From Segatella maculosa DSM 19339 = JCM 15638 (lineage in GTDB: Bacteria; Bacteroidota; Bacteroidia; Bacteroidales; Bacteroidaceae), in contig NZ_KB908322.1 in assembly GCF_000382385.1 (NCBI RefSeq), forward strand, positions 62,001 through 126,000: a stretch of DNA of 64,000 bases, given 5' to 3'. Within the stretch, counting starts at the first letter, position 1; every line of letters begins with the position of its first letter. Positions 1-64,000 of the stretch are shown here, piece by piece. Under the pieces are notes generated by a model, which was not told where the DNA came from, did not search any database, and saw only the letters and a list, made by a program, of their open reading frames with translations. The position numbers were made by a program, and so were the translations under genes.

Positions 1-471
1 GTAATCATCGCGATAGGTCTTGGCCAAGATGGCGGCGGCGGCAATACTCTGGTATTTTCCGTCGCCCTTGACGATGCAAGTGTGGGGCAATTGCCTGCCG
101 GCATCGGGAAGTTTCGCGCCAACGACATAAGGATCGAAGTGGTTCCCGTCGATAATCAGAGCCTCGGGGCGCACTTTCAGTTGATCAAGTGCACGGTGCA
201 TGGCCAAGAAACTGGCGTGGAGAATGTTGATTTCGTCAATCTCTTGGGGTGTAGCAATGCCCACGGCCCACGCCAAGGCATCATGTTCAATCTGTTCGCG
301 CAAGGCATAACGCTTCTTGGACGAAAGCTGCTTGCTGTCGTTCAGGGCCGGATTGTCGTAGTCGGGAGGCAGAATGACCGCCGCAGCATAGACACTTCCG
401 GCCAGACAACCGCGGCCGGCTTCGTCGCAACCGGCCTCGACAAGGCCGTGATAATAATGCGGAAGAAGCAT
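1..471 (-). CDS. rnhB: Ribonuclease HII, C-terminus cut by window edge
   Basis: Removes RNA from RNA-DNA hybrids and single ribonucleotides from DNA in the cytoplasm. The minus-strand frame starts at an ATG at 471 (MLLPHYYHG) and stays open to base 1, giving 157 codons of a protein usually near 200 residues. The family signature CDEAGRG sits at residues 15-21 and supplies the first two acidic metal ligands (D16, E17). The IIDGNHF segment holds the third acidic residue, and [10 protein letters not shown] near the window edge matches the conserved region with the fourth. It lies downstream of sufS on the same strand but 185 bp away, so co-transcription is uncertain. Identification rests on motifs and is firm; the C-terminus cannot be judged. 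Confidence 0.93.
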
Positions 472-570
472 ATAAACTATTTTTTATCATGCAAACACGA
501 GACTGATGCAAGGCCGAGCAGGCAGACATGCAACGCGTTTTACTTGTTAACATGTCAGCTTGTCAACTGA

Positions 571-609
571 AGTGCGAGCGGACGCACGAGCCGTTCGGTT
601 CCTACATGC
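571..609. repeat. Degenerate half copy of the palindromic GGACGCACG element
   Basis: In the spacer between rnhB and sufS, the bottom strand reads TGTAGG, then CGGCTCGTGCGTCCGCTC. This matches one end of the 95-115 bp palindromic elements found at 11.4, 20.3, 25.1 and 55.5 kb. Only one arm is present. The rest of the 472-656 spacer shows nothing else I can support. Confidence 0.55.
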
Positions 610-656
610 TGAAAAGCACACAATTTGTTCACTCGTTTGCCGTCAACTTGGCCACT

Positions 657-1895
657 TCAAAACATCGTGTTGATGCGTTTAATGGCCGCAATGAGGGCAT
701 CGACCTCCTCGAAAGTGTTGTAAAGTGCGAAGCTGATGCGCGAAGTTCCGAGCACACCCAAGCGGTCCATGAGCGGTTGGGCACAGTGATGGCCCGTGCG
801 AATGGCTATACCGAGGCGGTCGAGCAGCGTGCCCATGTCCATATGATGAATGTCGCGGAGCTGAAAACTGATGACGGCATCGTGGCGTAAGGGCGAAGAA
901 GCATCGTCGGGCACGCCATAAAGCTTCATTCCTTCAATCGTTCGCAGTTGCCGGATAGCATAACGCGTGAGTTCTTCCTCATGCTTTTGAATGGCCTCCA
1001 TGCCCAAATCGGATACATAATCCAGGGCTTTTGCAAGCCCGGTCGTGGCGATATAGTCGGGTGTTCCAGCCTCGAACTTCAGCGGCGGACGCTCAAAAGT
1101 GGTCTTGTCGAAGCTGACATGCGAAATCATCTCGCCACCACCCTGATAAGGGGGCAGCCGGTCGAGCCAATCTTCCTTGCCATACAGCACGCCGATGCCC
1201 GTGGGGCCGTAGACCTTATGCCCGCTGAACACGAAGAAATCGCAATCAAGTTGCTGCACGTCGACCTTGAAATGGGGTGCACTCTGGGCCCCATCTATGA
1301 CGACCGGAACGTTATGTTCATGTGCAATACGAATGATTTCTGCTACCGGATTGATGGTCCCCAAGACGTTGCTGACATGAGAAACGCTCACAATCTTGGT
1401 TTTTTCGCCAAGCATACGCTCAAAGGCTTCGAGGTCGAGAACGCCGTTATCGTCCATCGGAATGACCTTCAGAACAATGCCTTTTCGGGCTTGTTGAAGT
1501 TGCCAAGGAACAATATTAGAATGGTGTTCGACGGTGGAAATGATGACTTCGTCGCCTTCTTGCATGAAAGCTTCACAGAAACTCGACGCGATGAGATTGA
1601 GTCCTTCGGTGGTTCCGCGGGTGAAAACAATCTCATTTGCGGTTCTTGCATGAATGAATCTGCGCACCGTTTCGCGCGCTCCCTCATGCAGTTCTGTAGC
1701 TTGCTGGCTGAGCCAATGCACCCCACGATGCACGTTGGCATTGACATTCACGTATTCTTCGCGCATCGTATCCAGCACACAGAGCGGCTTCTGCGTGGTG
1801 GCCGCGTTGTCGAAATAGACAAGTGGGCGGTCATAAACGGTGCGCGAGAGAATGGGGAAATCCTTTCTTATCCGGTTTAATTCGTAATCCTTCAT
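657..1895 (-). CDS. sufS: SufS cysteine desulfurase
   Basis: A PLP-dependent class V aminotransferase-fold enzyme that takes sulfur from cysteine and passes it to the SufBCD scaffold. The 412 residues are the usual length. FSGHKVYGPTG carries the PLP lysine (K227), and RTGHHCAQP carries the persulfide cysteine (C371), the group II (SufS-type) arrangement. It is the last gene of a sufB-sufC-sufD-sufS run on the minus strand, 177 bp after sufD; that spacer carries a tandem repeat. No sufE or sufU partner is visible in the window, so the sulfur-transfer partner, if any, lies elsewhere. The ATG at 1895 gives the normal N-terminus (MKDYELNRIRKDFPIL). Confidence 0.95.
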   Translation of the reverse strand: MKDYELNRIRKDFPILSRTVYDRPLVYFDNAATTQKPLCVLDTMREEYVNVNANVHRGVHWLSQQATELHEGARETVRRFIHARTANEIVFTRGTTEGLNLIASSFCEAFMQEGDEVIISTVEHHSNIVPWQLQQARKGIVLKVIPMDDNGVLDLEAFERMLGEKTKIVSVSHVSNVLGTINPVAEIIRIAHEHNVPVVIDGAQSAPHFKVDVQQLDCDFFVFSGHKVYGPTGIGVLYGKEDWLDRLPPYQGGGEMISHVSFDKTTFERPPLKFEAGTPDYIATTGLAKALDYVSDLGMEAIQKHEEELTRYAIRQLRTIEGMKLYGVPDDASSPLRHDAVISFQLRDIHHMDMGTLLDRLGIAIRTGHHCAQPLMDRLGVLGTSRISFALYNTFEEVDALIAAIKRINTMF

Positions 1896-1984
1896 TTAAA
1901 ATTCATCATTATGATTGGTTTGCAAGCCTGACCTCTCCTCTTTTCAGCGGTTTCTTTCCACCTCAAGATGAGGAGCCGTAATTG

Positions 1985-2046
1985 ACGAAAGTATAAGTTG
2001 TGCCCCACGGAAGTATAAGTTGTGCCTTACGAAAGTATAAGTTGTC
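1985..2046. repeat. Three-copy 22-bp tandem repeat in the sufD-sufS spacer
   Basis: The core ACGAAAGTATAAGTTGTGCC begins at 1985, 2007 (one substitution) and 2029 (3' end diverged), an exact 22-bp step. It lies inside the suf operon between the sufD stop and the sufS start. The sequence is unrelated to the other tandem arrays here, but the period is the same. No reading frame of interest crosses it. Confidence 0.85.
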
Positions 2047-2072
2047 AAAAACACCTCCATGGAGTGAAGCGG

Positions 2073-3419
2073 TCACTTGCACAAATCGCAGCCCTCACAC
2101 TTGTCCAGTTCGCCACGGAAACGCTTCTCGACAAGGTGGTGCAGACGGTCGCGCAGCGGTTCAAGTTCCATCTTGTCGATGACCTCATTGATGAAAGCGA
2201 ACTCCAAGAGCAGCTTAGCTTCCTTCTTACTGATGCCGCGTTGCTGCATATAGAACATGGCCGCATCGTTCAATTGCCCCACCGTTGAGCCGTGGGCACA
2301 CTTCACATCGTCGGCATAAATCTCCAGCATGGGCTGCGTGTACATGTGGGCGGTCTTCGTGGCGCAGAGGTTTTGGTTGGTTTCCTGACTGATGGTCTTC
2401 TGCGCTTCCTGCCTGACGAGCACACGACCGGCAAAGGCTCCCACCGCATTGTCGTCGAGAACGTATTTATAAAGCTCGTTGCTTGTGCAATGCGGGGCCT
2501 GATGATCGATGAGCGTATTGTTGTCTACGTGTTGTTCCTTATCGGCCACCACACAGCCGTTGCAATGGCATTCGGCCCCTTCGCCCTTGAGAACGAGGTC
2601 GAGGCGATTGCGCGTTACGCCGTTATGCAGGGTGATGACGTTGTGATTGACGCGGCTGTTGGCCTGCTGTTCGATGTAGACATTGCTCAAACGCGTGTTT
2701 TTCAGATGCGTTTCCTCTAAGCAGTTGAGTTCCAAACTTGCATTCTCGGCCACATAAGCCTCGATGACTTGTGTGGAAAGAAACTTGCGGTTGTCGGCTG
2801 CATGGTCGCAAAATAGGAACTTGGCTTCGGCACCTTGTTCCATAACGATGAGCACACGGCGGTTGACCATGAGGTCTACATCGGCGCGAAGGATATTGAT
2901 GACCTGAATAGCACGGTCTATTTTGACATGCTTCGGCACGTAGACAAAGAGGCCATCTTGGGCGAACATCGTGTTCAAAGCTGTGACGGCATCTTCTCGG
3001 GTATCGGCAATCCGGGCATAATATTCAGCGATGAGGCCCGGCTTCTGAGTGGCTACGTGCCCCAAGGAGTCAACGATGACGCCCTCGGGCAGGCCTGCTT
3101 GCGGCAGCATCTTGTTATAAAAGCTGTCGTTGACGACGAAGTAAAGGGACGTACTGAGGTTAGGTACGTCGCATTTGAACGTGTCGTAAGGGTTCAACGG
3201 TATCTCCAAACGATTGAGGTTTAAGCCATAATCCGGTGCAAACAAGGCCGGAATGTCGGTGTATTTGTAGCGTTCTACCTTGCGTGTCGGGAAACCTTGT
3301 GCCTTGAAATCGGCAAAGGCACGGTCGCGAACGGCGTTGAGCGCCTCGGCCGCATGGCGTTTAAGCATGCCCGAAGCCTCGTTGTAGAGATCGATATATT
3401 GTTGTTCACTGTTCATCAT
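2073..3419 (-). CDS. sufD: SufD, Fe-S assembly scaffold subunit
   Basis: SufD pairs with SufB and SufC as the scaffold on which Fe-S clusters are built. The 448-residue protein has the family's right-handed beta-helix core, with conserved stretches such as HCNGCVVADKEQHVDNNTLIDHQ and NEVIDKMELEPLRD. An unusual cysteine-rich tail, KCEGCDLCK, ends the protein with three cysteines in a CxxCxxC spacing. It starts 11 bp after sufC, so the two are co-transcribed. Two adjacent ATGs (3419 and 3416) are possible starts; the first is given. The assignment to SufD rather than SufB follows from length, gene order and the absence of SufB-specific sequences. Confidence 0.93.
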   Translation of the reverse strand: MMNSEQQYIDLYNEASGMLKRHAAEALNAVRDRAFADFKAQGFPTRKVERYKYTDIPALFAPDYGLNLNRLEIPLNPYDTFKCDVPNLSTSLYFVVNDSFYNKMLPQAGLPEGVIVDSLGHVATQKPGLIAEYYARIADTREDAVTALNTMFAQDGLFVYVPKHVKIDRAIQVINILRADVDLMVNRRVLIVMEQGAEAKFLFCDHAADNRKFLSTQVIEAYVAENASLELNCLEETHLKNTRLSNVYIEQQANSRVNHNVITLHNGVTRNRLDLVLKGEGAECHCNGCVVADKEQHVDNNTLIDHQAPHCTSNELYKYVLDDNAVGAFAGRVLVRQEAQKTISQETNQNLCATKTAHMYTQPMLEIYADDVKCAHGSTVGQLNDAAMFYMQQRGISKKEAKLLLEFAFINEVIDKMELEPLRDRLHHLVEKRFRGELDKCEGCDLCK

Positions 3420-3430
3420 CAGCCACTTTG

Positions 3431-4195
3431 TTAGTCATCATATCGGGCATCAGCCTCTTCTTTGATCCAATCATAACCGTGTTGTTCGATTTCCTTGGCC
3501 AGTTCGGGGCCGGAAGTCTTGACGATTCTTCCTTTGTAAAGCACGTGAACCAAGTTGGGTTTGATCATGTCCAGCAGGCGTTCGTAATGTGTGATGACGA
3601 TGGCCGAGGTCTTTGCCGTGTGCATTTTGTTCACACCGTCGGCCACAATGCGCATCGCATCAACGTCAAGTCCCGAGTCAGTTTCATCGAGAATGCTGAG
3701 CGTCGGCTCCAACATTGCCATCTGAAAGATTTCATTTCGCTTCTTCTCTCCGCCCGAGAAGCCTTCGTTGACCGAGCGATGTGCCAGCTTACTATCCAAA
3801 TCTACCAGCTTTCTCTTCTCGCGCATGAGCTTCAAAAAGTCGGCGGCATTCAGCGGTTCCCGGCCTTCATACTCGCGCTTGGCATTGATAGCGGCTCGCA
3901 TGAAATTGGTCATTGACACGCCGGGTATCTCAACCGGGTATTGGAACGAAAGGAACAAGCCCGCCCGCGCCCGGTCCTCGGGCTTCATCTCAAGCAGGTT
4001 CTGACCGTTAAAGACGGCTTCTCCCTCGGTAACCGTATAGAGCGGGTTTCCTGTGAGCACTGCACTCAGCGTTGATTTTCCCGAGCCATTGGGCCCCATA
4101 ATCGCATGAATCTCTCCATCATTGACCGTGAGGTCGATGCCTCTTAATATTTCTTTGCCGGCAATCTCGGCATGCAAGTTTCTTACTTCTAACAT
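3431..4195 (-). CDS. sufC: SufC, Fe-S assembly ATPase
   Basis: A cytoplasmic ABC-type ATPase that drives conformational change in the SufBCD scaffold; it is not a transporter. Walker A is GPNGSGKST at residues 34-42, the signature is FSGGEKKRNE, and Walker B runs into LSILDETDSGLD, the family form. It has 254 residues, the usual length. It sits between sufB (29 bp upstream) and sufD (11 bp downstream) in one minus-strand operon. Nothing unusual was noted. Confidence 0.96.
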   Translation of the reverse strand: MLEVRNLHAEIAGKEILRGIDLTVNDGEIHAIMGPNGSGKSTLSAVLTGNPLYTVTEGEAVFNGQNLLEMKPEDRARAGLFLSFQYPVEIPGVSMTNFMRAAINAKREYEGREPLNAADFLKLMREKRKLVDLDSKLAHRSVNEGFSGGEKKRNEIFQMAMLEPTLSILDETDSGLDVDAMRIVADGVNKMHTAKTSAIVITHYERLLDMIKPNLVHVLYKGRIVKTSGPELAKEIEQHGYDWIKEEADARYDD

Positions 4196-4224
4196 TTTCT
4201 TACTTCAAAATCGTTGTTATTCCT

Positions 4225-5670
4225 TTATCCTACAGTTCCTTCAAGACTCACACTCAACAGCTTTTGGGCCTCAACGGCAAACTCCATGGGCAGCTTGTTG
4301 AGCACTTCTTTGGCATAACCATTGACAATCAGCCCCACGGCCTGCTCGGTCGGGATGCCACGTTGGTTGCAATAGAAGAGTTGGTCTTCGGATATTTTGG
4401 AGGTAGTGGCCTCATGTTCCACCACAGCCGTGTCGTTATGGATATCCATATAAGGGAAGGTATGGGCGCCACAATTGCTGCCTAACAGCAGAGAATCACA
4501 CGAACTGTAGTTCCGGGCATTGTCTGCATGGGGCGTTGCACGCACAAGTCCGCGATAAGAATTCTGGCTGTGACCGGCCGAAATGCCTTTGGATATGATG
4601 GTAGATTTGGTGTTCTTGCCCATGTGAATCATCTTTGTTCCGGTGTCGGCCTCTTGATAATGATTGGTAACAGCAACACTATAGAACTCTGCAACGGCGT
4701 TGTCACCACGCAAAATACACGAAGGATACTTCCAAGTAATGGCCGAACCCGTTTCGACCTGCGTCCAACTCAACTTCGAATTGACACCACGCAGGTCGCC
4801 TCTTTTGGTCACAAGGTTCAGCACACCGCCCTTTCCTTGCTCGTCACCGGGGTACCAATTCTGCACGGTCGAGTATTTCACCTCGGCATTATCCTTGACA
4901 ATGATTTCCACAATGGCTGCATGAAGCTGGTTCTCATCACGCATCGGGGCCGTACAACCCTCCAGATAGCTCACGTAGGAATCGTCTTCTGCGACGATTA
5001 ACGTGCGTTCGAACTGACCCGTGTTGCGTGCATTGATACGGAAATAACTGCTGAGTTCCATCGGACAACGCACGCCTTTGGGAATATAAACAAACGAACC
5101 ATCGCTGAAAACCGCACTGTTGAGCGCCGCAAAATAGTTGTCACGATAGGGCACAACGCTTCCCAAATACTCTTTAACCAAGTCGGAATGCTCCTTAACG
5201 GCCTCGCCTATACTACAGAAGATGATACCTTTCTCGCGCAATTTCTCCTTGAACGTGGTCTTCACCGACACCGAATCCATGATGGCATCGACGGCCGTTC
5301 CGCTCAAAGCCAAGCGTTCTTCCAAGGGAATCCCCAGCTTGTCGAAAGTCTTTTCCAGCTCCGGATCGATCTCTTTGTTCTTCGGTTTCTTGGCCAAAGG
5401 GTCTGCATAATAAGAGATAGCCTGATAATCTATCTCGGGAAGATGTACATGTCCCCAAGTAGGTTGCTTGAGATGACTCCAATATTCATAGGCTTTCAGG
5501 CGGAAATCAAGTAGCCATTCGGGTTCTCCTTTCTTGTGCGAGATAAGGCGAACAACGTCTTCGTTGAGCCCTTTCTCTATGATATCGGTCTGTACATCAG
5601 TGGTAAAGCCGAACTCATACTTCTTCTCTGCCACCTGTTTTACAAACTCATTCTTTTCCTTTTCTGCCAT
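4225..5670 (-). CDS. sufB: SufB, Fe-S assembly scaffold
   Basis: The main scaffold subunit where nascent Fe-S clusters form. The 481 residues match the family length. Hallmarks are [45 protein letters not shown] and the C-terminal [15 protein letters not shown] segment. The ATG at 5670 gives [13 protein letters not shown]. It is the first gene of sufBCDS. The 5671-6193 spacer upstream contains no perfect TAnnTTTG box, so I cannot place the operon promoter. Confidence 0.96.
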
Positions 5671-5920
5671 TTTACAACTGTCTGTATGAATATGACTGAC
5701 AAATAGTGTACCATTTCCAATATGGTCACATTTGTTATTAATTACAATAGTGACACCCTGTCATTGCCGAAGAGTGCCACTACCTTATATATGCCTGCAA
5801 ATGCCGAGACGGCTGAAAGCAACTTCTCTTCAGGTCTATGCAGCCGCCGGCATACGGCAAGAGCCGAGGCGCATTTCCCACATGGCGAGTTCTCCCATAC
5901 ACTCCCAAAACATTCCCACC

Positions 5921-6049
5921 GGGATGAAACACACAGTTCCAGGGGGTTGGAACACACCGTTCCATCGGGATGAAACGCACAGTTCCACGGGGATGAAACA
6001 CACAGTTCCAGCGGGGTGGAACGCATAGTTCCAGCGGGATGAAACACAT
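5921..6049. repeat. 23-bp tandem array with GTTCC...GGAAC half-palindromes
   Basis: About five units built from CACAGTTCCA followed by a GC-rich stretch and TGGAACA or ATGAAACA, stepping by 23 bp. Alternate units pair GTTCC with GGAAC, so the array could fold. It sits between the divergent-looking ends of sufB (5' end) and infB (3' end). A related 22-bp array with the same CACAGTTCC core lies at 33.5 kb inside the PUL. Several short open frames run through it in every phase and are artefacts of the repeat. Confidence 0.85.
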
Positions 6050-6155
6050 GGCCTCTCCGAGAGGTAATTGGTTTTCAGCCACCGGGCTGTTCTGCGCGAC
6101 CGCTTTGGTGTGCCGTTTGTTTCCGATATTTGCAGATTGCTGATGAGTGGCAGGT

Positions 6156-6185
6156 CAGCTTTGCCTCCATCTGGAAGCAAAGCTG
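6156..6185 (-). terminator. Hairpin just after infB, possible terminator
   Basis: CAGCTTTGC (6156-6164) pairs perfectly with GCAAAGCTG (6177-6185), a 9-bp stem with a 12-nt loop. On the minus strand it begins 8 nt after the infB stop. No U-run follows, so intrinsic termination is uncertain; 3'-end protection is the alternative. Confidence 0.5.
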
Positions 6186-6193
6186 ATGCACGC

Positions 6194-8962
6194 TTATAGT
6201 TTCTGTTCTACCTCGATTTCGGTGAAGGTTTCAATGATATCGCCCTCCACGATGTCGTTATAGTTGACAAGACTCAAGCCACATTCCATTCCCATCGGAA
6301 CTTCCTTGACATCGTCCTTGTAACGTTTCAGCGCATTGATATCAGCCGTATGGATAACGATACCGTCACGAACAACGCGGGCTTTATCCTTGGCATGCAC
6401 CTTACCCTCGGTGACCAAACCGCCGGCAATAGTTCCGACTTTGGAGATTTTGAACACCTGTTGCACCTCAATCTGGCCAGTAACGATTTCCTTTTTCACC
6501 TTATCCAGCATACCTACCATGGCACTCTTGATGTCGTCAATGGCATCGTAGATAATCGAATAGGTGTTGATTTCAACGCCTTCACGGTCGGCCAATCGGC
6601 GCGCATCAGAAGAAGGACGAACTTGAAAGCCTACAATGACAGCATCAGAAGCACTGGCCAACATGACATCGTTCTCGCTAATCTGGCCCACGGCCTTGCT
6701 GATGACGTTCACCTGTACCTTCTCCGTGGAGAGCTTAATGAACGAGTCACTCAAAGCCTCAATGGAACCGTCGGTATCACCCTTTACAATGATATTCAAT
6801 TCATGGAACTCTCCGCGAGCAATGCGGTGTGAAATATCGCCAAGCGTAAGGCGCTTCTGTGTTCGCAAGCCTTGTTCACGCTGCAACTGTTCGCGCTTGT
6901 TGGCAATCTCGCGTGCCTCTTGTTCCGATTCCAACACATGGAATTGGTCACCTGCAGTAGGTGCCCCATTGAGACCAAGGATAATTGCCGGCTCTGAAGG
7001 CCCGGCTTGTTCGATACGTTGGTTGCGCTCGTTGAACATCGCTTTGATACGACCCCAACTTGTGCCTGCAATTACAACGTCGCCAATCTTCATCGTGCCA
7101 TTACTTACAAGAACTGTGCTTACGTAACCGCGTCCCTTATCAAGTGAGGACTCAATAATCGTACCCGTAGCCTTCCGGTTTGGGTTGGCTTTGAGGTCAA
7201 GTAGTTCGGCTTCAAGCAACACCTTGTCCAACAAAGCATCTACACCAACACCTTTCTTTGCACTGATTTCTTGACATTGATACTTGCCGCCCCACTCTTC
7301 AACGAGCAAATTCATGTTGGCTAAGTCCTCACGTATCTTATCCGGATTGGCTCCGGGCTTGTCAATCTTGTTGATAGCGAACACCATGGGCACGCCGGCT
7401 GCCTGCGCATGAGCGATAGCTTCCTTGGTTGTAGGCATCACCGAGTCGTCAGCTGCAATGATAATGATGGCGATATCCGTCACCTGTGCACCACGAGCAC
7501 GCATCGCTGTAAAGGCTTCATGGCCCGGAGTATCGAGGAAAGTGACCTTTTGTCCGTTCTTTAATGTGACACTATATGCGCCGATATGCTGTGTAATGCC
7601 GCCAGCCTCACCGGCAATGACGTTAGTATTGCGGATATGGTCGAGCAAGGAAGTCTTACCGTGGTCAACATGACCCATTACCGTAACGATAGGAGCCCGT
7701 GGAGCAAGATCATTCTCATCGTCTACTTCTTCACTGACAGCCTCTTGGACCTCAGCACTGACATATTCCGTCTTAAAGCCGAATTCATCGGCCACCATAT
7801 TGATGGTTTCGGCATCAAGTCGCTGGTTGATGGACACCATGATGCCCACGCTCATCAATGTAGAGATGACCTGTGTCACACTGATATTCATCATCGTTGC
7901 CAACTCACTGACCGTCACAAACTCGGTCAACTTCAGTACCTTTGACTCGTTTTGTTCAGCACTCGCCTCTTGTTGCAGCTTTTCCTGAATGGCTTCGCGC
8001 TTTTCCTTGCGATACTTAGCCCCCTTCTTGTTCTGGCTTTTACTCGTCAATCGAGCGAGCGTTTCCTTCACCTGACGTGCCACAGCCTCGTCATCCACCT
8101 CCAACGGCTTTTGATTTCGCTTGTTGCGGTTCTTCTTATTCTTATTTTTCCCGGCGTTATTGCCACCGTTGTTGCCCTGATTCCCGGTATTCTGCTTGGC
8201 TTCTGCGTTGATGTCCACACGCTCTTTGTTGATGCGTGCACGCTTTTTGCGTTCGCCACCGTTCTGTGTGGCCGCCTTTTCCTCACGCTCCTTACGCTTT
8301 TCTTCCTTGGATTTCTTCTTCGGACGTGTACTTTGATTCAGCGTGTCGAGGTCTATCTTACCCAGCACATTCACTTTTGGCGTGTTGAGAATCTGCTGCT
8401 CGCTCTTCAGCGTAAAGATGCCTTCGTCGGCCTTTTCTACTGCAACTTCGGGTTCCTTCGGCTGTTCCGGCTCCTCAACCTGTTGCTTTTCAACCGGCTT
8501 TTCTGCCTTTAACTCCTCCTTAGGTGCTTCAGGTTCCGGCACTTTTACTTCCTTTTTGGGCTCCGGACTGACGGCAGCAGCCTTTGTTTCGGGAGCTTTT
8601 TCTTCAGGAGCAGCAGACTTTCGGGCCGAAGCCTTCTTGCCGACGCTGTCAAGGTCGATTTTTCCGACCTGTTTATAGACCTGTTGATTTGACGATTCCA
8701 GCAGACTTTCGGCACGATTCTCCTTCACTTCGGGTGCGCGCTTCTTCTCTTTTGGTTTCTTCTGAAAGAGCTTTTCCGCCTCACTGCGCACGGCAGCGTC
8801 CTGCTTGAAAGCCTCTACGAGTGCCTGATATTGGGCATCGTTGAGCTTGAAGCTCAGGTCGTCCTTCACCTCTCCCAGTTCACTTTTCTTTTGAAGGAAG
8901 TCAACTGCCGTTTGACGTCCTATGTTCAATTCGCGTAATGCTTTGTTTAATCTGATGCTCAT
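6194..8962 (-). CDS. infB: Translation initiation factor IF-2
   Basis: A GTPase that brings fMet-tRNA to the 30S subunit and promotes subunit joining. The 922-residue protein has a long, charged, low-complexity N-terminal region (to about residue 340), an IF2_N-like segment, then the G domain with GHVDHGKT near residue 430, DTPGHEAF and NKIDKP. The remaining C-terminal domains end in [12 protein letters not shown]. It is the last gene of rimP-nusA-infB, 69 bp after nusA, a gene order conserved across bacteria. The ATG at 8962 gives [15 protein letters not shown], the standard start in Bacteroidetes IF-2. Confidence 0.97.
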
Positions 8963-9031
8963 GTATCTATCTTACTCCTTTTTCTTTATTAGGGTGTTTC
9001 TGTTTTCTGATGGTGTTGCCTTCCCACGTGC

Positions 9032-10297
9032 CTACTGTTCGAACTCGGCCCGCAGCACATTGAGCACATGGTCAACGGTTTCTTCCTCAAGATCGGCCTT
9101 CTCTACGAGCATTTCACGCGGTGCATTGAGCACTGCCTTGGCCGTATCCAGCCCGATACTCTTGATGGCATCGATCACCCATTGGTCGATTTCGTCGGAG
9201 AATTCGTCCAAATAGATGTCCTCATCGGCCTCACCTTCGGGCACTTCACGGAACACATCGATGGTGAACTCGGTCAACATTGAGGCCAACTTGATGTTCA
9301 TTCCACCGCGACCGATGGCCAAACTGACTTCTTCGGGCTGCAAATAAACCTCGGCTTTGTGGTTCTCTTCGTCGATATTAATGCTGCTTACGTGGGCCGG
9401 ACTCAATGCACGTTGAATGAAAAGTTTGATGTTTGAGGTGTAGTTCACCACGTCGATGTTCTCGTTACACAGCTCACGAACGATGCCATATACGCGACTT
9501 CCCTTCACTCCCACACATGCCCCAACGGGGTCAATGCGGTCATCGAAGCTCTCAACGGCAACCTTTGCACGCTCTCCCGGCATGCGGGCTATCTTGCGAA
9601 TGGCTATAAGTCCGTCGCCAATCTCAGGCACTTCGGCCTCCAATAAACGCTCCAAGAACATGGAATTTGTGCGCGAAAGGATAATCTTGGGATTGTTGTT
9701 CTCATTGTCGACGCGCAAGATGACGGCACGAATCGTCTCACCTTTACGGTAAATGTCAGCCGGAATCTGCTCGCTTTTCGGCAGAATCAGCTCGTTATTT
9801 TCATCGTCTACGATGAGCACTTCACGCTTCCAAACCTGATAAACTTCGCCAGAAACGATCTGTCCCACGCGGTCCTTATACTTGTTATACAGCGTGTCAT
9901 GCTCCAATTCCAACACCTTTGAGGCCAACGTTTGCCGCAAGTTCAGAATGGCACGACGCCCGAATTTGGCGAAATTCACCTGTTCCGAGACTTCTTCTCC
10001 CACCTCATAATCGGGCTCAATCTTTTGAGCTTCCTTCAGTGCTATCTGTTTGTTCTCGTCTTCAACCTCTCCGTCGGGCACGACCATGCGGTTCCGATAG
10101 ATCTCAAAGTCGCCCTTGTCGGGGTTCACAATGACGTCGAAATTCTCGTCACTGCCGAATAGTTTGGCAAGCACATTGCGGAAACTCTCTTCCAAAACGC
10201 TCACCAACGTCGTGCGATCGATATTCTTTGTTTCCTTAAACTCACGGAAAGTGTCGATCATGCTGACCTGATTCTCATCAATCTTTTTTGCTGCCAT
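9032..10297 (-). CDS. nusA: Transcription elongation and antitermination factor NusA
   Basis: Binds RNA polymerase and nascent RNA and modulates pausing, termination and antitermination. The 421 residues cover the N-terminal polymerase-binding domain, an S1 domain (GQIVSGEVYQV region) and two KH domains (GACVGVKGSRV, and EVSLAIGRGGMNIKLAS). The C-terminus is acidic (EADEDIYLDEFSDE) and carries one helical repeat-like segment rather than the two acidic repeats of E. coli. It follows rimP by 4 bp. Confidence 0.96.
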   Translation of the reverse strand: MAAKKIDENQVSMIDTFREFKETKNIDRTTLVSVLEESFRNVLAKLFGSDENFDVIVNPDKGDFEIYRNRMVVPDGEVEDENKQIALKEAQKIEPDYEVGEEVSEQVNFAKFGRRAILNLRQTLASKVLELEHDTLYNKYKDRVGQIVSGEVYQVWKREVLIVDDENNELILPKSEQIPADIYRKGETIRAVILRVDNENNNPKIILSRTNSMFLERLLEAEVPEIGDGLIAIRKIARMPGERAKVAVESFDDRIDPVGACVGVKGSRVYGIVRELCNENIDVVNYTSNIKLFIQRALSPAHVSSINIDEENHKAEVYLQPEEVSLAIGRGGMNIKLASMLTEFTIDVFREVPEGEADEDIYLDEFSDEIDQWVIDAIKSIGLDTAKAVLNAPREMLVEKADLEEETVDHVLNVLRAEFEQ

Positions 10298-10301
10298 AGC
10301 T

Positions 10302-10769
10302 TTATTTGAAACTTATTAAGTATTTAGTATATTTCACATTGTCCATCTTGAAAGCATGGTCAACGTCCATCAGTTGCGGACGTTTCTTGCCTTCTACCTT
10401 CACCTTCTCATTCACGGTGACCACAAAATCATTGCCATCAACGCTTTTCAGCACGCCTTGATACTTCTTTCCGTCGGCATCCATCACCTCGACTTCCTTG
10501 CCAACAAAGTTCATATACTGCTGAACCACCTTGAAAGGCTGACCCAATCCGGCTGAACCTACCTCCAATTCATAGTCTTCTTCGTCGCGACTGAGACGCT
10601 CTTCGATATACCTACTCAGCGCAACACAGTCTTCAATCCAAACGCCATCGGCGTGGTCGATCTCAACAACAATCTTGTCATCCGGGCTGATTTCGATGCC
10701 AACAAGGAAGTATTCCTTGTCCGACAGCCACTCGTCTACGAATTTCCTTACGACGTTTTTGTCAATCAT
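10302..10769 (-). CDS. rimP: Ribosome maturation factor RimP
   Basis: Helps assemble the 30S ribosomal subunit. It has 155 residues with the two-domain RimP layout; motifs VEIDHADGVWIEDCVALSR and YELEVGSAGLGQP are characteristic. It is the first gene of the rimP-nusA-infB operon, 4 bp before nusA. The ATG at 10769 (MIDKNVVRKFVDEW) lies about 60 nt downstream of a strong promoter match, with a hairpin in between. Confidence 0.94.
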   Translation of the reverse strand: MIDKNVVRKFVDEWLSDKEYFLVGIEISPDDKIVVEIDHADGVWIEDCVALSRYIEERLSRDEEDYELEVGSAGLGQPFKVVQQYMNFVGKEVEVMDADGKKYQGVLKSVDGNDFVVTVNEKVKVEGKKRPQLMDVDHAFKMDNVKYTKYLISFK

Positions 10770-10788
10770 ACACGTTATATTAAACTAA

Positions 10789-10817
10789 AATGAGGAACTC
10801 TCTCGGAGCTCCTCATT
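10789..10817 (-). promoter_or_regulatory. Hairpin in the rimP leader
   Basis: AATGAGGA (10789-10796) pairs with TCCTCATT (10810-10817), and CTC with GAG inside it, around a 5-nt loop. Read on the minus strand, the stem is followed by TTTTAG and lies 20-48 nt before the rimP start codon, inside the predicted leader RNA. A stem followed by U residues could act as an attenuator. It could equally be a stability hairpin. Confidence 0.55.
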
Positions 10818-10830
10818 CCACTGAACGCTG

Positions 10831-10863
10831 CAAAATTACGACTTTATTCTGTAGTATGCAAAC
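10831..10863 (-). promoter_or_regulatory. Promoter of rimP-nusA-infB
   Basis: On the minus strand a perfect Bacteroidetes -7 box, TAATTTTG (10831-10838), is preceded by a -33 GTTTG (10859-10863) with 20 nt between TTTG and the -7 box. This is the expected spacing for the Bacteroidetes primary sigma factor. It implies a leader of roughly 55 nt containing the hairpin at 10789-10817. Confidence 0.72.
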
Positions 10864-11084
10864 TTTTCGCCGTTTTATTTCAATCGAGCAGCAATATACT
10901 TCCTATTCTTCAGCCCTTCAATCCGGACCATCGGGCATGCCGAAACGCTTTGGGTAAACGGAAACGCACAGGTCGTTCCTTCCTACTTCGGACATACAAA
11001 CATCGGAAACAAGTGGTTCATACCGTATCAGCGCTGTAAGCTTTACACATTTTATGACCCTTTTAGGATTGCTCGAAACATTAC

Positions 11085-11215
11085 ATGAAATTCCTTTACA
11101 AGTAACCTCGCATAACTTGCGTATTCAAAACGAAAACAAACCATGACCGAAATACGCGCATTTTGAGCTGTTTTTACAACACATTGACAACCAAATAGTT
11201 GTGTAAACAAGCATG
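11085..11215. repeat. Spacer element shared with 55.7 kb
   Basis: Contains TTTACAA, then CTCGCA, ATTCAAAACGAAA, GAAATACG and TTTTGAGC in order. The same words in the same order and close spacing recur at 55735-55860. Substitutions between them suggest old duplication. In both spacers an AATGGGC-type 22-bp array follows it. No coding potential is evident, and I see nothing else in 10870-11085. Confidence 0.55.
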
Positions 11216-11268
11216 AAATGCCTGTCGTTTTTGCTACGAATACGAGGTAAAAACGATAAGGTTACAAT

Positions 11269-11423
11269 GACAAATGGGCCGTTTCTTGATACAAAGTGAG
11301 TCGTTTAACCGTCCGAAATGACCCGATTAAGGCACAAAAATGGCCCATTTCATCGTGCAAAATGGGTAATATCATATGATGAAATGGCTGATATTGAATT
11401 GTAATATGGGTGAGATTGCATGT
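11269..11423. repeat. 22-bp tandem array, ATGGGCC/ATGGCTG family
   Basis: About seven units of 21-24 bp, each with a core such as AATGGCCCATTTC, AATGGCTGATATTG or AATATGGGTGAGATTG and a variable linker. Units are imperfect and in both orientations. The same family is at 20.15, 25.0, 25.35, 43.9, 50.8 and 55.9 kb. The array abuts the palindromic element at 11419. A single further unit (CTCACCCATTTTGCACGC) follows at about 11579-11597 after an ACACCTTGCATT leader-like word. Confidence 0.8.
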
Positions 11424-11516
11424 AGGGACGCACGGCTCGTGCGTCCATTCAAGTAGAATTGAAGGCATATATGAAGGATTGTTGGAGCAGACGTACGAGC
11501 TGTGCGTCCCTACATT
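11419..11516. repeat. Palindromic doublet element, about 98 bp
   Basis: It opens with ATGTAGGGACGCACGGCTC and closes with GAGCTGTGCGTCCCTACAT, so the two ends are inverted copies. Each end is itself palindromic (GGACGCACGGCTCGTGCGTCC type). The interior (TCAAGTAGAATTGAAGGC and on to TTGTTGGAGCAGACG) is partly conserved with the copy at 25.07 kb. No transposase is present. The layout resembles a REP doublet or a MITE. 11517-11833 otherwise holds one stray 22-bp unit and no gene. Confidence 0.8.
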
Positions 11517-11833
11517 CACGTGGACAATTCTCAGTTTTAATCCTATTGAAAACCAACAATTTACACCTTGCATTCGAAACTCACCCATTTTGCACGCTGA
11601 GATAAGCGGTTTCGCCTTCAAAAGTGGACGAAAAGAAGAAAAACAGCAATGGGATATGCGCGAAACGGAAGGATTTCTGCATTCTAATTTCTATTTTGTC
11701 GTTTCACGCGATGCTCTTTTTTAATGAATAAAATTTACAAAACAATCGTCTGCCCATGTCAGAATGCAAACCGACTTCTCCCACCCTGTGGCGCAATATT
11801 TGCGAAAAGGCATGAAAAAACGGGGGCAACTTC

Positions 11834-11864
11834 TTTGTTTTCTCACCCGATTGCACTAACTTTG
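11834..11864 (+). promoter_or_regulatory. Promoter of gpmI-ung
   Basis: -33 TTTG (11834-11837), a 19-nt spacer, then a perfect -7 TAACTTTG (11857-11864). The predicted transcript start is about 30 nt before the gpmI ATG, in an AT-rich leader typical of Bacteroidetes translation starts. Confidence 0.75.
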
Positions 11865-11901
11865 CAGGACACAGGATATTAGATTTTAAGTTTATTAGAT
11901 T

Positions 11902-13422
11902 ATGGGAAAGAAAGCTTTATTGATGATTCTCGATGGATGGGGAATCGGAAAACATGGACGAGGCGACGTGATTTACAATACACCGACTCCTTTTTTGGAC
12001 TATCTGAACGCGGTTTCTGCGCATTCTCAGCTGCTCACTTCGGGCGAAGACGTGGGTCTTCCGCATGGCCAGATGGGCAATTCTGAGGTAGGTCACCTCA
12101 ATATCGGGGCCGGACGGATTGTCTATCAAGACTTGGTGAAAATCAACAAAGCCTGCGAAAGCGGTGCAATATTGAAGAACCCGGGCATCGTAGAAGCCTA
12201 TTCTTACGCGCAAAAGACTGGTAAGAAGCTTCACTTGATGGGCCTTACTTCAACGGGAGGTGTGCACTCTTCGCTCGCTCATCTCTTCAAATTGATCGAG
12301 ATCGGCAAGGAGTATGGCACCAAAACTTACGTGCATTGCTTCATGGACGGCCGTGATACCGACCCGAGGAGCGGTAAAGGTTTCATCGAAGAGGTGCAGG
12401 ATTGTTGCGAAAAGAATGGTGCCCATGTCGCAAGTATCGTAGGGCGGTTCTACGCAATGGACCGCGATAAGCGTTGGAATCGCGTGAAAGAAGCCTACGA
12501 TTTGCTGGTGAAAGGCGAGGGAAAACAGGCAGACGACATGGTGAAAGCCATGCAGGAGAGTTACGATGAGGGCGTGACCGACGAGTTCATCAAGCCTATC
12601 AACAACAGTAAGGTGGACGGAACGATCGGCGAGGGCGACGTCGTTATCTTCATCAACTACCGCAATGACCGCGCTAAAGAGTTGACACAAGTACTCACGC
12701 AACAGGATATGCCCGAGGAAGGTATGGCTACTGTGAAGGGCTTAATGTACTATTGTATGACGCCATACGACCCAAATTTCAAGGGCGTAAAGGTGCTTTT
12801 CCCGAAAGAAAACGTGAAGGATACGTTGGGAGAATACCTGTCGAGGCTCGGCAAGAAGCAGCTTCACACGGCCGAAACCGAGAAGTATGCCCACGTAACG
12901 TTCTTCTTTAACGGCGGACGTGAGGCTCCTTTCGAGGGCGAAGACCGCATTCTTGTGCCCTCACCTAAGGTGGCTACCTATGACTTAAAGCCCGAAATGA
13001 GTGCCTTTGAAGTGAAGGATAAGCTCATTGCTGCCATCAATAAGAACACGTATGACTTCATTGTTGTCAACTTTGCCAATGGAGATATGGTCGGTCACAC
13101 GGGCGTTTACAATGCCATTGCCAAGGCCGTTTGGGCCATAGACCACTGTGTGAAGGAGGTCATCGAGGCTGCCAAGGCTAACGATTATGAGGCACTTATC
13201 ATCGCTGATCACGGCAATGCGGACAATGCTATCAATGAAGATGGAACGCCAAACACGGCACATTCGCTCAATCCCGTGCCGTTTATCTATGTCACCGACA
13301 ACAATTCTGCGACCGTGAAAAGCGGCCGTTTGGCCGATGTTGCGCCGTCTATCCTGCACATTATGGGCTTGGAACAGCCGTCGGACATGACAGGTGAATG
13401 CTTGATTTCAGATAATAAATAA
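11902..13422 (+). CDS. gpmI: Phosphoglycerate mutase, cofactor-independent
   Basis: Interconverts 3- and 2-phosphoglycerate in glycolysis with metal ions (usually Mn) and no 2,3-bisphosphoglycerate. It has 506 residues, the usual length. DGWG at residues 11-14 supplies a metal ligand, and [17 protein letters not shown] holds the phosphoacceptor serine (S61). [19 protein letters not shown] and the C-terminal [10 protein letters not shown] are the remaining conserved metal and substrate sites. It leads a two-gene operon with ung. Confidence 0.97.
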
Positions 13423-13426
13423 GACA

Positions 13427-14089
13427 ATGGTAAAGATTGAAGAGAGTTGGAACCAGCATCTTGGTGCGGAATTCGACAAGCCTTACTTTGCAAACCTTGC
13501 GAAAGCAGTTCGCGAAGAATACCGACGTGGCGCGTGTTATCCGCCGGGAAAGCTGGTTTTTAACGCCTTCAACCTCTGCCCTTTCGATGAAGTGAAGGTG
13601 GTAATCATCGGACAAGACCCCTATCATGAGCCCGGACAGGCCATGGGTTTGAGCTTTTCTGTGCCCGAAGGTGTGCCGATGCCGCCCTCACTTATCAATA
13701 TATTTAAGGAGATAGAGGCCGACCTCGGTAAGCCGATGCCGCCGAATGGCGACCTGACACGGTGGGCCCAGCAAGGCGTTTTGCTCTTGAATGCCACGCT
13801 GACTGTGCGTGCACACGAGGCCAACAGCCATCAACAATTGGGCTGGACCACCTTTACTGATGCAGCTATCAAGGCCTTGAACGACCACAAGAACGGCCTT
13901 GTTTTCATGCTATGGGGCGGCTTTGCCCGCGGAAAAAAGTATCTGATAGATCGTAACCGCCATTTGGTTCTGGAGTCGGTACACCCGTCTCCGCTGTCAG
14001 CCAACCGTGGTGGGTGGTTCGGAAATCATCAGTTTTCGCAGTGTAATGCATATTTAAGGGAACGAGGAGAGCAGGAAATAGCTTGGTAA
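13427..14089 (+). CDS. ung: Uracil-DNA glycosylase, family 1
   Basis: Removes uracil from DNA, the first step of base excision repair. The 220 residues are the normal length. GQDPYHEPGQAMGLSFSVP carries the catalytic aspartate (D64), and HPSPLSANRGGWFGNHQFS carries the catalytic histidine and the DNA-intercalation loop. It starts 4 bp after gpmI ends, so it is transcribed with it. It shares a theme with dut in this window (keeping uracil out of DNA), but the two are 32 kb apart. Confidence 0.97.
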   Translation: MVKIEESWNQHLGAEFDKPYFANLAKAVREEYRRGACYPPGKLVFNAFNLCPFDEVKVVIIGQDPYHEPGQAMGLSFSVPEGVPMPPSLINIFKEIEADLGKPMPPNGDLTRWAQQGVLLLNATLTVRAHEANSHQQLGWTTFTDAAIKALNDHKNGLVFMLWGGFARGKKYLIDRNRHLVLESVHPSPLSANRGGWFGNHQFSQCNAYLRERGEQEIAW

Positions 14090-14171
14090 AAGCCTATCCC
14101 GGGGTCTCCAGATACCTCTCCATGGTCCTCCCCCAAGGGGAGGGAGTGTGGGATAGTGGGCTATGTTGTCG

Positions 14172-14196
14172 TATTCCGCACGAAGCGTGCGGAATA
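14172..14196. terminator. Perfect 11-bp hairpin after ung
   Basis: TATTCCGCACG (14172-14182), loop AAG, CGTGCGGAATA (14186-14196). It lies between ung and the DUF3109 gene, just after a GC-rich CCTCCCCC...GGGGAGGG repeat at about 14120-14150. Only a short T run follows on either strand, so the call is tentative. Confidence 0.5.
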
Positions 14197-14235
14197 TTCT
14201 AAATGTAATAAGCCCCCAAAGCAACAAAAAACATT

Positions 14236-14838
14236 ATGAAAAAAGAGGATTTGCACATCATACAGATAGGCAGCGTGCTGGTCTCTCCCGATGTGATTAC
14301 CGAGAAATTCTGCTGCGACCTCGACAAATGCAAGGGAGCTTGCTGCGTAGAAGGCGATGCCGGGGCTCCTATTACGCTGGAGGAAATCAACGAAATCGAA
14401 GAGGCTTTGGATGCTGTTTGGGCCGATATGAGTGCCTCGGCACAGGCCGTTGTCGACAAACAAGGCGTGGCTTATGCCGATATAGAGGGCGATTTGGTGA
14501 CGAGCATCGTGGGCAGTAAGGACTGTGTCTTCACATGTTACGAGGACGGATGCTGCCTTTGTGCGCTTGAACGCGCCCATCGCGCAGGCAAGACACGCTT
14601 TGTGAAGCCCGCTTCCTGCGCGCTTTATCCTATTCGCGCCAAGGAATTTGGCCACGGACTTGTGGGCATCAACTATCACAAATGGGCTATTTGCAAGGAC
14701 GCAGTCACAAAAGGTGAGGCCCTCAACCTGCCTGTTTACAAGTTCTTGAAAGGCCCTCTTGTCCGCCGTTTCGGCGAAGATTGGTATGCAGAATTGTGCG
14801 AAGCGGCCAAGGAAATAGAGGAAATGATTGACAAATAA
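14236..14838 (+). CDS. DUF3109 family cysteine-rich protein
   Basis: A 200-residue cytoplasmic protein of unknown function (DUF3109, widespread in Bacteroidetes). It has three clusters of cysteines: FCCDLDKCKGACC near residues 30-42, CVFTCYEDGCCLC near residues 96-108, and PASCALYPIR after that. The spacing suggests one or two bound metal ions or an Fe-S cluster, as in YkgJ-type zinc/iron-chelating proteins; that is inference. There is no signal peptide. It follows ung by 146 bp with a hairpin between, so it probably has its own transcript. The ATG at 14236 (MKKEDLHIIQIG) is the natural start. Confidence 0.85.
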   Translation: MKKEDLHIIQIGSVLVSPDVITEKFCCDLDKCKGACCVEGDAGAPITLEEINEIEEALDAVWADMSASAQAVVDKQGVAYADIEGDLVTSIVGSKDCVFTCYEDGCCLCALERAHRAGKTRFVKPASCALYPIRAKEFGHGLVGINYHKWAICKDAVTKGEALNLPVYKFLKGPLVRRFGEDWYAELCEAAKEIEEMIDK

Positions 14839-14850
14839 AAGCCTCTAAAA

Positions 14851-14890
14851 ACTCCCCCGCCCCCTCGAAAGGAGGGGAGCCAAAGGAAGC
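14851..14890. repeat. GC-rich CCCCTC/GAGGGG hairpin repeat
   Basis: CCCCCTCGAAAGGAGGGG forms a short hairpin after the DUF3109 gene. It is one of a dispersed family also present at about 14120, 21230, 43.8, 44.2, 50.6 and 50.95-51.12 kb, usually just downstream of a gene. Confidence 0.65.
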
Positions 14891-14989
14891 TGCATCTCAT
14901 TTAAGGCTCCATGACTATAGTTATGCGCACAATTAAAATCTAATCATAGGGAAATCATGCCGCTGTGTGCCTGTGATATGTCAGCTTTC

Positions 14990-15832
14990 TTAGAAAGCTA
15001 TGTCAATACCGGCATCGACAGTGGTATAATCTTTGCGCATGGGAACGATGGGAGATGTATCATAAATGATGCGATAAGTACCGCGAATGCCTATCTTTGG
15101 CGTGATATGGTAAGTCAAATCTACTGCACCACCGAACCGGGCACACTTGGAATAGCTGTCAGGTTTAGCCTGATGGATAGCCGTAGTGGTCAGTTCCCAA
15201 TGTTCTCCGATTGAATGTCTGAAACTAAGTGACAGGTGACTCTTCACACTGCGGCTGTAAGCGTGGGCGCTGATGCCTACGGGTGGGTCGGGATATTCCC
15301 ATTTTTCGAATTCATAGAACACGCCTATGGCTGCGAACATGAGACAATGTGCTGAGTTCACCAGCCGATAACGTGATTGCAACCCTGAAGATACCTTGAA
15401 AGTCATACCGCGACTGCCTGCCCATTGCGACTCAACATAAGGGTAAACCTCGAAAGCATGATGAAGCAGGTAGCGATATTCGGCATGCACATAGCCTCCG
15501 CTCACCGTGATTTTCTTGCCATAAGTAGAGAATTCGAGCTTGTTGATGAGGTTTACCACGCGGTTTCGGTTGATCAACAGGTTGAGATTAGCCGTATTTT
15601 TAAGGGTGAGCACATTCTCTTTCTCTGTTTTGAAATCGACAACCGGCTGTAGTGAGCCTTGTATGGTCTTTGTACTGTCGATAGCCATCGTCATGTTTTC
15701 CGAGAAAAGCATCTGGGCTTGTGTCGGAAGCGCGATAATGAGCCCTACAAACAGGTAGAAAAGTCTGCTGCCATGGCTGTTCTTGCGGGCATGAAGTCCA
15801 GCCCCTTTTTTCTGAATCATCTTTTTATTCAT
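14990..15832 (-). CDS. DUF481-like outer-membrane beta-barrel protein
   Basis: A 280-residue exported protein. The ATG at 15832 begins MNKKMIQKKGAG and leads to a hydrophobic segment (LFYLFVGLIIALPTQAQ) ending in a signal-peptidase I site. The rest alternates short beta strands (NLNLLINRNRVVNLINKLEF, VYPYVESQWAGSRGMTFKVSSGLQSRYRL), matching the DUF481/YdiY-type barrel family. The function of this family in Bacteroidetes is unknown. A TACCTTTG promoter box 32 nt upstream supports this start over longer in-frame extensions, which would run into the AraC gene. The stop codon lies at the centre of a palindrome, AGCTTTCTTAGAAAGCT (14983-14999). Confidence 0.72.
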   Translation of the reverse strand: MNKKMIQKKGAGLHARKNSHGSRLFYLFVGLIIALPTQAQMLFSENMTMAIDSTKTIQGSLQPVVDFKTEKENVLTLKNTANLNLLINRNRVVNLINKLEFSTYGKKITVSGGYVHAEYRYLLHHAFEVYPYVESQWAGSRGMTFKVSSGLQSRYRLVNSAHCLMFAAIGVFYEFEKWEYPDPPVGISAHAYSRSVKSHLSLSFRHSIGEHWELTTTAIHQAKPDSYSKCARFGGAVDLTYHITPKIGIRGTYRIIYDTSPIVPMRKDYTTVDAGIDIAF

Positions 15833-15863
15833 GTTATCATTCGTCTTTTTCTGTTTTGGGTTG

Positions 15864-15871
15864 CAAAGGTA
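15864..15871 (-). promoter_or_regulatory. -7 box for the DUF481 gene
   Basis: A perfect TACCTTTG on the minus strand, 32 nt before the ATG. No convincing -33 box at standard spacing was found. Confidence 0.5.
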
Positions 15872-15911
15872 AGGATAATATTTCAAACAGATGGGACCGT
15901 AAGTCTGTTTT

Positions 15912-16784
15912 TTACGTCTTCCTATATTGTGACGGCGACATGCCGACATGCTCCTTGAAATACTTTCCCATAAAGCTTTGGTTGGAGAAATGCAGCTCGT
16001 TGGCAATCTCTTTGATGCTCTTTGCGGTGTTCTTCAGCATCACCCGCATTTCAAGCGTCACGTAATAGTCAATCCAAGCATTGGGGGTTCGGCGGCTGAT
16101 GGCCTTCACTGACTCCGAAAGATACTTCGCTGTGATGTTCAATTGCGCTGCATACCAGCCCACACGCCGTTCATGTCGGAAGTTACGTTCAACGAGTTCG
16201 ATGTAGTCGAAGAATATCTTTTCACTGCGAGAGTGCTTGTGTTTCTCGCTGTTTTGAATGCGATAGATGGCGTTACTGATGTCATAAATGAGCGTTTGAA
16301 GCAGAGATTTCACCGTTTCTACACGGAAATGGTGGTCGCTATTATCGACTTTTTGCTTCAACAAATGGAAGTAATTGCTGAGCATTTCGACCTCTTCTGG
16401 TCGGAGTTCGCATACAGGATGGTTCTTTGAAAACAAGAAAAGAGACGACAATTCGTGTATGCCTGAGATGCTTTCCCTAAAGAAACGGTCGGACAACATG
16501 AGTCCTATTCCGTTGCAATCTTCGCTTAAATCGTAGTCATCCGTAACTTGTCCGGGACTGATAATGATGATATCTTTGGGGCGAACCACATGTTGTATGG
16601 TGTCAACAGTGTAGCGAGCCGTACCCGAAGTGCACAGCGCCAGCAGCAGACATCCCATTCTTCTGGGCTCCTCGGGCAGTGGAAGTGCGGCCAAAGCGTC
16701 CAATAAAAGGAGGTCATTCTCTATGTGGCTGCCCTTGTGAAGCTGTAGGGCTGAGGCCACGGTTATCTCTTTCATATCCGTCAT
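15912..16784 (-). CDS. AraC-family transcriptional regulator
   Basis: A 290-residue cytoplasmic regulator. The N-terminal half resembles the cupin-like ligand domain of Bacteroidetes AraC proteins. The last 90 residues form the two helix-turn-helix motifs (WYAAQLNITAKYLSESVKAI and SIKEIANELHFSNQSFMGKYF). The start is taken at ATG 16784 (MTDMKEITVA); ATG 16775 is an alternative. Both lie downstream of a TACTTTTG box at 16803-16810, which argues against a longer start. It lies between a secreted rhamnosidase-like fragment and an outer-membrane protein, each with its own promoter box, so it may control one or both. No inducer can be inferred. Confidence 0.88.
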   Translation of the reverse strand: MTDMKEITVASALQLHKGSHIENDLLLLDALAALPLPEEPRRMGCLLLALCTSGTARYTVDTIQHVVRPKDIIIISPGQVTDDYDLSEDCNGIGLMLSDRFFRESISGIHELSSLFLFSKNHPVCELRPEEVEMLSNYFHLLKQKVDNSDHHFRVETVKSLLQTLIYDISNAIYRIQNSEKHKHSRSEKIFFDYIELVERNFRHERRVGWYAAQLNITAKYLSESVKAISRRTPNAWIDYYVTLEMRVMLKNTAKSIKEIANELHFSNQSFMGKYFKEHVGMSPSQYRKT

Positions 16785-16802
16785 AGCACTCGTCTTTGTT
16801 TG

Positions 16803-16810
16803 CAAAAGTA
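16803..16810 (-). promoter_or_regulatory. -7 box for the AraC gene
   Basis: A perfect TACTTTTG on the minus strand, 18 nt before the ATG at 16784 and inside the short spacer after the upstream gene. Confidence 0.55.
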
Positions 16811-16857
16811 ATAAAAATAGGAATATCTTCGGTCGTTTTCGGCAAAAAGAAGCGGGA

Positions 16858-17784
16858 TTATTGCCAACCGAAGTGCAAGTATGAGCACGTCTCGATGCCC
16901 TCGATACGCTCGATACGACTACTTCTAAACGGACCGTCACCCGTGGCCCAAACCTGCCGGAACAGTCCTCTTGTGAACTTCCGGTAGGCCTGTTCGTCCG
17001 TTTCTCCGCGGCATTGATAGCGCAGACCGTTGATGTTCAGCCACGAGTCCCTATGAGCATTGCGCAGCGTCGCCCTCACATAGCCGTAGAAACCCGTCTG
17101 AAATTCATAGCAAACCGTGTCGCCTTCCACGACACGATAGGCCGGAATAAGAACCTTTGCGACGCGTTCGGCGGGATAACACACCTCGCGGTAGTCCGTT
17201 TTCCGCGTGCAATCGGGAGGCCGACAAGCAGCCCCTTGCCAGCAAGCAGGGGCAAAATCGGAGCCGTTCCACCCTCTTTGAGAGGCATCGGGCGCACGGA
17301 ATACCTCGCCACCCACGCTGTCAAGGCTGATATACGCCTTGCGACAAAGCCAGTTCTCATCTGCCGTGAAACTGAAGAAACGGTCGTCGTGTCCCCTTCC
17401 AAAATAGGAAACGGCTACCTGTCGCGGCTGAATATGCGGATAAGACGGGCCATACCACAGGGCAATCGTATTGCTGTCGGGGCTCAAAAAGCGCGTCACA
17501 TCGAAACGAAGGCATATCGGCTGGTCGTCTTTTTCCTGCGGTCTGAACGGCATACGACTGTCGGTCGACACATTATAGCCATTCACATAAAGATCGAAAA
17601 AGCCTGTGGTCGTGACCTCGATTGCGGCAAAACGCGGTCTTCCCGCGCAGAGATAGGTGTGCCGAAACCATAGTTCCGAGGTGGAATCCGGCTCGGCACA
17701 GCCTATCCATCGGGGCAGAAAGCCTTGCGAATGCAGGGCCGTTGCCTGTAAGAAGAACACAAAACCGAAAAGCCATTTAACCAT
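16858..17784 (-). CDS. Secreted protein with GH78-like non-catalytic domains only
   Basis: A 308-residue exported protein. From ATG 17784 it reads MVKWLFGFVFFLQATALHSQ, a clear signal peptide. The segment FRHTYLCAGRPRFAAIEVTTTGFFDLYVNGYNVS resembles the N-terminal beta-sandwich of alpha-L-rhamnosidases (GH78). A later stretch (VEGDTVCYEFQTGFYGYVRATL) resembles the concanavalin-like domain that follows it in that family. The (alpha/alpha)6 catalytic domain is absent; the protein simply ends at HFGWQ. A TATTTTTG box 9 nt upstream of ATG 17784 supports this start. It may be a carbohydrate-binding protein or a remnant of a larger enzyme. The family assignment is my recognition of a pattern. Confidence 0.55.
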   Translation of the reverse strand: MVKWLFGFVFFLQATALHSQGFLPRWIGCAEPDSTSELWFRHTYLCAGRPRFAAIEVTTTGFFDLYVNGYNVSTDSRMPFRPQEKDDQPICLRFDVTRFLSPDSNTIALWYGPSYPHIQPRQVAVSYFGRGHDDRFFSFTADENWLCRKAYISLDSVGGEVFRAPDASQRGWNGSDFAPACWQGAACRPPDCTRKTDYREVCYPAERVAKVLIPAYRVVEGDTVCYEFQTGFYGYVRATLRNAHRDSWLNINGLRYQCRGETDEQAYRKFTRGLFRQVWATGDGPFRSSRIERIEGIETCSYLHFGWQ

Positions 17785-17793
17785 AACAAGGAA

Positions 17794-17801
17794 CAAAAAT
17801 A
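17794..17801 (-). promoter_or_regulatory. -7 box for the secreted GH78-like protein
   Basis: A perfect TATTTTTG on the minus strand, 9 nt before the ATG at 17784, implying an almost leaderless mRNA. Confidence 0.5.
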
Positions 17802-17847
17802 AATATGTAACGAGACCGTCACATTGGTTTTTGCACTCAGAGGGGGC

Positions 17848-17913
17848 TCTTTTTTCAATTACATCCCCCTCTCTTTTCAATTACATCCCCCTCTTTTTTG
17901 AATTACATCCCCC
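17848..17913. repeat. Three-copy 22-bp tandem repeat, CAATTACATCCCCC
   Basis: Units begin exactly at 17848, 17870 and 17892, each ending AATTACATCCCCC after a T-rich stretch. The 22-bp step is perfect. It lies upstream of the secreted GH78-like gene and downstream of gyrB. Confidence 0.88.
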
Positions 17914-17923
17914 TCTCGCGTCT

Positions 17924-17941
17924 GTGAGACCCGGGTCTCAC
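17924..17941. other. 18-bp perfect palindrome
   Basis: GTGAGACCCGGGTCTCAC is perfectly self-complementary with no loop. It directly follows the 22-bp array, 106 bp beyond the gyrB stop. With no loop it is more likely a protein-binding site than a terminator. Confidence 0.6.
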
Positions 17942-18047
17942 ACTCATGACCTCCCTATCTCTTTTCATTCAGAGGCGGATATTTAAAATCAAAGGAGGCT
18001 GTGTCGGCTTGACACACCCTCCCGACAAATAGCAGGTTTGGCCGGTC

Positions 18048-20018
18048 TTACGCGTCGATATTGGCGTAAGTGGCGTTCTGTTCGATGAATTCGCGGCGCG
18101 GTTCCACATCGTCGCCCATCAGCATTGAGAAGATTTCGTCGGCTTCGGCCGCATTCTGTATCGTCACTTGCTTCAGAAGACGCGACGAGGGGTCCATGGT
18201 TGTCTCCCAAAGTTGCTCGGGATTCATCTCTCCGAGACCTTTGTAGCGTTGCGTATGCAGTGCTTTGTCGTCCTCTTTTCCCTCAACATACTTGTCAATA
18301 AAGGCTTGACGCTGCTGCTCGGTGTAGCAATATTCGCTCACTTTCTTATAGGAACACTTATACAAAGGCGGCGTGGCAATATAGAGATGTCCGTCTTCTA
18401 TGACCTTTGGCATGAAGCGATAGAAGAGCGTCATGATGAGCGTATCGATGTGAGAGCCGTCAACATCGGCATCGGTCATAATGATAATCTTATCGTAACG
18501 CAGCTTGTCGATGTTGGCTTCGCGGTCATCTTCGCCCTCAACACCAAAGCGAACACCGATGCTTTGTATGATATTCATCACGGATTCTGCCTCGAAAACG
18601 CGATGCCATTGCACCTTTTCTACGTTCAAAATCTTGCCTCTTAGCGGAAGAATGGCCTGTGTATAGCGGTCGCGACCTTGCTTGGCTGAGCCTCCCGCAG
18701 AGTCGCCCTCGACAAGGAATATCTCGCATTCTTTCGGGTCTTTGTTGGAACAATCGGCCAGTTTTCCAGGCAAACCGCCACCCGACATCACGCTTTTGCG
18801 CTGCACACTCTCGCGGGCTTTGCGCGCAGCGATGCGGGCCGTGGCAGCCAAAACCACCTTTTCACAAATCTTTTTTGCCTCAATCGGGTGCTCTTCCAGA
18901 TAGTTTGAAAGGGCTTCACCCACGGCTTGTTGCACCGCTCCGGAGACTTCGCTGTTACCTAATTTGGTCTTCGTCTGCCCCTCAAACTGCGGCTCTGCCA
19001 CCTTAATAGAGATGACTGCGGTGAGTCCTTCGCGGAAGTCTTCGCCCGCAATCTCTATCTTTGCCTTCTCAATCTGCTTGGCAATGGTAGGCTCTGCATC
19101 GGCATAAGTCTTCAAAGTACGGGTCAGTGCGGCACGGAAACCCGTGAGATGGGTTCCCCCTTCAATGGTGTTGATGTTGTTCACATAGCTATGTATGTTC
19201 TCCGAATAGTCGGTGTTATACATGATAGCCACCTCGATAGGAATGCCTTGCTTCTCGGTTTTCAGGTAAATCACATCGTCGAAGAGATGCGTGCGATGCC
19301 GGTCTACGTAGCGAACGAACTCTTTCAGTCCGTCTCTTGCATGGAAAACCTCTTGCCGGGTCTTGCCTTCTTCGTTGGGACGGAGGTCGGTCAGCGTGAT
19401 ACGAATACCCGCATTGAGATATGCCAACTCGCGCATTCGACTGGCAACGATGTCCCATTTAAAGGTTGTTGTGGTGAAAATGGCAGGGTCGGGCCAGAAT
19501 TGTTGCCGCGTACCTCGCTTGTCTGTCTCGCCAATAATCTTGACCGGATAGAGCGGTTTGCCCTTTTCATACTCCTGTTGGTAAATCTTTCCGTCGCGGA
19601 ACACTTGGGAAAGCATGTGCGAAGAGAGTGCATTTACGCAGCTCACACCTACACCATGCAAGCCACCGCTGACCTTATAAGAACCCTTATCGAACTTTCC
19701 TCCGGCGTGAAGTACGGTCATCACGACCTCAAGAGCCGACTTATGGAGCTTCTTATGCTCGTCTACAGGAATACCACGGCCGTTGTCTTCGACCGTAACC
19801 GAGCCGTCTTCGTTGAGCGTAACCGCCACATCCGTGCAGTAACCTGCCATGGCTTCATCGATAGAGTTATCCACTGTCTCGTTGATAAGATGGTGAAGTC
19901 CCTTCTCACTGATGTCACCTATGTACATAGCCGGACGCTTACGCACAGCTTCAAGCCCCTCAAGAACCTGAATATTCGAGGCAGAATAATTTGCCTCGGT
20001 GTTTAGATTTTCTGCCAT
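18048..20018 (-). CDS. gyrB: DNA gyrase subunit B
   Basis: The ATPase subunit of gyrase, which introduces negative supercoils. The 656 residues run from the ATG at 20018 (MAENLNTEANYSASN); a TTG three codons upstream is less likely. The GHKL ATPase contains INETVDNSIDEA and KVSGGLHGVG. The TOPRIM region contains EGDSAGGSAKQGRDR and DADVDGSHI, and the C-terminus has QRYKGLGEMNPEQLWETTMDP. The IFLVEGDSAGG context and the LPGKLADCSNKDP stretch fit GyrB rather than ParE. It lacks the large insertion of enterobacterial GyrB, hence its shorter length. It appears to be monocistronic. Confidence 0.95.
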   Translation of the reverse strand: MAENLNTEANYSASNIQVLEGLEAVRKRPAMYIGDISEKGLHHLINETVDNSIDEAMAGYCTDVAVTLNEDGSVTVEDNGRGIPVDEHKKLHKSALEVVMTVLHAGGKFDKGSYKVSGGLHGVGVSCVNALSSHMLSQVFRDGKIYQQEYEKGKPLYPVKIIGETDKRGTRQQFWPDPAIFTTTTFKWDIVASRMRELAYLNAGIRITLTDLRPNEEGKTRQEVFHARDGLKEFVRYVDRHRTHLFDDVIYLKTEKQGIPIEVAIMYNTDYSENIHSYVNNINTIEGGTHLTGFRAALTRTLKTYADAEPTIAKQIEKAKIEIAGEDFREGLTAVISIKVAEPQFEGQTKTKLGNSEVSGAVQQAVGEALSNYLEEHPIEAKKICEKVVLAATARIAARKARESVQRKSVMSGGGLPGKLADCSNKDPKECEIFLVEGDSAGGSAKQGRDRYTQAILPLRGKILNVEKVQWHRVFEAESVMNIIQSIGVRFGVEGEDDREANIDKLRYDKIIIMTDADVDGSHIDTLIMTLFYRFMPKVIEDGHLYIATPPLYKCSYKKVSEYCYTEQQRQAFIDKYVEGKEDDKALHTQRYKGLGEMNPEQLWETTMDPSSRLLKQVTIQNAAEADEIFSMLMGDDVEPRREFIEQNATYANIDA

Positions 20019-20043
20019 TTCTTTCAATAGTGTGATTGAATTG

Positions 20044-20075
20044 CAAAGATACTAAAAAATAAACAGACTGCGAAA
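20044..20075 (-). promoter_or_regulatory. gyrB promoter
   Basis: On the minus strand a perfect -7 TATCTTTG (20044-20051) with a TTTCG about 19 nt upstream in place of the -33 TTTG. The leader would be about 20 nt. Confidence 0.62.
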
Positions 20076-20149
20076 CTTTTCTACGCTAAATTACATTAAC
20101 GTGCATGGGCACAGCGGTTGAAATCTAAGATGCGTCGCTCTGTAAAATC

Positions 20150-20240
20150 ATTTCAGCCATTTTACTGCGCAATATCAGCCTTATTGCACGCTAATGTCAG
20201 CCTTATTGCGCGGTAAAATGGCTGAAATTGAAACGCAAGG
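20150..20240. repeat. 22-bp tandem array, AATATCAGCC/AAATGGCTG family
   Basis: Four units (TTTCAGCCATTTTACTGCGC, AATATCAGCCTTATTGCACG, AATGTCAGCCTTATTGCGCG, then inverted AAAATGGCTGAAATTG) between gyrB and an ABC exporter gene. It ends in AAACGCAAGG and TTGATTATCAA, words that also flank the other arrays of this family. Confidence 0.8.
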
Positions 20241-20290
20241 CCCAAGTCGTTGATTATCAACGGGCCTGACACTATGAGCCGCTCGACTCT

Positions 20291-20384
20291 ATGTAGGGAC
20301 GCACGACCTGTGCGTCCGCTCCAACAATCGTGTATTTGCGTTTCTTTCGCCTTGAGTAGACGCACGAGCCGTGCGCCCCTACAT
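20291..20384. repeat. Palindromic doublet element, about 94 bp
   Basis: Opens ATGTAGGGACGCACGACC and closes GCCGTGCGCCCCTACAT; each end is palindromic and the ends are inverted copies. It has the same layout as the elements at 11.4, 25.07 and 55.5 kb, with a different interior (CCAACAATCGTGTATTTGCG). It directly follows the 22-bp array. Confidence 0.8.
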
Positions 20385-20460
20385 TTTCCGCCCTGTCACA
20401 TTGCACGCTGATATTCCCCTCTCAATGAGACGAGAGCGGGCTGTTTGTGGAGTGACTGCC

Positions 20461-21174
20461 TTATTCGGCTCCGAAATAAGCCTTGAGTTCGGTCATTGCA
20501 CTGCCCTCTTCATTGGGCAAATCCTTGATGAGCAGGCCCCTTTCGAGCAGCAAAATGCGCGACGAAATGTCTGAAACGAAGTTCAGATTGTGGCTCGACA
20601 AGACGACTGTCGTGCCCATTTCCTTGTTCACCTGATGGATGGTTTTGGCGATTTGTATCTGTGATGAAGGGTCAAGATAGTTGAAAGGCTCGTCCAAGAT
20701 GAGCACTTCGGGGTTGATGATCATGGCACCGAGAATGCCAATCTTCTGTCGGTTGCCTTCCGAAAAGTCGCGGATATACTTCTTGGTGCCGAGGATTTCA
20801 TCATGCATCAAGGGCGCATAGCAGGCCAATCGCTCGTCGATGGTCTCCTTCGGTAGGCCGTACACGTTGCCGATAAAGGTGAAATATTCCTCCGGGGTGT
20901 AGAAATCTATCAGGAAACGGCCGTCGATGAACGAGCCCGTATAGTGCTTCCAAGCCTCGTTTTCGTTCACTTTCATGCCGTTGCTTAGCACATATCCGTC
21001 GTCAGCTTTAATCAAATCGAGCATCAATCGCATGAGGGTCGTCTTGCCGGCTCCGTTGTTTCCCACGAGACCGATGAGCTCTCCGGCGTGTATGGTCAGC
21101 TCCGGAATGTCGATAACCGTCTTCTCTCCGTAGACTTTCTTGAGGTCTTTAATGTTTAATTCGCAGTTCATCAT
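20461..21174 (-). CDS. ABC transporter ATP-binding protein
   Basis: A 237-residue ATPase of the ABC-2 exporter type. Walker A is VGNNGAGKTT near residue 40, the signature is FSEGNRQKIGI (a divergent LSGGQ), Walker B is LILDEPFNYLD, and the switch histidine is in LSSHN. It works with the membrane protein encoded just upstream (21266-22654), 91 bp away. The substrate is unknown. The first codons (MMNCELN) overlap an AT-rich repeat-like stretch (TTGTGAATGATGAA) seen at other gene borders in this window. Confidence 0.88.
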   Translation of the reverse strand: MMNCELNIKDLKKVYGEKTVIDIPELTIHAGELIGLVGNNGAGKTTLMRLMLDLIKADDGYVLSNGMKVNENEAWKHYTGSFIDGRFLIDFYTPEEYFTFIGNVYGLPKETIDERLACYAPLMHDEILGTKKYIRDFSEGNRQKIGILGAMIINPEVLILDEPFNYLDPSSQIQIAKTIHQVNKEMGTTVVLSSHNLNFVSDISSRILLLERGLLIKDLPNEEGSAMTELKAYFGAE

Positions 21175-21221
21175 TCACAATTCTTCATTTATAATTCACG
21201 ATAATGATTGGTTCTCTATCT

Positions 21222-21262
21222 CAGTCTCCCCTCCTTTGGAGGGGTAGGGGGAGGCTTTTGTG
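21222..21262. repeat. GC-rich CTCCCCTCCTTTGGAGGGG hairpin repeat
   Basis: CCCCTCC TTT GGAGGGG hairpin plus TAGGGGGAGGC in the spacer between the ABC permease and ATPase genes. Same family as the copies at 14.85, 43.8, 44.2, 50.6 and 51 kb. Confidence 0.75.
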
Positions 21263-21265
21263 ACT

Positions 21266-22654
21266 TTATTTCATAAAATCCTCCATCCGTTTGTACCTTT
21301 TTGCCATGAACTTATGGGCAACCAAGCGCAGCACTCTCTTAGACGTGCCCAGCAAAAGCAGGCCGAGCACCGCCGTGATGGCGTAAACCACCAAGGCATT
21401 GTCTATGAAAATGGCCAACAACGCGTAGGCCGCCACCGGGATAAGGACAACAAATCCATAGACATTCACGCCCATGTTGGCCCCTTGATAATTGAAGAAT
21501 GCCGACGAAAACAGGTCGATGCGCTTGGAGAAAAGGCAGGTGGGCAACAGCAATACGTTGGCACCTGCACCCAAAAGAAGGGTGGAAAGCCACGCCATCG
21601 TCGTCCAATAACCAAGGAAAATGCCCGGAATAAGCAACACAGCTGTAATGGAATCGAGCAGCAAAAAGAATAGAAACTTGCGCTCAAGCATGCCATATAC
21701 CGACACAGGTTTGGTCATCAAGCCATGGAAGAAGTTGCCTTCAATGCCGAAGATCCATTGCCCCAGCATCATCGAAGAGAACATAACGGCCAGCAAAAGG
21801 AATATTCCCGCGATGGCACTCTCGCCGATTTCGTCGCTCATCGTGCGGTTTTGGAGATAGGCTTGCAGTGTCATAACGACGACAAGTGTTAGGTATCCCG
21901 TGCGCAAACGCTTGGAACGGAGCAGCGAAATGTACTCCATACTGAAGAGCGATGAGCCACCTATGCGCCCAGCCTTGGCTTGTTGACCGCGCTGTTCATT
22001 GTAATGTTTGACATAACAAAGGTAGGCATAGACGGTTGCCCCAAAGCCCAAGGTGGCGAAGAACCATGCCACGACGCTGCCAAAGGGCCCGAACCAGCTC
22101 ATAAAGAAAATCATGAAAGGTATCGCCAGACAGTAGTAGAAGAGCAACATCAGCCACAACGGCAGTTTATATTCCCAGCCTTGGGCCTTCCGTAGCCCTG
22201 TGATTAGCAGGCCATCTGCAATGTTTAGCGTCAGCGAAAGGCCGAAAGCGAGCAGTGCATAGCCTGCAGACATGAACAAACATGACAGTCCGAAGACCAT
22301 AATAGGAATGAACCAATTGAGGTAATCCAGCAAGTTGAGCACCAAAAGAAAGCGATTCCACGTGGCTTGCGGAACGGGTTTAGACCGCAAGTAATCGTCC
22401 ATTCCGGCGGCATCTGTCTTCAAAAGGAACTTCATCAACAGTTCCATGGGAGAGAACATGACCACAAGTGGGACGATAATGAGCTCTAAATTGTCGTTTC
22501 GTATGGCCTCGAAAGGATTGCTTCCTCCCTGCCAATGGCCGACAATAAGGCCGACAACCACGCACAGCACCATATAGATGAAGATGCCCATGCGCTTCCA
22601 ATCAAACGTTCTTCGCTTCTGTGTCCACCACAGTTGCAGCAATATTTTCAGCAT
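21266..22654 (-). CDS. Multi-pass membrane protein, ABC exporter permease (DUF5687-like)
   Basis: A 462-residue integral membrane protein with about ten hydrophobic segments, including MGIFIYMVLCVVVGLIVGHW, FIPIMVFGLSCLFMSAGYALLAFG and FLLAVMFSSMMLGQWIFG. Conserved words such as YISLLRSKRLRTGYL and EGNFFHGLMTKPV match the DUF5687 group of Bacteroidetes ABC-2-type permeases, which is my recognition and not a search result. It is followed by its ATPase (20461-21174) on the same strand, so the two form an exporter of unknown substrate. Confidence 0.72.
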   Translation of the reverse strand: MLKILLQLWWTQKRRTFDWKRMGIFIYMVLCVVVGLIVGHWQGGSNPFEAIRNDNLELIIVPLVVMFSPMELLMKFLLKTDAAGMDDYLRSKPVPQATWNRFLLVLNLLDYLNWFIPIMVFGLSCLFMSAGYALLAFGLSLTLNIADGLLITGLRKAQGWEYKLPLWLMLLFYYCLAIPFMIFFMSWFGPFGSVVAWFFATLGFGATVYAYLCYVKHYNEQRGQQAKAGRIGGSSLFSMEYISLLRSKRLRTGYLTLVVVMTLQAYLQNRTMSDEIGESAIAGIFLLLAVMFSSMMLGQWIFGIEGNFFHGLMTKPVSVYGMLERKFLFFLLLDSITAVLLIPGIFLGYWTTMAWLSTLLLGAGANVLLLPTCLFSKRIDLFSSAFFNYQGANMGVNVYGFVVLIPVAAYALLAIFIDNALVVYAITAVLGLLLLGTSKRVLRLVAHKFMAKRYKRMEDFMK

Positions 22655-22712
22655 AAAAAGATAATTTTATCGTTCATAATCTACCATGTGCGACGCTTCA
22701 TTCAGCGTTCTT

Positions 22713-24857
22713 CTACATTCCCCTTGCCTTCATTAATGCCGAAACATCAGGCGTTTTCAGGCCAGTGAAGTCGGTAAAGGTCTGCATAAGGTCCTTTGTA
22801 TTGCCACGACTGAGTACTTTTTCACGGAAATCCTGACCCACTTCGGGGTTCAATGCGCCGCGTTTGGCGAAGCAAGAAGCAATGTTGTCGGCCAAAACCT
22901 CAGTCCACAGGTAGCTGTAATAGCCCGCTGCGTAGCCTCCACCCCATACATGATTGAAGTAAGACGTGGCATATCGGGGCGGAACCTGCGTGTCCAAGAG
23001 ACCGATTTCACGAAGCGCTTCACGGTCGAATGCCGCAGCTTGGTCGGCCGTCGGCACGTTCTTGGCCGGCAACATGGCCCATGCCATGTCCAAACATGTG
23101 GCAGCCAGGTTCTCTCCCAAGGCGTAAGCGGGTTGGAAATTGATGGCTTTGAGCATCTTTTCCTTGAGGTCTTCGGGCATTGGTTGGCCGGTTTTCGTAT
23201 GCCTTGCATAGTGATTAAAGACCTCAGGAACAGTGGCAAAGGACTCGTTAAACTGTGAGGGCATCTCCACAAAGTCGCGTGCTACGGCTGTTCCGCTAAG
23301 CATATTGTACTTGCAATCGGACAATATTCCGTGCAAGGCGTGGCCGAATTCATGGAACATCGTTGTCACTTCGTCCCACGTCAGCAGCGTGGGTTGCCCC
23401 TCAGGTGCCTTGGCATAGTTGCATACATTATAGATAATGGGCTGTTGTTTGCGCCATTTACTCTGCTTTGAAAAGCTGCTCATCCATGCTCCCCCACGCT
23501 TTGTTGGCCGGCGAAAGTAGTCACAATACCACAAAGCAAGGGGGCGTTTGTCTTTGTCGAAGACCTCGAACACGCGCATGTCTTTGTGATATGTCGGGAT
23601 ATCTTTGCGTTCCTTGAAGGTCAATCCGTAAGCTCTTTGGGCGGCATAGAACACACCATTGACGAGCACACTGTCGATATTGAAGTAGGGTTTCACGTCG
23701 TCTTCGGCGAAACGATACTGTGCTTGCTTCATCTTGGCCGAGTAATAGAAGCGGTCGTAGGGCTGAAGTCGGAAGTCTTGTCCCTCGCTTCGGCGGGCAA
23801 AGTCCTCGATGGCGCGTGTCTCGGCCTCGGCTTTCGGCCTGTAGGCCGCAATGAGTTGCTTCAAGAAAGCATAGACATTGTCGGGCGTTTTGGCCATGGT
23901 ACGCTCCAAGGAGTAGGCCGCATAGTTCTTATGGCCCATGAGTTCGGCCTTCTCGGCCCGCAGTTTTGCTATCTCCACCACGATGGGATAGGTGTTGAAT
24001 GCGCCCGTTCCGTCGGCCCGATGCAGCGAGGCTTCGAACACACGGCGGCGCAAATCGCGGTTTTCGAGGTGAGTCAAGATGGCTTGTTGGGTGGTGTTGA
24101 CAATCACAATGCAATAAGGTGCCTTGCCGCCGCGGCGCTCTGCGTCTTTTCGGCACTGGGCAATGTCGGCTTCGCTCAGCCCTTTCAGATTGTCTTTGCT
24201 GTCAACCCACACCGCTGCATCGTTGGTTGCGTCGGGCAACATGGTTCCCCATTGCTGCTGAAGCTCGGCAATCCGCTTGTTGATTTGCTCCATGCGGGCC
24301 TTCTTGTCGGCTGAAAGCAGGGCGCCGGAGCGTACAAACTGCTTGTAGATTTCATCTAACAGCTTGCGGTCTTCGCCTTTCAATGTGGCGCGTTCGCGGT
24401 CGTATACGTATTTGATGCGGCTGAACAGTTTAGCGTTGAACGTGATTTCGTTCTCCAAATCGGTCAGTTGCGGAATGATTTCTTTCTCGGTTTTGGCAAT
24501 GACATCGGTCTTGTTGGCACCCGTCAGACAGAAGAATACGCTCGAAACATGGTCAAGCAGTCGCCCACTTTCCTCATATGCCACGATAGTATTGGCGAAA
24601 GTGGGTCGCTGTTTGTTGTCCACAATGCGTTTAATGGCCTTGCGTTGCGCTTGAATAGCCGCTTTCAGTGCAGGCAGATAGTCGGTTTCATGGATACAAC
24701 TGAAGTCGGGTGCTGCGAAAAGCAGGGCACTATGGGTCAGCAATGGATTGTTTTTGACCCCTTCTTTGGGCTGTTCTGCTGCGTTTAACCATGCGACGGA
24801 CGATGCCAAACCGGCCGTAACCAGCGTTCGTTTGATGCGGGTGTTGATTTTATTCAT
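22713..24857 (-). CDS. M3 family metallopeptidase (peptidyl-dipeptidase Dcp type), exported
   Basis: A 714-residue zinc peptidase that trims short peptides. A signal peptide (KRTLVTAGLASSVAWLNAA) places it in the periplasm. The zinc site HEFGH is at about residue 502, and the third ligand glutamate lies downstream in the FVEMPSQFNESF stretch, as in thimet-type enzymes. Length and the APEGQPTLLTWDEVTTMFHEFGHALHG context fit the Dcp/oligopeptidase A branch; Dcp is more likely because of the signal peptide. A TATATTTG box 36 nt upstream suggests its own promoter. Confidence 0.9.
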   Translation of the reverse strand: MNKINTRIKRTLVTAGLASSVAWLNAAEQPKEGVKNNPLLTHSALLFAAPDFSCIHETDYLPALKAAIQAQRKAIKRIVDNKQRPTFANTIVAYEESGRLLDHVSSVFFCLTGANKTDVIAKTEKEIIPQLTDLENEITFNAKLFSRIKYVYDRERATLKGEDRKLLDEIYKQFVRSGALLSADKKARMEQINKRIAELQQQWGTMLPDATNDAAVWVDSKDNLKGLSEADIAQCRKDAERRGGKAPYCIVIVNTTQQAILTHLENRDLRRRVFEASLHRADGTGAFNTYPIVVEIAKLRAEKAELMGHKNYAAYSLERTMAKTPDNVYAFLKQLIAAYRPKAEAETRAIEDFARRSEGQDFRLQPYDRFYYSAKMKQAQYRFAEDDVKPYFNIDSVLVNGVFYAAQRAYGLTFKERKDIPTYHKDMRVFEVFDKDKRPLALWYCDYFRRPTKRGGAWMSSFSKQSKWRKQQPIIYNVCNYAKAPEGQPTLLTWDEVTTMFHEFGHALHGILSDCKYNMLSGTAVARDFVEMPSQFNESFATVPEVFNHYARHTKTGQPMPEDLKEKMLKAINFQPAYALGENLAATCLDMAWAMLPAKNVPTADQAAAFDREALREIGLLDTQVPPRYATSYFNHVWGGGYAAGYYSYLWTEVLADNIASCFAKRGALNPEVGQDFREKVLSRGNTKDLMQTFTDFTGLKTPDVSALMKARGM

Positions 24858-24893
24858 GCTTTGTTTATTTTGTGTTTGCGCTTTTTAGCGGTA

Positions 24894-24901
24894 CAAATAT
24901 A
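24894..24901 (-). promoter_or_regulatory. -7 box for the M3 peptidase
   Basis: A perfect TATATTTG on the minus strand, 36 nt before the ATG at 24857. Confidence 0.55.
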
Positions 24902-25004
24902 AGCATTTTTCGCCGAAAAAACCATGGTTTTGCCGATAAAAGCATGCAGATGGGCGGTAGACCCAAACTAAATGAAAAAGCAACGGAGTTCGAAATAATA
25001 TCCA

Positions 25005-25055
25005 AAATCACCCATTTCATCGTACAATCTCACCCATTTCACCCATCAATCAGCC
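25005..25055. repeat. Short 22-bp-type array (AATCACCCATTTC units)
   Basis: Two to three units (AAAATCACCCATTTCATCG, CAATCTCACCCATTTC, CAATCAGCCATGATGG) immediately before the palindromic element at 25065. Same family as 11.3 and 25.35 kb. Confidence 0.65.
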
Positions 25056-25064
25056 ATGATGGAA

Positions 25065-25161
25065 ATGTAGGGACGCACGGTTCGTGCATCCGCTCAAGTG
25101 GAACTGAAAAGCAAATACATACGGTTGTTGAAACGGACGCACGGACCGTGCGTCCCTACAT
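25065..25161. repeat. Palindromic doublet element, about 97 bp
   Basis: Opens ATGTAGGGACGCACGGTTCG and closes GGACCGTGCGTCCCTACAT; inverted ends, each palindromic. Its interior (CGCTCAAGTGGAACTGAAAAGC) closely matches the element at 11.42 kb (TTCAAGTAGAATTGAAGGC). Confidence 0.82.
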
Positions 25162-25202
25162 GCCTCTTGTCAACAATTCATCTTATCATTTTACTAATCC
25201 TA

Positions 25203-25290
25203 AAATTCAATATTCAAACTTCAATATTCAAAGTCTGCAAATCATAAAGGTTAAAGTTCAATGTTCAAAGTTCAAAATCAAAGTCCCGAC
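25203..25290. repeat. TTCAA-periodic repeat (ATTCAATATTCAAAC family)
   Basis: A run of TTCAA words (ATTCAATATTCAAACTTC, then GTTCAATGTTCAAAGTTC) spaced 7-9 bp. The reverse complement of this run is found at 55.39-55.47 kb, again beside a palindromic doublet element. Confidence 0.7.
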
Positions 25291-25353
25291 ATACGCTTAA
25301 ACCCTTCTCGGTTTCAACCTTATTGACAATCAATAACTTATACCTTGCGTTCC

Positions 25354-25445
25354 AATCTCAGCCATTTTAGCGTGCAAAATGGCCCATTTCATCGTGTAAA
25401 ATGGGTGAGATTGCGCGGTAAAATGGCTGAGATTGAAACGCAATA
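25354..25445. repeat. 22-bp tandem array between M3 peptidase and GH105 genes
   Basis: Four units: CTCAGCCATTTTAGCGTGC, AAAATGGCCCATTTCATCG, AAAATGGGTGAGATTGCGCG, AAAATGGCTGAGATTG. It is preceded by TATTGACAATCAATAACTTA and ACCTTGCGTT, a leader shared with other arrays of the family. It ends just past the 3' end of the PUL. Confidence 0.82.
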
Positions 25446-25471
25446 GAATCGGGATTAGAAACCGGCTTTAT

Positions 25472-26599
25472 TTATTTGGTGCCGGCTTTTAGGTAACGAT
25501 AGTATTCACAGGCGGCAAGAAGGAAACCACCGACACCGAAGTTCGTCTCGGAATTGCGGTCGACGATTTGGTCGGGAATAGCCTTTTCGCCAATGGGTTG
25601 CACGTAGCCTACGCGCCCATCGGGCTGGAGTGCCGTGTTTTGTAGGTAGTTCCATGCGCGTTCGACCGTCTTTTTGTACGATTTCATCGGCAGAATTCCG
25701 TTGTTAATTCCCCAAAGCAAACCGTAAGTCAACAGTTCCGTGCCGCTCGTTTCAGGGCCGGGAGCCTGACGAGGATCCATCATTGAGCGCGTCCAATAGC
25801 CTCCGCGCTGTTGCAATTTGGCTGCGGCTGCGGCCAAGCGACGGTATTTTTCGACGAAGAAATCATAGTGTTGATAGTCTTTGGGCAGGTCTTGCAGCAC
25901 CTTTGCCAGCCCTGCAAGCACCCAACCGTCGGCTCTTGCCCAGAAATCTTTCTTGCCCAAATTGGTCTTATGCTTGGGATAAACATACTTGGCATCGCGG
26001 AAATAGAGGCCGGTTTCATGGTCGTACATGAGGCTATCGGTGAAAAGTATGCAGGAATACATCTTGTTCAGATACTTTTGTTCGCCGGTTAGCTTGTACA
26101 TCTTGGTCATTACGGGCATTGACATAAAGAGTGCATCGGCCCACCACCAATAATCTGACTCGGGTGCATCGGCCATATAGCTCATCACTTCCTTGGTCCG
26201 TGTAATCTTATCCTTTGTCGGTGAGATTTTGTAAAGGTCGATATAGGTCTGAAAACAGGTCTGCCAATCGCCGAACAAGACGTGGAATTGATATTCACCA
26301 TAGTGTTGATACTTCCATTTCTTTGGGTCTTTCTCGGTTGCTCCCTGCCATCGATTGTGGATAGCCCATCGCATTGAATAGCCAGTAAAGTCGGATTTGG
26401 GGAAAAGTTGCACCACTTCCATGTTTCCGATGTGGTAAACTGCGTCGTCCCAAAAGGCGCGAGTCTTGTAAGTGTGGTTACTTTGCCAGTTGTTGTTGAC
26501 GCGTTGGATGATTTCTGCAACGCTTTCGGGTGTCTGTTGCTTGGCCCACAGCGGCAGAACACCCAGCCATAAGGCCCAAAGAAGGATTGATTTTTTCAT
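25472..26599 (-). CDS. GH105 unsaturated uronyl hydrolase, exported
   Basis: A 375-residue (alpha/alpha)6-barrel enzyme of the GH88/GH105 group, which removes the 4,5-unsaturated uronic acid left by polysaccharide lyases. The signal peptide is MKKSILLWALWLGVLPLWAKQ, so it is periplasmic. WWWADALFMSMP and FWARADGWVLAGLAKVLQ carry the conserved catalytic aspartates. It is the last gene of the PUL, with its ATG overlapping the stop of the DUF4861 gene (ATGA). Together with the heparinase II/III-like lyase it implies a uronate-containing substrate. GH105 (rhamnogalacturonyl/glucuronyl) is preferred over GH88 by overall sequence style. Confidence 0.85.
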   Translation of the reverse strand: MKKSILLWALWLGVLPLWAKQQTPESVAEIIQRVNNNWQSNHTYKTRAFWDDAVYHIGNMEVVQLFPKSDFTGYSMRWAIHNRWQGATEKDPKKWKYQHYGEYQFHVLFGDWQTCFQTYIDLYKISPTKDKITRTKEVMSYMADAPESDYWWWADALFMSMPVMTKMYKLTGEQKYLNKMYSCILFTDSLMYDHETGLYFRDAKYVYPKHKTNLGKKDFWARADGWVLAGLAKVLQDLPKDYQHYDFFVEKYRRLAAAAAKLQQRGGYWTRSMMDPRQAPGPETSGTELLTYGLLWGINNGILPMKSYKKTVERAWNYLQNTALQPDGRVGYVQPIGEKAIPDQIVDRNSETNFGVGGFLLAACEYYRYLKAGTK

Positions 26600-27783
26600 T
26601 GTTTTTCAATAGTTATTATAAATGAATGTTTGAGATTATCGAGAAACTGCGTGCTTTCCAGTGTCCAATGTGCAAAGGTTGGCACGTCATAACGGCTCCA
26701 AGCCGCTCCGAAGTAATAGGTGAAAGGCTCGCCACGGTAGCCGTTTTTGATGCCCAAAGCATGGTTGAGATGTTCAAAACGTGCGATTTCATCGATTCCA
26801 TCGGGGTAAAGAATGCCTGTGAAAATCAGCGATCCCCACGTCTCAGGTCTATCGGTTGGGTTGGCATAACAGATGAAACGGTCGCCCAAAGTGAGGTCGC
26901 TCTCACCGTGAAGTACTATGCCCGAAGCCAGTTGTATGGGCGATTTGATGCCGTCATACCACACGGTCATGCGGTTGAAATGCGAGCCTTTGTCGAGCGA
27001 AATCAGCCGATGTTCGGTGATACCTTCGGCATTTGGGGCGAAATCAAGGCGCAAAGTGAACCGCAACGGACCGTTATCCAAGATGCGAAAATCACTGTAA
27101 CAATAAGGGAAAATCAGTCCTTTTGGCCCCATTAAAGCAGGCGCTCCGCAACCCAAAGTGGGCCCAACACCGTAGGCATCCATGCCATTTCCGTGGTCAA
27201 GATGAAAGGAAGTGGCGCGGTTGATGGAGTCGGCTTGGGCGTTAAGTCCGGCTTTTCGCAGCGAATCTTCCTGCATATTGCCTCGCCAATCGTCCAAATA
27301 GCGTTTGGAAAACACGGGGGTTGGCGTGTTTTTCGTCCATACATCGATGCCGAATGAGCGTTCGCCTGTCTGCTGAAGTGCAGGCCCATAGACGCGGAAA
27401 CCGATGCGGTCGTTCTCCCAAGCAATGTCATCTTTGCGAATAGGATACTGCATTCCGAAGACCCATAACGGCTGTTTTGCGGGTGCTTTTGGCTGAATAA
27501 GGTAAGTCATCTTGCCCTTTGGAGGCACGCAGACCTCAAAAATCAGTTTGCCATCATGGGTGAGTTGGCTGGGTTGTTCCAGCCCGATTTGATTGAGAAC
27601 ACGCAATGGTGTGGTCTCACTTACGGCCAGTTTGGCTCTTAACGGTGCGGCATCAAGGCTCGCCAACTCATGGCGGGCGTGCGCTAAAGTGTTGGTAACA
27701 CTGACGCGAATGTCTTTTGCTTGCGATGGAAGAAAGCCGGCGAGAAAGGCCAAAAACAAAGTGATATAGTTCTTTTTATTCAT
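26596..27783 (-). CDS. DUF4861 domain protein, exported
   Basis: A 395-residue secreted protein of the DUF4861 family, common in Bacteroidetes PULs with GH105 and lyases; biochemical role not known to me. From ATG 27783 it reads MNKKNYITLFLAFLAGFLPSQAKD, a signal peptide cut after AKD or SQA. The body is beta-rich, with WENDRIGFRVYGPALQ and LDHGNGMDAYGVGPTLGCGAP as conserved-looking stretches. It starts 13 bp after the DUF2264 gene and overlaps GH105 by 4 bp, so it is in the PUL operon. A longer N-terminus from 27810 is possible but would put extra residues before the signal peptide. Confidence 0.8.
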   Translation of the reverse strand: MNKKNYITLFLAFLAGFLPSQAKDIRVSVTNTLAHARHELASLDAAPLRAKLAVSETTPLRVLNQIGLEQPSQLTHDGKLIFEVCVPPKGKMTYLIQPKAPAKQPLWVFGMQYPIRKDDIAWENDRIGFRVYGPALQQTGERSFGIDVWTKNTPTPVFSKRYLDDWRGNMQEDSLRKAGLNAQADSINRATSFHLDHGNGMDAYGVGPTLGCGAPALMGPKGLIFPYCYSDFRILDNGPLRFTLRLDFAPNAEGITEHRLISLDKGSHFNRMTVWYDGIKSPIQLASGIVLHGESDLTLGDRFICYANPTDRPETWGSLIFTGILYPDGIDEIARFEHLNHALGIKNGYRGEPFTYYFGAAWSRYDVPTFAHWTLESTQFLDNLKHSFIITIEKQ

Positions 27784-27796
27784 CTTTCGAGCGTGT

Positions 27797-29047
27797 TTAC
27801 CATTTGTCACGTGTCTGAATGTCGTCAGCCCAGCGGTGATCCTTGGGGAAAGGCTGTCCGTTCCAAGCCTTTACCTGCGTCCATGGCTGTGGTGCTTCGG
27901 TCCAAAACGGGTGATCAGCCGGTAGTCCGAGGGGCATAAAGACCAATGAAGTCATGTAGAGTGAGCCGTTATTCGTATACCAATCGGCCGTTTCGGGCTG
28001 AGAACCGCAGAAGCCGATGGTGAGGAATCCCTGCCGATTGTAGTTCTGTTGCTGATCAAACATGCGGTGCATTACCTGCGTCAAGGCTGCTCTTACCTGT
28101 CCGTTTGTCAGCTCTTTTGGCATCTGTTGATACCAAGCTAATAGCGCCAAAGGCTGCATTGCGGCCATTCGATAGGGCATCGAGCGACCGAAAACGGGGA
28201 AGGTTCCCTCGGGAGATATAAGCCGTTCGAGGATAAGGGCATATCTTTGGGCACGCTTTAAAGCCCGTGCATGGTATTTGAAATAGTCGATCCGACTGTT
28301 CACTTTGGCGTCGGTCATCGCCTGAAGTGTCTCCAAATACATCGGATGAAAGACGTAACTGCTGTAGTAATCAAAGGCAAATACGGGGCCATCGGCATAC
28401 CAACCATCACCCACATACCACTCTTCTACCTTGCGACATGCCGTGTTTACGCGAAAGATATCACACATATTGCCAGCCTTAGCAAGGAAACTTTCGATGA
28501 CAGAAGAGAAGAGAATCCAATTCGTATAGGGTGGGTCAACGCGGCGAAGTTTCTTGAATTCGTTGAAGTATCTCGCCTTGGTTGTCTCGTCAAGTGGCTG
28601 CCATAAGACATCATAAGCACGCAAAAAGCTCTCTGCAATGTAGGCCGCATCGACGAGATTTTGGTCGGAAACGCCCCAACAAAGATAGTCGGAAGAGGCG
28701 GGGTCGACCGCATTTCGATAGCTTGCCAAGGCCCATTGGCGCAACTGTTTGCGCTGTATTCCCTCTGAGGTTCCATCATCTGGCAGGGCCAACCACGGGG
28801 CAATGCCGGCCATCAGCCGTCCGAAGGTCTCCATGTAGACCACCTTTCGGTTGCGATTGTCGAAACTTGGGCTGAACTCTGTCAGCATATTCTGTTGCAG
28901 TTTTCCTTGTGCCATGTTCTCCAATACGGGCCGAGCCATCTGATAGGCCTGTGCTACCCAGTAAGCACGGTCGTTCTGTTTGGTTTTCTTGGCCACGGTT
29001 CCTATGCATACCAGCAGCAAACACAAGGTCGATATCATCTTTTTCAT
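27797..29047 (-). CDS. DUF2264 domain protein, likely glycosidase, exported
   Basis: A 416-residue protein with a signal peptide (MKKMISTLCLLLVCIGTVAKK). The alpha-helical body, with METFGRLMAGIAPWLALP, NWILFSSVIESFLAKAG and YVGDGWYADGP, matches DUF2264. I recall this family being linked to glycoside hydrolase family GH154 (glucuronidase-type), but I cannot confirm that here. The start at ATG 29047 is set by an ATGA overlap with the stop of the upstream lyase gene; longer starts lie inside that gene. It sits in the PUL between the lyase and DUF4861, which suggests that it acts on uronic-acid-bearing oligosaccharides in the periplasm. Confidence 0.8.
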   Translation of the reverse strand: MKKMISTLCLLLVCIGTVAKKTKQNDRAYWVAQAYQMARPVLENMAQGKLQQNMLTEFSPSFDNRNRKVVYMETFGRLMAGIAPWLALPDDGTSEGIQRKQLRQWALASYRNAVDPASSDYLCWGVSDQNLVDAAYIAESFLRAYDVLWQPLDETTKARYFNEFKKLRRVDPPYTNWILFSSVIESFLAKAGNMCDIFRVNTACRKVEEWYVGDGWYADGPVFAFDYYSSYVFHPMYLETLQAMTDAKVNSRIDYFKYHARALKRAQRYALILERLISPEGTFPVFGRSMPYRMAAMQPLALLAWYQQMPKELTNGQVRAALTQVMHRMFDQQQNYNRQGFLTIGFCGSQPETADWYTNNGSLYMTSLVFMPLGLPADHPFWTEAPQPWTQVKAWNGQPFPKDHRWADDIQTRDKW

Positions 29048-30867
29048 CGTAGGCTGTATATGATTTTGTTTCTTGTTTTCTTGTTGTTCACGGTCATCAC
29101 AATGCGATAGAGATGCGGTCCCCACACACTTTTGAGCAAAGAATCCATACGCTCGCTGACATCTTCAATCGTGATGACGACTTGTTGCGATGGATAAAGT
29201 AACCGATGTTTACCAAGTTGCAGGACACCACTTCTGGCAATGGTTGGCAAGATAGGTGTCATAAGCATGATACGCTGTGGTGCTTTCCATTCAGAGAGCC
29301 GGTAGTCTTCGGTTACCACGACTGTTTCACCGGCTTTCAGTTCGACTTTACGTTGCCATGACGTGACTTGTGTCAAGGCAGGATAGGCCGGGGCGATGTC
29401 CATGGCGAGTGATTTCAGATGGTATTCCACGCGGGTGGCACGATAAATCTCGCCTTCGTGCTGGTCGACTCCGTTGATTTTAGGCAGGTTATGATAGGCC
29501 GATTGCATGGTCCACAGCTTGTAACGGTCGGCTGAAAAGGTAGCCAAAGTGTATTCGCCCACGCCGACATCGATGAGTAAAGGCTGTGCATCGGCATAGA
29601 CAATGAACGACCCCACGTCGTTGTGATTGTGGCTTTCGGCATTTGTCCCACCTTTCATAGCAACGTAAAACCCATGCTTTTTATTGTTGTTACGTGCCGT
29701 CATAATTTGCAAATCGGGCAACCACACGTTCTCAAGCAGCGGTTCTGCGGGCTTTTCGGCCTGTAATTGATGGAGATTTGAAAGCAAAAAAAGTTCGCGT
29801 CCCAGTGTGGGGAAATTTCCACTGGCGGCAAAAAGCGTTGAAGGTCGGTGGAAGAAGTCTTTCTCTTTTGCAATCCAAGCCGCGTAACGGCGCATCGTTT
29901 TGTCGCCGGCCCACAATGCGAAAGGATAAAGAACATTGAGTTGGACGACAGAACGGTTGTCGTGGGCGTCGGCGAAATTGACACAATAGCCATTGCCAAT
30001 ATACATTTTATATATATAGGCTGCCATGGCTTTTATTTTCTCCTTGGGGAGCGAGGCCGGAACGGTCAGATTGGCTGCTTGCATCAGTTGTAGGCAATCG
30101 AAAAGCGAGGCCGCGGCACGGTCCCAATAGAATGTTCCCTCGTCACAACCGCCATCTGATGGGTATCCATCGGTGAAATACTGCAAAGCCGCCGTGATTT
30201 GTCGTAGGGCTTCGGCCTTTCTTGCCCCGTCGTTCTCACTGATCAGCACGGCCGTCAGCCAGTTGGAAGAAATCCAAGGCGTCCAGTTCATGCGGCTGTG
30301 TTTCCACCAATAATCGGTCTTTAAGGCCGGTATCAGGAGTCGACGCCGCACTTCCTTGTCGATGGTTTGCCTTAAATCGCTTCCCAAGGCTTCTCCCAAC
30401 ATATAGTTTATCCATGCAGCTAAGCCTGCAGTCTCGGCATTGAAGAGATCTACATTTTGGTCGGTTGACAGCGGACGGTCGTGTCCGTAGTGGGCCGGAA
30501 TGCCCCACCATGGTTCGCTAAACAGGTTCTCCAGACCGCATTTCAAGTCGGGAATGAGACGCCCTTTACCCTCGATTATCTCGGCAAGTGCCAGAGCGGC
30601 CAACCGAGTTCGCTTTTGAAAGCACAGCCGTTCATAGTGGGTTCGGTTACCCGTGCGCTTGAATTCGCCGAAGACGGAGTCGGGAATCGTTGGCCAAGGT
30701 TGGCCGGCATATTGTGCACCATAGGCGATATAGCTTTGCCGCATGGCTTGAGGAACGGAGTTTCTCCAATAAGTTGATGATGCACGGGGCATAGAAAGCT
30801 GTGCAGAAATGGCCGTGTATGCCATGCACAGCAAAAGCAGTAGAAGTGTTCTCGGCCTTGTCTTCAT
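29044..30867 (-). CDS. Heparinase II/III-family polysaccharide lyase, exported
   Basis: A 607-residue exported enzyme. Signal peptide: RTLLLLLLCMAYTAISAQ. The N-terminal half is an (alpha/alpha) toroid (WWKHSRMNWTPWISSNWLTAVL). The C-terminal half is the beta-sandwich of the Hepar_II_III fold, with GGTNAESHNHNDVGSFIVYAD, in which the NHND asparagine/histidine region is the catalytic patch. Lyases of this fold cleave next to uronic acids and leave unsaturated ends for GH88/GH105 enzymes, which fits the GH105 gene in the same operon. The exact PL family and substrate cannot be assigned by eye. It starts 29 bp after the GH43 gene. Confidence 0.82.
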   Translation of the reverse strand: MKTRPRTLLLLLLCMAYTAISAQLSMPRASSTYWRNSVPQAMRQSYIAYGAQYAGQPWPTIPDSVFGEFKRTGNRTHYERLCFQKRTRLAALALAEIIEGKGRLIPDLKCGLENLFSEPWWGIPAHYGHDRPLSTDQNVDLFNAETAGLAAWINYMLGEALGSDLRQTIDKEVRRRLLIPALKTDYWWKHSRMNWTPWISSNWLTAVLISENDGARKAEALRQITAALQYFTDGYPSDGGCDEGTFYWDRAAASLFDCLQLMQAANLTVPASLPKEKIKAMAAYIYKMYIGNGYCVNFADAHDNRSVVQLNVLYPFALWAGDKTMRRYAAWIAKEKDFFHRPSTLFAASGNFPTLGRELFLLSNLHQLQAEKPAEPLLENVWLPDLQIMTARNNNKKHGFYVAMKGGTNAESHNHNDVGSFIVYADAQPLLIDVGVGEYTLATFSADRYKLWTMQSAYHNLPKINGVDQHEGEIYRATRVEYHLKSLAMDIAPAYPALTQVTSWQRKVELKAGETVVVTEDYRLSEWKAPQRIMLMTPILPTIARSGVLQLGKHRLLYPSQQVVITIEDVSERMDSLLKSVWGPHLYRIVMTVNNKKTRNKIIYSLR

Positions 30868-30896
30868 TGGTTCTTGTTATTGGATAAGAGGGGAGT

Positions 30897-32012
30897 TCAG
30901 GGCTTGATGCTCCATTGGTCAGTCCATTGAATGACGGGCTTCCCATCTTCAAACGTTATCGGCAACCATATATAGCGAGCATCGCTCGGTTGTTTCGGTC
31001 GCCAAATATCAGCCATGAAGACGAAACGTGGGTCTTTCGACGTACCAATTTGCAGGATATAGGTGCCCTGACCGCCGAAGGTAAGTTCGGACTTTGGCCC
31101 GCGACAAGGGTTGTCTACCTGCGTCCAAGGGCCTTGAATGCGTTTGGCAAAGAACATGCGGGCCTTATTGGGTGCCCAACCTGTGCAGCCGCTGGTGATC
31201 ATCCAATATACACCTTTATATTTAAAGAGCGTCGGTGCCTCGTTTTGTCCACCCGGAGCCATTCGCCAATAGCGCCCCGTGTGGTGCAGATAGTCATCGG
31301 TAAGCTCGGCAATATGTAGGGTCAGATTGTCTTCGGAAGAGAAGATATGGTAGGCTTTCCCGTCATCATCGACGTAAACCGTCTGGTCTCTGGCCATCTG
31401 CCCCTGTGCATAATCGCGTTGAACAAAAAGACCTTTGCGAATCAGTTCGCGCCATTCGGGCGTCCACCATTTCATTTGTCGGCCTGCATTATAGGTCGTA
31501 CTGTCGAGCGAACCAGCCCAATCTTGAGGCCAGATGCCGGGACATGAGCGCGAAGAATAAAGGTATTGATAGGGGCCTTCGGGCTTGTTGGCGACGGCAA
31601 CGCCATAGCGTGCGGCAGCATATCCGCGTCCTTTCAGTTCCAAATGAAACCACATTACATACCGACGGGTTTTGGCATTATAGACCACCTTCGGCCTTTC
31701 GATGATACAACCACGTTCTATGTCATTGTCTTTCTCATTGGAAACAGAGAGAGCAACGCCGCGGTAAGTCCAGTTGGCAAGGTCAGTTGAACTGTAACAA
31801 GTGACACCCACCATAGCCGTACTCGTCGTGTCGGCCTTGTGTTCGCCAAACCAATAGAAGGTCTTGCCCCGTTTCAGGATACCTCCTCCATGCGCATTGA
31901 TGTGAATGCCGCGGTTATCGGGCCACAAAGCGCCGGGGCGAATGTTGTTTCCGGCCTTGATGTTGCCCGAAAGACACGTCAGAAGTGCTGCTAACGCCAA
32001 GATGGTTCTCAT
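30897..32012 (-). CDS. GH43-type glycosidase, resembles exo-beta-1,3-galactanases
   Basis: A 371-residue exported five-bladed propeller enzyme (signal peptide MRTILALAALLTCLSGNIKA). INAHGGGILKRGKTFYWFGEHK near the N-terminus and IERPKVVYNAKTRRYVMWFHLE recall the GH43_24-type exo-beta-1,3-galactanases, in which the usual N-terminal catalytic aspartate is not in the normal place; here it is AHGGG. The glutamate in ERPKV would be the acid. NEAPTLFKYKGVYWMIT is a further family stretch. The subfamily is my recognition, not a search. Its ATG overlaps (ATGA) the original stop of the broken GH16 gene upstream, so the two were made as neighbours in one operon. Confidence 0.75.
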   Translation of the reverse strand: MRTILALAALLTCLSGNIKAGNNIRPGALWPDNRGIHINAHGGGILKRGKTFYWFGEHKADTTSTAMVGVTCYSSTDLANWTYRGVALSVSNEKDNDIERGCIIERPKVVYNAKTRRYVMWFHLELKGRGYAAARYGVAVANKPEGPYQYLYSSRSCPGIWPQDWAGSLDSTTYNAGRQMKWWTPEWRELIRKGLFVQRDYAQGQMARDQTVYVDDDGKAYHIFSSEDNLTLHIAELTDDYLHHTGRYWRMAPGGQNEAPTLFKYKGVYWMITSGCTGWAPNKARMFFAKRIQGPWTQVDNPCRGPKSELTFGGQGTYILQIGTSKDPRFVFMADIWRPKQPSDARYIWLPITFEDGKPVIQWTDQWSIKP

Positions 32013-33407
32013 TCTGCTTTGTTTTGATAGACCCTTACATAGTCGATATAATACTTGATGGGGAAGGCCGACTCGTCGATATGCCCACCATTGTCACCGC
32101 CTAAAGCAAGGTTCAGCCAAATTAAATTGCCGAAGCCGGGAATGGAATTGGCGAAGGGATTCTGCCCACTGCCAAATGGCCGGCCACGAGCCGCTTACCG
32201 TGGGGATTTTCGCCCGCACTTCGACCGTTCCATAGCGGTAAGTAAAACGGCTCTGCATCGAGGCACTGGTGTATTTTGCGTTGGCGCGATTCTTCTTCCA
32301 GTCGCTGCTGCCGGCCTGATAGTTGGGATTGCTCACGTTTTGCCTGCGAGCCGTGATGACAAGGTGGCCCGAACCATCGAGCGCGGCATTGCCTTCTTTC
32401 ATGTAGTATTGATCTTCGTGGTTGCGCTGAAAGCCCTCCTCAAACTTCCACTTGGCAGGGTCGGGCTGGCCGGTGCCCTCGAATTCGTCGCTCCAAACGA
32501 GCACCTTCTTGCTTTGTTCGGTCGTTTCGGCCTCCGGGTCGTCAACAACCACGTCGACATCATAGAACGAGAACTCCGACATATGGAAGTAATTGCGGTT
32601 GCCACTGGTTGAAGTGACGAGGAAACGGAGGTGCTTGAACTTCTTTCCCGGACGGAAGAACGTCGAGTTATAGTCGGTCTTTCGGCTCGCAGGAAGGCCC
32701 GAAAGCGTGGCCACCGTCGTCCAGTTCGTACCGTCGTCGCTGACGAGCAGGTCGGCCGATGTGGGGAAACCGTCGGCGTTTCCCGTGTCGCGCGTGGTGT
32801 ATTTGATGGCGAAATCCTCGTGTTCTTCATTGAAATTGATTTGGATGTATTGCGGTAACGGCTTTTGTGGCGACGACCAACGCGTGTGGAAGAAGGTCGA
32901 CGTGTTGCCGTCGATAAGGTTTCTGATGGGGCCTTCCGACGGTTCCTGATTGTCGGTGCTCAGCTGCGAGGCCGTCAGCGTGACGCGCATGCGGCTCCGT
33001 TCGGCGTAACTTGCAGGCGCCTTGCCCGAGCGCGCCTTCACTTCCACGGGCGAGGCGGCCGTTCCGTCGGCGTTGTAAGCTTGGAATGTGAACGTATAAT
33101 CGCCGTATTTCTGCAGCGTGTTGCTGATGAGCAGCTCCGAAGTGTGCCGGGAAACCACCTGCGTCAGTCTCCGACCGTCAGCCGGGTTCACGTATGAAAC
33201 CTTCATGTATTCATAGGTGGCCGCCACGGGTGCGCTCCAGTAGAGCTTGATTTGTCCCGGTAGCGCCTCGGAACGAATCTCCGACGCCGTCAACGTCTTG
33301 GGTTCACCGAGGTAGCCCGTGCGCTCCATGTTCGTGATGTTGTCGGTGCACGACGCGAGGAGCATCATCACCGGCAGGGCAAATAGAAATGTCATATATC
33401 GTTTCAT
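32009..33407 (-). pseudogene. GH16 glycosidase gene broken by internal deletion
   Basis: Lipoprotein signal from ATG 33407 (MKRYMTFLFALPVMMLLASC, lipobox cysteine at residue 20), a fibronectin-like domain, a discoidin-like (F5/8C) domain with LIDGNTSTFFHTRW, then GH16 starting at VLVWSDEFEG. The fold begins normally (YGTVEVRAKIP, GSWPAIW), but the reading frame then runs into FHSRLRQFNLAEP and stops at 32094. In another frame, up to the TGA at 32009-32011, the true GH16 C-terminus appears: NPFANSIPGFGNLIWLNLAL, GGDN and IKYYIDYVRVYQ. Roughly 100 residues that should carry the catalytic EIDxxE motif are missing at about 32172, and the frame is shifted. It was probably a surface endo-acting enzyme before the deletion. 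Confidence 0.88.
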
Positions 33408-33509
33408 GTCGTTAAGTTTTAAGTGATACATCTGTATAAAATCGTGTTGTCTGCTTTATAAACTCGTGCTGTCTGCACGAAAGAGCCGCATCTTTCGAGG
33501 TCCGCTACA

Positions 33510-33628
33510 GTGTTCCAAGAAAGTTCCATGCTTTGGAACACACAGTTCCTCCTATTGGAACGCACAGTTCCATATACTGGAACTCACAGTTCCATGTACT
33601 GGAACACACAGTACCAAGGCATGGAACT
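33510..33628. repeat. 22-bp tandem array with CACAGTTCC...TGGAAC units, inside the PUL
   Basis: Four clear units (CACAGTTCCTCCTATTGGAA, CACAGTTCCATATACTGGAA, CACAGTTCCATGTACTGGAA, CACAGTACCAAGGCATGGAA) stepping by 22 bp, plus degenerate flanking copies. GTTCC and GGAAC within each unit can pair. It occupies the 333-bp gap between susD and the broken GH16 gene, so it would be transcribed in the PUL mRNA. It is related to the array at 5.9-6.05 kb. Confidence 0.88.
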
Positions 33629-33740
33629 TTTGTGAAACTGCATATCTGTGTCGATAGATACGCCCGGCCCTGCCGTTCGCCACGGTTTGGCAACGGCGCA
33701 GGCAAGGCTGAAAGTGCGGCTTCTGCATGATGTTGGCGGG

Positions 33741-35432
33741 TCAATAGCCCGGGTTTTGCGTGAAACCTGAGCCTGTGTGCTTCATCATCTCGCTGTTGGA
33801 GATGGGCCAGAAGTAGAGCTTGTCGTCCCAGATACGGCTGACCGTGTGGCGTGTATAGGCGAGTGTCCCGTCGGCTTTCTTCGTGATTTTCATCTCGACG
33901 ATATCCTTGTGGCTCGCGCCTTCGCGCCAACGGCGGATATCGTTGTAGCGATGTCCCTCGAAAGCGAGTTCCACCATACGTTCGTTCTGATACTTCTTCC
34001 AGAAGTCATCTGCGCTTAATCCCGTTGGGAGGGCAGGCATGTTGACGTCCACACGGCTGCGGATGACGTTAACCGCCTCGCGTGCCGACATGGGAAGGTC
34101 TGGTGTGACGGCGTCGGCGCTTCCGCTGTATTTGAACATGGCTTCGGCATAGTTGAGGTAGAACTCGCCCAAGCGGTAGGCCACCCATGAGTGGCGCTTG
34201 GAGTTGCCGTTTACCGAAGAGATGTTGACCGTGCCATCGAGCAGCTTCTTCAAGTAGTAGCCCGTGGGCGTAGCACCCACTTTGGGTTCGCCGTTGCTTC
34301 CGCCGTAATATGTCTCAAGTGCAGCTGCATTGTAAGACGGCCAATTCTTTTCACCGTTCACGGCAATGGTCATGGCAAAGCGCGGGTCGCGCCCTTCGTA
34401 AGGCTTTTCGGGGTCATAGCCGCTGCCGGCCTCGTTCCACAACTTGCCCGTGGCCCGCATTTCGTAGGCATCGACGAGCGTCTGTGTGGGGCAGTTGCCG
34501 GAGTTTCCGTTCTCAACGCCCATCGGATAGTTGCGTCTTTCCAAGTCGTTCAGGTCTCCGATGCGACGGGCCATAATGACTTCTTTGGCTTTCCAGTTAT
34601 CCGTTCCCCACAGTTCGGCGTATTTGCCAAGGCTCACGCCGTAGGCTGCGCACGAGTCGATGACGGCCTTGGCGGCCAGTGCGGCCTGATGATAACGCTC
34701 GGCAGTCTCCGCGCCAAAGAGCGGACTGGCGGCGTAGAGCAGCGTACGTGCCTTCAGCGCCAGCACGGCCAGTTTCGTCACACGACCCGTTTCGCCTGCT
34801 GCGGCGTCGTCGGTCAGTCCGGCGTAACTGGCAGGCAGGTGGTTCAATATCTCGTCGCACTCTTTCACGACAAAGGCCATCACGTCTTGCGCCGGCGTTC
34901 GGCCGAGGGCGTTGGCTTGTGCCTCGGTGAGCACTTCGGTGGTGAAGGGAACGGCTCCGTAATACTTCACCAGCAGCGCATAGTAGTAGGCTCGCAGGAA
35001 CCGAACCTCATAAGGCAGGCGGTTGAAGCGTACCATTTGATTCTTATAATCCTTGTTGAACTTGTAATCGGAGAAGTCGCATTCCGGATAATGGGCAAGG
35101 AAATAGTTGGCTTCGCGAATGGGAGCATAGTAGCCGAAGAGCGAGGGCGTATTCTTGGAACTTAGTGATCCGTTCGTGAAATAGTTCACTTGGCTCGACT
35201 TCCACGCATATTCGGCCTCGTCGCAAGCCGAAGCCTGCATGCCGCCATCAATCATTCCGTAGTCGTAGTCGAGATAGCTATAGATGTTGGTCACGAAGCC
35301 CACGGTGTTGTCGAAGTTCTTGAACACATAGTCTTTATTGTAGTTGGAGAACTCGCGATAGTCCAATTCATCGCCGCACGATGCGAACAGCGCCAGGCAA
35401 AGGGCTCCTCCTAATATATTCTTGATATTCAT
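33741..35432 (-). CDS. SusD/RagB family outer-membrane lipoprotein (second pair)
   Basis: A 563-residue surface glycan-binding lipoprotein that caps its SusC partner. Lipoprotein signal: MNIKNILGGALCLALFASC, cysteine 19. The SusD fold is seen in YAPIREANYFLAHY, PYEVRFLRAYYYALLVKYYGAVPF, and the C-terminal ELAFEGHRYNDIRRW with YFWPISNSEM near the end. It directly follows the second susC (26 bp) on the same strand. A 333-bp gap with a tandem repeat then separates it from the broken GH16 gene. It works in import of oligosaccharides cut at the cell surface. Confidence 0.93.
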   Translation of the reverse strand: MNIKNILGGALCLALFASCGDELDYREFSNYNKDYVFKNFDNTVGFVTNIYSYLDYDYGMIDGGMQASACDEAEYAWKSSQVNYFTNGSLSSKNTPSLFGYYAPIREANYFLAHYPECDFSDYKFNKDYKNQMVRFNRLPYEVRFLRAYYYALLVKYYGAVPFTTEVLTEAQANALGRTPAQDVMAFVVKECDEILNHLPASYAGLTDDAAAGETGRVTKLAVLALKARTLLYAASPLFGAETAERYHQAALAAKAVIDSCAAYGVSLGKYAELWGTDNWKAKEVIMARRIGDLNDLERRNYPMGVENGNSGNCPTQTLVDAYEMRATGKLWNEAGSGYDPEKPYEGRDPRFAMTIAVNGEKNWPSYNAAALETYYGGSNGEPKVGATPTGYYLKKLLDGTVNISSVNGNSKRHSWVAYRLGEFYLNYAEAMFKYSGSADAVTPDLPMSAREAVNVIRSRVDVNMPALPTGLSADDFWKKYQNERMVELAFEGHRYNDIRRWREGASHKDIVEMKITKKADGTLAYTRHTVSRIWDDKLYFWPISNSEMMKHTGSGFTQNPGY

Positions 35433-35458
35433 TGTTGTTTAATTTTTAGTTGTTATTA

Positions 35459-38332
35459 TCAGAAACCTAATACCACGCCCAGCGAAACGGAACGCGTGAC
35501 GGGGTAATCGGCGCCATAGCATTCGGGATCGGCACGTTTGATGTGGTCGAGACACAGCAGGTCAATACCACGAACGTAGAACTTGGCATTCTTAATGAAA
35601 CGTGAATTGCTGAACAGCGTTGCTGGAAGATGGTAGTAAACCTCTACGTTGCGCAGCTTCAAGAACGAGCGGTCGGCCAGCCAAACGGAGTTGACCGTAT
35701 AGTTGTTCTGATTGTCTTCGGAGGAAAGACGAGGGTAAAGCGCCGTGTTGGCGGTCTCGGGTGTCCAGCGATTCTCGAAATAATACTGTCCGATATTCGT
35801 ATTGTTGACCAGCGGACGATAGACGGACTTCGTGTTCAGTATGGCGGTATAGTTGGCCACACCTTGGAACTGTGCGAAGAAGCCGACCCCCTTGAACTCC
35901 ATTCCGAGATGGAAAGCGTAATAGATTTCGGGGCAAACGGTGTTGTAACCCATCTTCACGTAGTCGTCACCATCAATGACATTGTCTCCGTTCTGGTCCT
36001 TAAATTTGATATCACCCGGCTTGGGATTGGTGCCCAAACGCTGCACGGGACTGTGGTCGATGTCTGCCTGATCGGTGAAGAAGCCAATGGCCTGCAAGCC
36101 GAAAATCTGATTGACAGGGTTCCCGGTGCGCTTCTCATAGTCGTAAGCCCGCGGTTCTTCATATTCCTCCTTAATCTTATTCTTGGCCAAGGTGTAGTTC
36201 ATTCCGGCCCGAAGTTGCAGGTCTTTGGCAATCTCCTTATGATATTGTGTGCCCCATTCGAAGCCATAACTATCGACGATACCACCGTTCACGTAGGGAT
36301 GACTGATGCCAACGACGTCCGAGTTCTTGCCCGATGAGGCCACCCAAATATCAGTTCTACGCTGGTAATAGCCGTCAATGGTTAGGTCGAGTGTGCCGAA
36401 GAGCGTGGCATCCAAGCCTACATTATATTTATAGGCCTTCTCATGTGTGGAGTTCATTGCAGCCAAACGGCCCTCTTTCCAACCGCTATAGGCATCGTAA
36501 TTCGACCCAAGGTTGTAGCCTCCGCCACCCGTGAATACTTGCTCCCAGTAGCCTTGTTCGGGGATATGGTCCAAGTTGATGATGCCCCATGAGGCCCGAA
36601 CTTTCAAGAAGTCCACGAAGCGCATACCCTGCATGAAGTCTTCCTTAGAGAGCAACCACGCTGCTGAGAGTGTGGGAGAGAAGGCCGTCCGGTGTCCGGG
36701 AGCCAGTCTGTTAGAAGCCGCCAGGCCCAAGGACAGGTCGACAAAGTACTTCTCTTTGTAACCATAGTGGTTGTAGAGTGACGCCGACGTACGGTAGATG
36801 GTGTTGTTCTGTCCGTTGGCATTGCGGAATTCATAGTTCCACATGAGTACCGATTGCAGCTTGTGTTCACCGAAACTACGGTCATAATTGGCCCCGACCC
36901 CAAAGTTGAAGTTACGGTTCTGCCAGTCCAGTTTGCTGTCGGCACTCATGTTGCTGTCCGAACCAGCTTTGTATTGTGTGATACCGGTGGGCTCGCCGTT
37001 ATTCCAACTGCCTGCCGAAGCCATGCCGTATTGATAGCTTCGCGTGTGGTTTTCCCAATAGGCGGCGATATTGTCATAGGCAAAGCACGTCCAAGCACTC
37101 AATCCTTGTGTGACGGACGACAGGTCTTGCTTGAGTGTTGCGTCTGCAAAGAGGGCGCGGGTATGCGCTTTACTATAAGCACGTCCTTGAGTCAGCGCCA
37201 CAGGATTATAGTAACCGGTCCACGTTGTGTTGCCACCCCAGAGTCCGCTTTCGGTCTTTATCGGGAAAGCTGCGGCCGGAACGGTGTATATCTTGTCCCA
37301 AAGTGCATCGCTCGATAGACCGGGACGCGATGCCTCCAACAGCACTCCGTCTAAGTTAACGGCCAGTTTCGTGGTCGTAGTCAGGTCAATGTCGAGGTTG
37401 GTTCTCAGGTTGGCCTTGTTGTATTTGTTCTGTGTTGAGTAGCCTTCGTTCTCGTTCGGGTGGGCAATAAAGCCTGCATTGTTGACCAAGTTCACCTGAG
37501 TATAGTAGCGAAGACGGCTGCCTCCACCTCGGAAACTCAGGTTGAAGATGTCGCTTGCTCCATGGTTTCGGAACGTTTCGGCTATCCAATCAACATTCGG
37601 ATATAGGTAAGGATACTTCCCAGTTTGGAAAGCATTGAGTTCGTTGGCGGTGTAACGTGGTGCCCTGCCATCATTGACATAGGCTTCGTTCAAGGCCGTG
37701 GCATAGTCGTAACCGTTGACGAATTGCGGCCGACGTGCCTCCCATGTGAAACCGTGGTCATACGTGAACTTGATTTCACTGAAGTTATATCGGCCCCGCT
37801 TCGTGATGATGTTGATGGCCCCGTTGGCTCCTTTATAGCCGTAGAGTGCTGTTGCCGGCGCATCTTTCAAGACGATAACGCGCTCCACTTCCTCTGGACT
37901 GATGTTCGTAATGTTGCGTTCGATGCCGTCAACCATAATCAATGGCGACGAACCATTGAGTGATTGGAGACCACGAACAAAGAAAGTTGGCTCGAAAGAA
38001 GCGTAGTCTCCTGTTCCTTGCAGGGTTGTTAAGCCGAGCACCTGACCGTAAAGTGAGTTACCTATATTCTTCGAAGAGCGCCGGTTTATGTCGTTACTCA
38101 ATGCTACGGACATGGTACTTTCGCCCAAAGTCTGTTCTATTCCGAATCCTAAATTGACCGGTTGCGAAGCATAGCTACCGGCAGTTTGCACGTTACAAGT
38201 GTAAGAGAAAAGGGTACCTTCTCTGTGTTGTGAAGCATGACTGCCGGTTTTCAGCGTGTCGGTCTGTGCCTGCGCTGCCATACCGACTGCCAATGCCAAG
38301 ACAAATGTTATATGTCGTTTCATTTTATTCAA
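35459..38332 (-). CDS. SusC/RagA family TonB-dependent receptor (second pair), no N-terminal regulatory-like domain
   Basis: A 957-residue outer-membrane transporter. After a signal peptide (KRHITFVLALAVGMAAQAQ) it goes almost straight to the plug (NIGNSLYGQVLGLTTLQG, FFVRGLQSLNGSSPLIMVDG, VIVLKDAPATALYGYKGANG) and then to the 22-stranded barrel. The CarboxypepD_reg-like domain seen in the first SusC of this locus is absent; only about 60 poorly conserved residues precede the plug. The barrel ends in SVSLGVVLGF. It imports substrate with the SusD at 33741-35432. The first ATG (38332) is taken; ATG three codons later is possible. Confidence 0.93.
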   Translation of the reverse strand: MNKMKRHITFVLALAVGMAAQAQTDTLKTGSHASQHREGTLFSYTCNVQTAGSYASQPVNLGFGIEQTLGESTMSVALSNDINRRSSKNIGNSLYGQVLGLTTLQGTGDYASFEPTFFVRGLQSLNGSSPLIMVDGIERNITNISPEEVERVIVLKDAPATALYGYKGANGAINIITKRGRYNFSEIKFTYDHGFTWEARRPQFVNGYDYATALNEAYVNDGRAPRYTANELNAFQTGKYPYLYPNVDWIAETFRNHGASDIFNLSFRGGGSRLRYYTQVNLVNNAGFIAHPNENEGYSTQNKYNKANLRTNLDIDLTTTTKLAVNLDGVLLEASRPGLSSDALWDKIYTVPAAAFPIKTESGLWGGNTTWTGYYNPVALTQGRAYSKAHTRALFADATLKQDLSSVTQGLSAWTCFAYDNIAAYWENHTRSYQYGMASAGSWNNGEPTGITQYKAGSDSNMSADSKLDWQNRNFNFGVGANYDRSFGEHKLQSVLMWNYEFRNANGQNNTIYRTSASLYNHYGYKEKYFVDLSLGLAASNRLAPGHRTAFSPTLSAAWLLSKEDFMQGMRFVDFLKVRASWGIINLDHIPEQGYWEQVFTGGGGYNLGSNYDAYSGWKEGRLAAMNSTHEKAYKYNVGLDATLFGTLDLTIDGYYQRRTDIWVASSGKNSDVVGISHPYVNGGIVDSYGFEWGTQYHKEIAKDLQLRAGMNYTLAKNKIKEEYEEPRAYDYEKRTGNPVNQIFGLQAIGFFTDQADIDHSPVQRLGTNPKPGDIKFKDQNGDNVIDGDDYVKMGYNTVCPEIYYAFHLGMEFKGVGFFAQFQGVANYTAILNTKSVYRPLVNNTNIGQYYFENRWTPETANTALYPRLSSEDNQNNYTVNSVWLADRSFLKLRNVEVYYHLPATLFSNSRFIKNAKFYVRGIDLLCLDHIKRADPECYGADYPVTRSVSLGVVLGF

Positions 38333-38362
38333 GATTATGTTTTCTGTTTTTGATGTTTCAAC

Positions 38363-40288
38363 TTACCAACCCGGGTTCTGTGTCAGGCCATAGCCTTTGT
38401 TTACCTCTGCAGTCGGGAATGCAGAGAGATACCATTTCGGGTCGAACGAGGTCCACCATGCACGGCTCTTGTTCTTCAACGGCACGCGCTCATAGCGGAA
38501 ATGTGTCGGGAAAGGCTTGCTGTTTTCATTGCCAAGGTAGGGCGTGTTGTTGTCTGTGCCGTCCGGGTTCAGCCGATAGATGCGCAATGCATGCAAGGTC
38601 TTGCCGAAGAGGTCGGCGCGACGGTAGCGTATCATGTCATAGAAACGCGACTCTTCGAAGCCGAATTCGCAGGCTCGTTCGCGTAGAATGGCTTCTATCA
38701 GGTTGGCTTTCTTTGTGTAATCCGTCGCAGGATCAGAGGCTACCAGTCCTTTCAGGCCCACGCGGGCACGCACCTTGTCAACCTGTTCGATGGCTTTAGC
38801 AGTCTGTCCCGTCTGTGCCAATGCCTCTGCATAAATCAAATGCATCTCTGCCATGCGCAGGTAAGGCCAGCTGAGCACATGGTTCTTCGAGTCGGCCTTG
38901 TTCATATAGAACTTATTGTTGGCCATACCTGTGGCATATTGTCCGCTCTCCGTGCTGATGCCTGAGCCTTCGTTACCGTTCACCCAAGCCTCCACTTGCC
39001 GGCCACTCATATTCCCATTGGCGTCCATACGGTTCAGAGTGCCGTTCACGATGATGGTTTCATAGAGGCGAGGGTCGCGGGTCAGCTCTTTAGGTTTGCC
39101 CGGAACAATGAACATTCTGTCCAAGTTGCCGTGTCGTTCCAGTTCGTCATAATCGAACGGACTGCCGTCCTTCCACCCGAACATCTCCTGATATTCCTCC
39201 GTAGGCGTGTAACCTCCGAGACCATTCCATTCAGAAAAGAGGTATTGCCAGTCTTGAGAATCCTGATATTTCACACGGGTTGAAATCAGCACTTCGGTTG
39301 TTCCGCGGTCAGAATAGGCCTTACGGAAGGCGGCCCGATAGGCGCCCGGCGTGTTGTTGTCAGCCTGTACGAGGGCATACCAGCCCTGACTGTTAACCTT
39401 ATCGAAGAAAGCTTTGCAGGCATCGACCACAGTTTGCCAGCGAGCCTCTTGATAGTCGCCATACCATGCCTGCCGTTTCTCATTGGCCTCTTGGTTACCT
39501 GTCGTGCAATAAGGCGTGGCATTGTTGAGCAACGGAGACGCTGCAAAGTCGAGAACCTTGGCTTTTAGCCCCATCACACCGGCTTGCGTGAAGCGTCCTT
39601 CCCAGTTGGATAGGTCTGAACCCAATGCCCATGGCAGTTTAGGAGCAGCCTCGTCCAAGAGTCCGACAATGAATTTCACGGTCTCATCTACCGTGGTACG
39701 CGGAATTTCATAAACGGCATCCGTCCCGTCATAGGATTTCCTGACAAGCGGAAGTCCCCCATAATTGCGGAAAAGGTCAAAGTAACGCGAGGCGATGATA
39801 CTCTTTGCTTCGGCCTTCAAGCGTTCTTTTTCGCTTACTTCCATGTTCGGTGTGTGGTCTACGTTTTCCAAGAAGATGTAGCAGGCGCGCACGGTTTCCC
39901 ACACATTATAGTTCATATAGGGGAAGCGTCCGTGGTCGTCTCCACCCTTAGATGGGGCCGTATATGCCCCGGCATAATATTGTCTGTTCACTTCGTCCCA
40001 GTCGCAATGACTGTGTATGCAGTCAGACAGCGCGTCGATGACGCCCGTATTCATGCCTTGGGCCTCACCTCCTGTCCAGCAATAGGGCAAACCGTAGTGC
40101 AGCTTTCCATAGCACGACCATAGAAAATTACGTGTGTATTCGGGATTATTGAACACGGTATCTTTGGTAACATCATTGCCCGGTGCTTTGTCAAGGAATG
40201 CATCTCCGAATTTAATTTGGTCGGTACAGCTCGCAACGGAAGCGCCTAACAGCAGCACTGCACCGAGAAGAATATGATAATGTTTCAT
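38363..40288 (-). CDS. SusD/RagB family outer-membrane lipoprotein (first pair)
   Basis: A 641-residue lipoprotein, signal MKHYHILLGAVLLLGASVASC with the lipobox cysteine at 21. SusD-type TPR-rich fold: WETVRACYIFLENVDH, RYFDLFRNYGGLPLVRKSYDG, and a C-terminal RERACEFGFEESRFYDMIRYRRAD region ending in NKGYGLTQNPGW. It follows the first susC by 46 bp and precedes the second susC by 30 bp, so all four genes are one operon. It binds the target glycan and delivers it to SusC. Confidence 0.94.
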   Translation of the reverse strand: MKHYHILLGAVLLLGASVASCTDQIKFGDAFLDKAPGNDVTKDTVFNNPEYTRNFLWSCYGKLHYGLPYCWTGGEAQGMNTGVIDALSDCIHSHCDWDEVNRQYYAGAYTAPSKGGDDHGRFPYMNYNVWETVRACYIFLENVDHTPNMEVSEKERLKAEAKSIIASRYFDLFRNYGGLPLVRKSYDGTDAVYEIPRTTVDETVKFIVGLLDEAAPKLPWALGSDLSNWEGRFTQAGVMGLKAKVLDFAASPLLNNATPYCTTGNQEANEKRQAWYGDYQEARWQTVVDACKAFFDKVNSQGWYALVQADNNTPGAYRAAFRKAYSDRGTTEVLISTRVKYQDSQDWQYLFSEWNGLGGYTPTEEYQEMFGWKDGSPFDYDELERHGNLDRMFIVPGKPKELTRDPRLYETIIVNGTLNRMDANGNMSGRQVEAWVNGNEGSGISTESGQYATGMANNKFYMNKADSKNHVLSWPYLRMAEMHLIYAEALAQTGQTAKAIEQVDKVRARVGLKGLVASDPATDYTKKANLIEAILRERACEFGFEESRFYDMIRYRRADLFGKTLHALRIYRLNPDGTDNNTPYLGNENSKPFPTHFRYERVPLKNKSRAWWTSFDPKWYLSAFPTAEVNKGYGLTQNPGW

Positions 40289-40334
40289 GTTTTATCGTTT
40301 TTAATGATGTAGTCGACTTTATTGGTTCACCTTA

Positions 40335-43300
40335 TTAAAAGCTTGCTTTCAGGCTGATGGCAAACGAACGGGTCAGCGGATAGTTGGGGCGGTCGCTGGT
40401 TCTTGACTCCGGGTCGCCCCATTTGAACTTGGAGAATGTCAGCAGGTTGTAGCCGCTGAGTGCCAAAGTGAGGTCGCGCAGCTTGATGGTATTCATCCAA
40501 GGGAAGTGGAAATGATAGGCCACCTGCATGGTCTTCAGGCGCAGATAGGCGGAGTTGACCTCATAAAGCGTCGAAGAGGCGTAGTTATTCGAGGCATGCA
40601 ACTTTGTGGCACGCGGATAACGAGCGTTCGGATTGGGGTTATCAGGTGTCCACACGTTGTCGAATTGATATTGCAACAAGGCCTTTTCCTGCTGGTCGCC
40701 CAAGGGCTGACGGAAGCAATCTGCCAGCATTCGGGTCACGTTCCAAGCCGCTGTCCACTGCGTATTGAACTCAAAATCCTTGTATTGGAAGCCAAGATTG
40801 AAACCGGCAGTATATTCCGGGTCGTCCGTATGGCCCAAGGAATAGGAGTAATCATTGTTATCTATGATACCATCGCCATTAAGATCGGCGTACACTGCGT
40901 CGCCGTTTTCAAGCGCAACCGGGTGAGTTGGCAGGTGTTTTCCATGCTCGGCCATGTACCGTGCGTCGGCATCTGCGCTGTAAAGTCCCCAGAATTGGCG
41001 GATTGAACGCGAGCCGATGCGGTGCCCTTTCTGGTAAAGCCAGTCATAATTCTGTGGAGCTTCCATCATCTCCTTGATTTCGTTTTGGTTATAAGAGAGA
41101 TTGGTTCCCACCCAATAGCGGAGATTCTTGCCGATAAAGTCCTGCCATTTCAGCGAAACTTCATAGCCCCAGCTGTTCACTTCGCCGAGGTTTGCGGCCG
41201 GAAGTGTAAAGCCCAAGATGCCCGGAGCAATGTAACTGTTGAGCAAAATATCCTTGCGGTGCTCGTAATAGTAGTCGAAAGTGGCTTTCAATCTGCTGTT
41301 GAGGAAGTTGGCATCTACGCCATAATCCTGCTTGAACGACTTCTCCCAAGTCACCTCGGGATTGTGTTTTGCCCCCTCGATGGCGCCATTCAGGTAGTTT
41401 CCTGTGTTCGTTCCGAAGTTATAAGTGTTGTTTTTATTGCCATAAGCTGACCAACCACTCTTCAAAACATAGGGGTCGTCGGTGTACATGAAGCGTGAGC
41501 CATTGAGCTGATCGTTACCGACAAGCCCCCAAGAAGCACGCAGTTTCAAATAGTCGACCACCTTTTTTAGGGGCTTGAAGAACTGCTCTTCACTGATGGT
41601 CCAGCCCACCGAACCGGCCGGAAACAGCCCATATCGCTTGCCGGGAGCAAAGTTTTCCGAACCGTTATAGCCCACATTGAACTCTGCCATGTAGCGGTTT
41701 GCATAGTCATAAGTAACGCGGCTGACCAGTCCTACATAGCCATGAGGAATGTCGGAATACTGACTTGGGTAGTAGGTTTTTGACTGGTTGTAGAGCAAAA
41801 GTGCCCCCACATGATGCTGTCCAAAGCCACGTGTGTAGTCCAAACTGGCTTCCATGTACCAGTTGCGTCCCTTTCCGAACTCCTCCGAATAGCCCAATTG
41901 GGAGTCTTGTCCGTTCTTTCGGTATTCAATGACATTGCCGCCTACTTTCACGGGATTGTAGGTTGCCACGCCACCCGGCCGTTTCTTTGTGATATAATAG
42001 GTACTGTTGTAAGACCCTTTCACCTTGAATGAGAGGCCTTTCGTAATCATGTTGAGCTTCTGCCTCAGCATCACGTCGGCATTGAGCACGTTGGTATTGC
42101 GCGAAGTATAGCCCATTCCGTAGTAGGAAGAAAGCCCGCTGATGCCGGTGAATGGCAGATGATTGCCGTCTTCATCGGGGTCTGTAGTTGTCAAAACATA
42201 GCGTCCGCCAATCACACCCGGGCTTGAGAACGGTGTAGTATTATAGAGTTTGCGAAAGAGTTGCTGCCCATCTTCGGTGGAAATCGGCGTGTTCTTGGTG
42301 TCAGCACGGCCTCCTATGTTCACCGAAATCGTGGTGGTCTTTGTTACGTCGAAGTCGAGATTGGCGCGGTAGTTGAAGCGTTTGTAGTTGAAATTGAAGT
42401 CATAGTCGAGGGCTTGCTGCTTGAAAAGGCCGCCTTGGGTGAATGCACCAAGCGACACAAAGTAGCGCACGTTGTTGGTTCCTCCCGAGATACTCACGTT
42501 GTGTTGCGACTGGAATGCCGCCTTTTTCAGGCAATAATCCATCCAATCCGTATCGGGATAGCGAATAGGATCGCTGTGATCACGCAGCTTCTGCACCACA
42601 GCATCCGAGAAAAGTGGCGTCGCTCCGTCGTTCTTCATCATCTGATTGTGATACAAGGCATACGAATATGAGTCGGCAAGTTTCAGCAGATTGGTCGGCA
42701 AAACCACGCTCGCACTGGTATTGACCGATATGTTTGCCTTGCCTTCCTTACCGCGTTTGGTCGTCACAAGAATGACACCATTGGCGCCACGTACACCGAA
42801 TACGGCCGTAGCCGAGGCGTCTTTGAGCACCGTTACGCTCTCTATTTCGTTCGGATCTATCTCACTGAAGTCGCGTTCCACACCGTCTACCTGAACCAAA
42901 GGAGCCGAGTTGGCCCACGTGGCTTTGCCGCGAACGAAGAGAGAAGCACCGTCGGCACCCGGCTCTCCCGAGTATTGTACGGACGAAATGCCCGGAACCG
43001 AGCCCGCCAACATGTTCGTAATAGAAGCTGTTGGCACCTTGGTCAGCAACTCACCATTGATGCCTGAGATGGCTCCCGTGACCGTTACTTTCTTCTGAGC
43101 ACCGTAAGCTACGACCTGAACTTCTTGCACTGTCAGTGCATCGTCAGCCATAACGATGTGCATTTCGCGCCCCGGAGTGGCCTTTACTTTCTTGGTTGAG
43201 TAGCCCACAGAGGTAATCGTGATAAGTTCGTTGGCGTGGGTTTGCACGACAAACTTACCATCGATGTCGGTAATCTTCACGGCCTTGCCGCCGATACTGA

Positions 43301-43493
43301 TGGTTGCTCCGATTACGGGTTCACCGTTATTGTCAACCACGACGCCCTTTACAGTCTGCATTTGCTGCTGGACGGAAAGAAAATGTGGGTCTTGTGCGGC
43401 ACTTGTCGAGCACAAAGGCAACACCAATCCCGTTGACAGCAGGGCTGCCATACACATTTTTACGGAAGGAGATATCCAATAAGGATGTTTCAT
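40335..43493 (-). CDS. SusC/RagA family TonB-dependent receptor (first pair)
   Basis: A 1052-residue outer-membrane transporter, the first gene of the PUL. Signal peptide region MCMAALLSTGLVLPLCSTSAA, then a CarboxypepD_reg-like domain (VKGVVVDNNGEPVIGATISI), a TonB-box-like VQEVQVVAYG, the plug (ASITNMLAGSVPGISSVQYSG, LVQVDGVERDFS, VTVLKDASATAVFGVRGANG) and the barrel ending LTRSFAISLKASF. Full length for the family. The 5' spacer is about 800 bp and full of repeats. A near-match -7 box lies about 109 nt upstream, so the mRNA leader would be about 100 nt. Confidence 0.95.
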   Translation of the reverse strand: MKHPYWISPSVKMCMAALLSTGLVLPLCSTSAAQDPHFLSVQQQMQTVKGVVVDNNGEPVIGATISIGGKAVKITDIDGKFVVQTHANELITITSVGYSTKKVKATPGREMHIVMADDALTVQEVQVVAYGAQKKVTVTGAISGINGELLTKVPTASITNMLAGSVPGISSVQYSGEPGADGASLFVRGKATWANSAPLVQVDGVERDFSEIDPNEIESVTVLKDASATAVFGVRGANGVILVTTKRGKEGKANISVNTSASVVLPTNLLKLADSYSYALYHNQMMKNDGATPLFSDAVVQKLRDHSDPIRYPDTDWMDYCLKKAAFQSQHNVSISGGTNNVRYFVSLGAFTQGGLFKQQALDYDFNFNYKRFNYRANLDFDVTKTTTISVNIGGRADTKNTPISTEDGQQLFRKLYNTTPFSSPGVIGGRYVLTTTDPDEDGNHLPFTGISGLSSYYGMGYTSRNTNVLNADVMLRQKLNMITKGLSFKVKGSYNSTYYITKKRPGGVATYNPVKVGGNVIEYRKNGQDSQLGYSEEFGKGRNWYMEASLDYTRGFGQHHVGALLLYNQSKTYYPSQYSDIPHGYVGLVSRVTYDYANRYMAEFNVGYNGSENFAPGKRYGLFPAGSVGWTISEEQFFKPLKKVVDYLKLRASWGLVGNDQLNGSRFMYTDDPYVLKSGWSAYGNKNNTYNFGTNTGNYLNGAIEGAKHNPEVTWEKSFKQDYGVDANFLNSRLKATFDYYYEHRKDILLNSYIAPGILGFTLPAANLGEVNSWGYEVSLKWQDFIGKNLRYWVGTNLSYNQNEIKEMMEAPQNYDWLYQKGHRIGSRSIRQFWGLYSADADARYMAEHGKHLPTHPVALENGDAVYADLNGDGIIDNNDYSYSLGHTDDPEYTAGFNLGFQYKDFEFNTQWTAAWNVTRMLADCFRQPLGDQQEKALLQYQFDNVWTPDNPNPNARYPRATKLHASNNYASSTLYEVNSAYLRLKTMQVAYHFHFPWMNTIKLRDLTLALSGYNLLTFSKFKWGDPESRTSDRPNYPLTRSFAISLKASF

Positions 43494-43601
43494 AATTTAA
43501 GTATTTAGTTATTTGGTTGCGCAGTTTAGGTCTCTTTTCACGGCAAATGGCGGCCTTGCTTCCTTGAAACAGGAGTTTAACTTCCATTAGCGATTTGTTT
43601 G

Positions 43602-43609
43602 CAAAGATT
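43602..43609 (-). promoter_or_regulatory. Possible -7 box for the PUL
   Basis: AATCTTTG on the minus strand, one mismatch to TAnnTTTG, 109 nt before the susC start. Activator-dependent PUL promoters are often imperfect, so this is only a candidate. Confidence 0.3.
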
Positions 43610-43789
43610 GCTTTTTTTAAGAATATCGGCACTCACGATATGCGATTTCATTCGCACTATTCGTTAATTTTATGAGGAATAAAGTGAAAAATAGCGATGA
43701 AATGGGGAAAAAGAGCCTTCGTTGCTTCCTCAAAAGTCCGGCTCAGTTCCTCCAAATACCTATCCCTGCCCTCCCAAAGGGAGGGAGAG

Positions 43790-44289
43790 CGAGCAGAGGG
43801 AGCCTCCCCAACCCCTCCAAAGGAGGGGAGAGTGAGATAGGGGCAATACTATTGAGAAAGGGTTTCTAAGCAATTGGTTTTCAATCACATAGAGACCGCG
43901 TTGTAATATCGGCCATATTGGCCTGCAATATGGGTGATATTGGGTGGTAAAATGGCTGATATTAGCGCGCAAGATGGGTCATATTGGAAGACGAAATGGC
44001 CCATATTGGACGACAAGGTGTAATATATTGATTATCAATCGCCGAGGAATTTAATTCATAACTCACGGAATTTAATTCACAACAAAGAAAAGGAAGCGTA
44101 TCGGTAGCTGCACCATCATTCACAAGGCATAATATTTAATTCACAACTCACAATATATCATTCATCATCAAAGCCTCGCAACCTCGTACTCCCCTCCTTC
44201 GGAGGGGCTGGGGGAGGCTCCCTCTGCTCGCATTCCCTCCCTTTGGGAGGGGTGGAGTGGGTACTTAGGAGGTCTGGAGTGGGTTCCTT
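43790..44289. repeat. Left copy of a long composite inverted repeat
   Basis: In order: GC-rich hairpin (CCCCTCCAAAGGAGGGG), GAGAAAGGGTTTCTAAGC, CATAGAGACCGCGTTG, a 22-bp array, AAGGTGTAATAT, TTGATTATCAATCGC, GGAATTTAATTCA words, TATCATTCATCATCAA and a second GC-rich hairpin. The reverse complement of this whole order, with few substitutions, forms 50565-50995. It lies between susC and the 3' end of dgt. Confidence 0.88.
43903..44024. repeat. 22-bp tandem array within the left composite repeat
   Basis: Five units of 22 bp on the reverse-complement strand of the 50.8-kb array: AATATCGGCCATATTGGCC, AATATGGGTGATATTGGG, AAAATGGCTGATATTAGCG, AAGATGGGTCATATTGG, AAATGGCCCATATTGG. Unit order matches the array at 50762-50890 one for one. 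Confidence 0.88.
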
Positions 44290-44291
44290 TC

Positions 44292-45629
44292 CTACACAAT
44301 CGGCAGGGCCGCACCGTTTATCTTTTGGTAGATATCGAGCGCATATACGTCAGTCATGCCACTGATATAGTCGATAACGGCCATGATGCGCGTCTCCATA
44401 TTGTCGCTGTGAATGTCATATTGGCTGCTGACACGGCGTATCAACTGTTGCGAATAGAAGTGGTTTGGCTCCATGGCTGCCCCAATAAACACGTCCATCA
44501 AGGTCTCCATGATCTTGTAACCCGATAGTTCAATGTCGAGAACCGGCTTACTATGATAGATTTTCTCATACGAAATGGCCTCGCATTTGCGGTAAGCTTC
44601 GCGCTGCAAAGGGGAGATATGGTCGATGATACTGCCCTCAAAGGTACCGCTTAATAGCTCATCTTCGTGGTCAACGAAAGCCTTGACGCACTCGTTTTCG
44701 AGCTTTCCAATGACGCTGGCCCGCATATATACCACCTGTTCATTGGCGTCGGTGACGCCTTCTTCCTTGATTCTTTCAAGGATATATTCGCGCATTTGCT
44801 CGTCGAAAAAGCCCAGAAGTAGGTCTTTGGTCTCCTCAAACGAGAGGATTTTCAGCTTATGTGAGTCCTCAATGTCCATGATTTCGTAACATATATCATC
44901 GGCAGCTTCGACGAGATAAACCAGTGGATGGCGGGCATATCTCAATGCTTCTGCATCTCCAGACTTGCAAATTATGCCCAATTCATCGGCGATTTTGCGA
45001 TAGTCTTCGGCCTCGGTTTGGAAGAAACCAAACTTACCATGGCTACCAGCTAAGCTGCTTGAGAAGGGGTATTTCACAATACTTGCCAACATAGAATAGG
45101 TCATAACGAAGCCTCCGATGCGCCTTCCAAAGAAGCGATGTGTCAGTAATCGGAACGCATTTGCATTGCCTTCGAAGTGCGAAATGTCGTTCCAAAACGG
45201 TGCTGAAACAGCCATTTTGAGTTGCTTCCCCTTCCCTTCTGTGAAGAAAGTCCGTATAGCTTTCTCCCCAGAATGGCCGAAAGGAGGGTTCCCCATGTCG
45301 TGAGCTAAGCACGCAGCACTGACGATTGTGCCGATTTCTTCGAACAAAGTATTGGCCAATTCTGGGTGCTTTTGCTTCAGACGTGTGCAGACATCGTTGC
45401 CCAACGACTGCCCCAAACTCGACACTTCAAGGCTATGTGTCAACCGATTATGCACGAAAATACTGCCCGGAAGCGGGAAAACTTGCGTCTTGTTCTGCAA
45501 TCTTCTGAACGGAGCAGAGTAGATCAAGCGATCGTAATCACGCTTGAATTCCGATCGATCGTCGTGACGTTCGGCATGACGGTGCTCTTGTCCGAGTCGC
45601 TTGTTGGATATAAGTTGTTGCCAATTCAT
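44292..45629 (-). CDS. dgt: dGTPase (deoxyguanosine triphosphate triphosphohydrolase)
   Basis: Hydrolyses dNTPs to the nucleoside and triphosphate and so shapes dNTP pools. A 445-residue HD-domain protein: RNRLTHSLEVSSLGQSL-type region (HNRLTHSLEV) gives the first histidine and AACLAHDMGNPPFGHSGE the HD metal pair. EAADDICYEIMDIEDSHKL is another conserved block. It is divergent from dut across a short shared spacer. A TATATTTG box ends only 4 nt before the ATG (45629), so the mRNA may be leaderless. Its 3' end abuts the left composite repeat. Confidence 0.94.
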   Translation of the reverse strand: MNWQQLISNKRLGQEHRHAERHDDRSEFKRDYDRLIYSAPFRRLQNKTQVFPLPGSIFVHNRLTHSLEVSSLGQSLGNDVCTRLKQKHPELANTLFEEIGTIVSAACLAHDMGNPPFGHSGEKAIRTFFTEGKGKQLKMAVSAPFWNDISHFEGNANAFRLLTHRFFGRRIGGFVMTYSMLASIVKYPFSSSLAGSHGKFGFFQTEAEDYRKIADELGIICKSGDAEALRYARHPLVYLVEAADDICYEIMDIEDSHKLKILSFEETKDLLLGFFDEQMREYILERIKEEGVTDANEQVVYMRASVIGKLENECVKAFVDHEDELLSGTFEGSIIDHISPLQREAYRKCEAISYEKIYHSKPVLDIELSGYKIMETLMDVFIGAAMEPNHFYSQQLIRRVSSQYDIHSDNMETRIMAVIDYISGMTDVYALDIYQKINGAALPIV

Positions 45630-45633
45630 GTGG

Positions 45634-45641
45634 CAAATATA
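45634..45641 (-). promoter_or_regulatory. -7 box for dgt, nearly on the start codon
   Basis: A perfect TATATTTG on the minus strand, ending 4 nt before the dgt ATG. The transcript would start at or just before the AUG. No good -33 box at the standard distance. Confidence 0.5.
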
Positions 45642-45705
45642 GTGGAAATTAGTGGATTTTCTGTCTTTTTAAGCCGAAAAATGAAGTTATCTGCATGGAA
45701 TTGCG

Positions 45706-45713
45706 TATTTTTG
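45706..45713 (+). promoter_or_regulatory. -7 box for the dut operon
   Basis: TATTTTTG, perfect match to TAnnTTTG, 19 nt before the dut ATG in an AT-rich leader. A -33 box is not evident. Confidence 0.55.
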
Positions 45714-45732
45714 CACCTAATTATATAACGCA

Positions 45733-46167
45733 ATGAAGATTAAAGTAGTAAACAAAGGCCATCAGCCACTGCCTGAATATGCCACACCTCAGAGCGCAGG
45801 TATGGACCTTCGGGCCAACATCGAGGAGGCAATCGTATTGAAACCCATGGAGCGCAGGCTCGTTCCTACGGGACTTCATATCGCTTTACCGGCCGGGTTT
45901 GAGGCACAAATCCGCCCACGAAGCGGTCTTGCTTTGAAGCATGGCATCACCGTTCTCAATACGCCCGGTACCGTAGATGCCGACTATCGCGGTGAGATCA
46001 TGGTGCTATTGGTCAACTTTTCCGACCGTGATTTTATCGTTAATGACGGTGAACGGATTGCTCAAATGGTGATTGCAAGTCACGAACATGGGACTTTCGA
46101 GCTTGTAGAAGCACTTGATGAGACCACACGGGGCACGGGCGGATATGGTCATACGGGGTTGAAATAA
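45733..46167 (+). CDS. dut: dUTP diphosphatase
   Basis: Converts dUTP to dUMP, keeping uracil out of DNA and feeding dTMP synthesis. The 144 residues carry the five trimeric dUTPase motifs: [50 protein letters not shown], and the C-terminal [10 protein letters not shown] that closes over the site. First gene of dut-TPR-DUF4292-envC. Divergent to dgt, so two nucleotide-pool enzymes share one intergenic region. Confidence 0.97.
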
Positions 46168-46183
46168 TCAAGAAATCACGATT

Positions 46184-47968
46184 TTGAGATACGCATTCAA
46201 ATATATTTTAATCGCTTCGGCCGCCGGTTTGGTGGTCTCAACGACCGCTATTCCCTCCTTTGCAGAGCGTGATAAACAACGAAAAACGGCGGTTTCATCG
46301 ACCGAAATGCCGGTTTTGAGCTATGAAGACAGCGTGAAATACAACACGCTTTTCCTGGATGCCATTCTCGCAGAGGCTGCCGACAAGACCGATTCTGCCT
46401 ACACGCTGCTGAAACAATGCATCGAACTCAATCCCAATGCGGCCGAAGCTTACTACTTTCTTGCCCCGTTCGAGTCGGACAAAAAGAACGATTCGCTGGC
46501 CATTGCCTATCTGACAAAGGCCGTGGAGCTGTCACCTGACAATGAAGATTATCAGGAACGGTTGGCCGAATACTACATCAATGCTCAACAATATAGCAAG
46601 GCCATCAATGTGTATGAGGCCCTTGTGGCTCGCCACGGCGACCGTACGGACGTGCTTCAACTGCTGCTTCAGCTCTATAATCAGCAGAAAGACTACGACA
46701 ATATGCTGCGTGTGCTCGCCCGATTAGAGCAGAATGACGGCAATAGTGAGGGGCTAACGCTCTCCAAAGTGCATGTTTTTGAGTTGAAAGGTGATAAGAA
46801 ATCGGCCTGCAAAGCCCTTCAAGATCTCTGCCAATCTTACCCGAATGACCTCGGTTATCAGGTGATGTTAGGCAACTGGTTCATGCAGAACAACGAGCCA
46901 AAAGCAGCCTTTGAGCGGTATCAAAACGTGTTGAATGAGGAGCCAGAAAACGCGATGGCACTCGCTTCTATGTATGATTATTACACAGCAAACGGTGACA
47001 CTTTGAAGGCAAAAGACATCATGAAGCGAAGTCTTTTGAGCAAGAATACCGACTCGGAAGCCAAACAAAGCATGCTGAAACAACTCATTCAGACCAACGA
47101 AAAGGCTGGGGGAGACAGTACAATCGTGCTGAACATGTTTGACAAAGTGCTTGAGATTTCGCCCAAAGATGCGGCTGTTGCCGAGCTGAAAGTGGCCTAT
47201 ATGTCGTTGAAAAAGATGCCAACAGCAGCCATAGATAGCGCAATTATCGACCTGCTTAACGTGACTCCTGACCGCAAAGGCGCCCGAATTCAACTGCTAC
47301 AAGATATGTGGTCGGCCAAGAATTGGGCCCAAATCGTGGAGCAATGTCACACGGGATTGGCCTTCAATCCCGATGAGTTGGCGTTCTATTATTTTATGAG
47401 TCTGGCTTACATTCAGCTGGAAAAGCCAGACTTGGTCGTAGAGACCATACGCAAAGGAATGGCACATTGCGACAAAGCCAACAAGGACATGGTGGCCGAA
47501 CTCTATGCCATCATGGGCGATTATCTGCAAAAACAGCATCAAACAAAGGAGTCGTATGCGGCTTACGACAGCTGTTTGGCCTACAAGAGTGACAATATTT
47601 ACGCCCTCAATAACTATGCTTATTACCTCTGTGAAAACGGAGGTAACCTGCAAAAAGCAGCGCAAATGAGTTACAAAACCGTGGAGGCTGAACCCCGAAA
47701 TGCCTCATATCTCGATACTTATGCATGGATTCTTTTCATGCAAGGTCACTACACTGAGGCCCGCATCTACGCTGACCAAGCACTGCAAAACGACACGGAT
47801 TCGGTGGCAAGTTCAGTCATTTTAGAACACGCCGGTGACATTTATGCACAGCTTAAAGACATGAAAAAGGCTGTCGATTACTGGCAGAAAGCCTTGAAAG
47901 CCGGCAGCGGAAACGAGGCTATCCTGATGAAAAAGATACGATTAAAGAAATATATTAAAAGCCGATGA
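46184..47968 (+). CDS. Exported tetratricopeptide-repeat protein
   Basis: A 594-residue TPR protein with an N-terminal signal (RYAFKYILIASAAGLVVSTTAIPSFAE). TPR-like units recur through the length (NPNAAEAYYFLAPFESDKKNDSLAIAYLTKAVELSPD, MLGNWFMQNNEPKAAFERYQNVLNEEPENAMAL, YALNNYAYYLCENGG). The start is a TTG at 46184, because no ATG lies between the dut stop and the signal peptide. Its stop overlaps the next ATG (ATGA), so it is translationally coupled to the DUF4292 lipoprotein. Function unknown; position suggests an envelope role. Confidence 0.85.
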   Translation: MRYAFKYILIASAAGLVVSTTAIPSFAERDKQRKTAVSSTEMPVLSYEDSVKYNTLFLDAILAEAADKTDSAYTLLKQCIELNPNAAEAYYFLAPFESDKKNDSLAIAYLTKAVELSPDNEDYQERLAEYYINAQQYSKAINVYEALVARHGDRTDVLQLLLQLYNQQKDYDNMLRVLARLEQNDGNSEGLTLSKVHVFELKGDKKSACKALQDLCQSYPNDLGYQVMLGNWFMQNNEPKAAFERYQNVLNEEPENAMALASMYDYYTANGDTLKAKDIMKRSLLSKNTDSEAKQSMLKQLIQTNEKAGGDSTIVLNMFDKVLEISPKDAAVAELKVAYMSLKKMPTAAIDSAIIDLLNVTPDRKGARIQLLQDMWSAKNWAQIVEQCHTGLAFNPDELAFYYFMSLAYIQLEKPDLVVETIRKGMAHCDKANKDMVAELYAIMGDYLQKQHQTKESYAAYDSCLAYKSDNIYALNNYAYYLCENGGNLQKAAQMSYKTVEAEPRNASYLDTYAWILFMQGHYTEARIYADQALQNDTDSVASSVILEHAGDIYAQLKDMKKAVDYWQKALKAGSGNEAILMKKIRLKKYIKSR

Positions 47969-48870
47969 AGACGAAACTGTTGTATAGCCCGCTCATATTG
48001 CCGGCCCTCCTCGTGCTCTTTGCAGCCTGCGGAGCAAAGAAAAACCTCGTAAAGACCACCACTTCGACGACGGTCGCCACGAAAACAACAACGGGAAATG
48101 TCCCTAATCCCGAACTACAGAAACTTGGTTTCTTGCAAAAAGTGGCCGACAATGCCGTCTATGCCAACAACATTGTGGGCGATATGAAGTTCAATCTCAA
48201 GGTCGATGGCAGGGATATCACCGCGCCGGGTTCGCTCCATATGCGTAAAAACCAAGTGATCCGCATTCAACTTTTCATTCCTTTATTAGGATCAGAAGTG
48301 GGCCGTTTGGAGTTCACTCCTGATTATGTGCTCGTCATCGACCGCTTTCATAAGGAGTATATCAAGGCAGATTACAACCAACTTGACTTCTTGAAAGACA
48401 ACGGACTGACCTTTTACAGCTTGCAATCTCTGTTCTGGAACCAGCTATTCATGCCCGGAACCGACCGCTTGAACGAGACTTCGCTGCGTAAGTTCGAGGC
48501 GAATTTGCAGCCAACCACGGCCACAACGCCCATCAGTCTGAAGCAGGGTAACTTGAATTTCGTGTGGAATGCCGATACGAAAAGCGGACTGATTGGCCAG
48601 ACAACAGTTGGTTATCACAGTGCACAGCACGGAAATTCCACGCTTACTTGGCTTTACGAGAACTTCATGAACGTTGGCGTGAAGCGTTTCCCTGCCAAGC
48701 AAACCTTTACTTTCTCAACCACTGCGACCCGCCAAAAGCGGACGGTTCAAGTGACAATCGACATGGATGAGGTGACCACCAAGGACGGATGGGAGACCAA
48801 TTCAACCGTTTCAAGCAAATACAAGAAGATAGAAACCAAAGATATTTTGGCCAAAATCATGAGCTTCTAA
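47965..48870 (+). CDS. DUF4292 family lipoprotein
   Basis: A 301-residue lipoprotein with signal MKTKLLYSPLILPALLVLFAAC (lipobox cysteine 22). The body matches DUF4292, which has a LolB-like fold; the family is often encoded beside envC in Bacteroidetes. A role in lipid or lipoprotein handling is inferred only from fold similarity. ATG overlaps the TPR gene stop, and its own stop is followed directly by the envC ATG. Confidence 0.85.
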   Translation: MKTKLLYSPLILPALLVLFAACGAKKNLVKTTTSTTVATKTTTGNVPNPELQKLGFLQKVADNAVYANNIVGDMKFNLKVDGRDITAPGSLHMRKNQVIRIQLFIPLLGSEVGRLEFTPDYVLVIDRFHKEYIKADYNQLDFLKDNGLTFYSLQSLFWNQLFMPGTDRLNETSLRKFEANLQPTTATTPISLKQGNLNFVWNADTKSGLIGQTTVGYHSAQHGNSTLTWLYENFMNVGVKRFPAKQTFTFSTTATRQKRTVQVTIDMDEVTTKDGWETNSTVSSKYKKIETKDILAKIMSF

Positions 48871-50544
48871 ATGAAAAGAACAGCACTTATCCTTTTAACT
48901 TTGTTGCTGACCTTGGGCGCTTCGGCACAGAAGAAAACCACCGTCAGACCGCAACGCACGCCACAAAAGAAGACGACAGCGCCGCAAAAGAAGCCTGCCG
49001 GCAAGAAGAAAGCCGACCGAAAGACGGCTGTCTACACCAATGCTTCCATCAAAGGACTGCAAGGACAACGTGCGCAAATCCGGAAAAAGATTAAGGAACA
49101 AGAGCAAGCCTTGCGAAGAAACCAAGCCGATGTGAAGCAAAGACTCGATAATCTGCTTACATTAAACGCTCAAATAGACCAGCGACAGAAGCATATCGAG
49201 GGCATAGAAAGCGACATCAACCATATCAATGGCAACATCAACATACTGGAAGCGCAACTCAAAACGCTTGAACAACAACTGTCAGACCGCAAGTCCAAGT
49301 ATGTGAAATCCATGCGCTACATGGCCCGTCACCGCACCGTTCAAGACCGATTGATGTTTATTTTCTCGGCAAAGAGCTTTGCCCAGATGTACCGCCGCAT
49401 GCGTTTCGTGCGCGAATATGCCGACTATCAGAAGGCACAAGGCGAGATGGTGAAGGTCAAGCAGATGCAGGTAGACGGCAAACATCTGCAACTTCAGCAG
49501 GTAAAAGGCCGGAAAAACAATCTCCTCTACAAAGGAAAGAAAGAGAAAGAAGCCCTCGAAGGCCAGCAAGACGAGCAGAAGAAAGTGGTCGCTTCCTTGC
49601 AAAATCAACAGAAAACCATACAGAAAATCATTGCCGAACAGCAGCAGAAAGATGCTGCTCTCAATGCCCAAATCGACCGATTGGTGGCAGAAGAGGTGGC
49701 AAAAGCACGTGCTCGGGCGGCCGCAGAAGCCAAAAGAAAGGCCGAAGCACAGGCAGCTGCACAGCGTCGCGCAGCCGAATTGGCCAAGAAAAAGGCTGAA
49801 GCCGAGGCCGCACAACGCGAGAATGAGCGGCGCATTGCAGAGGCCAAAGCACGCGAAGCTAAGCTGAAAGCCGAGGCTGAAGCAGCCACACGCGCGGCCG
49901 AAGAGGCTCGGAAAGCACAGCAATCTGCGGCACAAGCCAAGAAGAAAGCGGCTGCCGAAGCGGTGGCAAGGGCTGCTGCAGAGAGGCGGGAACAGGCCGA
50001 ACAGGCCGCAAAAGAGGCCGAAGCCCAACGTGTGGCTGCTGAAAGAAAGGCCAAAACCGAGGCTGCCCGTCAGCGACAAGAGCTTGCCGAAGCCAAGAAA
50101 GAGGCCGACGAAGTGCAGCATCTCTCCACGGTTGACCGCATGATCAGCGGCGGATTCGAGGCCAACCGCGGCCGCTTACCGATGCCAATCTCCGGAAGTT
50201 ACAAGGTTGTGAGCCACTTCGGACAATACAATGTCTCGGGTTTGAAGGGCGTAACGCTCGACAATAAGGGCATCAATATCAAGGGAAACCCCGGCTGTGT
50301 GGCCCGTTCTATCTACGATGGTGAGGTGAGTGCGGTCTTTGGATACGCGGGAAGCATGGTCGTTATGGTGCGCCATGGTGCCTATATCTCCGTATATTGC
50401 AACCTACATTCGGTCAGTGTGAGTCGCGGACAAAAGGTAAGTCCGCGCCAATCCTTGGGTGTTGTCGGGGCAGATAATATCCTTCAGTTCCAGTTGCGCA
50501 AGGAAACTACAAAGCTGAATCCCGAAGTTTGGTTGGGAAGATAG
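48871..50544 (+). CDS. EnvC-like murein hydrolase activator with degenerate M23 domain
   Basis: A 557-residue exported protein. Signal peptide (MKRTALILLTLLLTLGASA), two coiled-coil regions (about residues 60-230 and a long Ala/Glu/Lys/Arg-rich helix about 265-420), then a C-terminal LytM/M23 fold. In the M23 part the zinc ligands are not in place: GVTLDNKGINIKG stands where HxxxD is expected, and ILQFQLRKETTKLNPEVWLGR where HxH is expected. This fits an activator of amidases rather than an active hydrolase. Last gene of the dut operon; followed by the right composite repeat. Confidence 0.9.
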   Translation: MKRTALILLTLLLTLGASAQKKTTVRPQRTPQKKTTAPQKKPAGKKKADRKTAVYTNASIKGLQGQRAQIRKKIKEQEQALRRNQADVKQRLDNLLTLNAQIDQRQKHIEGIESDINHINGNINILEAQLKTLEQQLSDRKSKYVKSMRYMARHRTVQDRLMFIFSAKSFAQMYRRMRFVREYADYQKAQGEMVKVKQMQVDGKHLQLQQVKGRKNNLLYKGKKEKEALEGQQDEQKKVVASLQNQQKTIQKIIAEQQQKDAALNAQIDRLVAEEVAKARARAAAEAKRKAEAQAAAQRRAAELAKKKAEAEAAQRENERRIAEAKAREAKLKAEAEAATRAAEEARKAQQSAAQAKKKAAAEAVARAAAERREQAEQAAKEAEAQRVAAERKAKTEAARQRQELAEAKKEADEVQHLSTVDRMISGGFEANRGRLPMPISGSYKVVSHFGQYNVSGLKGVTLDNKGINIKGNPGCVARSIYDGEVSAVFGYAGSMVVMVRHGAYISVYCNLHSVSVSRGQKVSPRQSLGVVGADNILQFQLRKETTKLNPEVWLGR

Positions 50545-50564
50545 AGGCGCGGACGACTCGAAGG

Positions 50565-50995
50565 ACCCACCCTAACCCTCCCAAACACCCACCCCAGCCC
50601 TCCCAAAGGGAGGGAGTGCGAGCAGAGGGGAGCCTCCCCCAACCCCTCCAAAGGAGGGGAGTGCGAGCTTGCGGAGCCTTGATGATGAATGATGTATTGT
50701 GAATGATGAATTCAATTCCGTACGTTATGAATTCAATTCCTCAGCGATTGATAATCAACATATTACACCTTGTCGTCTAATATGGGCCATTTCGTCTTCC
50801 AATATGGCCTATCTTGCGCGTTAATATCAGCCATTTTACCGCCCAATATCACCCATATTGCACGCCAATATGGCCTATATTGTAACGCGGTCTCTATGTA
50901 ACTGCAAACCAATTGCTTAGAACCCTTTCTCAAAAGTGTTGCCCCAATCTCACTCTCCCCTCCTTTGGAGGGGCGGGGGAGGCTCTCCAACCTCG
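50565..50995. repeat. Right copy of the long composite inverted repeat
   Basis: The reverse complement of the 43790-44289 element, in the same order of parts. It runs from a GC-rich hairpin through TGATGAATGATGTATTGTGAATG, TTCAATTCC words, ATTGATAATCAA, ACACCTTG, a 22-bp array, GCGGTCTCTATG and GCTTAGAACCC to another GC-rich hairpin. It lies just after the envC stop. Together with the left copy it brackets dgt and the dut-envC operon. Confidence 0.88.
50762..50890. repeat. 22-bp tandem array within the right composite repeat
   Basis: Five units of 22 bp: AATATGGGCCATTTCGTC, AATATGGCCTATCTTGCG, AATATCAGCCATTTTACC, AATATCACCCATATTGCACG, AATATGGCCTATATTG. Exact 22-bp step for the first four. 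Preceded by ATTACACCTTGTCG. Confidence 0.9.
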
Positions 50996-51053
50996 TTTTC
51001 TCCTCCTTTGGAGGGGCCGGGGGAGGCTTCCTCTGTTCGCATTCCCTCCCTTT

Positions 51054-51114
51054 GGGAGGGTTAGGGTGGGTTCCCTCTGCTCACTCTCCCTCCCTTTGGG
51101 AGGGCCGGGGTGGG
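51054..51114 (+). repeat. GC-rich repeats with G-quadruplex motifs
   Basis: GGGAGGGTTAGGGTGGG at 51054-51070 and GGGAGGGCCGGGGTGGG at 51098-51114 each fit the canonical four-run G-quadruplex pattern on the plus strand. Further G-runs (AAGGGCCCGGGTGGG) continue to about 51155. They lie between the convergent ends of envC and the sensor gene, so transcripts reading out of envC would carry them in RNA. Confidence 0.7.
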
Positions 51115-51159
51115 TATTTGAAGGGCCCGGGTGGGTGTTTAGGAGGGTTGGAATGGGTG

Positions 51160-54100
51160 TTATTGTTTCCCAATCCACTCCTTCAGCACCATTCCATACT
51201 CCTTTTTGAAGCAGCGAGTGAAGTAGTTTGGCGAGTTAAAACCCACCATTGCGGCAAGTTCACCAACGGGAATATCGGGCTGTTTCAGGGCAATTTGGCA
51301 GGCTTCTTTCATGCGCACGGCATTGATAAAGCCCGTGATACTCTGGCCGGTCAAGGCCCGCAGCTTGTTGTAAAGGGTCGATTCGCTGACACACATGGCC
51401 CGTGCAAGGGCCGAACGGTCGTAATCCGAGTTGGCAAGATGCGTCTTTACGCAATCCACAGCCGCCTGCAAGAACCGACTGTCTGGGCTGCTGTAGTGTT
51501 CATTTTCTATCTTGAAGTCTGCCTGTGCACTGAATTTCTCCTTGATACGCTTGCGGTTTTCGATGATACTGTCAATGCGCAATTGCAGGTCTTCCAGCTT
51601 AAACGGCTTCGTGACATAGGCATCTACGCCGATGCGATAGGCCTCCATGCGTTCCTTGTCCTGTATCTTTGCCGTCAGCATCACAAAGGGAAGCATTGCT
51701 AAATCTTTGTCGTTCTTCACCGTTTTCACGAGTTCATAGCCGTCCATCACGGGCATCATCACGTCTGTAACGACCAAATCAAGCTCCTCTTTACGTATGA
51801 TATTCAAGGCTTGTAGGCCGTTCTTGGCCGTCAATACCGTGTATTTTCGACTCAACAAACGCTGCATCAAGCGCAGTAGTTCGGTGTTGTCTTCGACCAA
51901 CAGCAGTCGGTATTCTTTGTCATCTACGTCATCTGACGGTTCAATGGGAGGCGTTTTACCGGCCACGTCCACCGTCGATGGCCCCCGATGTGCCTTTTCC
52001 GGGCTTGCTTCTACCTCGTTTTCGGCATAGAACCGACGCGCTATTGGCAGCTTGATCATGAAACTTGTGCCCTCGCCGAGCCTGCTTTTACAAGCTATTT
52101 CTCCATGATGTAGCTTCACAAGGTCACGCGTTAAGGAGAGTCCGATGCCCGTTCCATGCGTGTGCATCTTGCGATAATCGCCGTCAAAGAAGCGCGTATA
52201 GAGTTGCTTCTGCCCCTCTTTCGAGATGCCGATGCCGTCGTCTTGGACCGTTATCACGGCCTTTTCCTGCTCCAAAACCACCGTGACGCGCACGTGTCCG
52301 CCAGCATTCGTGTACTTCAAAGCATTGGAAATAAGGTTTGAAAGCATCTTTTCAACCTTGTCAGTATCAAACCATCCGGGAATTAATTTGGGGAAGGTTG
52401 CCACCTGTAATGCGATGTTTCGGCTGACAGCAAGGGCGTTCATGTTGTGGCAAACGGCTGAAACAAACTCGCCCAAGTCGCCTTCTGAAACGCGGAGATG
52501 CAGTTGTCCGGCTTGCGATTTCCTTACTTCAAGCGTCTGACGTATCAGCTGAACCAATCTATTTACATTGTTTTGAATCAGCGAATAAGCTTGTTCAAAC
52601 TGCGGAGCCTGCCTGCGAAGCTCGTCCACAGCGGCTGAAACAACGGCCAAAGGTGTCTGCAATTCGTGTGCAATATTCGTGAAAACGACAGCCATCTGCA
52701 TGCGGTTTCGGTCCTTTAAATGGCGTTTATAACGTCGTATTCCATATGAAACAAGACCCGCAAATAGCAGCAAATACAACCCAAAAGCCCACCATGTTGC
52801 CCACCAATGTGGCTGAACCTCGATTGCAATTCCATAGGGAAGGGCATGCCATTTCCCCTGCCCATCGGCCGCTTTAAGATAGAGTTTGTAATGTCCCGAC
52901 GGCAGGTTTTGAAAGGTAGCCCTGCGGAAATCGGCGCTACGATAGTGCCAATTGTCATCATATCCCTCTAATTTATAGGCGTATCTCACCATGTCTTGAT
53001 GGCTATAACAGAGCAGTGCGAACTCAAAAGCAAACTTGCTGACGGTGGAAGGAATGACAATCCGGCGTGCAAAGGCAGGTGAATAGGCCGACAACTTGCT
53101 GCGCTTTGCAGCCTCAAGTTGGGCAAACGGCGTGTCGTCGACATAGAAATCGGTCACCAACAGTCGTCCCGTTTCCAGCCGAACCATGTTGGCTGCGGCA
53201 TCAGGATCGAAAGAAAAGAAGCCACCTTTTGTTGTAAAGAAGAGTCGACCCGCATAGCTGCACGTGGCATTCGGGTAGCCTTGCAGATTGCCGAGGCCGT
53301 CTTCGCGCGTGAAAATCCTGATGTCAGGTCGGTCTTTCACGTGACCTTGTGCATCAAGCAACATGGCATTCGGTCGGAAAGTCAGGCACAAGAGCGATTG
53401 TCCCATGGTAAGCCAAAGCCTGCCCCGCTTATCTTCATTCAGTGAAAAGGCTTGTCCGCGACCCAACTGATACTCCCTATTGACGGGAACAAAGCGGTCG
53501 TGCCGTGCATCATAGATGAAAAGGCCACCCGTATAAGACACAGCCCAGAGCCGATGTGCCCTGTCTTCGAAGCAAGTTGAGGCGTCATGGAGCGAGAAAC
53601 GCCCGTTTTCAGGGGTGTAATGTCGGTAAACAAACCGATTAGGATGCGCCGAATTGCCCGTTATTCTGATGATACCTTCGTTGTCGGTAGCTATCCATAG
53701 GCGCCCTTTATGGTCTTGAATGATGCCCCGGACATCGCAGTTTGCAAAACTTCCTCGGCCGTCTTTCATCTCCAAACGGCGGCCCTTACCGTCAGGAGTG
53801 ACGATGCTCAGCCCGCTTCTTTGCCCGACCCACATCACATTGTCACGGCTTTCGAAGAGCATATTGACGTAATCATCGGCAATGGTTGTGCCATCTGCGG
53901 CCGAAAGCATGCGTGCCTTGTCACGCTGTCCGGGTGGAACAACGATGATACCCGACCCATTCGTGGCAATCCAAAGCTCGCCGTTGAAGCGTAATTTCAC
54001 CGAAGGTATGCTCGAATATAATATATAAGGTGAGATGTTTTCAATGCCCCTGATTTGATTTCCATAGTGTATTTGGCCCGTTTCTGAGCTGTAATAGGCC

Positions 54101-55245
54101 AGCTGCGAGGGGTACATTCCTATCCAAAAGCCCTTTCCGTCGGTCGTATAAACAGACTTCGGGGTGCTGTTCTGCGCCAAGGTTGGGAGGCGATACAGAT
54201 TGAACGGCGCCGGATTTGTATTGACATGCAAGATGCCGTTGGCTGCCGCTTCTATCCAAAGGCAGCCCTTTCGGTCGGTCGTTATCCGCTTCGGGCCGCC
54301 CAAGGGCACCGTTTGTGCCTCGTCACCGATGGCGGTATAGTTCGCACAATGACCCATATTGTCGTCCATATCAATGGCTGTAAGGCCACCACGGGAGCAG
54401 GCCCAGACCTTCTTTCCGGCCGGTTCTTCGGTCAGATTGTAGCAGATATCGAAGCCTGTTTGGGCACTGTTGTAACTATGTAAGCCTGGATTTGCACGGT
54501 CATAGGGCCTGTCCATGCGCACGATGCCATAGCCCCAAGTGCCTATCCACAGCCGTCCTCGACTGTCAAAAAGCAGCGAATAGGCCGAATTTCGGGCGTT
54601 CAAACGGTCGTAACTCACGAACTTTCGCTGCGAAGGAGCAAAGAAAAGCAACCCGTTTCCCCATGTTCCAAGGTAGAGATTTCCATGCTTATCCTCGGTA
54701 ATAGCCTTGACACTGTAGTCGCCTAAACGGCTTTTTTGCCCGCGAACGTCCATGACAATGGCATTCCGATCGCTGTAGGTTACGAAGCAATCTCGCCCGG
54801 GTTCATAGCGAGAAAGGCCGCCGTCGGTCCCTATCCACACGTGACCATCGCGTGCAGTGAACAGCGTATAGACGACCCGTTGCCTGCTTCCGGGCAGGTG
54901 ATAGGTCTTGAATTGCCCCGTTCTTCGGTCCATTCTGACCAGCCCGTTGCGTGTTCCAATCCACAAACGGTCGTGCTTGTCTTCGGTAATTGCAAGGATA
55001 TTGTTGCTCGGAAAGAGGCATTTCGTGTAGCCATCACTCTGATAGGACCGGAAATCATAGCCGTCGTAGGACCTCAAACCGGCCGAAGAACCCACCCACA
55101 TCATGCCTTGTCGGTCGAAGAAAAGGCATTGTGTCTCACCTAAATCGGGTGCATTGATTGTCGAAAGCACACGACAATTCAACGTCTGGGCACCGACATT
55201 CAAGGCGCAAAGCCACAAGATAGGCAGCAAAAGTTTCTTAGACAT
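51160..55245 (-). CDS. Hybrid two-component system sensor/regulator (HTCS)
   Basis: A 1361-residue single-chain two-component system. Signal peptide (MSKKLLLPILWLCALNVGAQ); N-terminal two-component propeller repeats over about residues 30-740 (MWVGSSAGLRSYDG, LWIGTRNGLVR and similar); a Y_Y_Y domain; one transmembrane helix (WAFGLYLLLFAGLVSYGI); a HisKA domain with phosphoacceptor H860 (NIAHELQTPL); HATPase_c; a receiver domain from about 1111 with D1161 (VVTDVMMPVMDG); and a C-terminal AraC helix-turn-helix pair (SALARAMCVSEST, PVGELAAMVGFNSPNYF). All catalytic residues that I can see are intact. Such proteins sense an imported oligosaccharide and activate their PUL. The neighbouring PUL on the same strand is the obvious target. 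Confidence 0.95.
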   Translation of the reverse strand: MSKKLLLPILWLCALNVGAQTLNCRVLSTINAPDLGETQCLFFDRQGMMWVGSSAGLRSYDGYDFRSYQSDGYTKCLFPSNNILAITEDKHDRLWIGTRNGLVRMDRRTGQFKTYHLPGSRQRVVYTLFTARDGHVWIGTDGGLSRYEPGRDCFVTYSDRNAIVMDVRGQKSRLGDYSVKAITEDKHGNLYLGTWGNGLLFFAPSQRKFVSYDRLNARNSAYSLLFDSRGRLWIGTWGYGIVRMDRPYDRANPGLHSYNSAQTGFDICYNLTEEPAGKKVWACSRGGLTAIDMDDNMGHCANYTAIGDEAQTVPLGGPKRITTDRKGCLWIEAAANGILHVNTNPAPFNLYRLPTLAQNSTPKSVYTTDGKGFWIGMYPSQLAYYSSETGQIHYGNQIRGIENISPYILYSSIPSVKLRFNGELWIATNGSGIIVVPPGQRDKARMLSAADGTTIADDYVNMLFESRDNVMWVGQRSGLSIVTPDGKGRRLEMKDGRGSFANCDVRGIIQDHKGRLWIATDNEGIIRITGNSAHPNRFVYRHYTPENGRFSLHDASTCFEDRAHRLWAVSYTGGLFIYDARHDRFVPVNREYQLGRGQAFSLNEDKRGRLWLTMGQSLLCLTFRPNAMLLDAQGHVKDRPDIRIFTREDGLGNLQGYPNATCSYAGRLFFTTKGGFFSFDPDAAANMVRLETGRLLVTDFYVDDTPFAQLEAAKRSKLSAYSPAFARRIVIPSTVSKFAFEFALLCYSHQDMVRYAYKLEGYDDNWHYRSADFRRATFQNLPSGHYKLYLKAADGQGKWHALPYGIAIEVQPHWWATWWAFGLYLLLFAGLVSYGIRRYKRHLKDRNRMQMAVVFTNIAHELQTPLAVVSAAVDELRRQAPQFEQAYSLIQNNVNRLVQLIRQTLEVRKSQAGQLHLRVSEGDLGEFVSAVCHNMNALAVSRNIALQVATFPKLIPGWFDTDKVEKMLSNLISNALKYTNAGGHVRVTVVLEQEKAVITVQDDGIGISKEGQKQLYTRFFDGDYRKMHTHGTGIGLSLTRDLVKLHHGEIACKSRLGEGTSFMIKLPIARRFYAENEVEASPEKAHRGPSTVDVAGKTPPIEPSDDVDDKEYRLLLVEDNTELLRLMQRLLSRKYTVLTAKNGLQALNIIRKEELDLVVTDVMMPVMDGYELVKTVKNDKDLAMLPFVMLTAKIQDKERMEAYRIGVDAYVTKPFKLEDLQLRIDSIIENRKRIKEKFSAQADFKIENEHYSSPDSRFLQAAVDCVKTHLANSDYDRSALARAMCVSESTLYNKLRALTGQSITGFINAVRMKEACQIALKQPDIPVGELAAMVGFNSPNYFTRCFKKEYGMVLKEWIGKQ

Positions 55246-55271
55246 GACGAAAGGTTTAGATAGGTTGTTTA

Positions 55272-55279
55272 CAAATTTA
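55272..55279 (-). promoter_or_regulatory. -7 box for the hybrid sensor gene
   Basis: A perfect TAAATTTG on the minus strand, 26 nt before the ATG at 55245. No matching -33 box at standard spacing. Confidence 0.5.
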
Positions 55280-55387
55280 ACTGTTTTTTTGATTAATAAG
55301 CGATTTCATCGTTGTTTTTTCTGCTTTTTCGTGTTTTATAAAGGCAAAATATGCGTTGGGAGTACATGCAAGTAATATGTAGGGGAC

Positions 55388-55478
55388 TTTGGCTTTGAAG
55401 TTTGAACATTGAAGTCTGAACTTTAAGATGAGCTGGCTTTGAGCTTTGAAGTGTGAACATTGAACTTTAGGCTTTGTC
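55388..55478. repeat. TTGAA-periodic repeat (TTTGAACATTGAA family)
   Basis: CTTTGAAGTTTGAACATTGAAG and then CTTTGAAGTGTGAACATTGAAC, with TGAA words every 7-9 bp. It is the reverse-complement relative of the run at 25203-25290, and like it adjoins a palindromic doublet element. Confidence 0.7.
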
Positions 55479-55508
55479 CTATTATAAAATCATTTGTAGG
55501 CAGGGGGC

Positions 55509-55622
55509 ATGTAGGGACGCACGGCTCGTGCGTCCACTCAAATGATATTGCCTTGCTTATCTCCCGTCGTTTGCGTATGATATTGCCTCTTGAGCAGGCG
55601 CACGAGCCGTGCGGCCCTACAT
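55509..55622. repeat. Palindromic doublet element, about 114 bp
   Basis: Opens ATGTAGGGACGCACGGCTCG and closes CGAGCCGTGCGGCCCTACAT; inverted, self-palindromic ends. It has the longest interior of the four full copies, with GATATTGCCTTG and GATATTGCCTCTTGAG forming an internal direct repeat. Confidence 0.82.
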
Positions 55623-55734
55623 GACAATAGCATTTTTGCACGAAACGGACAGGGGTTCATGGGGCAGAATGGCGTCTTTCGGTTTGCTAAACAGAGGGAA
55701 TGATGCATGAATTAAACGACTATGATAATTCTTT

Positions 55735-55860
55735 ACAAAGTGCTTCGCAGGATTTTGATATTCAAAACGAAAGGCCGTTTCAGCAGAAATACGACAGTTT
55801 TGAGCCTTGTTTGTAAATTATTCTCTGTCAACTTGTTGCATTATCTGTAGGAAACCGAGG
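55735..55860. repeat. Spacer element shared with 11.1 kb
   Basis: TTTACAA, CTTCGCA, ATTCAAAACGAAA, GAAATACG and TTTTGAGC in the same order as at 11085-11215. See that entry. Confidence 0.55.
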
Positions 55861-55904
55861 CATAAAATGGGAAGGAATAGTGCTTGAAATTGGTGGGACA
55901 AACG

Positions 55905-56010
55905 TGCCAAATAAGCTATTTTGCACGATGAAATGGGCAATATTGTGTGGTAATAGCACTCCTATTGTGCGCTAATATCATTCATGTTGTGGTACAATAT
56001 GGCCCATACT
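55905..56010. repeat. 22-bp-type tandem array
   Basis: Degenerate units AATAAGCTATTTTGCACG, AAATGGGCAATATTGTGTGG, TAATAGCACTCCTATTGTGCG, CTAATATCATTCATG and CAATATGGCCCATACTGC, stepping 21-23 bp. The most decayed member of the family. Confidence 0.65.
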
Positions 56011-56149
56011 GCATCTTCATTCGGACCGAATAACGGCATAGCTTCTATTTTGTGGTGAAAAAACTTAGAAAAAAATAGTCTCCCGTTTCTAAATGGTGAT
56101 GTCCGAACGTCTTGTTTTTTAGTCATAAAAATTAACAAAACGGGGGGGG

Positions 56150-56510
56150 GGAATGCAGGGTTGCACGCCCTACTTGATGAATCGAGGAATAGAATATGCT
56201 TCATATCATGAATGAACCCCACCGGGGTTCTGTTGTTTAGAGGGCAGTGTTGGCATGTAATGCCAACGCTGTCGCCGGGTGAAGTGCACGAAACCAACGC
56301 CAAAGGTGTTGCGTTTTCTTCCGATTAATGTTTGGTATTGGCATTTGATATACACAAAAAGATGAGGTTCACATACTAATATGCCACGTTTAGAAAAAGA
56401 AAACGCAACACTTACAGCGTTGCTTTTATGTGCTTTCTTAGACCGGGTTTCTTACAGCGTTCGGCAACCCGCCCCTCTAAATCACGAATCCGCGATGCGG
56501 ATTGTCCGTA
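56150..56510. repeat. Palindrome-rich non-coding element
   Basis: Several hairpins in a row: GAACCCCACCGGGGTTC (about 56214), GTTGGCATGTAATGCCAAC (about 56250), AACGCAACACTTACAGCGTTGC (about 56401) and AATCCGCGATGCGGATT (about 56486). A G8 run precedes it at about 56142. A 113-codon open frame runs across it on the minus strand but reads as artefact. It looks like a dispersed structured element; I recognise similar wording from other Bacteroidetes spacers but cannot name it. 56510-56685 holds nothing I can support. Confidence 0.45.
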
Positions 56511-56685
56511 GTGTACAACCTTACTTTTGAATACTTAAATTTCAAAAAAACTCAAATTTCTCATTATAACGAGAAACTTAAAGGACTTTCAGCATGTGGA
56601 TATGCGGGTGATGACCCCTATAATATTTCTTGAAACCTATTTGACTTGATGGCTATTTCATGGTTTTTCAAGGCTGATATCGCCT

Positions 56686-57678
56686 CTACGGTTTGTCTTT
56701 ATAGATGACCTTGTTGGCCCCGCTCGTGATATAAAGGGCCTCGGGGTGCTCTTTCACGAAGCTGTCGATGTGGCGTACACGTTTGTCTTCAAGGATTTCA
56801 TCGACGGCAATGAGTATTCCTGTCTCCTCAACTTCGCCGAAACCGCAGTTGATGGCCGTGCCGAAGAGCTTCATGGTGGGGCTGAGACTCATGTAAGCGT
56901 TGACCAATGGGGGGATATTATAGCCCAAATGGCGTATCTCACGATTAAGAATTCGATAGTCTTTCTTAAAGTCGTTCTCGCAGAAAATGGCTGATAATTC
57001 GTCCTCAGATGTGTCGATTTTCAATGGCTTTATGGGCACTATTAGGTTGTCTTTATCGTCAAAATGCTTTTTAAGGAAGTAGAGAATCATGTCTCTTCCC
57101 TTGCGGATATACGACGGATACATCGTCATTTTGCCGAAGAAATACTTGCACTTGGGGTTGATGATGGTGAGTGCACCGAGCCCATCCCATAGGTTGTCAA
57201 GGGCAAAGATGCTCTTGGAATTAGTCCGAACGTTCTGATATTCGAGCGAAACAAAGCTGCGTCCCAATTCAACGGTGTAGGGAGCGTATTCCTTCATGAA
57301 CTGATCGGAGAAGTGAAACATGTGGCTTGTAGCGAGAACGGGCTGGCCCTTGGCATCGATTTTCCAGTCGGAACCGAAGAGATAGCGGTAACCTCCGATG
57401 ATTTCTTCGGCTTCCGGGTTCCACACGATGAGCTGTTTGCACCCGTTTTCCATCGTGTCGAAGTTGTCTATATCCATGGCTTTTCCCGTGCCTCCGCCTG
57501 CAGAACGAAACGCAATTTCACGCAGTCTGCCAATCTCTTTCATCACATTCGGGGCCTCATGAGCTGTTACGATGTAGATTTCATTGTGGCTCTTGTTGGT
57601 CATACGAAGCTGACGTTCGGCGGAAAGTTCACGCTTCAGCAGTGCCTTGTCAATCGGCTGGATAATCTCTTCTTCCAT
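56686..57678 (-). CDS. glsB: GlsB-like N-acyltransferase (glycine lipid synthesis)
   Basis: A 330-residue GNAT-fold acyltransferase of the OlsB/hemolysin-like group. In Bacteroides the GlsB protein joins an acyl chain to glycine to make commendamide-type lyso-glycine lipid. IVTAHEAPNVMKEIGRLREIAFRSAGGGTG is the characteristic N-terminal block; IIGGYRYLFG and VELGRSFVSLEYQ follow. It starts 40 bp after the acyltransferase gene glsA on the same strand, the pairing known for the two-step pathway. Naming is by homology recognition plus gene pairing. No signal peptide. Confidence 0.78.
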   Translation of the reverse strand: MEEEIIQPIDKALLKRELSAERQLRMTNKSHNEIYIVTAHEAPNVMKEIGRLREIAFRSAGGGTGKAMDIDNFDTMENGCKQLIVWNPEAEEIIGGYRYLFGSDWKIDAKGQPVLATSHMFHFSDQFMKEYAPYTVELGRSFVSLEYQNVRTNSKSIFALDNLWDGLGALTIINPKCKYFFGKMTMYPSYIRKGRDMILYFLKKHFDDKDNLIVPIKPLKIDTSEDELSAIFCENDFKKDYRILNREIRHLGYNIPPLVNAYMSLSPTMKLFGTAINCGFGEVEETGILIAVDEILEDKRVRHIDSFVKEHPEALYITSGANKVIYKDKP

Positions 57679-57718
57679 TCTCTTTTTCTCTTTTCAGTAT
57701 ATGAAAGTCTGATTGCAT

Positions 57719-58555
57719 TCATTGTAGTTCATAGACGCGGTCTTCTACGAATTCAGCCCATTCCATCGGAGTTCGGCTCTTGTTGAAAGTTTGCCATGGA
57801 ATTGGCTTCCCTATGGTCACGCGAAAGGTCTTTCCCACGTTCTTATACATCTCATCAACAAGGAAAAGCATGGCTAAATTGAAGGGTAACCAGCGGTCGC
57901 TGAACCTCGCAATGCGGTAGAATCGTTCAGAGTTCCGGCCACCGAAGTGGATAGGGACAACGTCTCTGTGGGTCTCAACGCTCTTGGTTATGAACGTTTT
58001 CTTCCACGGAAGGTCGTGAATTTTACCGTTAATCTTACGGCTGTTAAGCCCAGCCGGGAACATCAAAAGGTGGTTTTCGCCCTTGAATCCGGCCTCGACC
58101 ATACGTGGAAAGTCGCGACTTTGCTTGCCGGTTTTATTGATTCCGATGCTCACGGGCTTTAATCCCGGGAGGTTAAGCAGCAGGTCGTTGACCAGATAAC
58201 GGAACTTTCCGTCATACTGTTTGCCGATGATTGAACCGAGTGCAACGCCATCTTGACCGCCCAAAGGGTGATTGGAAACGAACGTATATAGCTTACCATC
58301 GTTCTTATCAGGCAGGTTTTCGATGCCTACAATGTCGAGTTTCATGTCGAGATAACGCACACATTCCGTTAGAAAATCAGTGCCTTCAAGGTACCGACTC
58401 GCCCAAAGAAAGCGGTTCACCTCGTCTTCATGGACGATATGTTTGAGCCAAACGACGAGAAAACGGGGCACATAACGGGCCTTGCTGCCCATTTTCCCTT
58501 TCAAGATTCGGTCGATGTCTATCGTTTTCTCTATTTGTTCATCCATGTTTATCAT
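57719..58555 (-). CDS. glsA: GlsA-like O-acyltransferase (glycine lipid synthesis)
   Basis: A 278-residue lysophospholipid-acyltransferase-like (PlsC/OlsA) protein. FVSNHPLGGQDGVALGS holds the catalytic histidine and aspartate, with one more residue between them than the usual HX4D. MFPAGLNSRKING and HFGGRNSERFYR are further acyl-acceptor blocks. In Bacteroides GlsA adds the second acyl chain to commendamide. ATG 58555 is given; ATG 58546 (MDEQIEKTID) is equally possible. A TATTTTTG box at 58568-58575 rules out the longer frame that begins at 58621. It leads the two-gene glsA-glsB unit. Confidence 0.8.
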   Translation of the reverse strand: MINMDEQIEKTIDIDRILKGKMGSKARYVPRFLVVWLKHIVHEDEVNRFLWASRYLEGTDFLTECVRYLDMKLDIVGIENLPDKNDGKLYTFVSNHPLGGQDGVALGSIIGKQYDGKFRYLVNDLLLNLPGLKPVSIGINKTGKQSRDFPRMVEAGFKGENHLLMFPAGLNSRKINGKIHDLPWKKTFITKSVETHRDVVPIHFGGRNSERFYRIARFSDRWLPFNLAMLFLVDEMYKNVGKTFRVTIGKPIPWQTFNKSRTPMEWAEFVEDRVYELQ

Positions 58556-58567
58556 ACTAACAAGATG

Positions 58568-58575
58568 CAAAAATA
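58568..58575 (-). promoter_or_regulatory. -7 box for glsA-glsB
   Basis: A perfect TATTTTTG on the minus strand, 12 nt before ATG 58555 and 21 nt before ATG 58546. With a normal start point the leader would be only a few nucleotides for the first ATG, which slightly favours 58546. Confidence 0.58.
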
Positions 58576-58732
58576 GCATAAGTTTTTCTAAAAAGTCACT
58601 TTTCAAGCCAAAAATATTCATTTTTTACGTTTAGCAAACGATTTCATATTCATTTGAGAAATAAATCGGATTGATTTTGAAATAAATGGAAACGGCATCG
58701 TTTTCTCAATTCGGAAAGAAAACAAAAAATAG

Positions 58733-58757
58733 TGGAGAAAAGTGGGGAAGTGTGGAG
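58733..58757 (+). promoter_or_regulatory. MraZ operator, three TGGRG boxes
   Basis: TGGAG (58733-58737), TGGGG (58743-58747) and TGGAG (58753-58757), each separated by exactly 5 nt, a 10-bp step. MraZ of other bacteria binds direct TGGGN repeats with 5-nt spacers ahead of its own operon. The boxes overlap the expected -33 region of the promoter at 58767-58774, so bound MraZ would block transcription of the dcw cluster. Confidence 0.75.
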
Positions 58758-58766
58758 TTTTTTATG

Positions 58767-58774
58767 TAACTTTG
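58767..58774 (+). promoter_or_regulatory. -7 box of the mraZ/dcw promoter
   Basis: TAACTTTG, perfect match to TAnnTTTG, 26 nt before the GTG start of mraZ and 9 nt after the last MraZ box. Confidence 0.68.
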
Positions 58775-58800
58775 GCCCCGAAACATATTATAATGTACGT

Positions 58801-59262
58801 GTGCGCTTTTTAGGAAACATAGAAGCGAAAGCCGATACGAAGGGAAGGGCCTTTCTGCCGGCCGTGTTTCGCAAGGCACTTCAGGTGTCTGGCGAGGACC
58901 GTTTGGTGTTGCGCAAAGACGTATATGAGCAATGTTTGGTGCTTTATCCTGAGCAGGTGTGGAACGAACAGCTTGATATTCTGCGTCAACGGCTCAACAG
59001 ATGGGACAAGAAACAATGGCAGATTTTCCGCCAGTATGTGTCGGATGCCGAGGTCGTTACGCTGGATGGGAATGGTCGTTTCCTTATTCCGAAGCGGTAT
59101 TTGAAGCTGGCCGGCATCGAACAAGAGCTGAAGTTCATCGGCGTGGACGACACGATTGAGATATGGAGCAAGGAACGTTGCGATGCACCTTTTGTCGAAC
59201 CGGCCGATTTCGGTAGTGCCTTGCAGGAATTGATGGGGCAGAACGGGGAGGAAACAGAATGA
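58801..59262 (+). CDS. mraZ: MraZ, transcriptional regulator of the dcw cluster
   Basis: A 153-residue DNA-binding protein with two AbrB-like (SpoVT) domains that represses the division and cell-wall cluster. The start is taken as GTG 58801, giving V/M-RFLGNIEAKADTKGRAFLPAVFRKA, the normal MraZ N-terminus. Longer frames start with GTG at 58732 inside the operator and promoter and are unlikely. The second domain has VTLDGNGRFLIPKRYLKLAGI. Its stop overlaps the rsmH start. It should bind the TGGRG boxes at 58733-58757 and regulate its own operon. Confidence 0.93.
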   Translation: MRFLGNIEAKADTKGRAFLPAVFRKALQVSGEDRLVLRKDVYEQCLVLYPEQVWNEQLDILRQRLNRWDKKQWQIFRQYVSDAEVVTLDGNGRFLIPKRYLKLAGIEQELKFIGVDDTIEIWSKERCDAPFVEPADFGSALQELMGQNGEETE

Positions 59263-60242
59263 AGCAAGGGGGCATGCAAACGGGAAACGTCCCGAAGATA
59301 ATACGGACCGTGGAGACATATCATGTGCCGGTACTCTTGAAACAGAGTGTAGACGGGCTGAACATTCAGCCGAATGGTATTTATGTAGACGTCACTTTCG
59401 GTGGCGGAGGACATAGTAGTGAGATTTTGTCTCGGCTTGATGGTAAGGCACATCTGTATGGTTTTGATCAGGATACTGATGCAGAACAGAACGTCAATCA
59501 TAGGGTTGGCACAGGAAAAAGGTTCGTTGACGACACACGCTTCACCTTTGTGAGGAGTAATTTTCGTTATCTGAGAAACTGGATGCACTATTATGGCGTG
59601 GTACAGATTGATGGATTACTGGCTGATTTAGGCGTCTCGAGCCATCATTTTGATGATGAAAGCCGTGGCTTTTCCTTTCGTTTTGATGCGCCATTGGACA
59701 TGCGTATGAACAAAAGAGCAGGCAAAACGGCAGCCGATATCGTGAATGATTATGACGCAGAAGCATTGGCCAACGTGTTTTATCTCTATGGGGAACTGAA
59801 GCAATCGCGCCGTATTGCCGCTGCATTATGTACCATGCGGGCACGGAAGCGCATTGCAACAACGCAGGACTTCCTGCAGGCTGTGGAACCTATTTTCAGG
59901 CGCGAACGTGAGAAAAAAGACATGGCCAAACTCTTTCAAGCATTGAGAATAGAAGTCAATCACGAGATGGATGCCTTGAAAGAAATGTTGCAATCGGCCA
60001 CGACATTACTGAAACCGGGGGGTAGGTTGAGTGTCATCACCTATCATTCGTTGGAAGACCGTATCGTAAAGAACGTGATGAAGACCTGTAATGCAGAGGG
60101 GGAAAGGGTGCAAGACTTCTACGGAAGGGTCGAGACACCGTTCAATATCGTGAACAACAAAGTGATTGTTCCTTCGGAAGATGAACAGCGGGAGAACCCA
60201 AGGAGCCGAAGTGCTAAACTAAGAATTGCAGAGAAACGATGA
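59259..60242 (+). CDS. rsmH: 16S rRNA (cytosine-1402 N4) methyltransferase
   Basis: Methylates C1402 of 16S rRNA. The 327-residue protein begins MKQGGMQTGNVPK, with ATG overlapping the mraZ stop (ATGA). The SAM site is VDVTFGGGGHSSEIL, followed by FDQDTDA; the DLGVSSHHFDDESRGFSFRFDAPLDMRM block is diagnostic, as is SVITYHSLEDRIVKN near the C-terminus. In the dcw cluster, the gene after mraZ is normally rsmH (mraW). A shorter start at MQTGNV (59274) is possible. Confidence 0.96.
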   Translation: MKQGGMQTGNVPKIIRTVETYHVPVLLKQSVDGLNIQPNGIYVDVTFGGGGHSSEILSRLDGKAHLYGFDQDTDAEQNVNHRVGTGKRFVDDTRFTFVRSNFRYLRNWMHYYGVVQIDGLLADLGVSSHHFDDESRGFSFRFDAPLDMRMNKRAGKTAADIVNDYDAEALANVFYLYGELKQSRRIAAALCTMRARKRIATTQDFLQAVEPIFRREREKKDMAKLFQALRIEVNHEMDALKEMLQSATTLLKPGGRLSVITYHSLEDRIVKNVMKTCNAEGERVQDFYGRVETPFNIVNNKVIVPSEDEQRENPRSRSAKLRIAEKR

Positions 60243-60766
60243 ATAACGATATAAATAGTAAAGGAGATAACCGAATCGAACAGCCGAAAACTGCCGGAGA
60301 AGTCGAAACGGATGAGGCTGTGAAGACATCACAGGAGTCTGTAAAGGTGAGAAGTGAGGTCAGAACGGCGGTTGATGACAGTGCTCCCACGCTGAAAGAG
60401 GTCATTCAAACGCAGGCAACGGAAGACGAATCGCCACAGGCTTTCAATTTTACATTGAAGAAAATCCTTGGTGGTGATATCCTGACGACGCAGACTATAC
60501 GCCACCAGATAGGCGTGTTTCTGCTCATTACGGCCTTCCTTATGGTGTATATTGCCAATCGTTACAGTGTTCAGCACGACTTGATAGAAATCGATAAACT
60601 GCAAAATGAATTGCAGGATGCAAAATATAAAGCCCTCTCAAGCAGCAGTCAACTGACGGAAAAGAGCCGTGAGAGCCATGTGTTGGAGCTGTTGAAGCAC
60701 AACAAGGACAGTGTGTTGAAAATTGCAAGTCAGCCTCCTTATATCATTAATGTGCCGAAAGAATGA
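60239..60766 (+). CDS. ftsL: FtsL-like cell division protein
   Basis: A 175-residue bitopic membrane protein: about 95 acidic cytoplasmic residues, one transmembrane helix (IGVFLLITAFLMVYIANRY), then a short periplasmic coiled coil (IDKLQNELQDAKYKALSSSSQL). It has the place and topology of FtsL, between rsmH and ftsI, with 4-bp overlaps on both sides. FtsL joins FtsB and FtsQ to switch on septal wall synthesis. Its long N-terminus is typical of Bacteroidetes FtsL. Named by position and topology more than by sequence. Confidence 0.82.
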   Translation: MNNDINSKGDNRIEQPKTAGEVETDEAVKTSQESVKVRSEVRTAVDDSAPTLKEVIQTQATEDESPQAFNFTLKKILGGDILTTQTIRHQIGVFLLITAFLMVYIANRYSVQHDLIEIDKLQNELQDAKYKALSSSSQLTEKSRESHVLELLKHNKDSVLKIASQPPYIINVPKE

Positions 60767-62922
60767 GCAAATTTGACAGTAATAAGGTTATGCCGAGATA
60801 CAGTGCCATCGCCATTTTAATGACGATGATAGCTGTATTGGTGATAGGTAAGACACTATATCTTATGACTGCCAAGCGCGATTACTGGTTGAAAGTGGCC
60901 GATAGAGTAAAGAAAGACAGCGTAAGCGTAAAGCCGATACGTGGCAATATCCTAAGTTGTGACGGACAATTGATGGCAAGTTCGTTGCCGGAATTCAAGC
61001 TCTTTATGGACTTCAAGGCGTTGCATGATGCTAAGAACGATTCACTTTGGCATGCCAAAGTGGACTCCGTTTGCATGGGATTGAACCGCATCTTCCCTGG
61101 AAAGTCAGTCGTTGCGTTCAAGAAGGATCTTGCCATGGGGCTCAAAAAGCAAAGTCGTCATTTTCCGATTTGGAGCAAACGCGTGGACTATAACACGTAT
61201 ATAGAGGTGAAAGCACTGCCGATATTTTGTCTTTCTCAAAACAAAAGCGGCTTCCATGTCGAGGAATATAACGCACGAAAGCGTAGCTATGGTTCGTTAG
61301 CAGGACGTACAATTGGGGCCATGTTTGGCGCAAAAGACACTGCCCGCTTTGGTTTGGAGCTTTCTTATGATTCTATTCTTAGAGGTTCAAATGGTATCAT
61401 TCACCGCAGAAAAGTGCTCAATCGGTTCCTCAATATCATGGATACGCCACCGATAGATGGTGCAGACATCGTGACGACAATCGATGTAGGTATGCAGGAT
61501 TTAGCCGAACGTTCGGTCATAGAAGAGCTGAAATTAATCAACGGAAACGTGGGAGTTGCCATCGTTATGGAGGTGGAAACGGGCGACATAAAGGCCATTG
61601 TTAATATGGAAAAGTGCATAGATGGCAAGTATAGAGAGATACATAACCATGCCGTTAGCGACCTTCTTGAACCGGGATCTGTATTCAAAACAGCATCTAT
61701 CATGACTGCCCTTGACGACGGAGTGGTCGATACAAGCTACCGAGTCAACACGGGAACGGGCATATGGACGATGTATGGACGTGAGATGAAAGACCATAAT
61801 TGGCGACGAGGTGGCTACGGTGTACTGACATTACCACAGACGTTGATGGTCAGTTCCAATATAGGTGTGAGTCGAATCATCGATGATTATTATCGCAATA
61901 ACCCTGAAAAGTTCGTTCAAGGCATCTATCGTACGGGGCTTGCAGATAATCTTCAAATTCCCTTAGTGGGTGCTTCTCCGGCGCGAATTCGTATGCCTAG
62001 GAAGAACGAAAGAGGTGAGTGGGTGAACTGGAGTCACACGGCTTTGCCTTGGATGAGCATTGGATATGAAACACAGGTGCCGCCAATTTCGACGCTAACT
62101 TTCTATAATGCGATTGCTAACAACGGTCGCATGATGCGGCCACGCTTTGTTAAACAGGTGGTCAAGAATGGAGAAGTGATTATGGATTTTCCACCCGAAG
62201 TGATGCGGGCAAGCATTTGTAAGGAGAAGACATTGCGCGAAATACAAACCATTCTCGACCATGTGGTCAGTCAAGGACTTGGAAAGAAGGCCGGTTCTCT
62301 CTCATTTCGAGTGGCTGGAAAGACTGGAACGGCACAGATGTCAAAGGGAGCTCAGGGGTATAAGAGCGGCGGAACTAATTATCTTTTGAGTTTTGCCGGT
62401 TATTTTCCAGCTGATGCTCCGCGCTATAGTTGCATTGTTTGCATTCAGAAATCGGGGCTTCCGGCCAGCGGAGGTGGCATGAGTGGTGTCGTATTCCACA
62501 ATATCGCAGAAGGTATTATGGCCCAAAGTCTGAAGTTAGATGTGGCAGATGCCCGCGATGCTTCATCGATATTGGTTCCCGATGTGAAAGCCGGTAACAT
62601 TCTTGCTGCCGACTATGTGCTCAGTCATTTGGGCATTGTGACCAACAAGAACTGGAGTGGTAGCTATGCAGATGGTAATCCTGTCTGGGGAAAGGCAGAG
62701 AGCAAGAACCATACTAACACGGTTTTCTTGGTGCGAGAACGCATACATCGCTCTAAATATGTCCCCGACGTAACCGGCATGGGGGCCCGCGATGCCGTCT
62801 ATCTCTTGGAAAGTCGTGGCGTAAAGACAACTGTTTTAGGACGTGGAAAGGTGATTCAACAAAGTTTGGAACCGGGCCATTTCATCAAGAAAGGGGAAAA
62901 AATAACCCTCGTTTTGGATTAA
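60763..62922 (+). CDS. ftsI: Penicillin-binding protein FtsI (PBP3) with C-terminal PASTA domain
   Basis: The septal transpeptidase that cross-links peptidoglycan during division. A 719-residue membrane-anchored protein (ILMTMIAVLVIGKTLYLM). The transpeptidase domain has the active-site serine S306 in GSVFKTAS (SxxK), SSN in MVSSNIGVS, and KTG in VAGKTGTAQM (K520). A PASTA domain closes the protein (YVPDVTGMGARDAVYLLESRG...EKITLVLD). PASTA on PBP3 is usual in Bacteroidetes FtsI. Overlaps ftsL by 4 bp and is followed 24 bp later by murE. Confidence 0.95.
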   Translation: MSKFDSNKVMPRYSAIAILMTMIAVLVIGKTLYLMTAKRDYWLKVADRVKKDSVSVKPIRGNILSCDGQLMASSLPEFKLFMDFKALHDAKNDSLWHAKVDSVCMGLNRIFPGKSVVAFKKDLAMGLKKQSRHFPIWSKRVDYNTYIEVKALPIFCLSQNKSGFHVEEYNARKRSYGSLAGRTIGAMFGAKDTARFGLELSYDSILRGSNGIIHRRKVLNRFLNIMDTPPIDGADIVTTIDVGMQDLAERSVIEELKLINGNVGVAIVMEVETGDIKAIVNMEKCIDGKYREIHNHAVSDLLEPGSVFKTASIMTALDDGVVDTSYRVNTGTGIWTMYGREMKDHNWRRGGYGVLTLPQTLMVSSNIGVSRIIDDYYRNNPEKFVQGIYRTGLADNLQIPLVGASPARIRMPRKNERGEWVNWSHTALPWMSIGYETQVPPISTLTFYNAIANNGRMMRPRFVKQVVKNGEVIMDFPPEVMRASICKEKTLREIQTILDHVVSQGLGKKAGSLSFRVAGKTGTAQMSKGAQGYKSGGTNYLLSFAGYFPADAPRYSCIVCIQKSGLPASGGGMSGVVFHNIAEGIMAQSLKLDVADARDASSILVPDVKAGNILAADYVLSHLGIVTNKNWSGSYADGNPVWGKAESKNHTNTVFLVRERIHRSKYVPDVTGMGARDAVYLLESRGVKTTVLGRGKVIQQSLEPGHFIKKGEKITLVLD

Positions 62923-62946
62923 AAAGAAACAGCAACACATAAGAAT

Positions 62947-64000
62947 ATGAAACTAAACGAAGTCCTCAAGAACATCCATCCGATAAAGATTGTCGGTGAT
63001 GCCGAAGTAGAAATCACGGGTGTGAACATTGATTCGCGCAGGATTAAAGCCGGTCATCTGTTCATAGCCATGAAAGGTACGCAAGTAGACGGCCATCAAT
63101 TCATTGCCAAAGCTATAGAACTCGGGGCCAAATCCATTCTTTGCGAAGACCTTCCTGAGTCGGTTACGGGCGTAACCTATGTGCAGGTAGCCTCTACGGA
63201 AGATGCCGCCGGCAAGGTTGCAACGCTTTTTTACGGCGATCCTTCAAGGAAATTGAAGCTCGTCGGCGTGACAGGAACGAACGGAAAGACTACGATTGCC
63301 ACCTTATTATATAATATGTTCCGTAAGTTTGGCCATAAGGTCGGCTTGCTTTCTACGGTATGTAATTATGTAGATGACCAGCCTATACCGGCCGATCACA
63401 CGACTCCTGACCCCATAGAACTCAACGAATTGTTGGCCAAAATGGTCGAGGCCGGCTGCGAATATGCCTTTATGGAGTGCTCCAGTCATGCTATCCACCA
63501 GAAGCGTATCGGCGGACTGAAGTTCGCAGGTGGCTTGTTTACCAATCTCACCCGCGACCATTTGGACTATCATAAGACGTTCGAAAACTACCGTAATGCC
63601 AAGAAAGCCTTCTTCGATGGCCTGCCTAAAGACGCTTTTGCCATTACCAATGCCGACGATAAGAATGGAATGGTGATGGTACAGAACACCAAAGCAACCG
63701 TCAAGACCTATTCAACTCGCACGCTGGCCGACTTCCGCGCCCGCATATTGGAGTGTCATTTCGAAGGTATGTACCTTGAGATTGACGGCCGGGAAGTCGG
63801 TGTTCAGTTCATTGGCAAGTTTAATGTGAGCAATATTCTGGCCGTTTATGGCGCAGCAGTCATGCTAGGCAAGAAGCCCGAAGACATATTATTGGTGCTC
63901 AGTACGCTGCATAGTGTCAGCGGACGTCTTGAACCTATCCGGTCACCTGAGGGCTTTACGGCCATCGTTGACTATGCCCATACGCCCGATGCACTGGCAA
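62947..64000 (+). CDS. murE: MurE, UDP-MurNAc-tripeptide ligase, C-terminus cut by window edge
   Basis: Adds the third amino acid (here expected to be meso-diaminopimelate, as in Gram-negative bacteria) to the peptidoglycan precursor. It starts at ATG 62947 ([21 protein letters not shown]) and stays open to the edge, 351 of roughly 480 codons. ATP site [36 protein letters not shown] and SGRLEPI are the other Mur-ligase blocks. The residues that choose DAP or lysine lie beyond the edge, so the DAP call is from taxonomic context. Fourth downstream gene of mraZ. Confidence 0.95.

Follow-up and report, generated by a model that had tools for sequence, protein, structure and literature searches.

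The window analysed here, a stretch of 64,000 nucleotides from Segatella maculosa DSM 19339, holds a putative galactan PUL of the type II arabinogalactan kind that appears to have lost its initiating surface endo-enzyme and to have kept a complete surface glycan-binding lipoprotein (SGBP) joined to a non-catalytic GH16 half. A probability of about 80% is given to this reading. The event at its centre, an internal deletion of about 300-330 nt with a frame shift that would have removed the GH16 catalytic core, is well supported by the sequence as read in one assembly. It lies in a minus-strand ORF (32094-33431) that starts at the ATG at 33431, or at the in-frame ATG at 33407, and encodes a product of 445 aa. 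The parts of this gene are listed below, with reference to G024, an orthologous locus of the same genus.

32532..33407, minus strand: SGBP part with signal, DUF4959-like region and F5/8C CBM32-like domain, assigned by PF00754, identity, pLDDT and fold matches
32508..32531, minus strand: fusion linker AETTEQSK, placed by alignment to G024; relatives have the SGBP stop and the N-terminus of a separate gene here
32169..32507, minus strand: GH16 N-terminal half, KVLVWSDEFEG...GSWPAIWQ, 63-68% identical to the G024 GH16 and its sister in the tree
32162..32168, minus strand: deletion junction, 7 nt long; relatives carry about 102-113 codons at this point, ExDxxE among them
32094..32168, minus strand: out-of-frame C-terminus of 24 residues with a premature stop at 32094-32096
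32009..32161, minus strand: orphaned GH16 C-terminal tail in the original frame, its TGA overlapping the GH43 ATG, with 37 of 46 residues identical to the G024 GH16

The ORF reads through the family pattern WSDEFEG...GSWPAIWQ, continues for 24 residues that do not resemble GH16 and then stops. Another frame of the same strand, NPFANSIPGFGNLIWLNLALGGDNGG...YYIDYVRVYQNKAE, which includes NPFANS...GGDNGG, encodes the conserved tail; it runs for 50 residues without an internal stop and ends at a TGA (32009-32011) that overlaps the ATG of the GH43 gene (32010-32012). Both readings had been made in a first-pass annotation and were recovered here, and its view that the tail frame is the original one is supported as well.

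The distance between the two halves is what identifies a deletion. Between WPAIWQ and NPFANS 7 nt are left; the interval from WPAxW to NPF is longer than this by a single codon. The G024 GH16 has 107 residues (321 nt) from WPAIWQ to NPFSNT, about 314 nt more than the broken gene, and the WPAxW-to-NPF spacing is 103-114 residues in 14 related GH16 proteins, which puts the missing piece at about 300-330 nt, ExDxxE included. These 14 come from a set of 15 distinct ORFs in which the two landmarks are separated by 60-140 residues; one ORF, encoding a distant GH16 of the same genome (on C14) with 69 residues between the landmarks, was set aside. A pattern search for ExDxxE was positive in 12 of the 14, and the remaining two carry GEIDMLEY, read by eye. 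The first-pass annotation had proposed that the segment holding the catalytic EIDxxE motif is missing, through a real deletion of about 300 bp plus a frame offset and not through a base-call error, and these comparisons support a missing segment of that size and the offset.

A tblastn search of the window with the G024 GH16 matched the two halves (query 212-335, E 1e-48; query 435-488, E 1e-21) and gave one further chance match (query 5-29, E 0.86); the catalytic core was not found in the window by this search. PF00722 matches the broken gene at positions 28-63 of 175, over cut-off (E 3.3e-6), and the GH16 matches of an NCBIfam search were all sub-threshold. Descent from GH16 is indicated by the presence of both family regions and by a tree grouping with G024 (96/96), and the ExDxxE that follows WPAxW in an active GH16 is absent. 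With this catalytic motif missing, the GH16 half is not expected to function as an enzyme. Programmed frameshifting as a way of joining the two halves was rejected since the core would still be absent, and a one-base sequencing error was rejected since about 100 codons are gone.

The first-pass annotation had taken the whole of 32009-33407 for the gene of a GH16 enzyme, and this part of it has to be revised, as most of the stretch is not GH16. The gene is a chimera, in which residues ~9-300 of the 445-aa product form a complete SGBP that includes a CBM32-like domain. In all 20 orthologous loci examined below the SGBP has a gene to itself, of 284-315 aa and in the same position, and only the window joins SGBP and GH16 in one frame. 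A candidate second fusion, a 629-aa open frame in the G582 locus, was rejected: a stop codon splits it into two genes. The SGBP part has the marks of its family, namely a lipoprotein signal with a Cys after LAS (LASC, read by eye), a sugar-binding domain (PF00754, F5/8C, E 7.5e-19, over cut-off) and a place beside SusD, and it shares 49-50% identity with the SGBPs that G024 and G038 encode as separate genes. Its match to DUF4959 reaches 26.5 bits, under the cut-off of 32.9; the same domain is over cut-off in the G038 SGBP and is not listed for that of G024.

An AlphaFold model of the 445-aa product gave pLDDT block means of 81-97 over residues 41-300 and values of 28-61 beyond residue 300. The latter cannot be counted as evidence on the fold, because the GH16 rows were not lined up with the stub: 11 of them had been aligned with the SGBP region, with WPAxW at column 406, the WPAxW of the stub standing at column 703, and the stub was modelled without relatives. 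The G024 GH16, modelled from a proper alignment of 12, gave 80-96 over residues 221-488, with one block at 65, and poor values over its first 217 residues. In Foldseek, the top matches of the SGBP-GH16 model are large sialidases with poor superposition (rmsd about 17), and single galactose-binding CBM32 modules match with a target-normalised TM of 0.69-0.83. Since the gene is a fusion with a complete SGBP, its frame would still encode a useful protein, and the likely product is a functional SGBP with an inactive GH16 half attached.

The comparison with related loci relies on overlapping genome samples. Two same-genus samples (299 and 398 genomes) and a sample of relatives (397 genomes) contained, besides the window, only G024, G038 and G466 as close orthologues, G466 appearing from its coordinates to be the UBA2725 locus; a family sample of 399 genomes added G715 and the loci of other genera. 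A pattern scan of genome contigs gave no relative, an alignment search with the SGBP found two loci, and a search of a plasmid collection gave no match. Lower-identity SGBP-like matches in other PULs (G108, G147, G174, G208, G390, G418) were left out after inspection of the locus, and six SGBP matches at 33-36% identity (G616, G634, G768, G780, G850, G893) fall outside the compared set.

An intact GH16 lies directly after the SGBP in 13 of the 20 orthologous loci (G024, G582, G701, G705, G568, G925, G660, G674, G728, G587, G714, G755, G687). Three others (G592, G785, G732) keep only the second-type GH16 of the locus, which in G592 is fused to GH43. The G038 and UBA2725 loci have no GH16 after the SGBP and carry a distant intact GH16 5' of SusC1, and in G715 and G901 no GH16 was found in the locus, both genomes having one elsewhere. 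With the window included, some intact GH16 is therefore present in 18 of 21 loci, those without being the window, G715 and G901. Alignment to intact GH16 genes of related PULs, which the first-pass annotation had suggested as a check, upholds the deletion. It had named an active protein of the same short form in close relatives as a finding that would speak against its reading; the short form occurs in 0 of the 20 loci.

The PUL of G024 has the same order as the window (SusC1-SusD1-SusC2-SusD2-SGBP-GH16). It differs by separate intact genes for the SGBP (291 aa) and the GH16 (488 aa), the latter with its own N-terminus and a BT_3987-like domain, and by a GH43 gene placed upstream, in a neighbouring PUL. 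The PULs of G038 (a Prevotella sp. MAG) and UBA2725 have the backbone closest to that of the window and share the succession of SGBP and GH43, but the interval between these two genes is without GH16, and their intact GH16 5' of SusC1 is only distantly related. Searches by tblastn with each of the two GH16 types found no GH16 remnant 5' of the SusC1 gene of the window. Two side observations concern the same position and the second GH16 type. In two relatives (L026, 387-1421, and L074, 2971-4608) an intact but distant GH16 stands immediately 5' of SusC1 and the SGBP is followed by none, a pattern that resembles the replacement of one GH16 by another. Five Bacteroidaceae-level loci (L107, L109, L110, L111, L113) have the second-type GH16 and GH43 fused in one protein of 629-663 aa.

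Phylogenetic trees were used to place the stub and the locus. GH16 trees make the stub sister to the G024 GH16, with supports of 97/90 and 96/96. The GH16 of G705, G568 and G925 join its branch at 90/87 and that of G701 at 87/48, so that five intact first-position GH16 (with G024) share this weakly supported branch, and the other eight first-position GH16 group with the second GH16 type of the locus at 93/90, under a midpoint root only. As the first-position GH16 are split over the tree, the 13 are the same by place, and one orthologous group is not implied. The backbone tree (SusC2+SusD2+SusD1, with three outgroup loci) puts G024 basal to the window plus (G038, UBA2725), with supports of 100/99 or better, which makes it probable that a GH16 stood here before the window lineage arose. 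Most simply, the ancestor would have had a GH16 after the SGBP, which disappeared entirely in the line of G038 and UBA2725 and was broken in the window. Against G024, pN/pS is 0.35 for the SGBP, 0.24 for the stub and 0.16 for the tail. The low values of stub and tail, with the stop-free tail, fit a recent event, although they date the loss poorly because they span the whole G024 divergence, with saturated synonymous sites (pS 0.92-0.93).

The remaining frames of the PUL, including two SusC/SusD pairs and the exo-enzymes, are complete.

30897..32012, minus strand: GH43 subfamily 24-like exo-beta-1,3-galactanase, complete frame (6eug, E 6.5e-137)
29044..30867, minus strand: PL33-like heparinase II/III lyase (8r75 and 8r6z, E 1.1e-87)
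27797..29125, minus strand: DUF2264 / GH154 family protein (8oi4, E 6e-165; 9nwf, E 1.9e-113)
26596..27810, minus strand: DUF4861 / BT3233-family PUL protein
25472..26599, minus strand: GH88/GH105-like unsaturated uronyl hydrolase (PF07470; 5noa, E 1.4e-141)
33741..35432, minus strand: SusD2
35459..38332, minus strand: SusC2
38363..40288, minus strand: SusD1
40335..43493, minus strand: SusC1

The GH43 is closest to solved exo-beta-1,3-galactanases, and its E105, E258 and Q315 sit in motifs aligned with those of the solved GH43_24 chains, which by sequence match gives the Glu, Glu, Gln set of this subfamily. The sequence of 6eug is that of 6eui, which PMC7939473 names BT3683. The entries 8r75 and 8r6z are those named in the PL33 paper PMC11848413, and the GH154 family is now proposed to consist of glucuronate dehydratases (PMC12269599). 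This gene content (GH43_24, PL33, GH154, GH88/105) fits a type II arabinogalactan PUL acting on a glucuronate-bearing substrate. Galactanase and glucanase activity are both conceivable for the lost GH16: many of the solved proteins nearest to it bear the name laminarinase or beta-1,3-glucanase, and the galactan specificity of GH16 arose in distinct branches according to PMC7419316.

From these genes we infer the ancestral state, the loss of activity in the cell, the substrate and the reliance on fragments made by others. Neighbouring ancestral genes for the SGBP lipoprotein and a surface GH16 would have merged into one reading frame in the lineage of this strain, and a deletion of ~300-330 nt, before or after the fusion, either order being admissible, would have removed the GH16 core and shifted the frame. 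The surviving frame would make a complete SGBP with a non-catalytic GH16 half-domain. Such a cell would still bind, import and use galactan fragments, which is expected since the transport and exo-enzyme frames are complete, and would no longer cut long chains with this enzyme. The bacterium may live on fragments released by neighbours. B. thetaiotaomicron reportedly gained keystone ability once an endo-galactanase had been engineered into it. A reliance on neighbours is reasonable because a keystone enzyme role on arabinogalactan has been published, that of B. cellulosilyticus on gum arabic arabinogalactan (PMC8406133; keystone also PMC7533333). The published keystone system resembles the present one by its GH43_24 and GH154-family enzymes (BT3683, BT_3677), and a genotype without the surface endo-enzyme would be the recipient type there. 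It differs in that here the broken endo-enzyme gene persists, fused to the SGBP.

The deletion may be real and yet of little consequence, the polymer being imported whole or cut by the exo-GH43 or by the GH16 on C14. This alternative is compatible with the preferred reading and deserves consideration, even if it is doubtful. PF00722 finds in this genome only the stub and the distant C14 protein, and the G024 GH16 used as query against the genome retrieved the two halves and nothing else. The C14 GH16 has an EIDLLE motif and sits in another PUL with two SusC/SusD pairs; it could in principle compensate for the lost enzyme. The absence of a GH16 from the loci of G715 and G901, which have the PUL, points in the same direction, as does B. 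thetaiotaomicron Bt-8736, described in PMC5967196 as growing on inulin without a surface endo-enzyme. The same source, however, describes levan use as requiring such an enzyme; B. cellulosilyticus has a keystone role on arabinogalactan, and an intact GH16 is kept in 18 of the 21 orthologous PULs, a count that includes the window.

An artefact of the assembly or of the population, with an intact gene in the strain and a contig that represents a false join or a minority allele, is unlikely. The assembly is in 60 contigs, which leaves room for such an error, but its completeness is 99.88%, its contamination 0.23%, and the remaining PUL frames are open. For k-mers to collapse, the lost piece would have to be flanked on either side by a long direct repeat; with the G024 gene standing in for this piece, the longest string shared within 80 nt of the corresponding ends is 8 nt, which argues against a collapse. 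A new non-catalytic role of the GH16 half-domain, such as giving the SGBP an additional surface for binding, would agree with the open frame, the in-frame fusion and the pN/pS of the stub, but is very unlikely for a remnant that lacks about half of the GH16 domain, has its last 24 residues out of frame and has no counterpart in the 20 orthologous loci.

The loss of the endo-enzyme from this PUL, the reading preferred above, is a fresh instance of an already known kind of event, and its worth lies in the comparative series and in a clear growth test. More tentatively, the loss of a shared-good enzyme might be seen here in progress. The costly secreted cutter would be destroyed, the fused binding protein, the transporters and the private exo-enzymes would remain, and a degrader of polymers would become a feeder on fragments; the same place would have been emptied several times in the family, in some cases with another GH16 at a different point of the locus. 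The division between bacteria that cut dietary arabinogalactan and those that feed on its fragments can depend on single surface enzymes. A PUL that is complete by gene count and lacks the first cutter would be misannotated as polymer-degrading. The series of loci in which the GH16 is intact, replaced, broken or absent is a ready comparison between endo-enzyme loss and a shift from polymer to oligosaccharide growth. No description of this broken gene was found in the titles and abstract beginnings of the literature searched.

Three further observations were made in the window. A 340-aa ORF with a TTG start (16858-17880) matches the N-terminal domain of alpha-L-rhamnosidase with 24.9 of the 25 bits of the cut-off, just under it, and is possibly a truncated rhamnosidase. 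The spacing between SusD2 and the SGBP is 309 bp; in G038, G024 and UBA2725 the two genes lie at most 33 bp apart, with a 1-bp overlap at the other extreme. A tandem array of 22-bp self-complementary repeats, TGGAACNCACAGTTCCATATAC, occupies 33534-33628, between SusD2 and the SGBP-GH16 gene; folded as RNA, the stretch 33500-33640 has z = -5.2. The exact 15-base core of the repeat occurs in 19 copies at 6 places in the genome and in 0 copies in G024, G038 and G457, the backward-pattern control being 0, and a second array of related repeats spaced 23 bp apart lies at 5926-6032.
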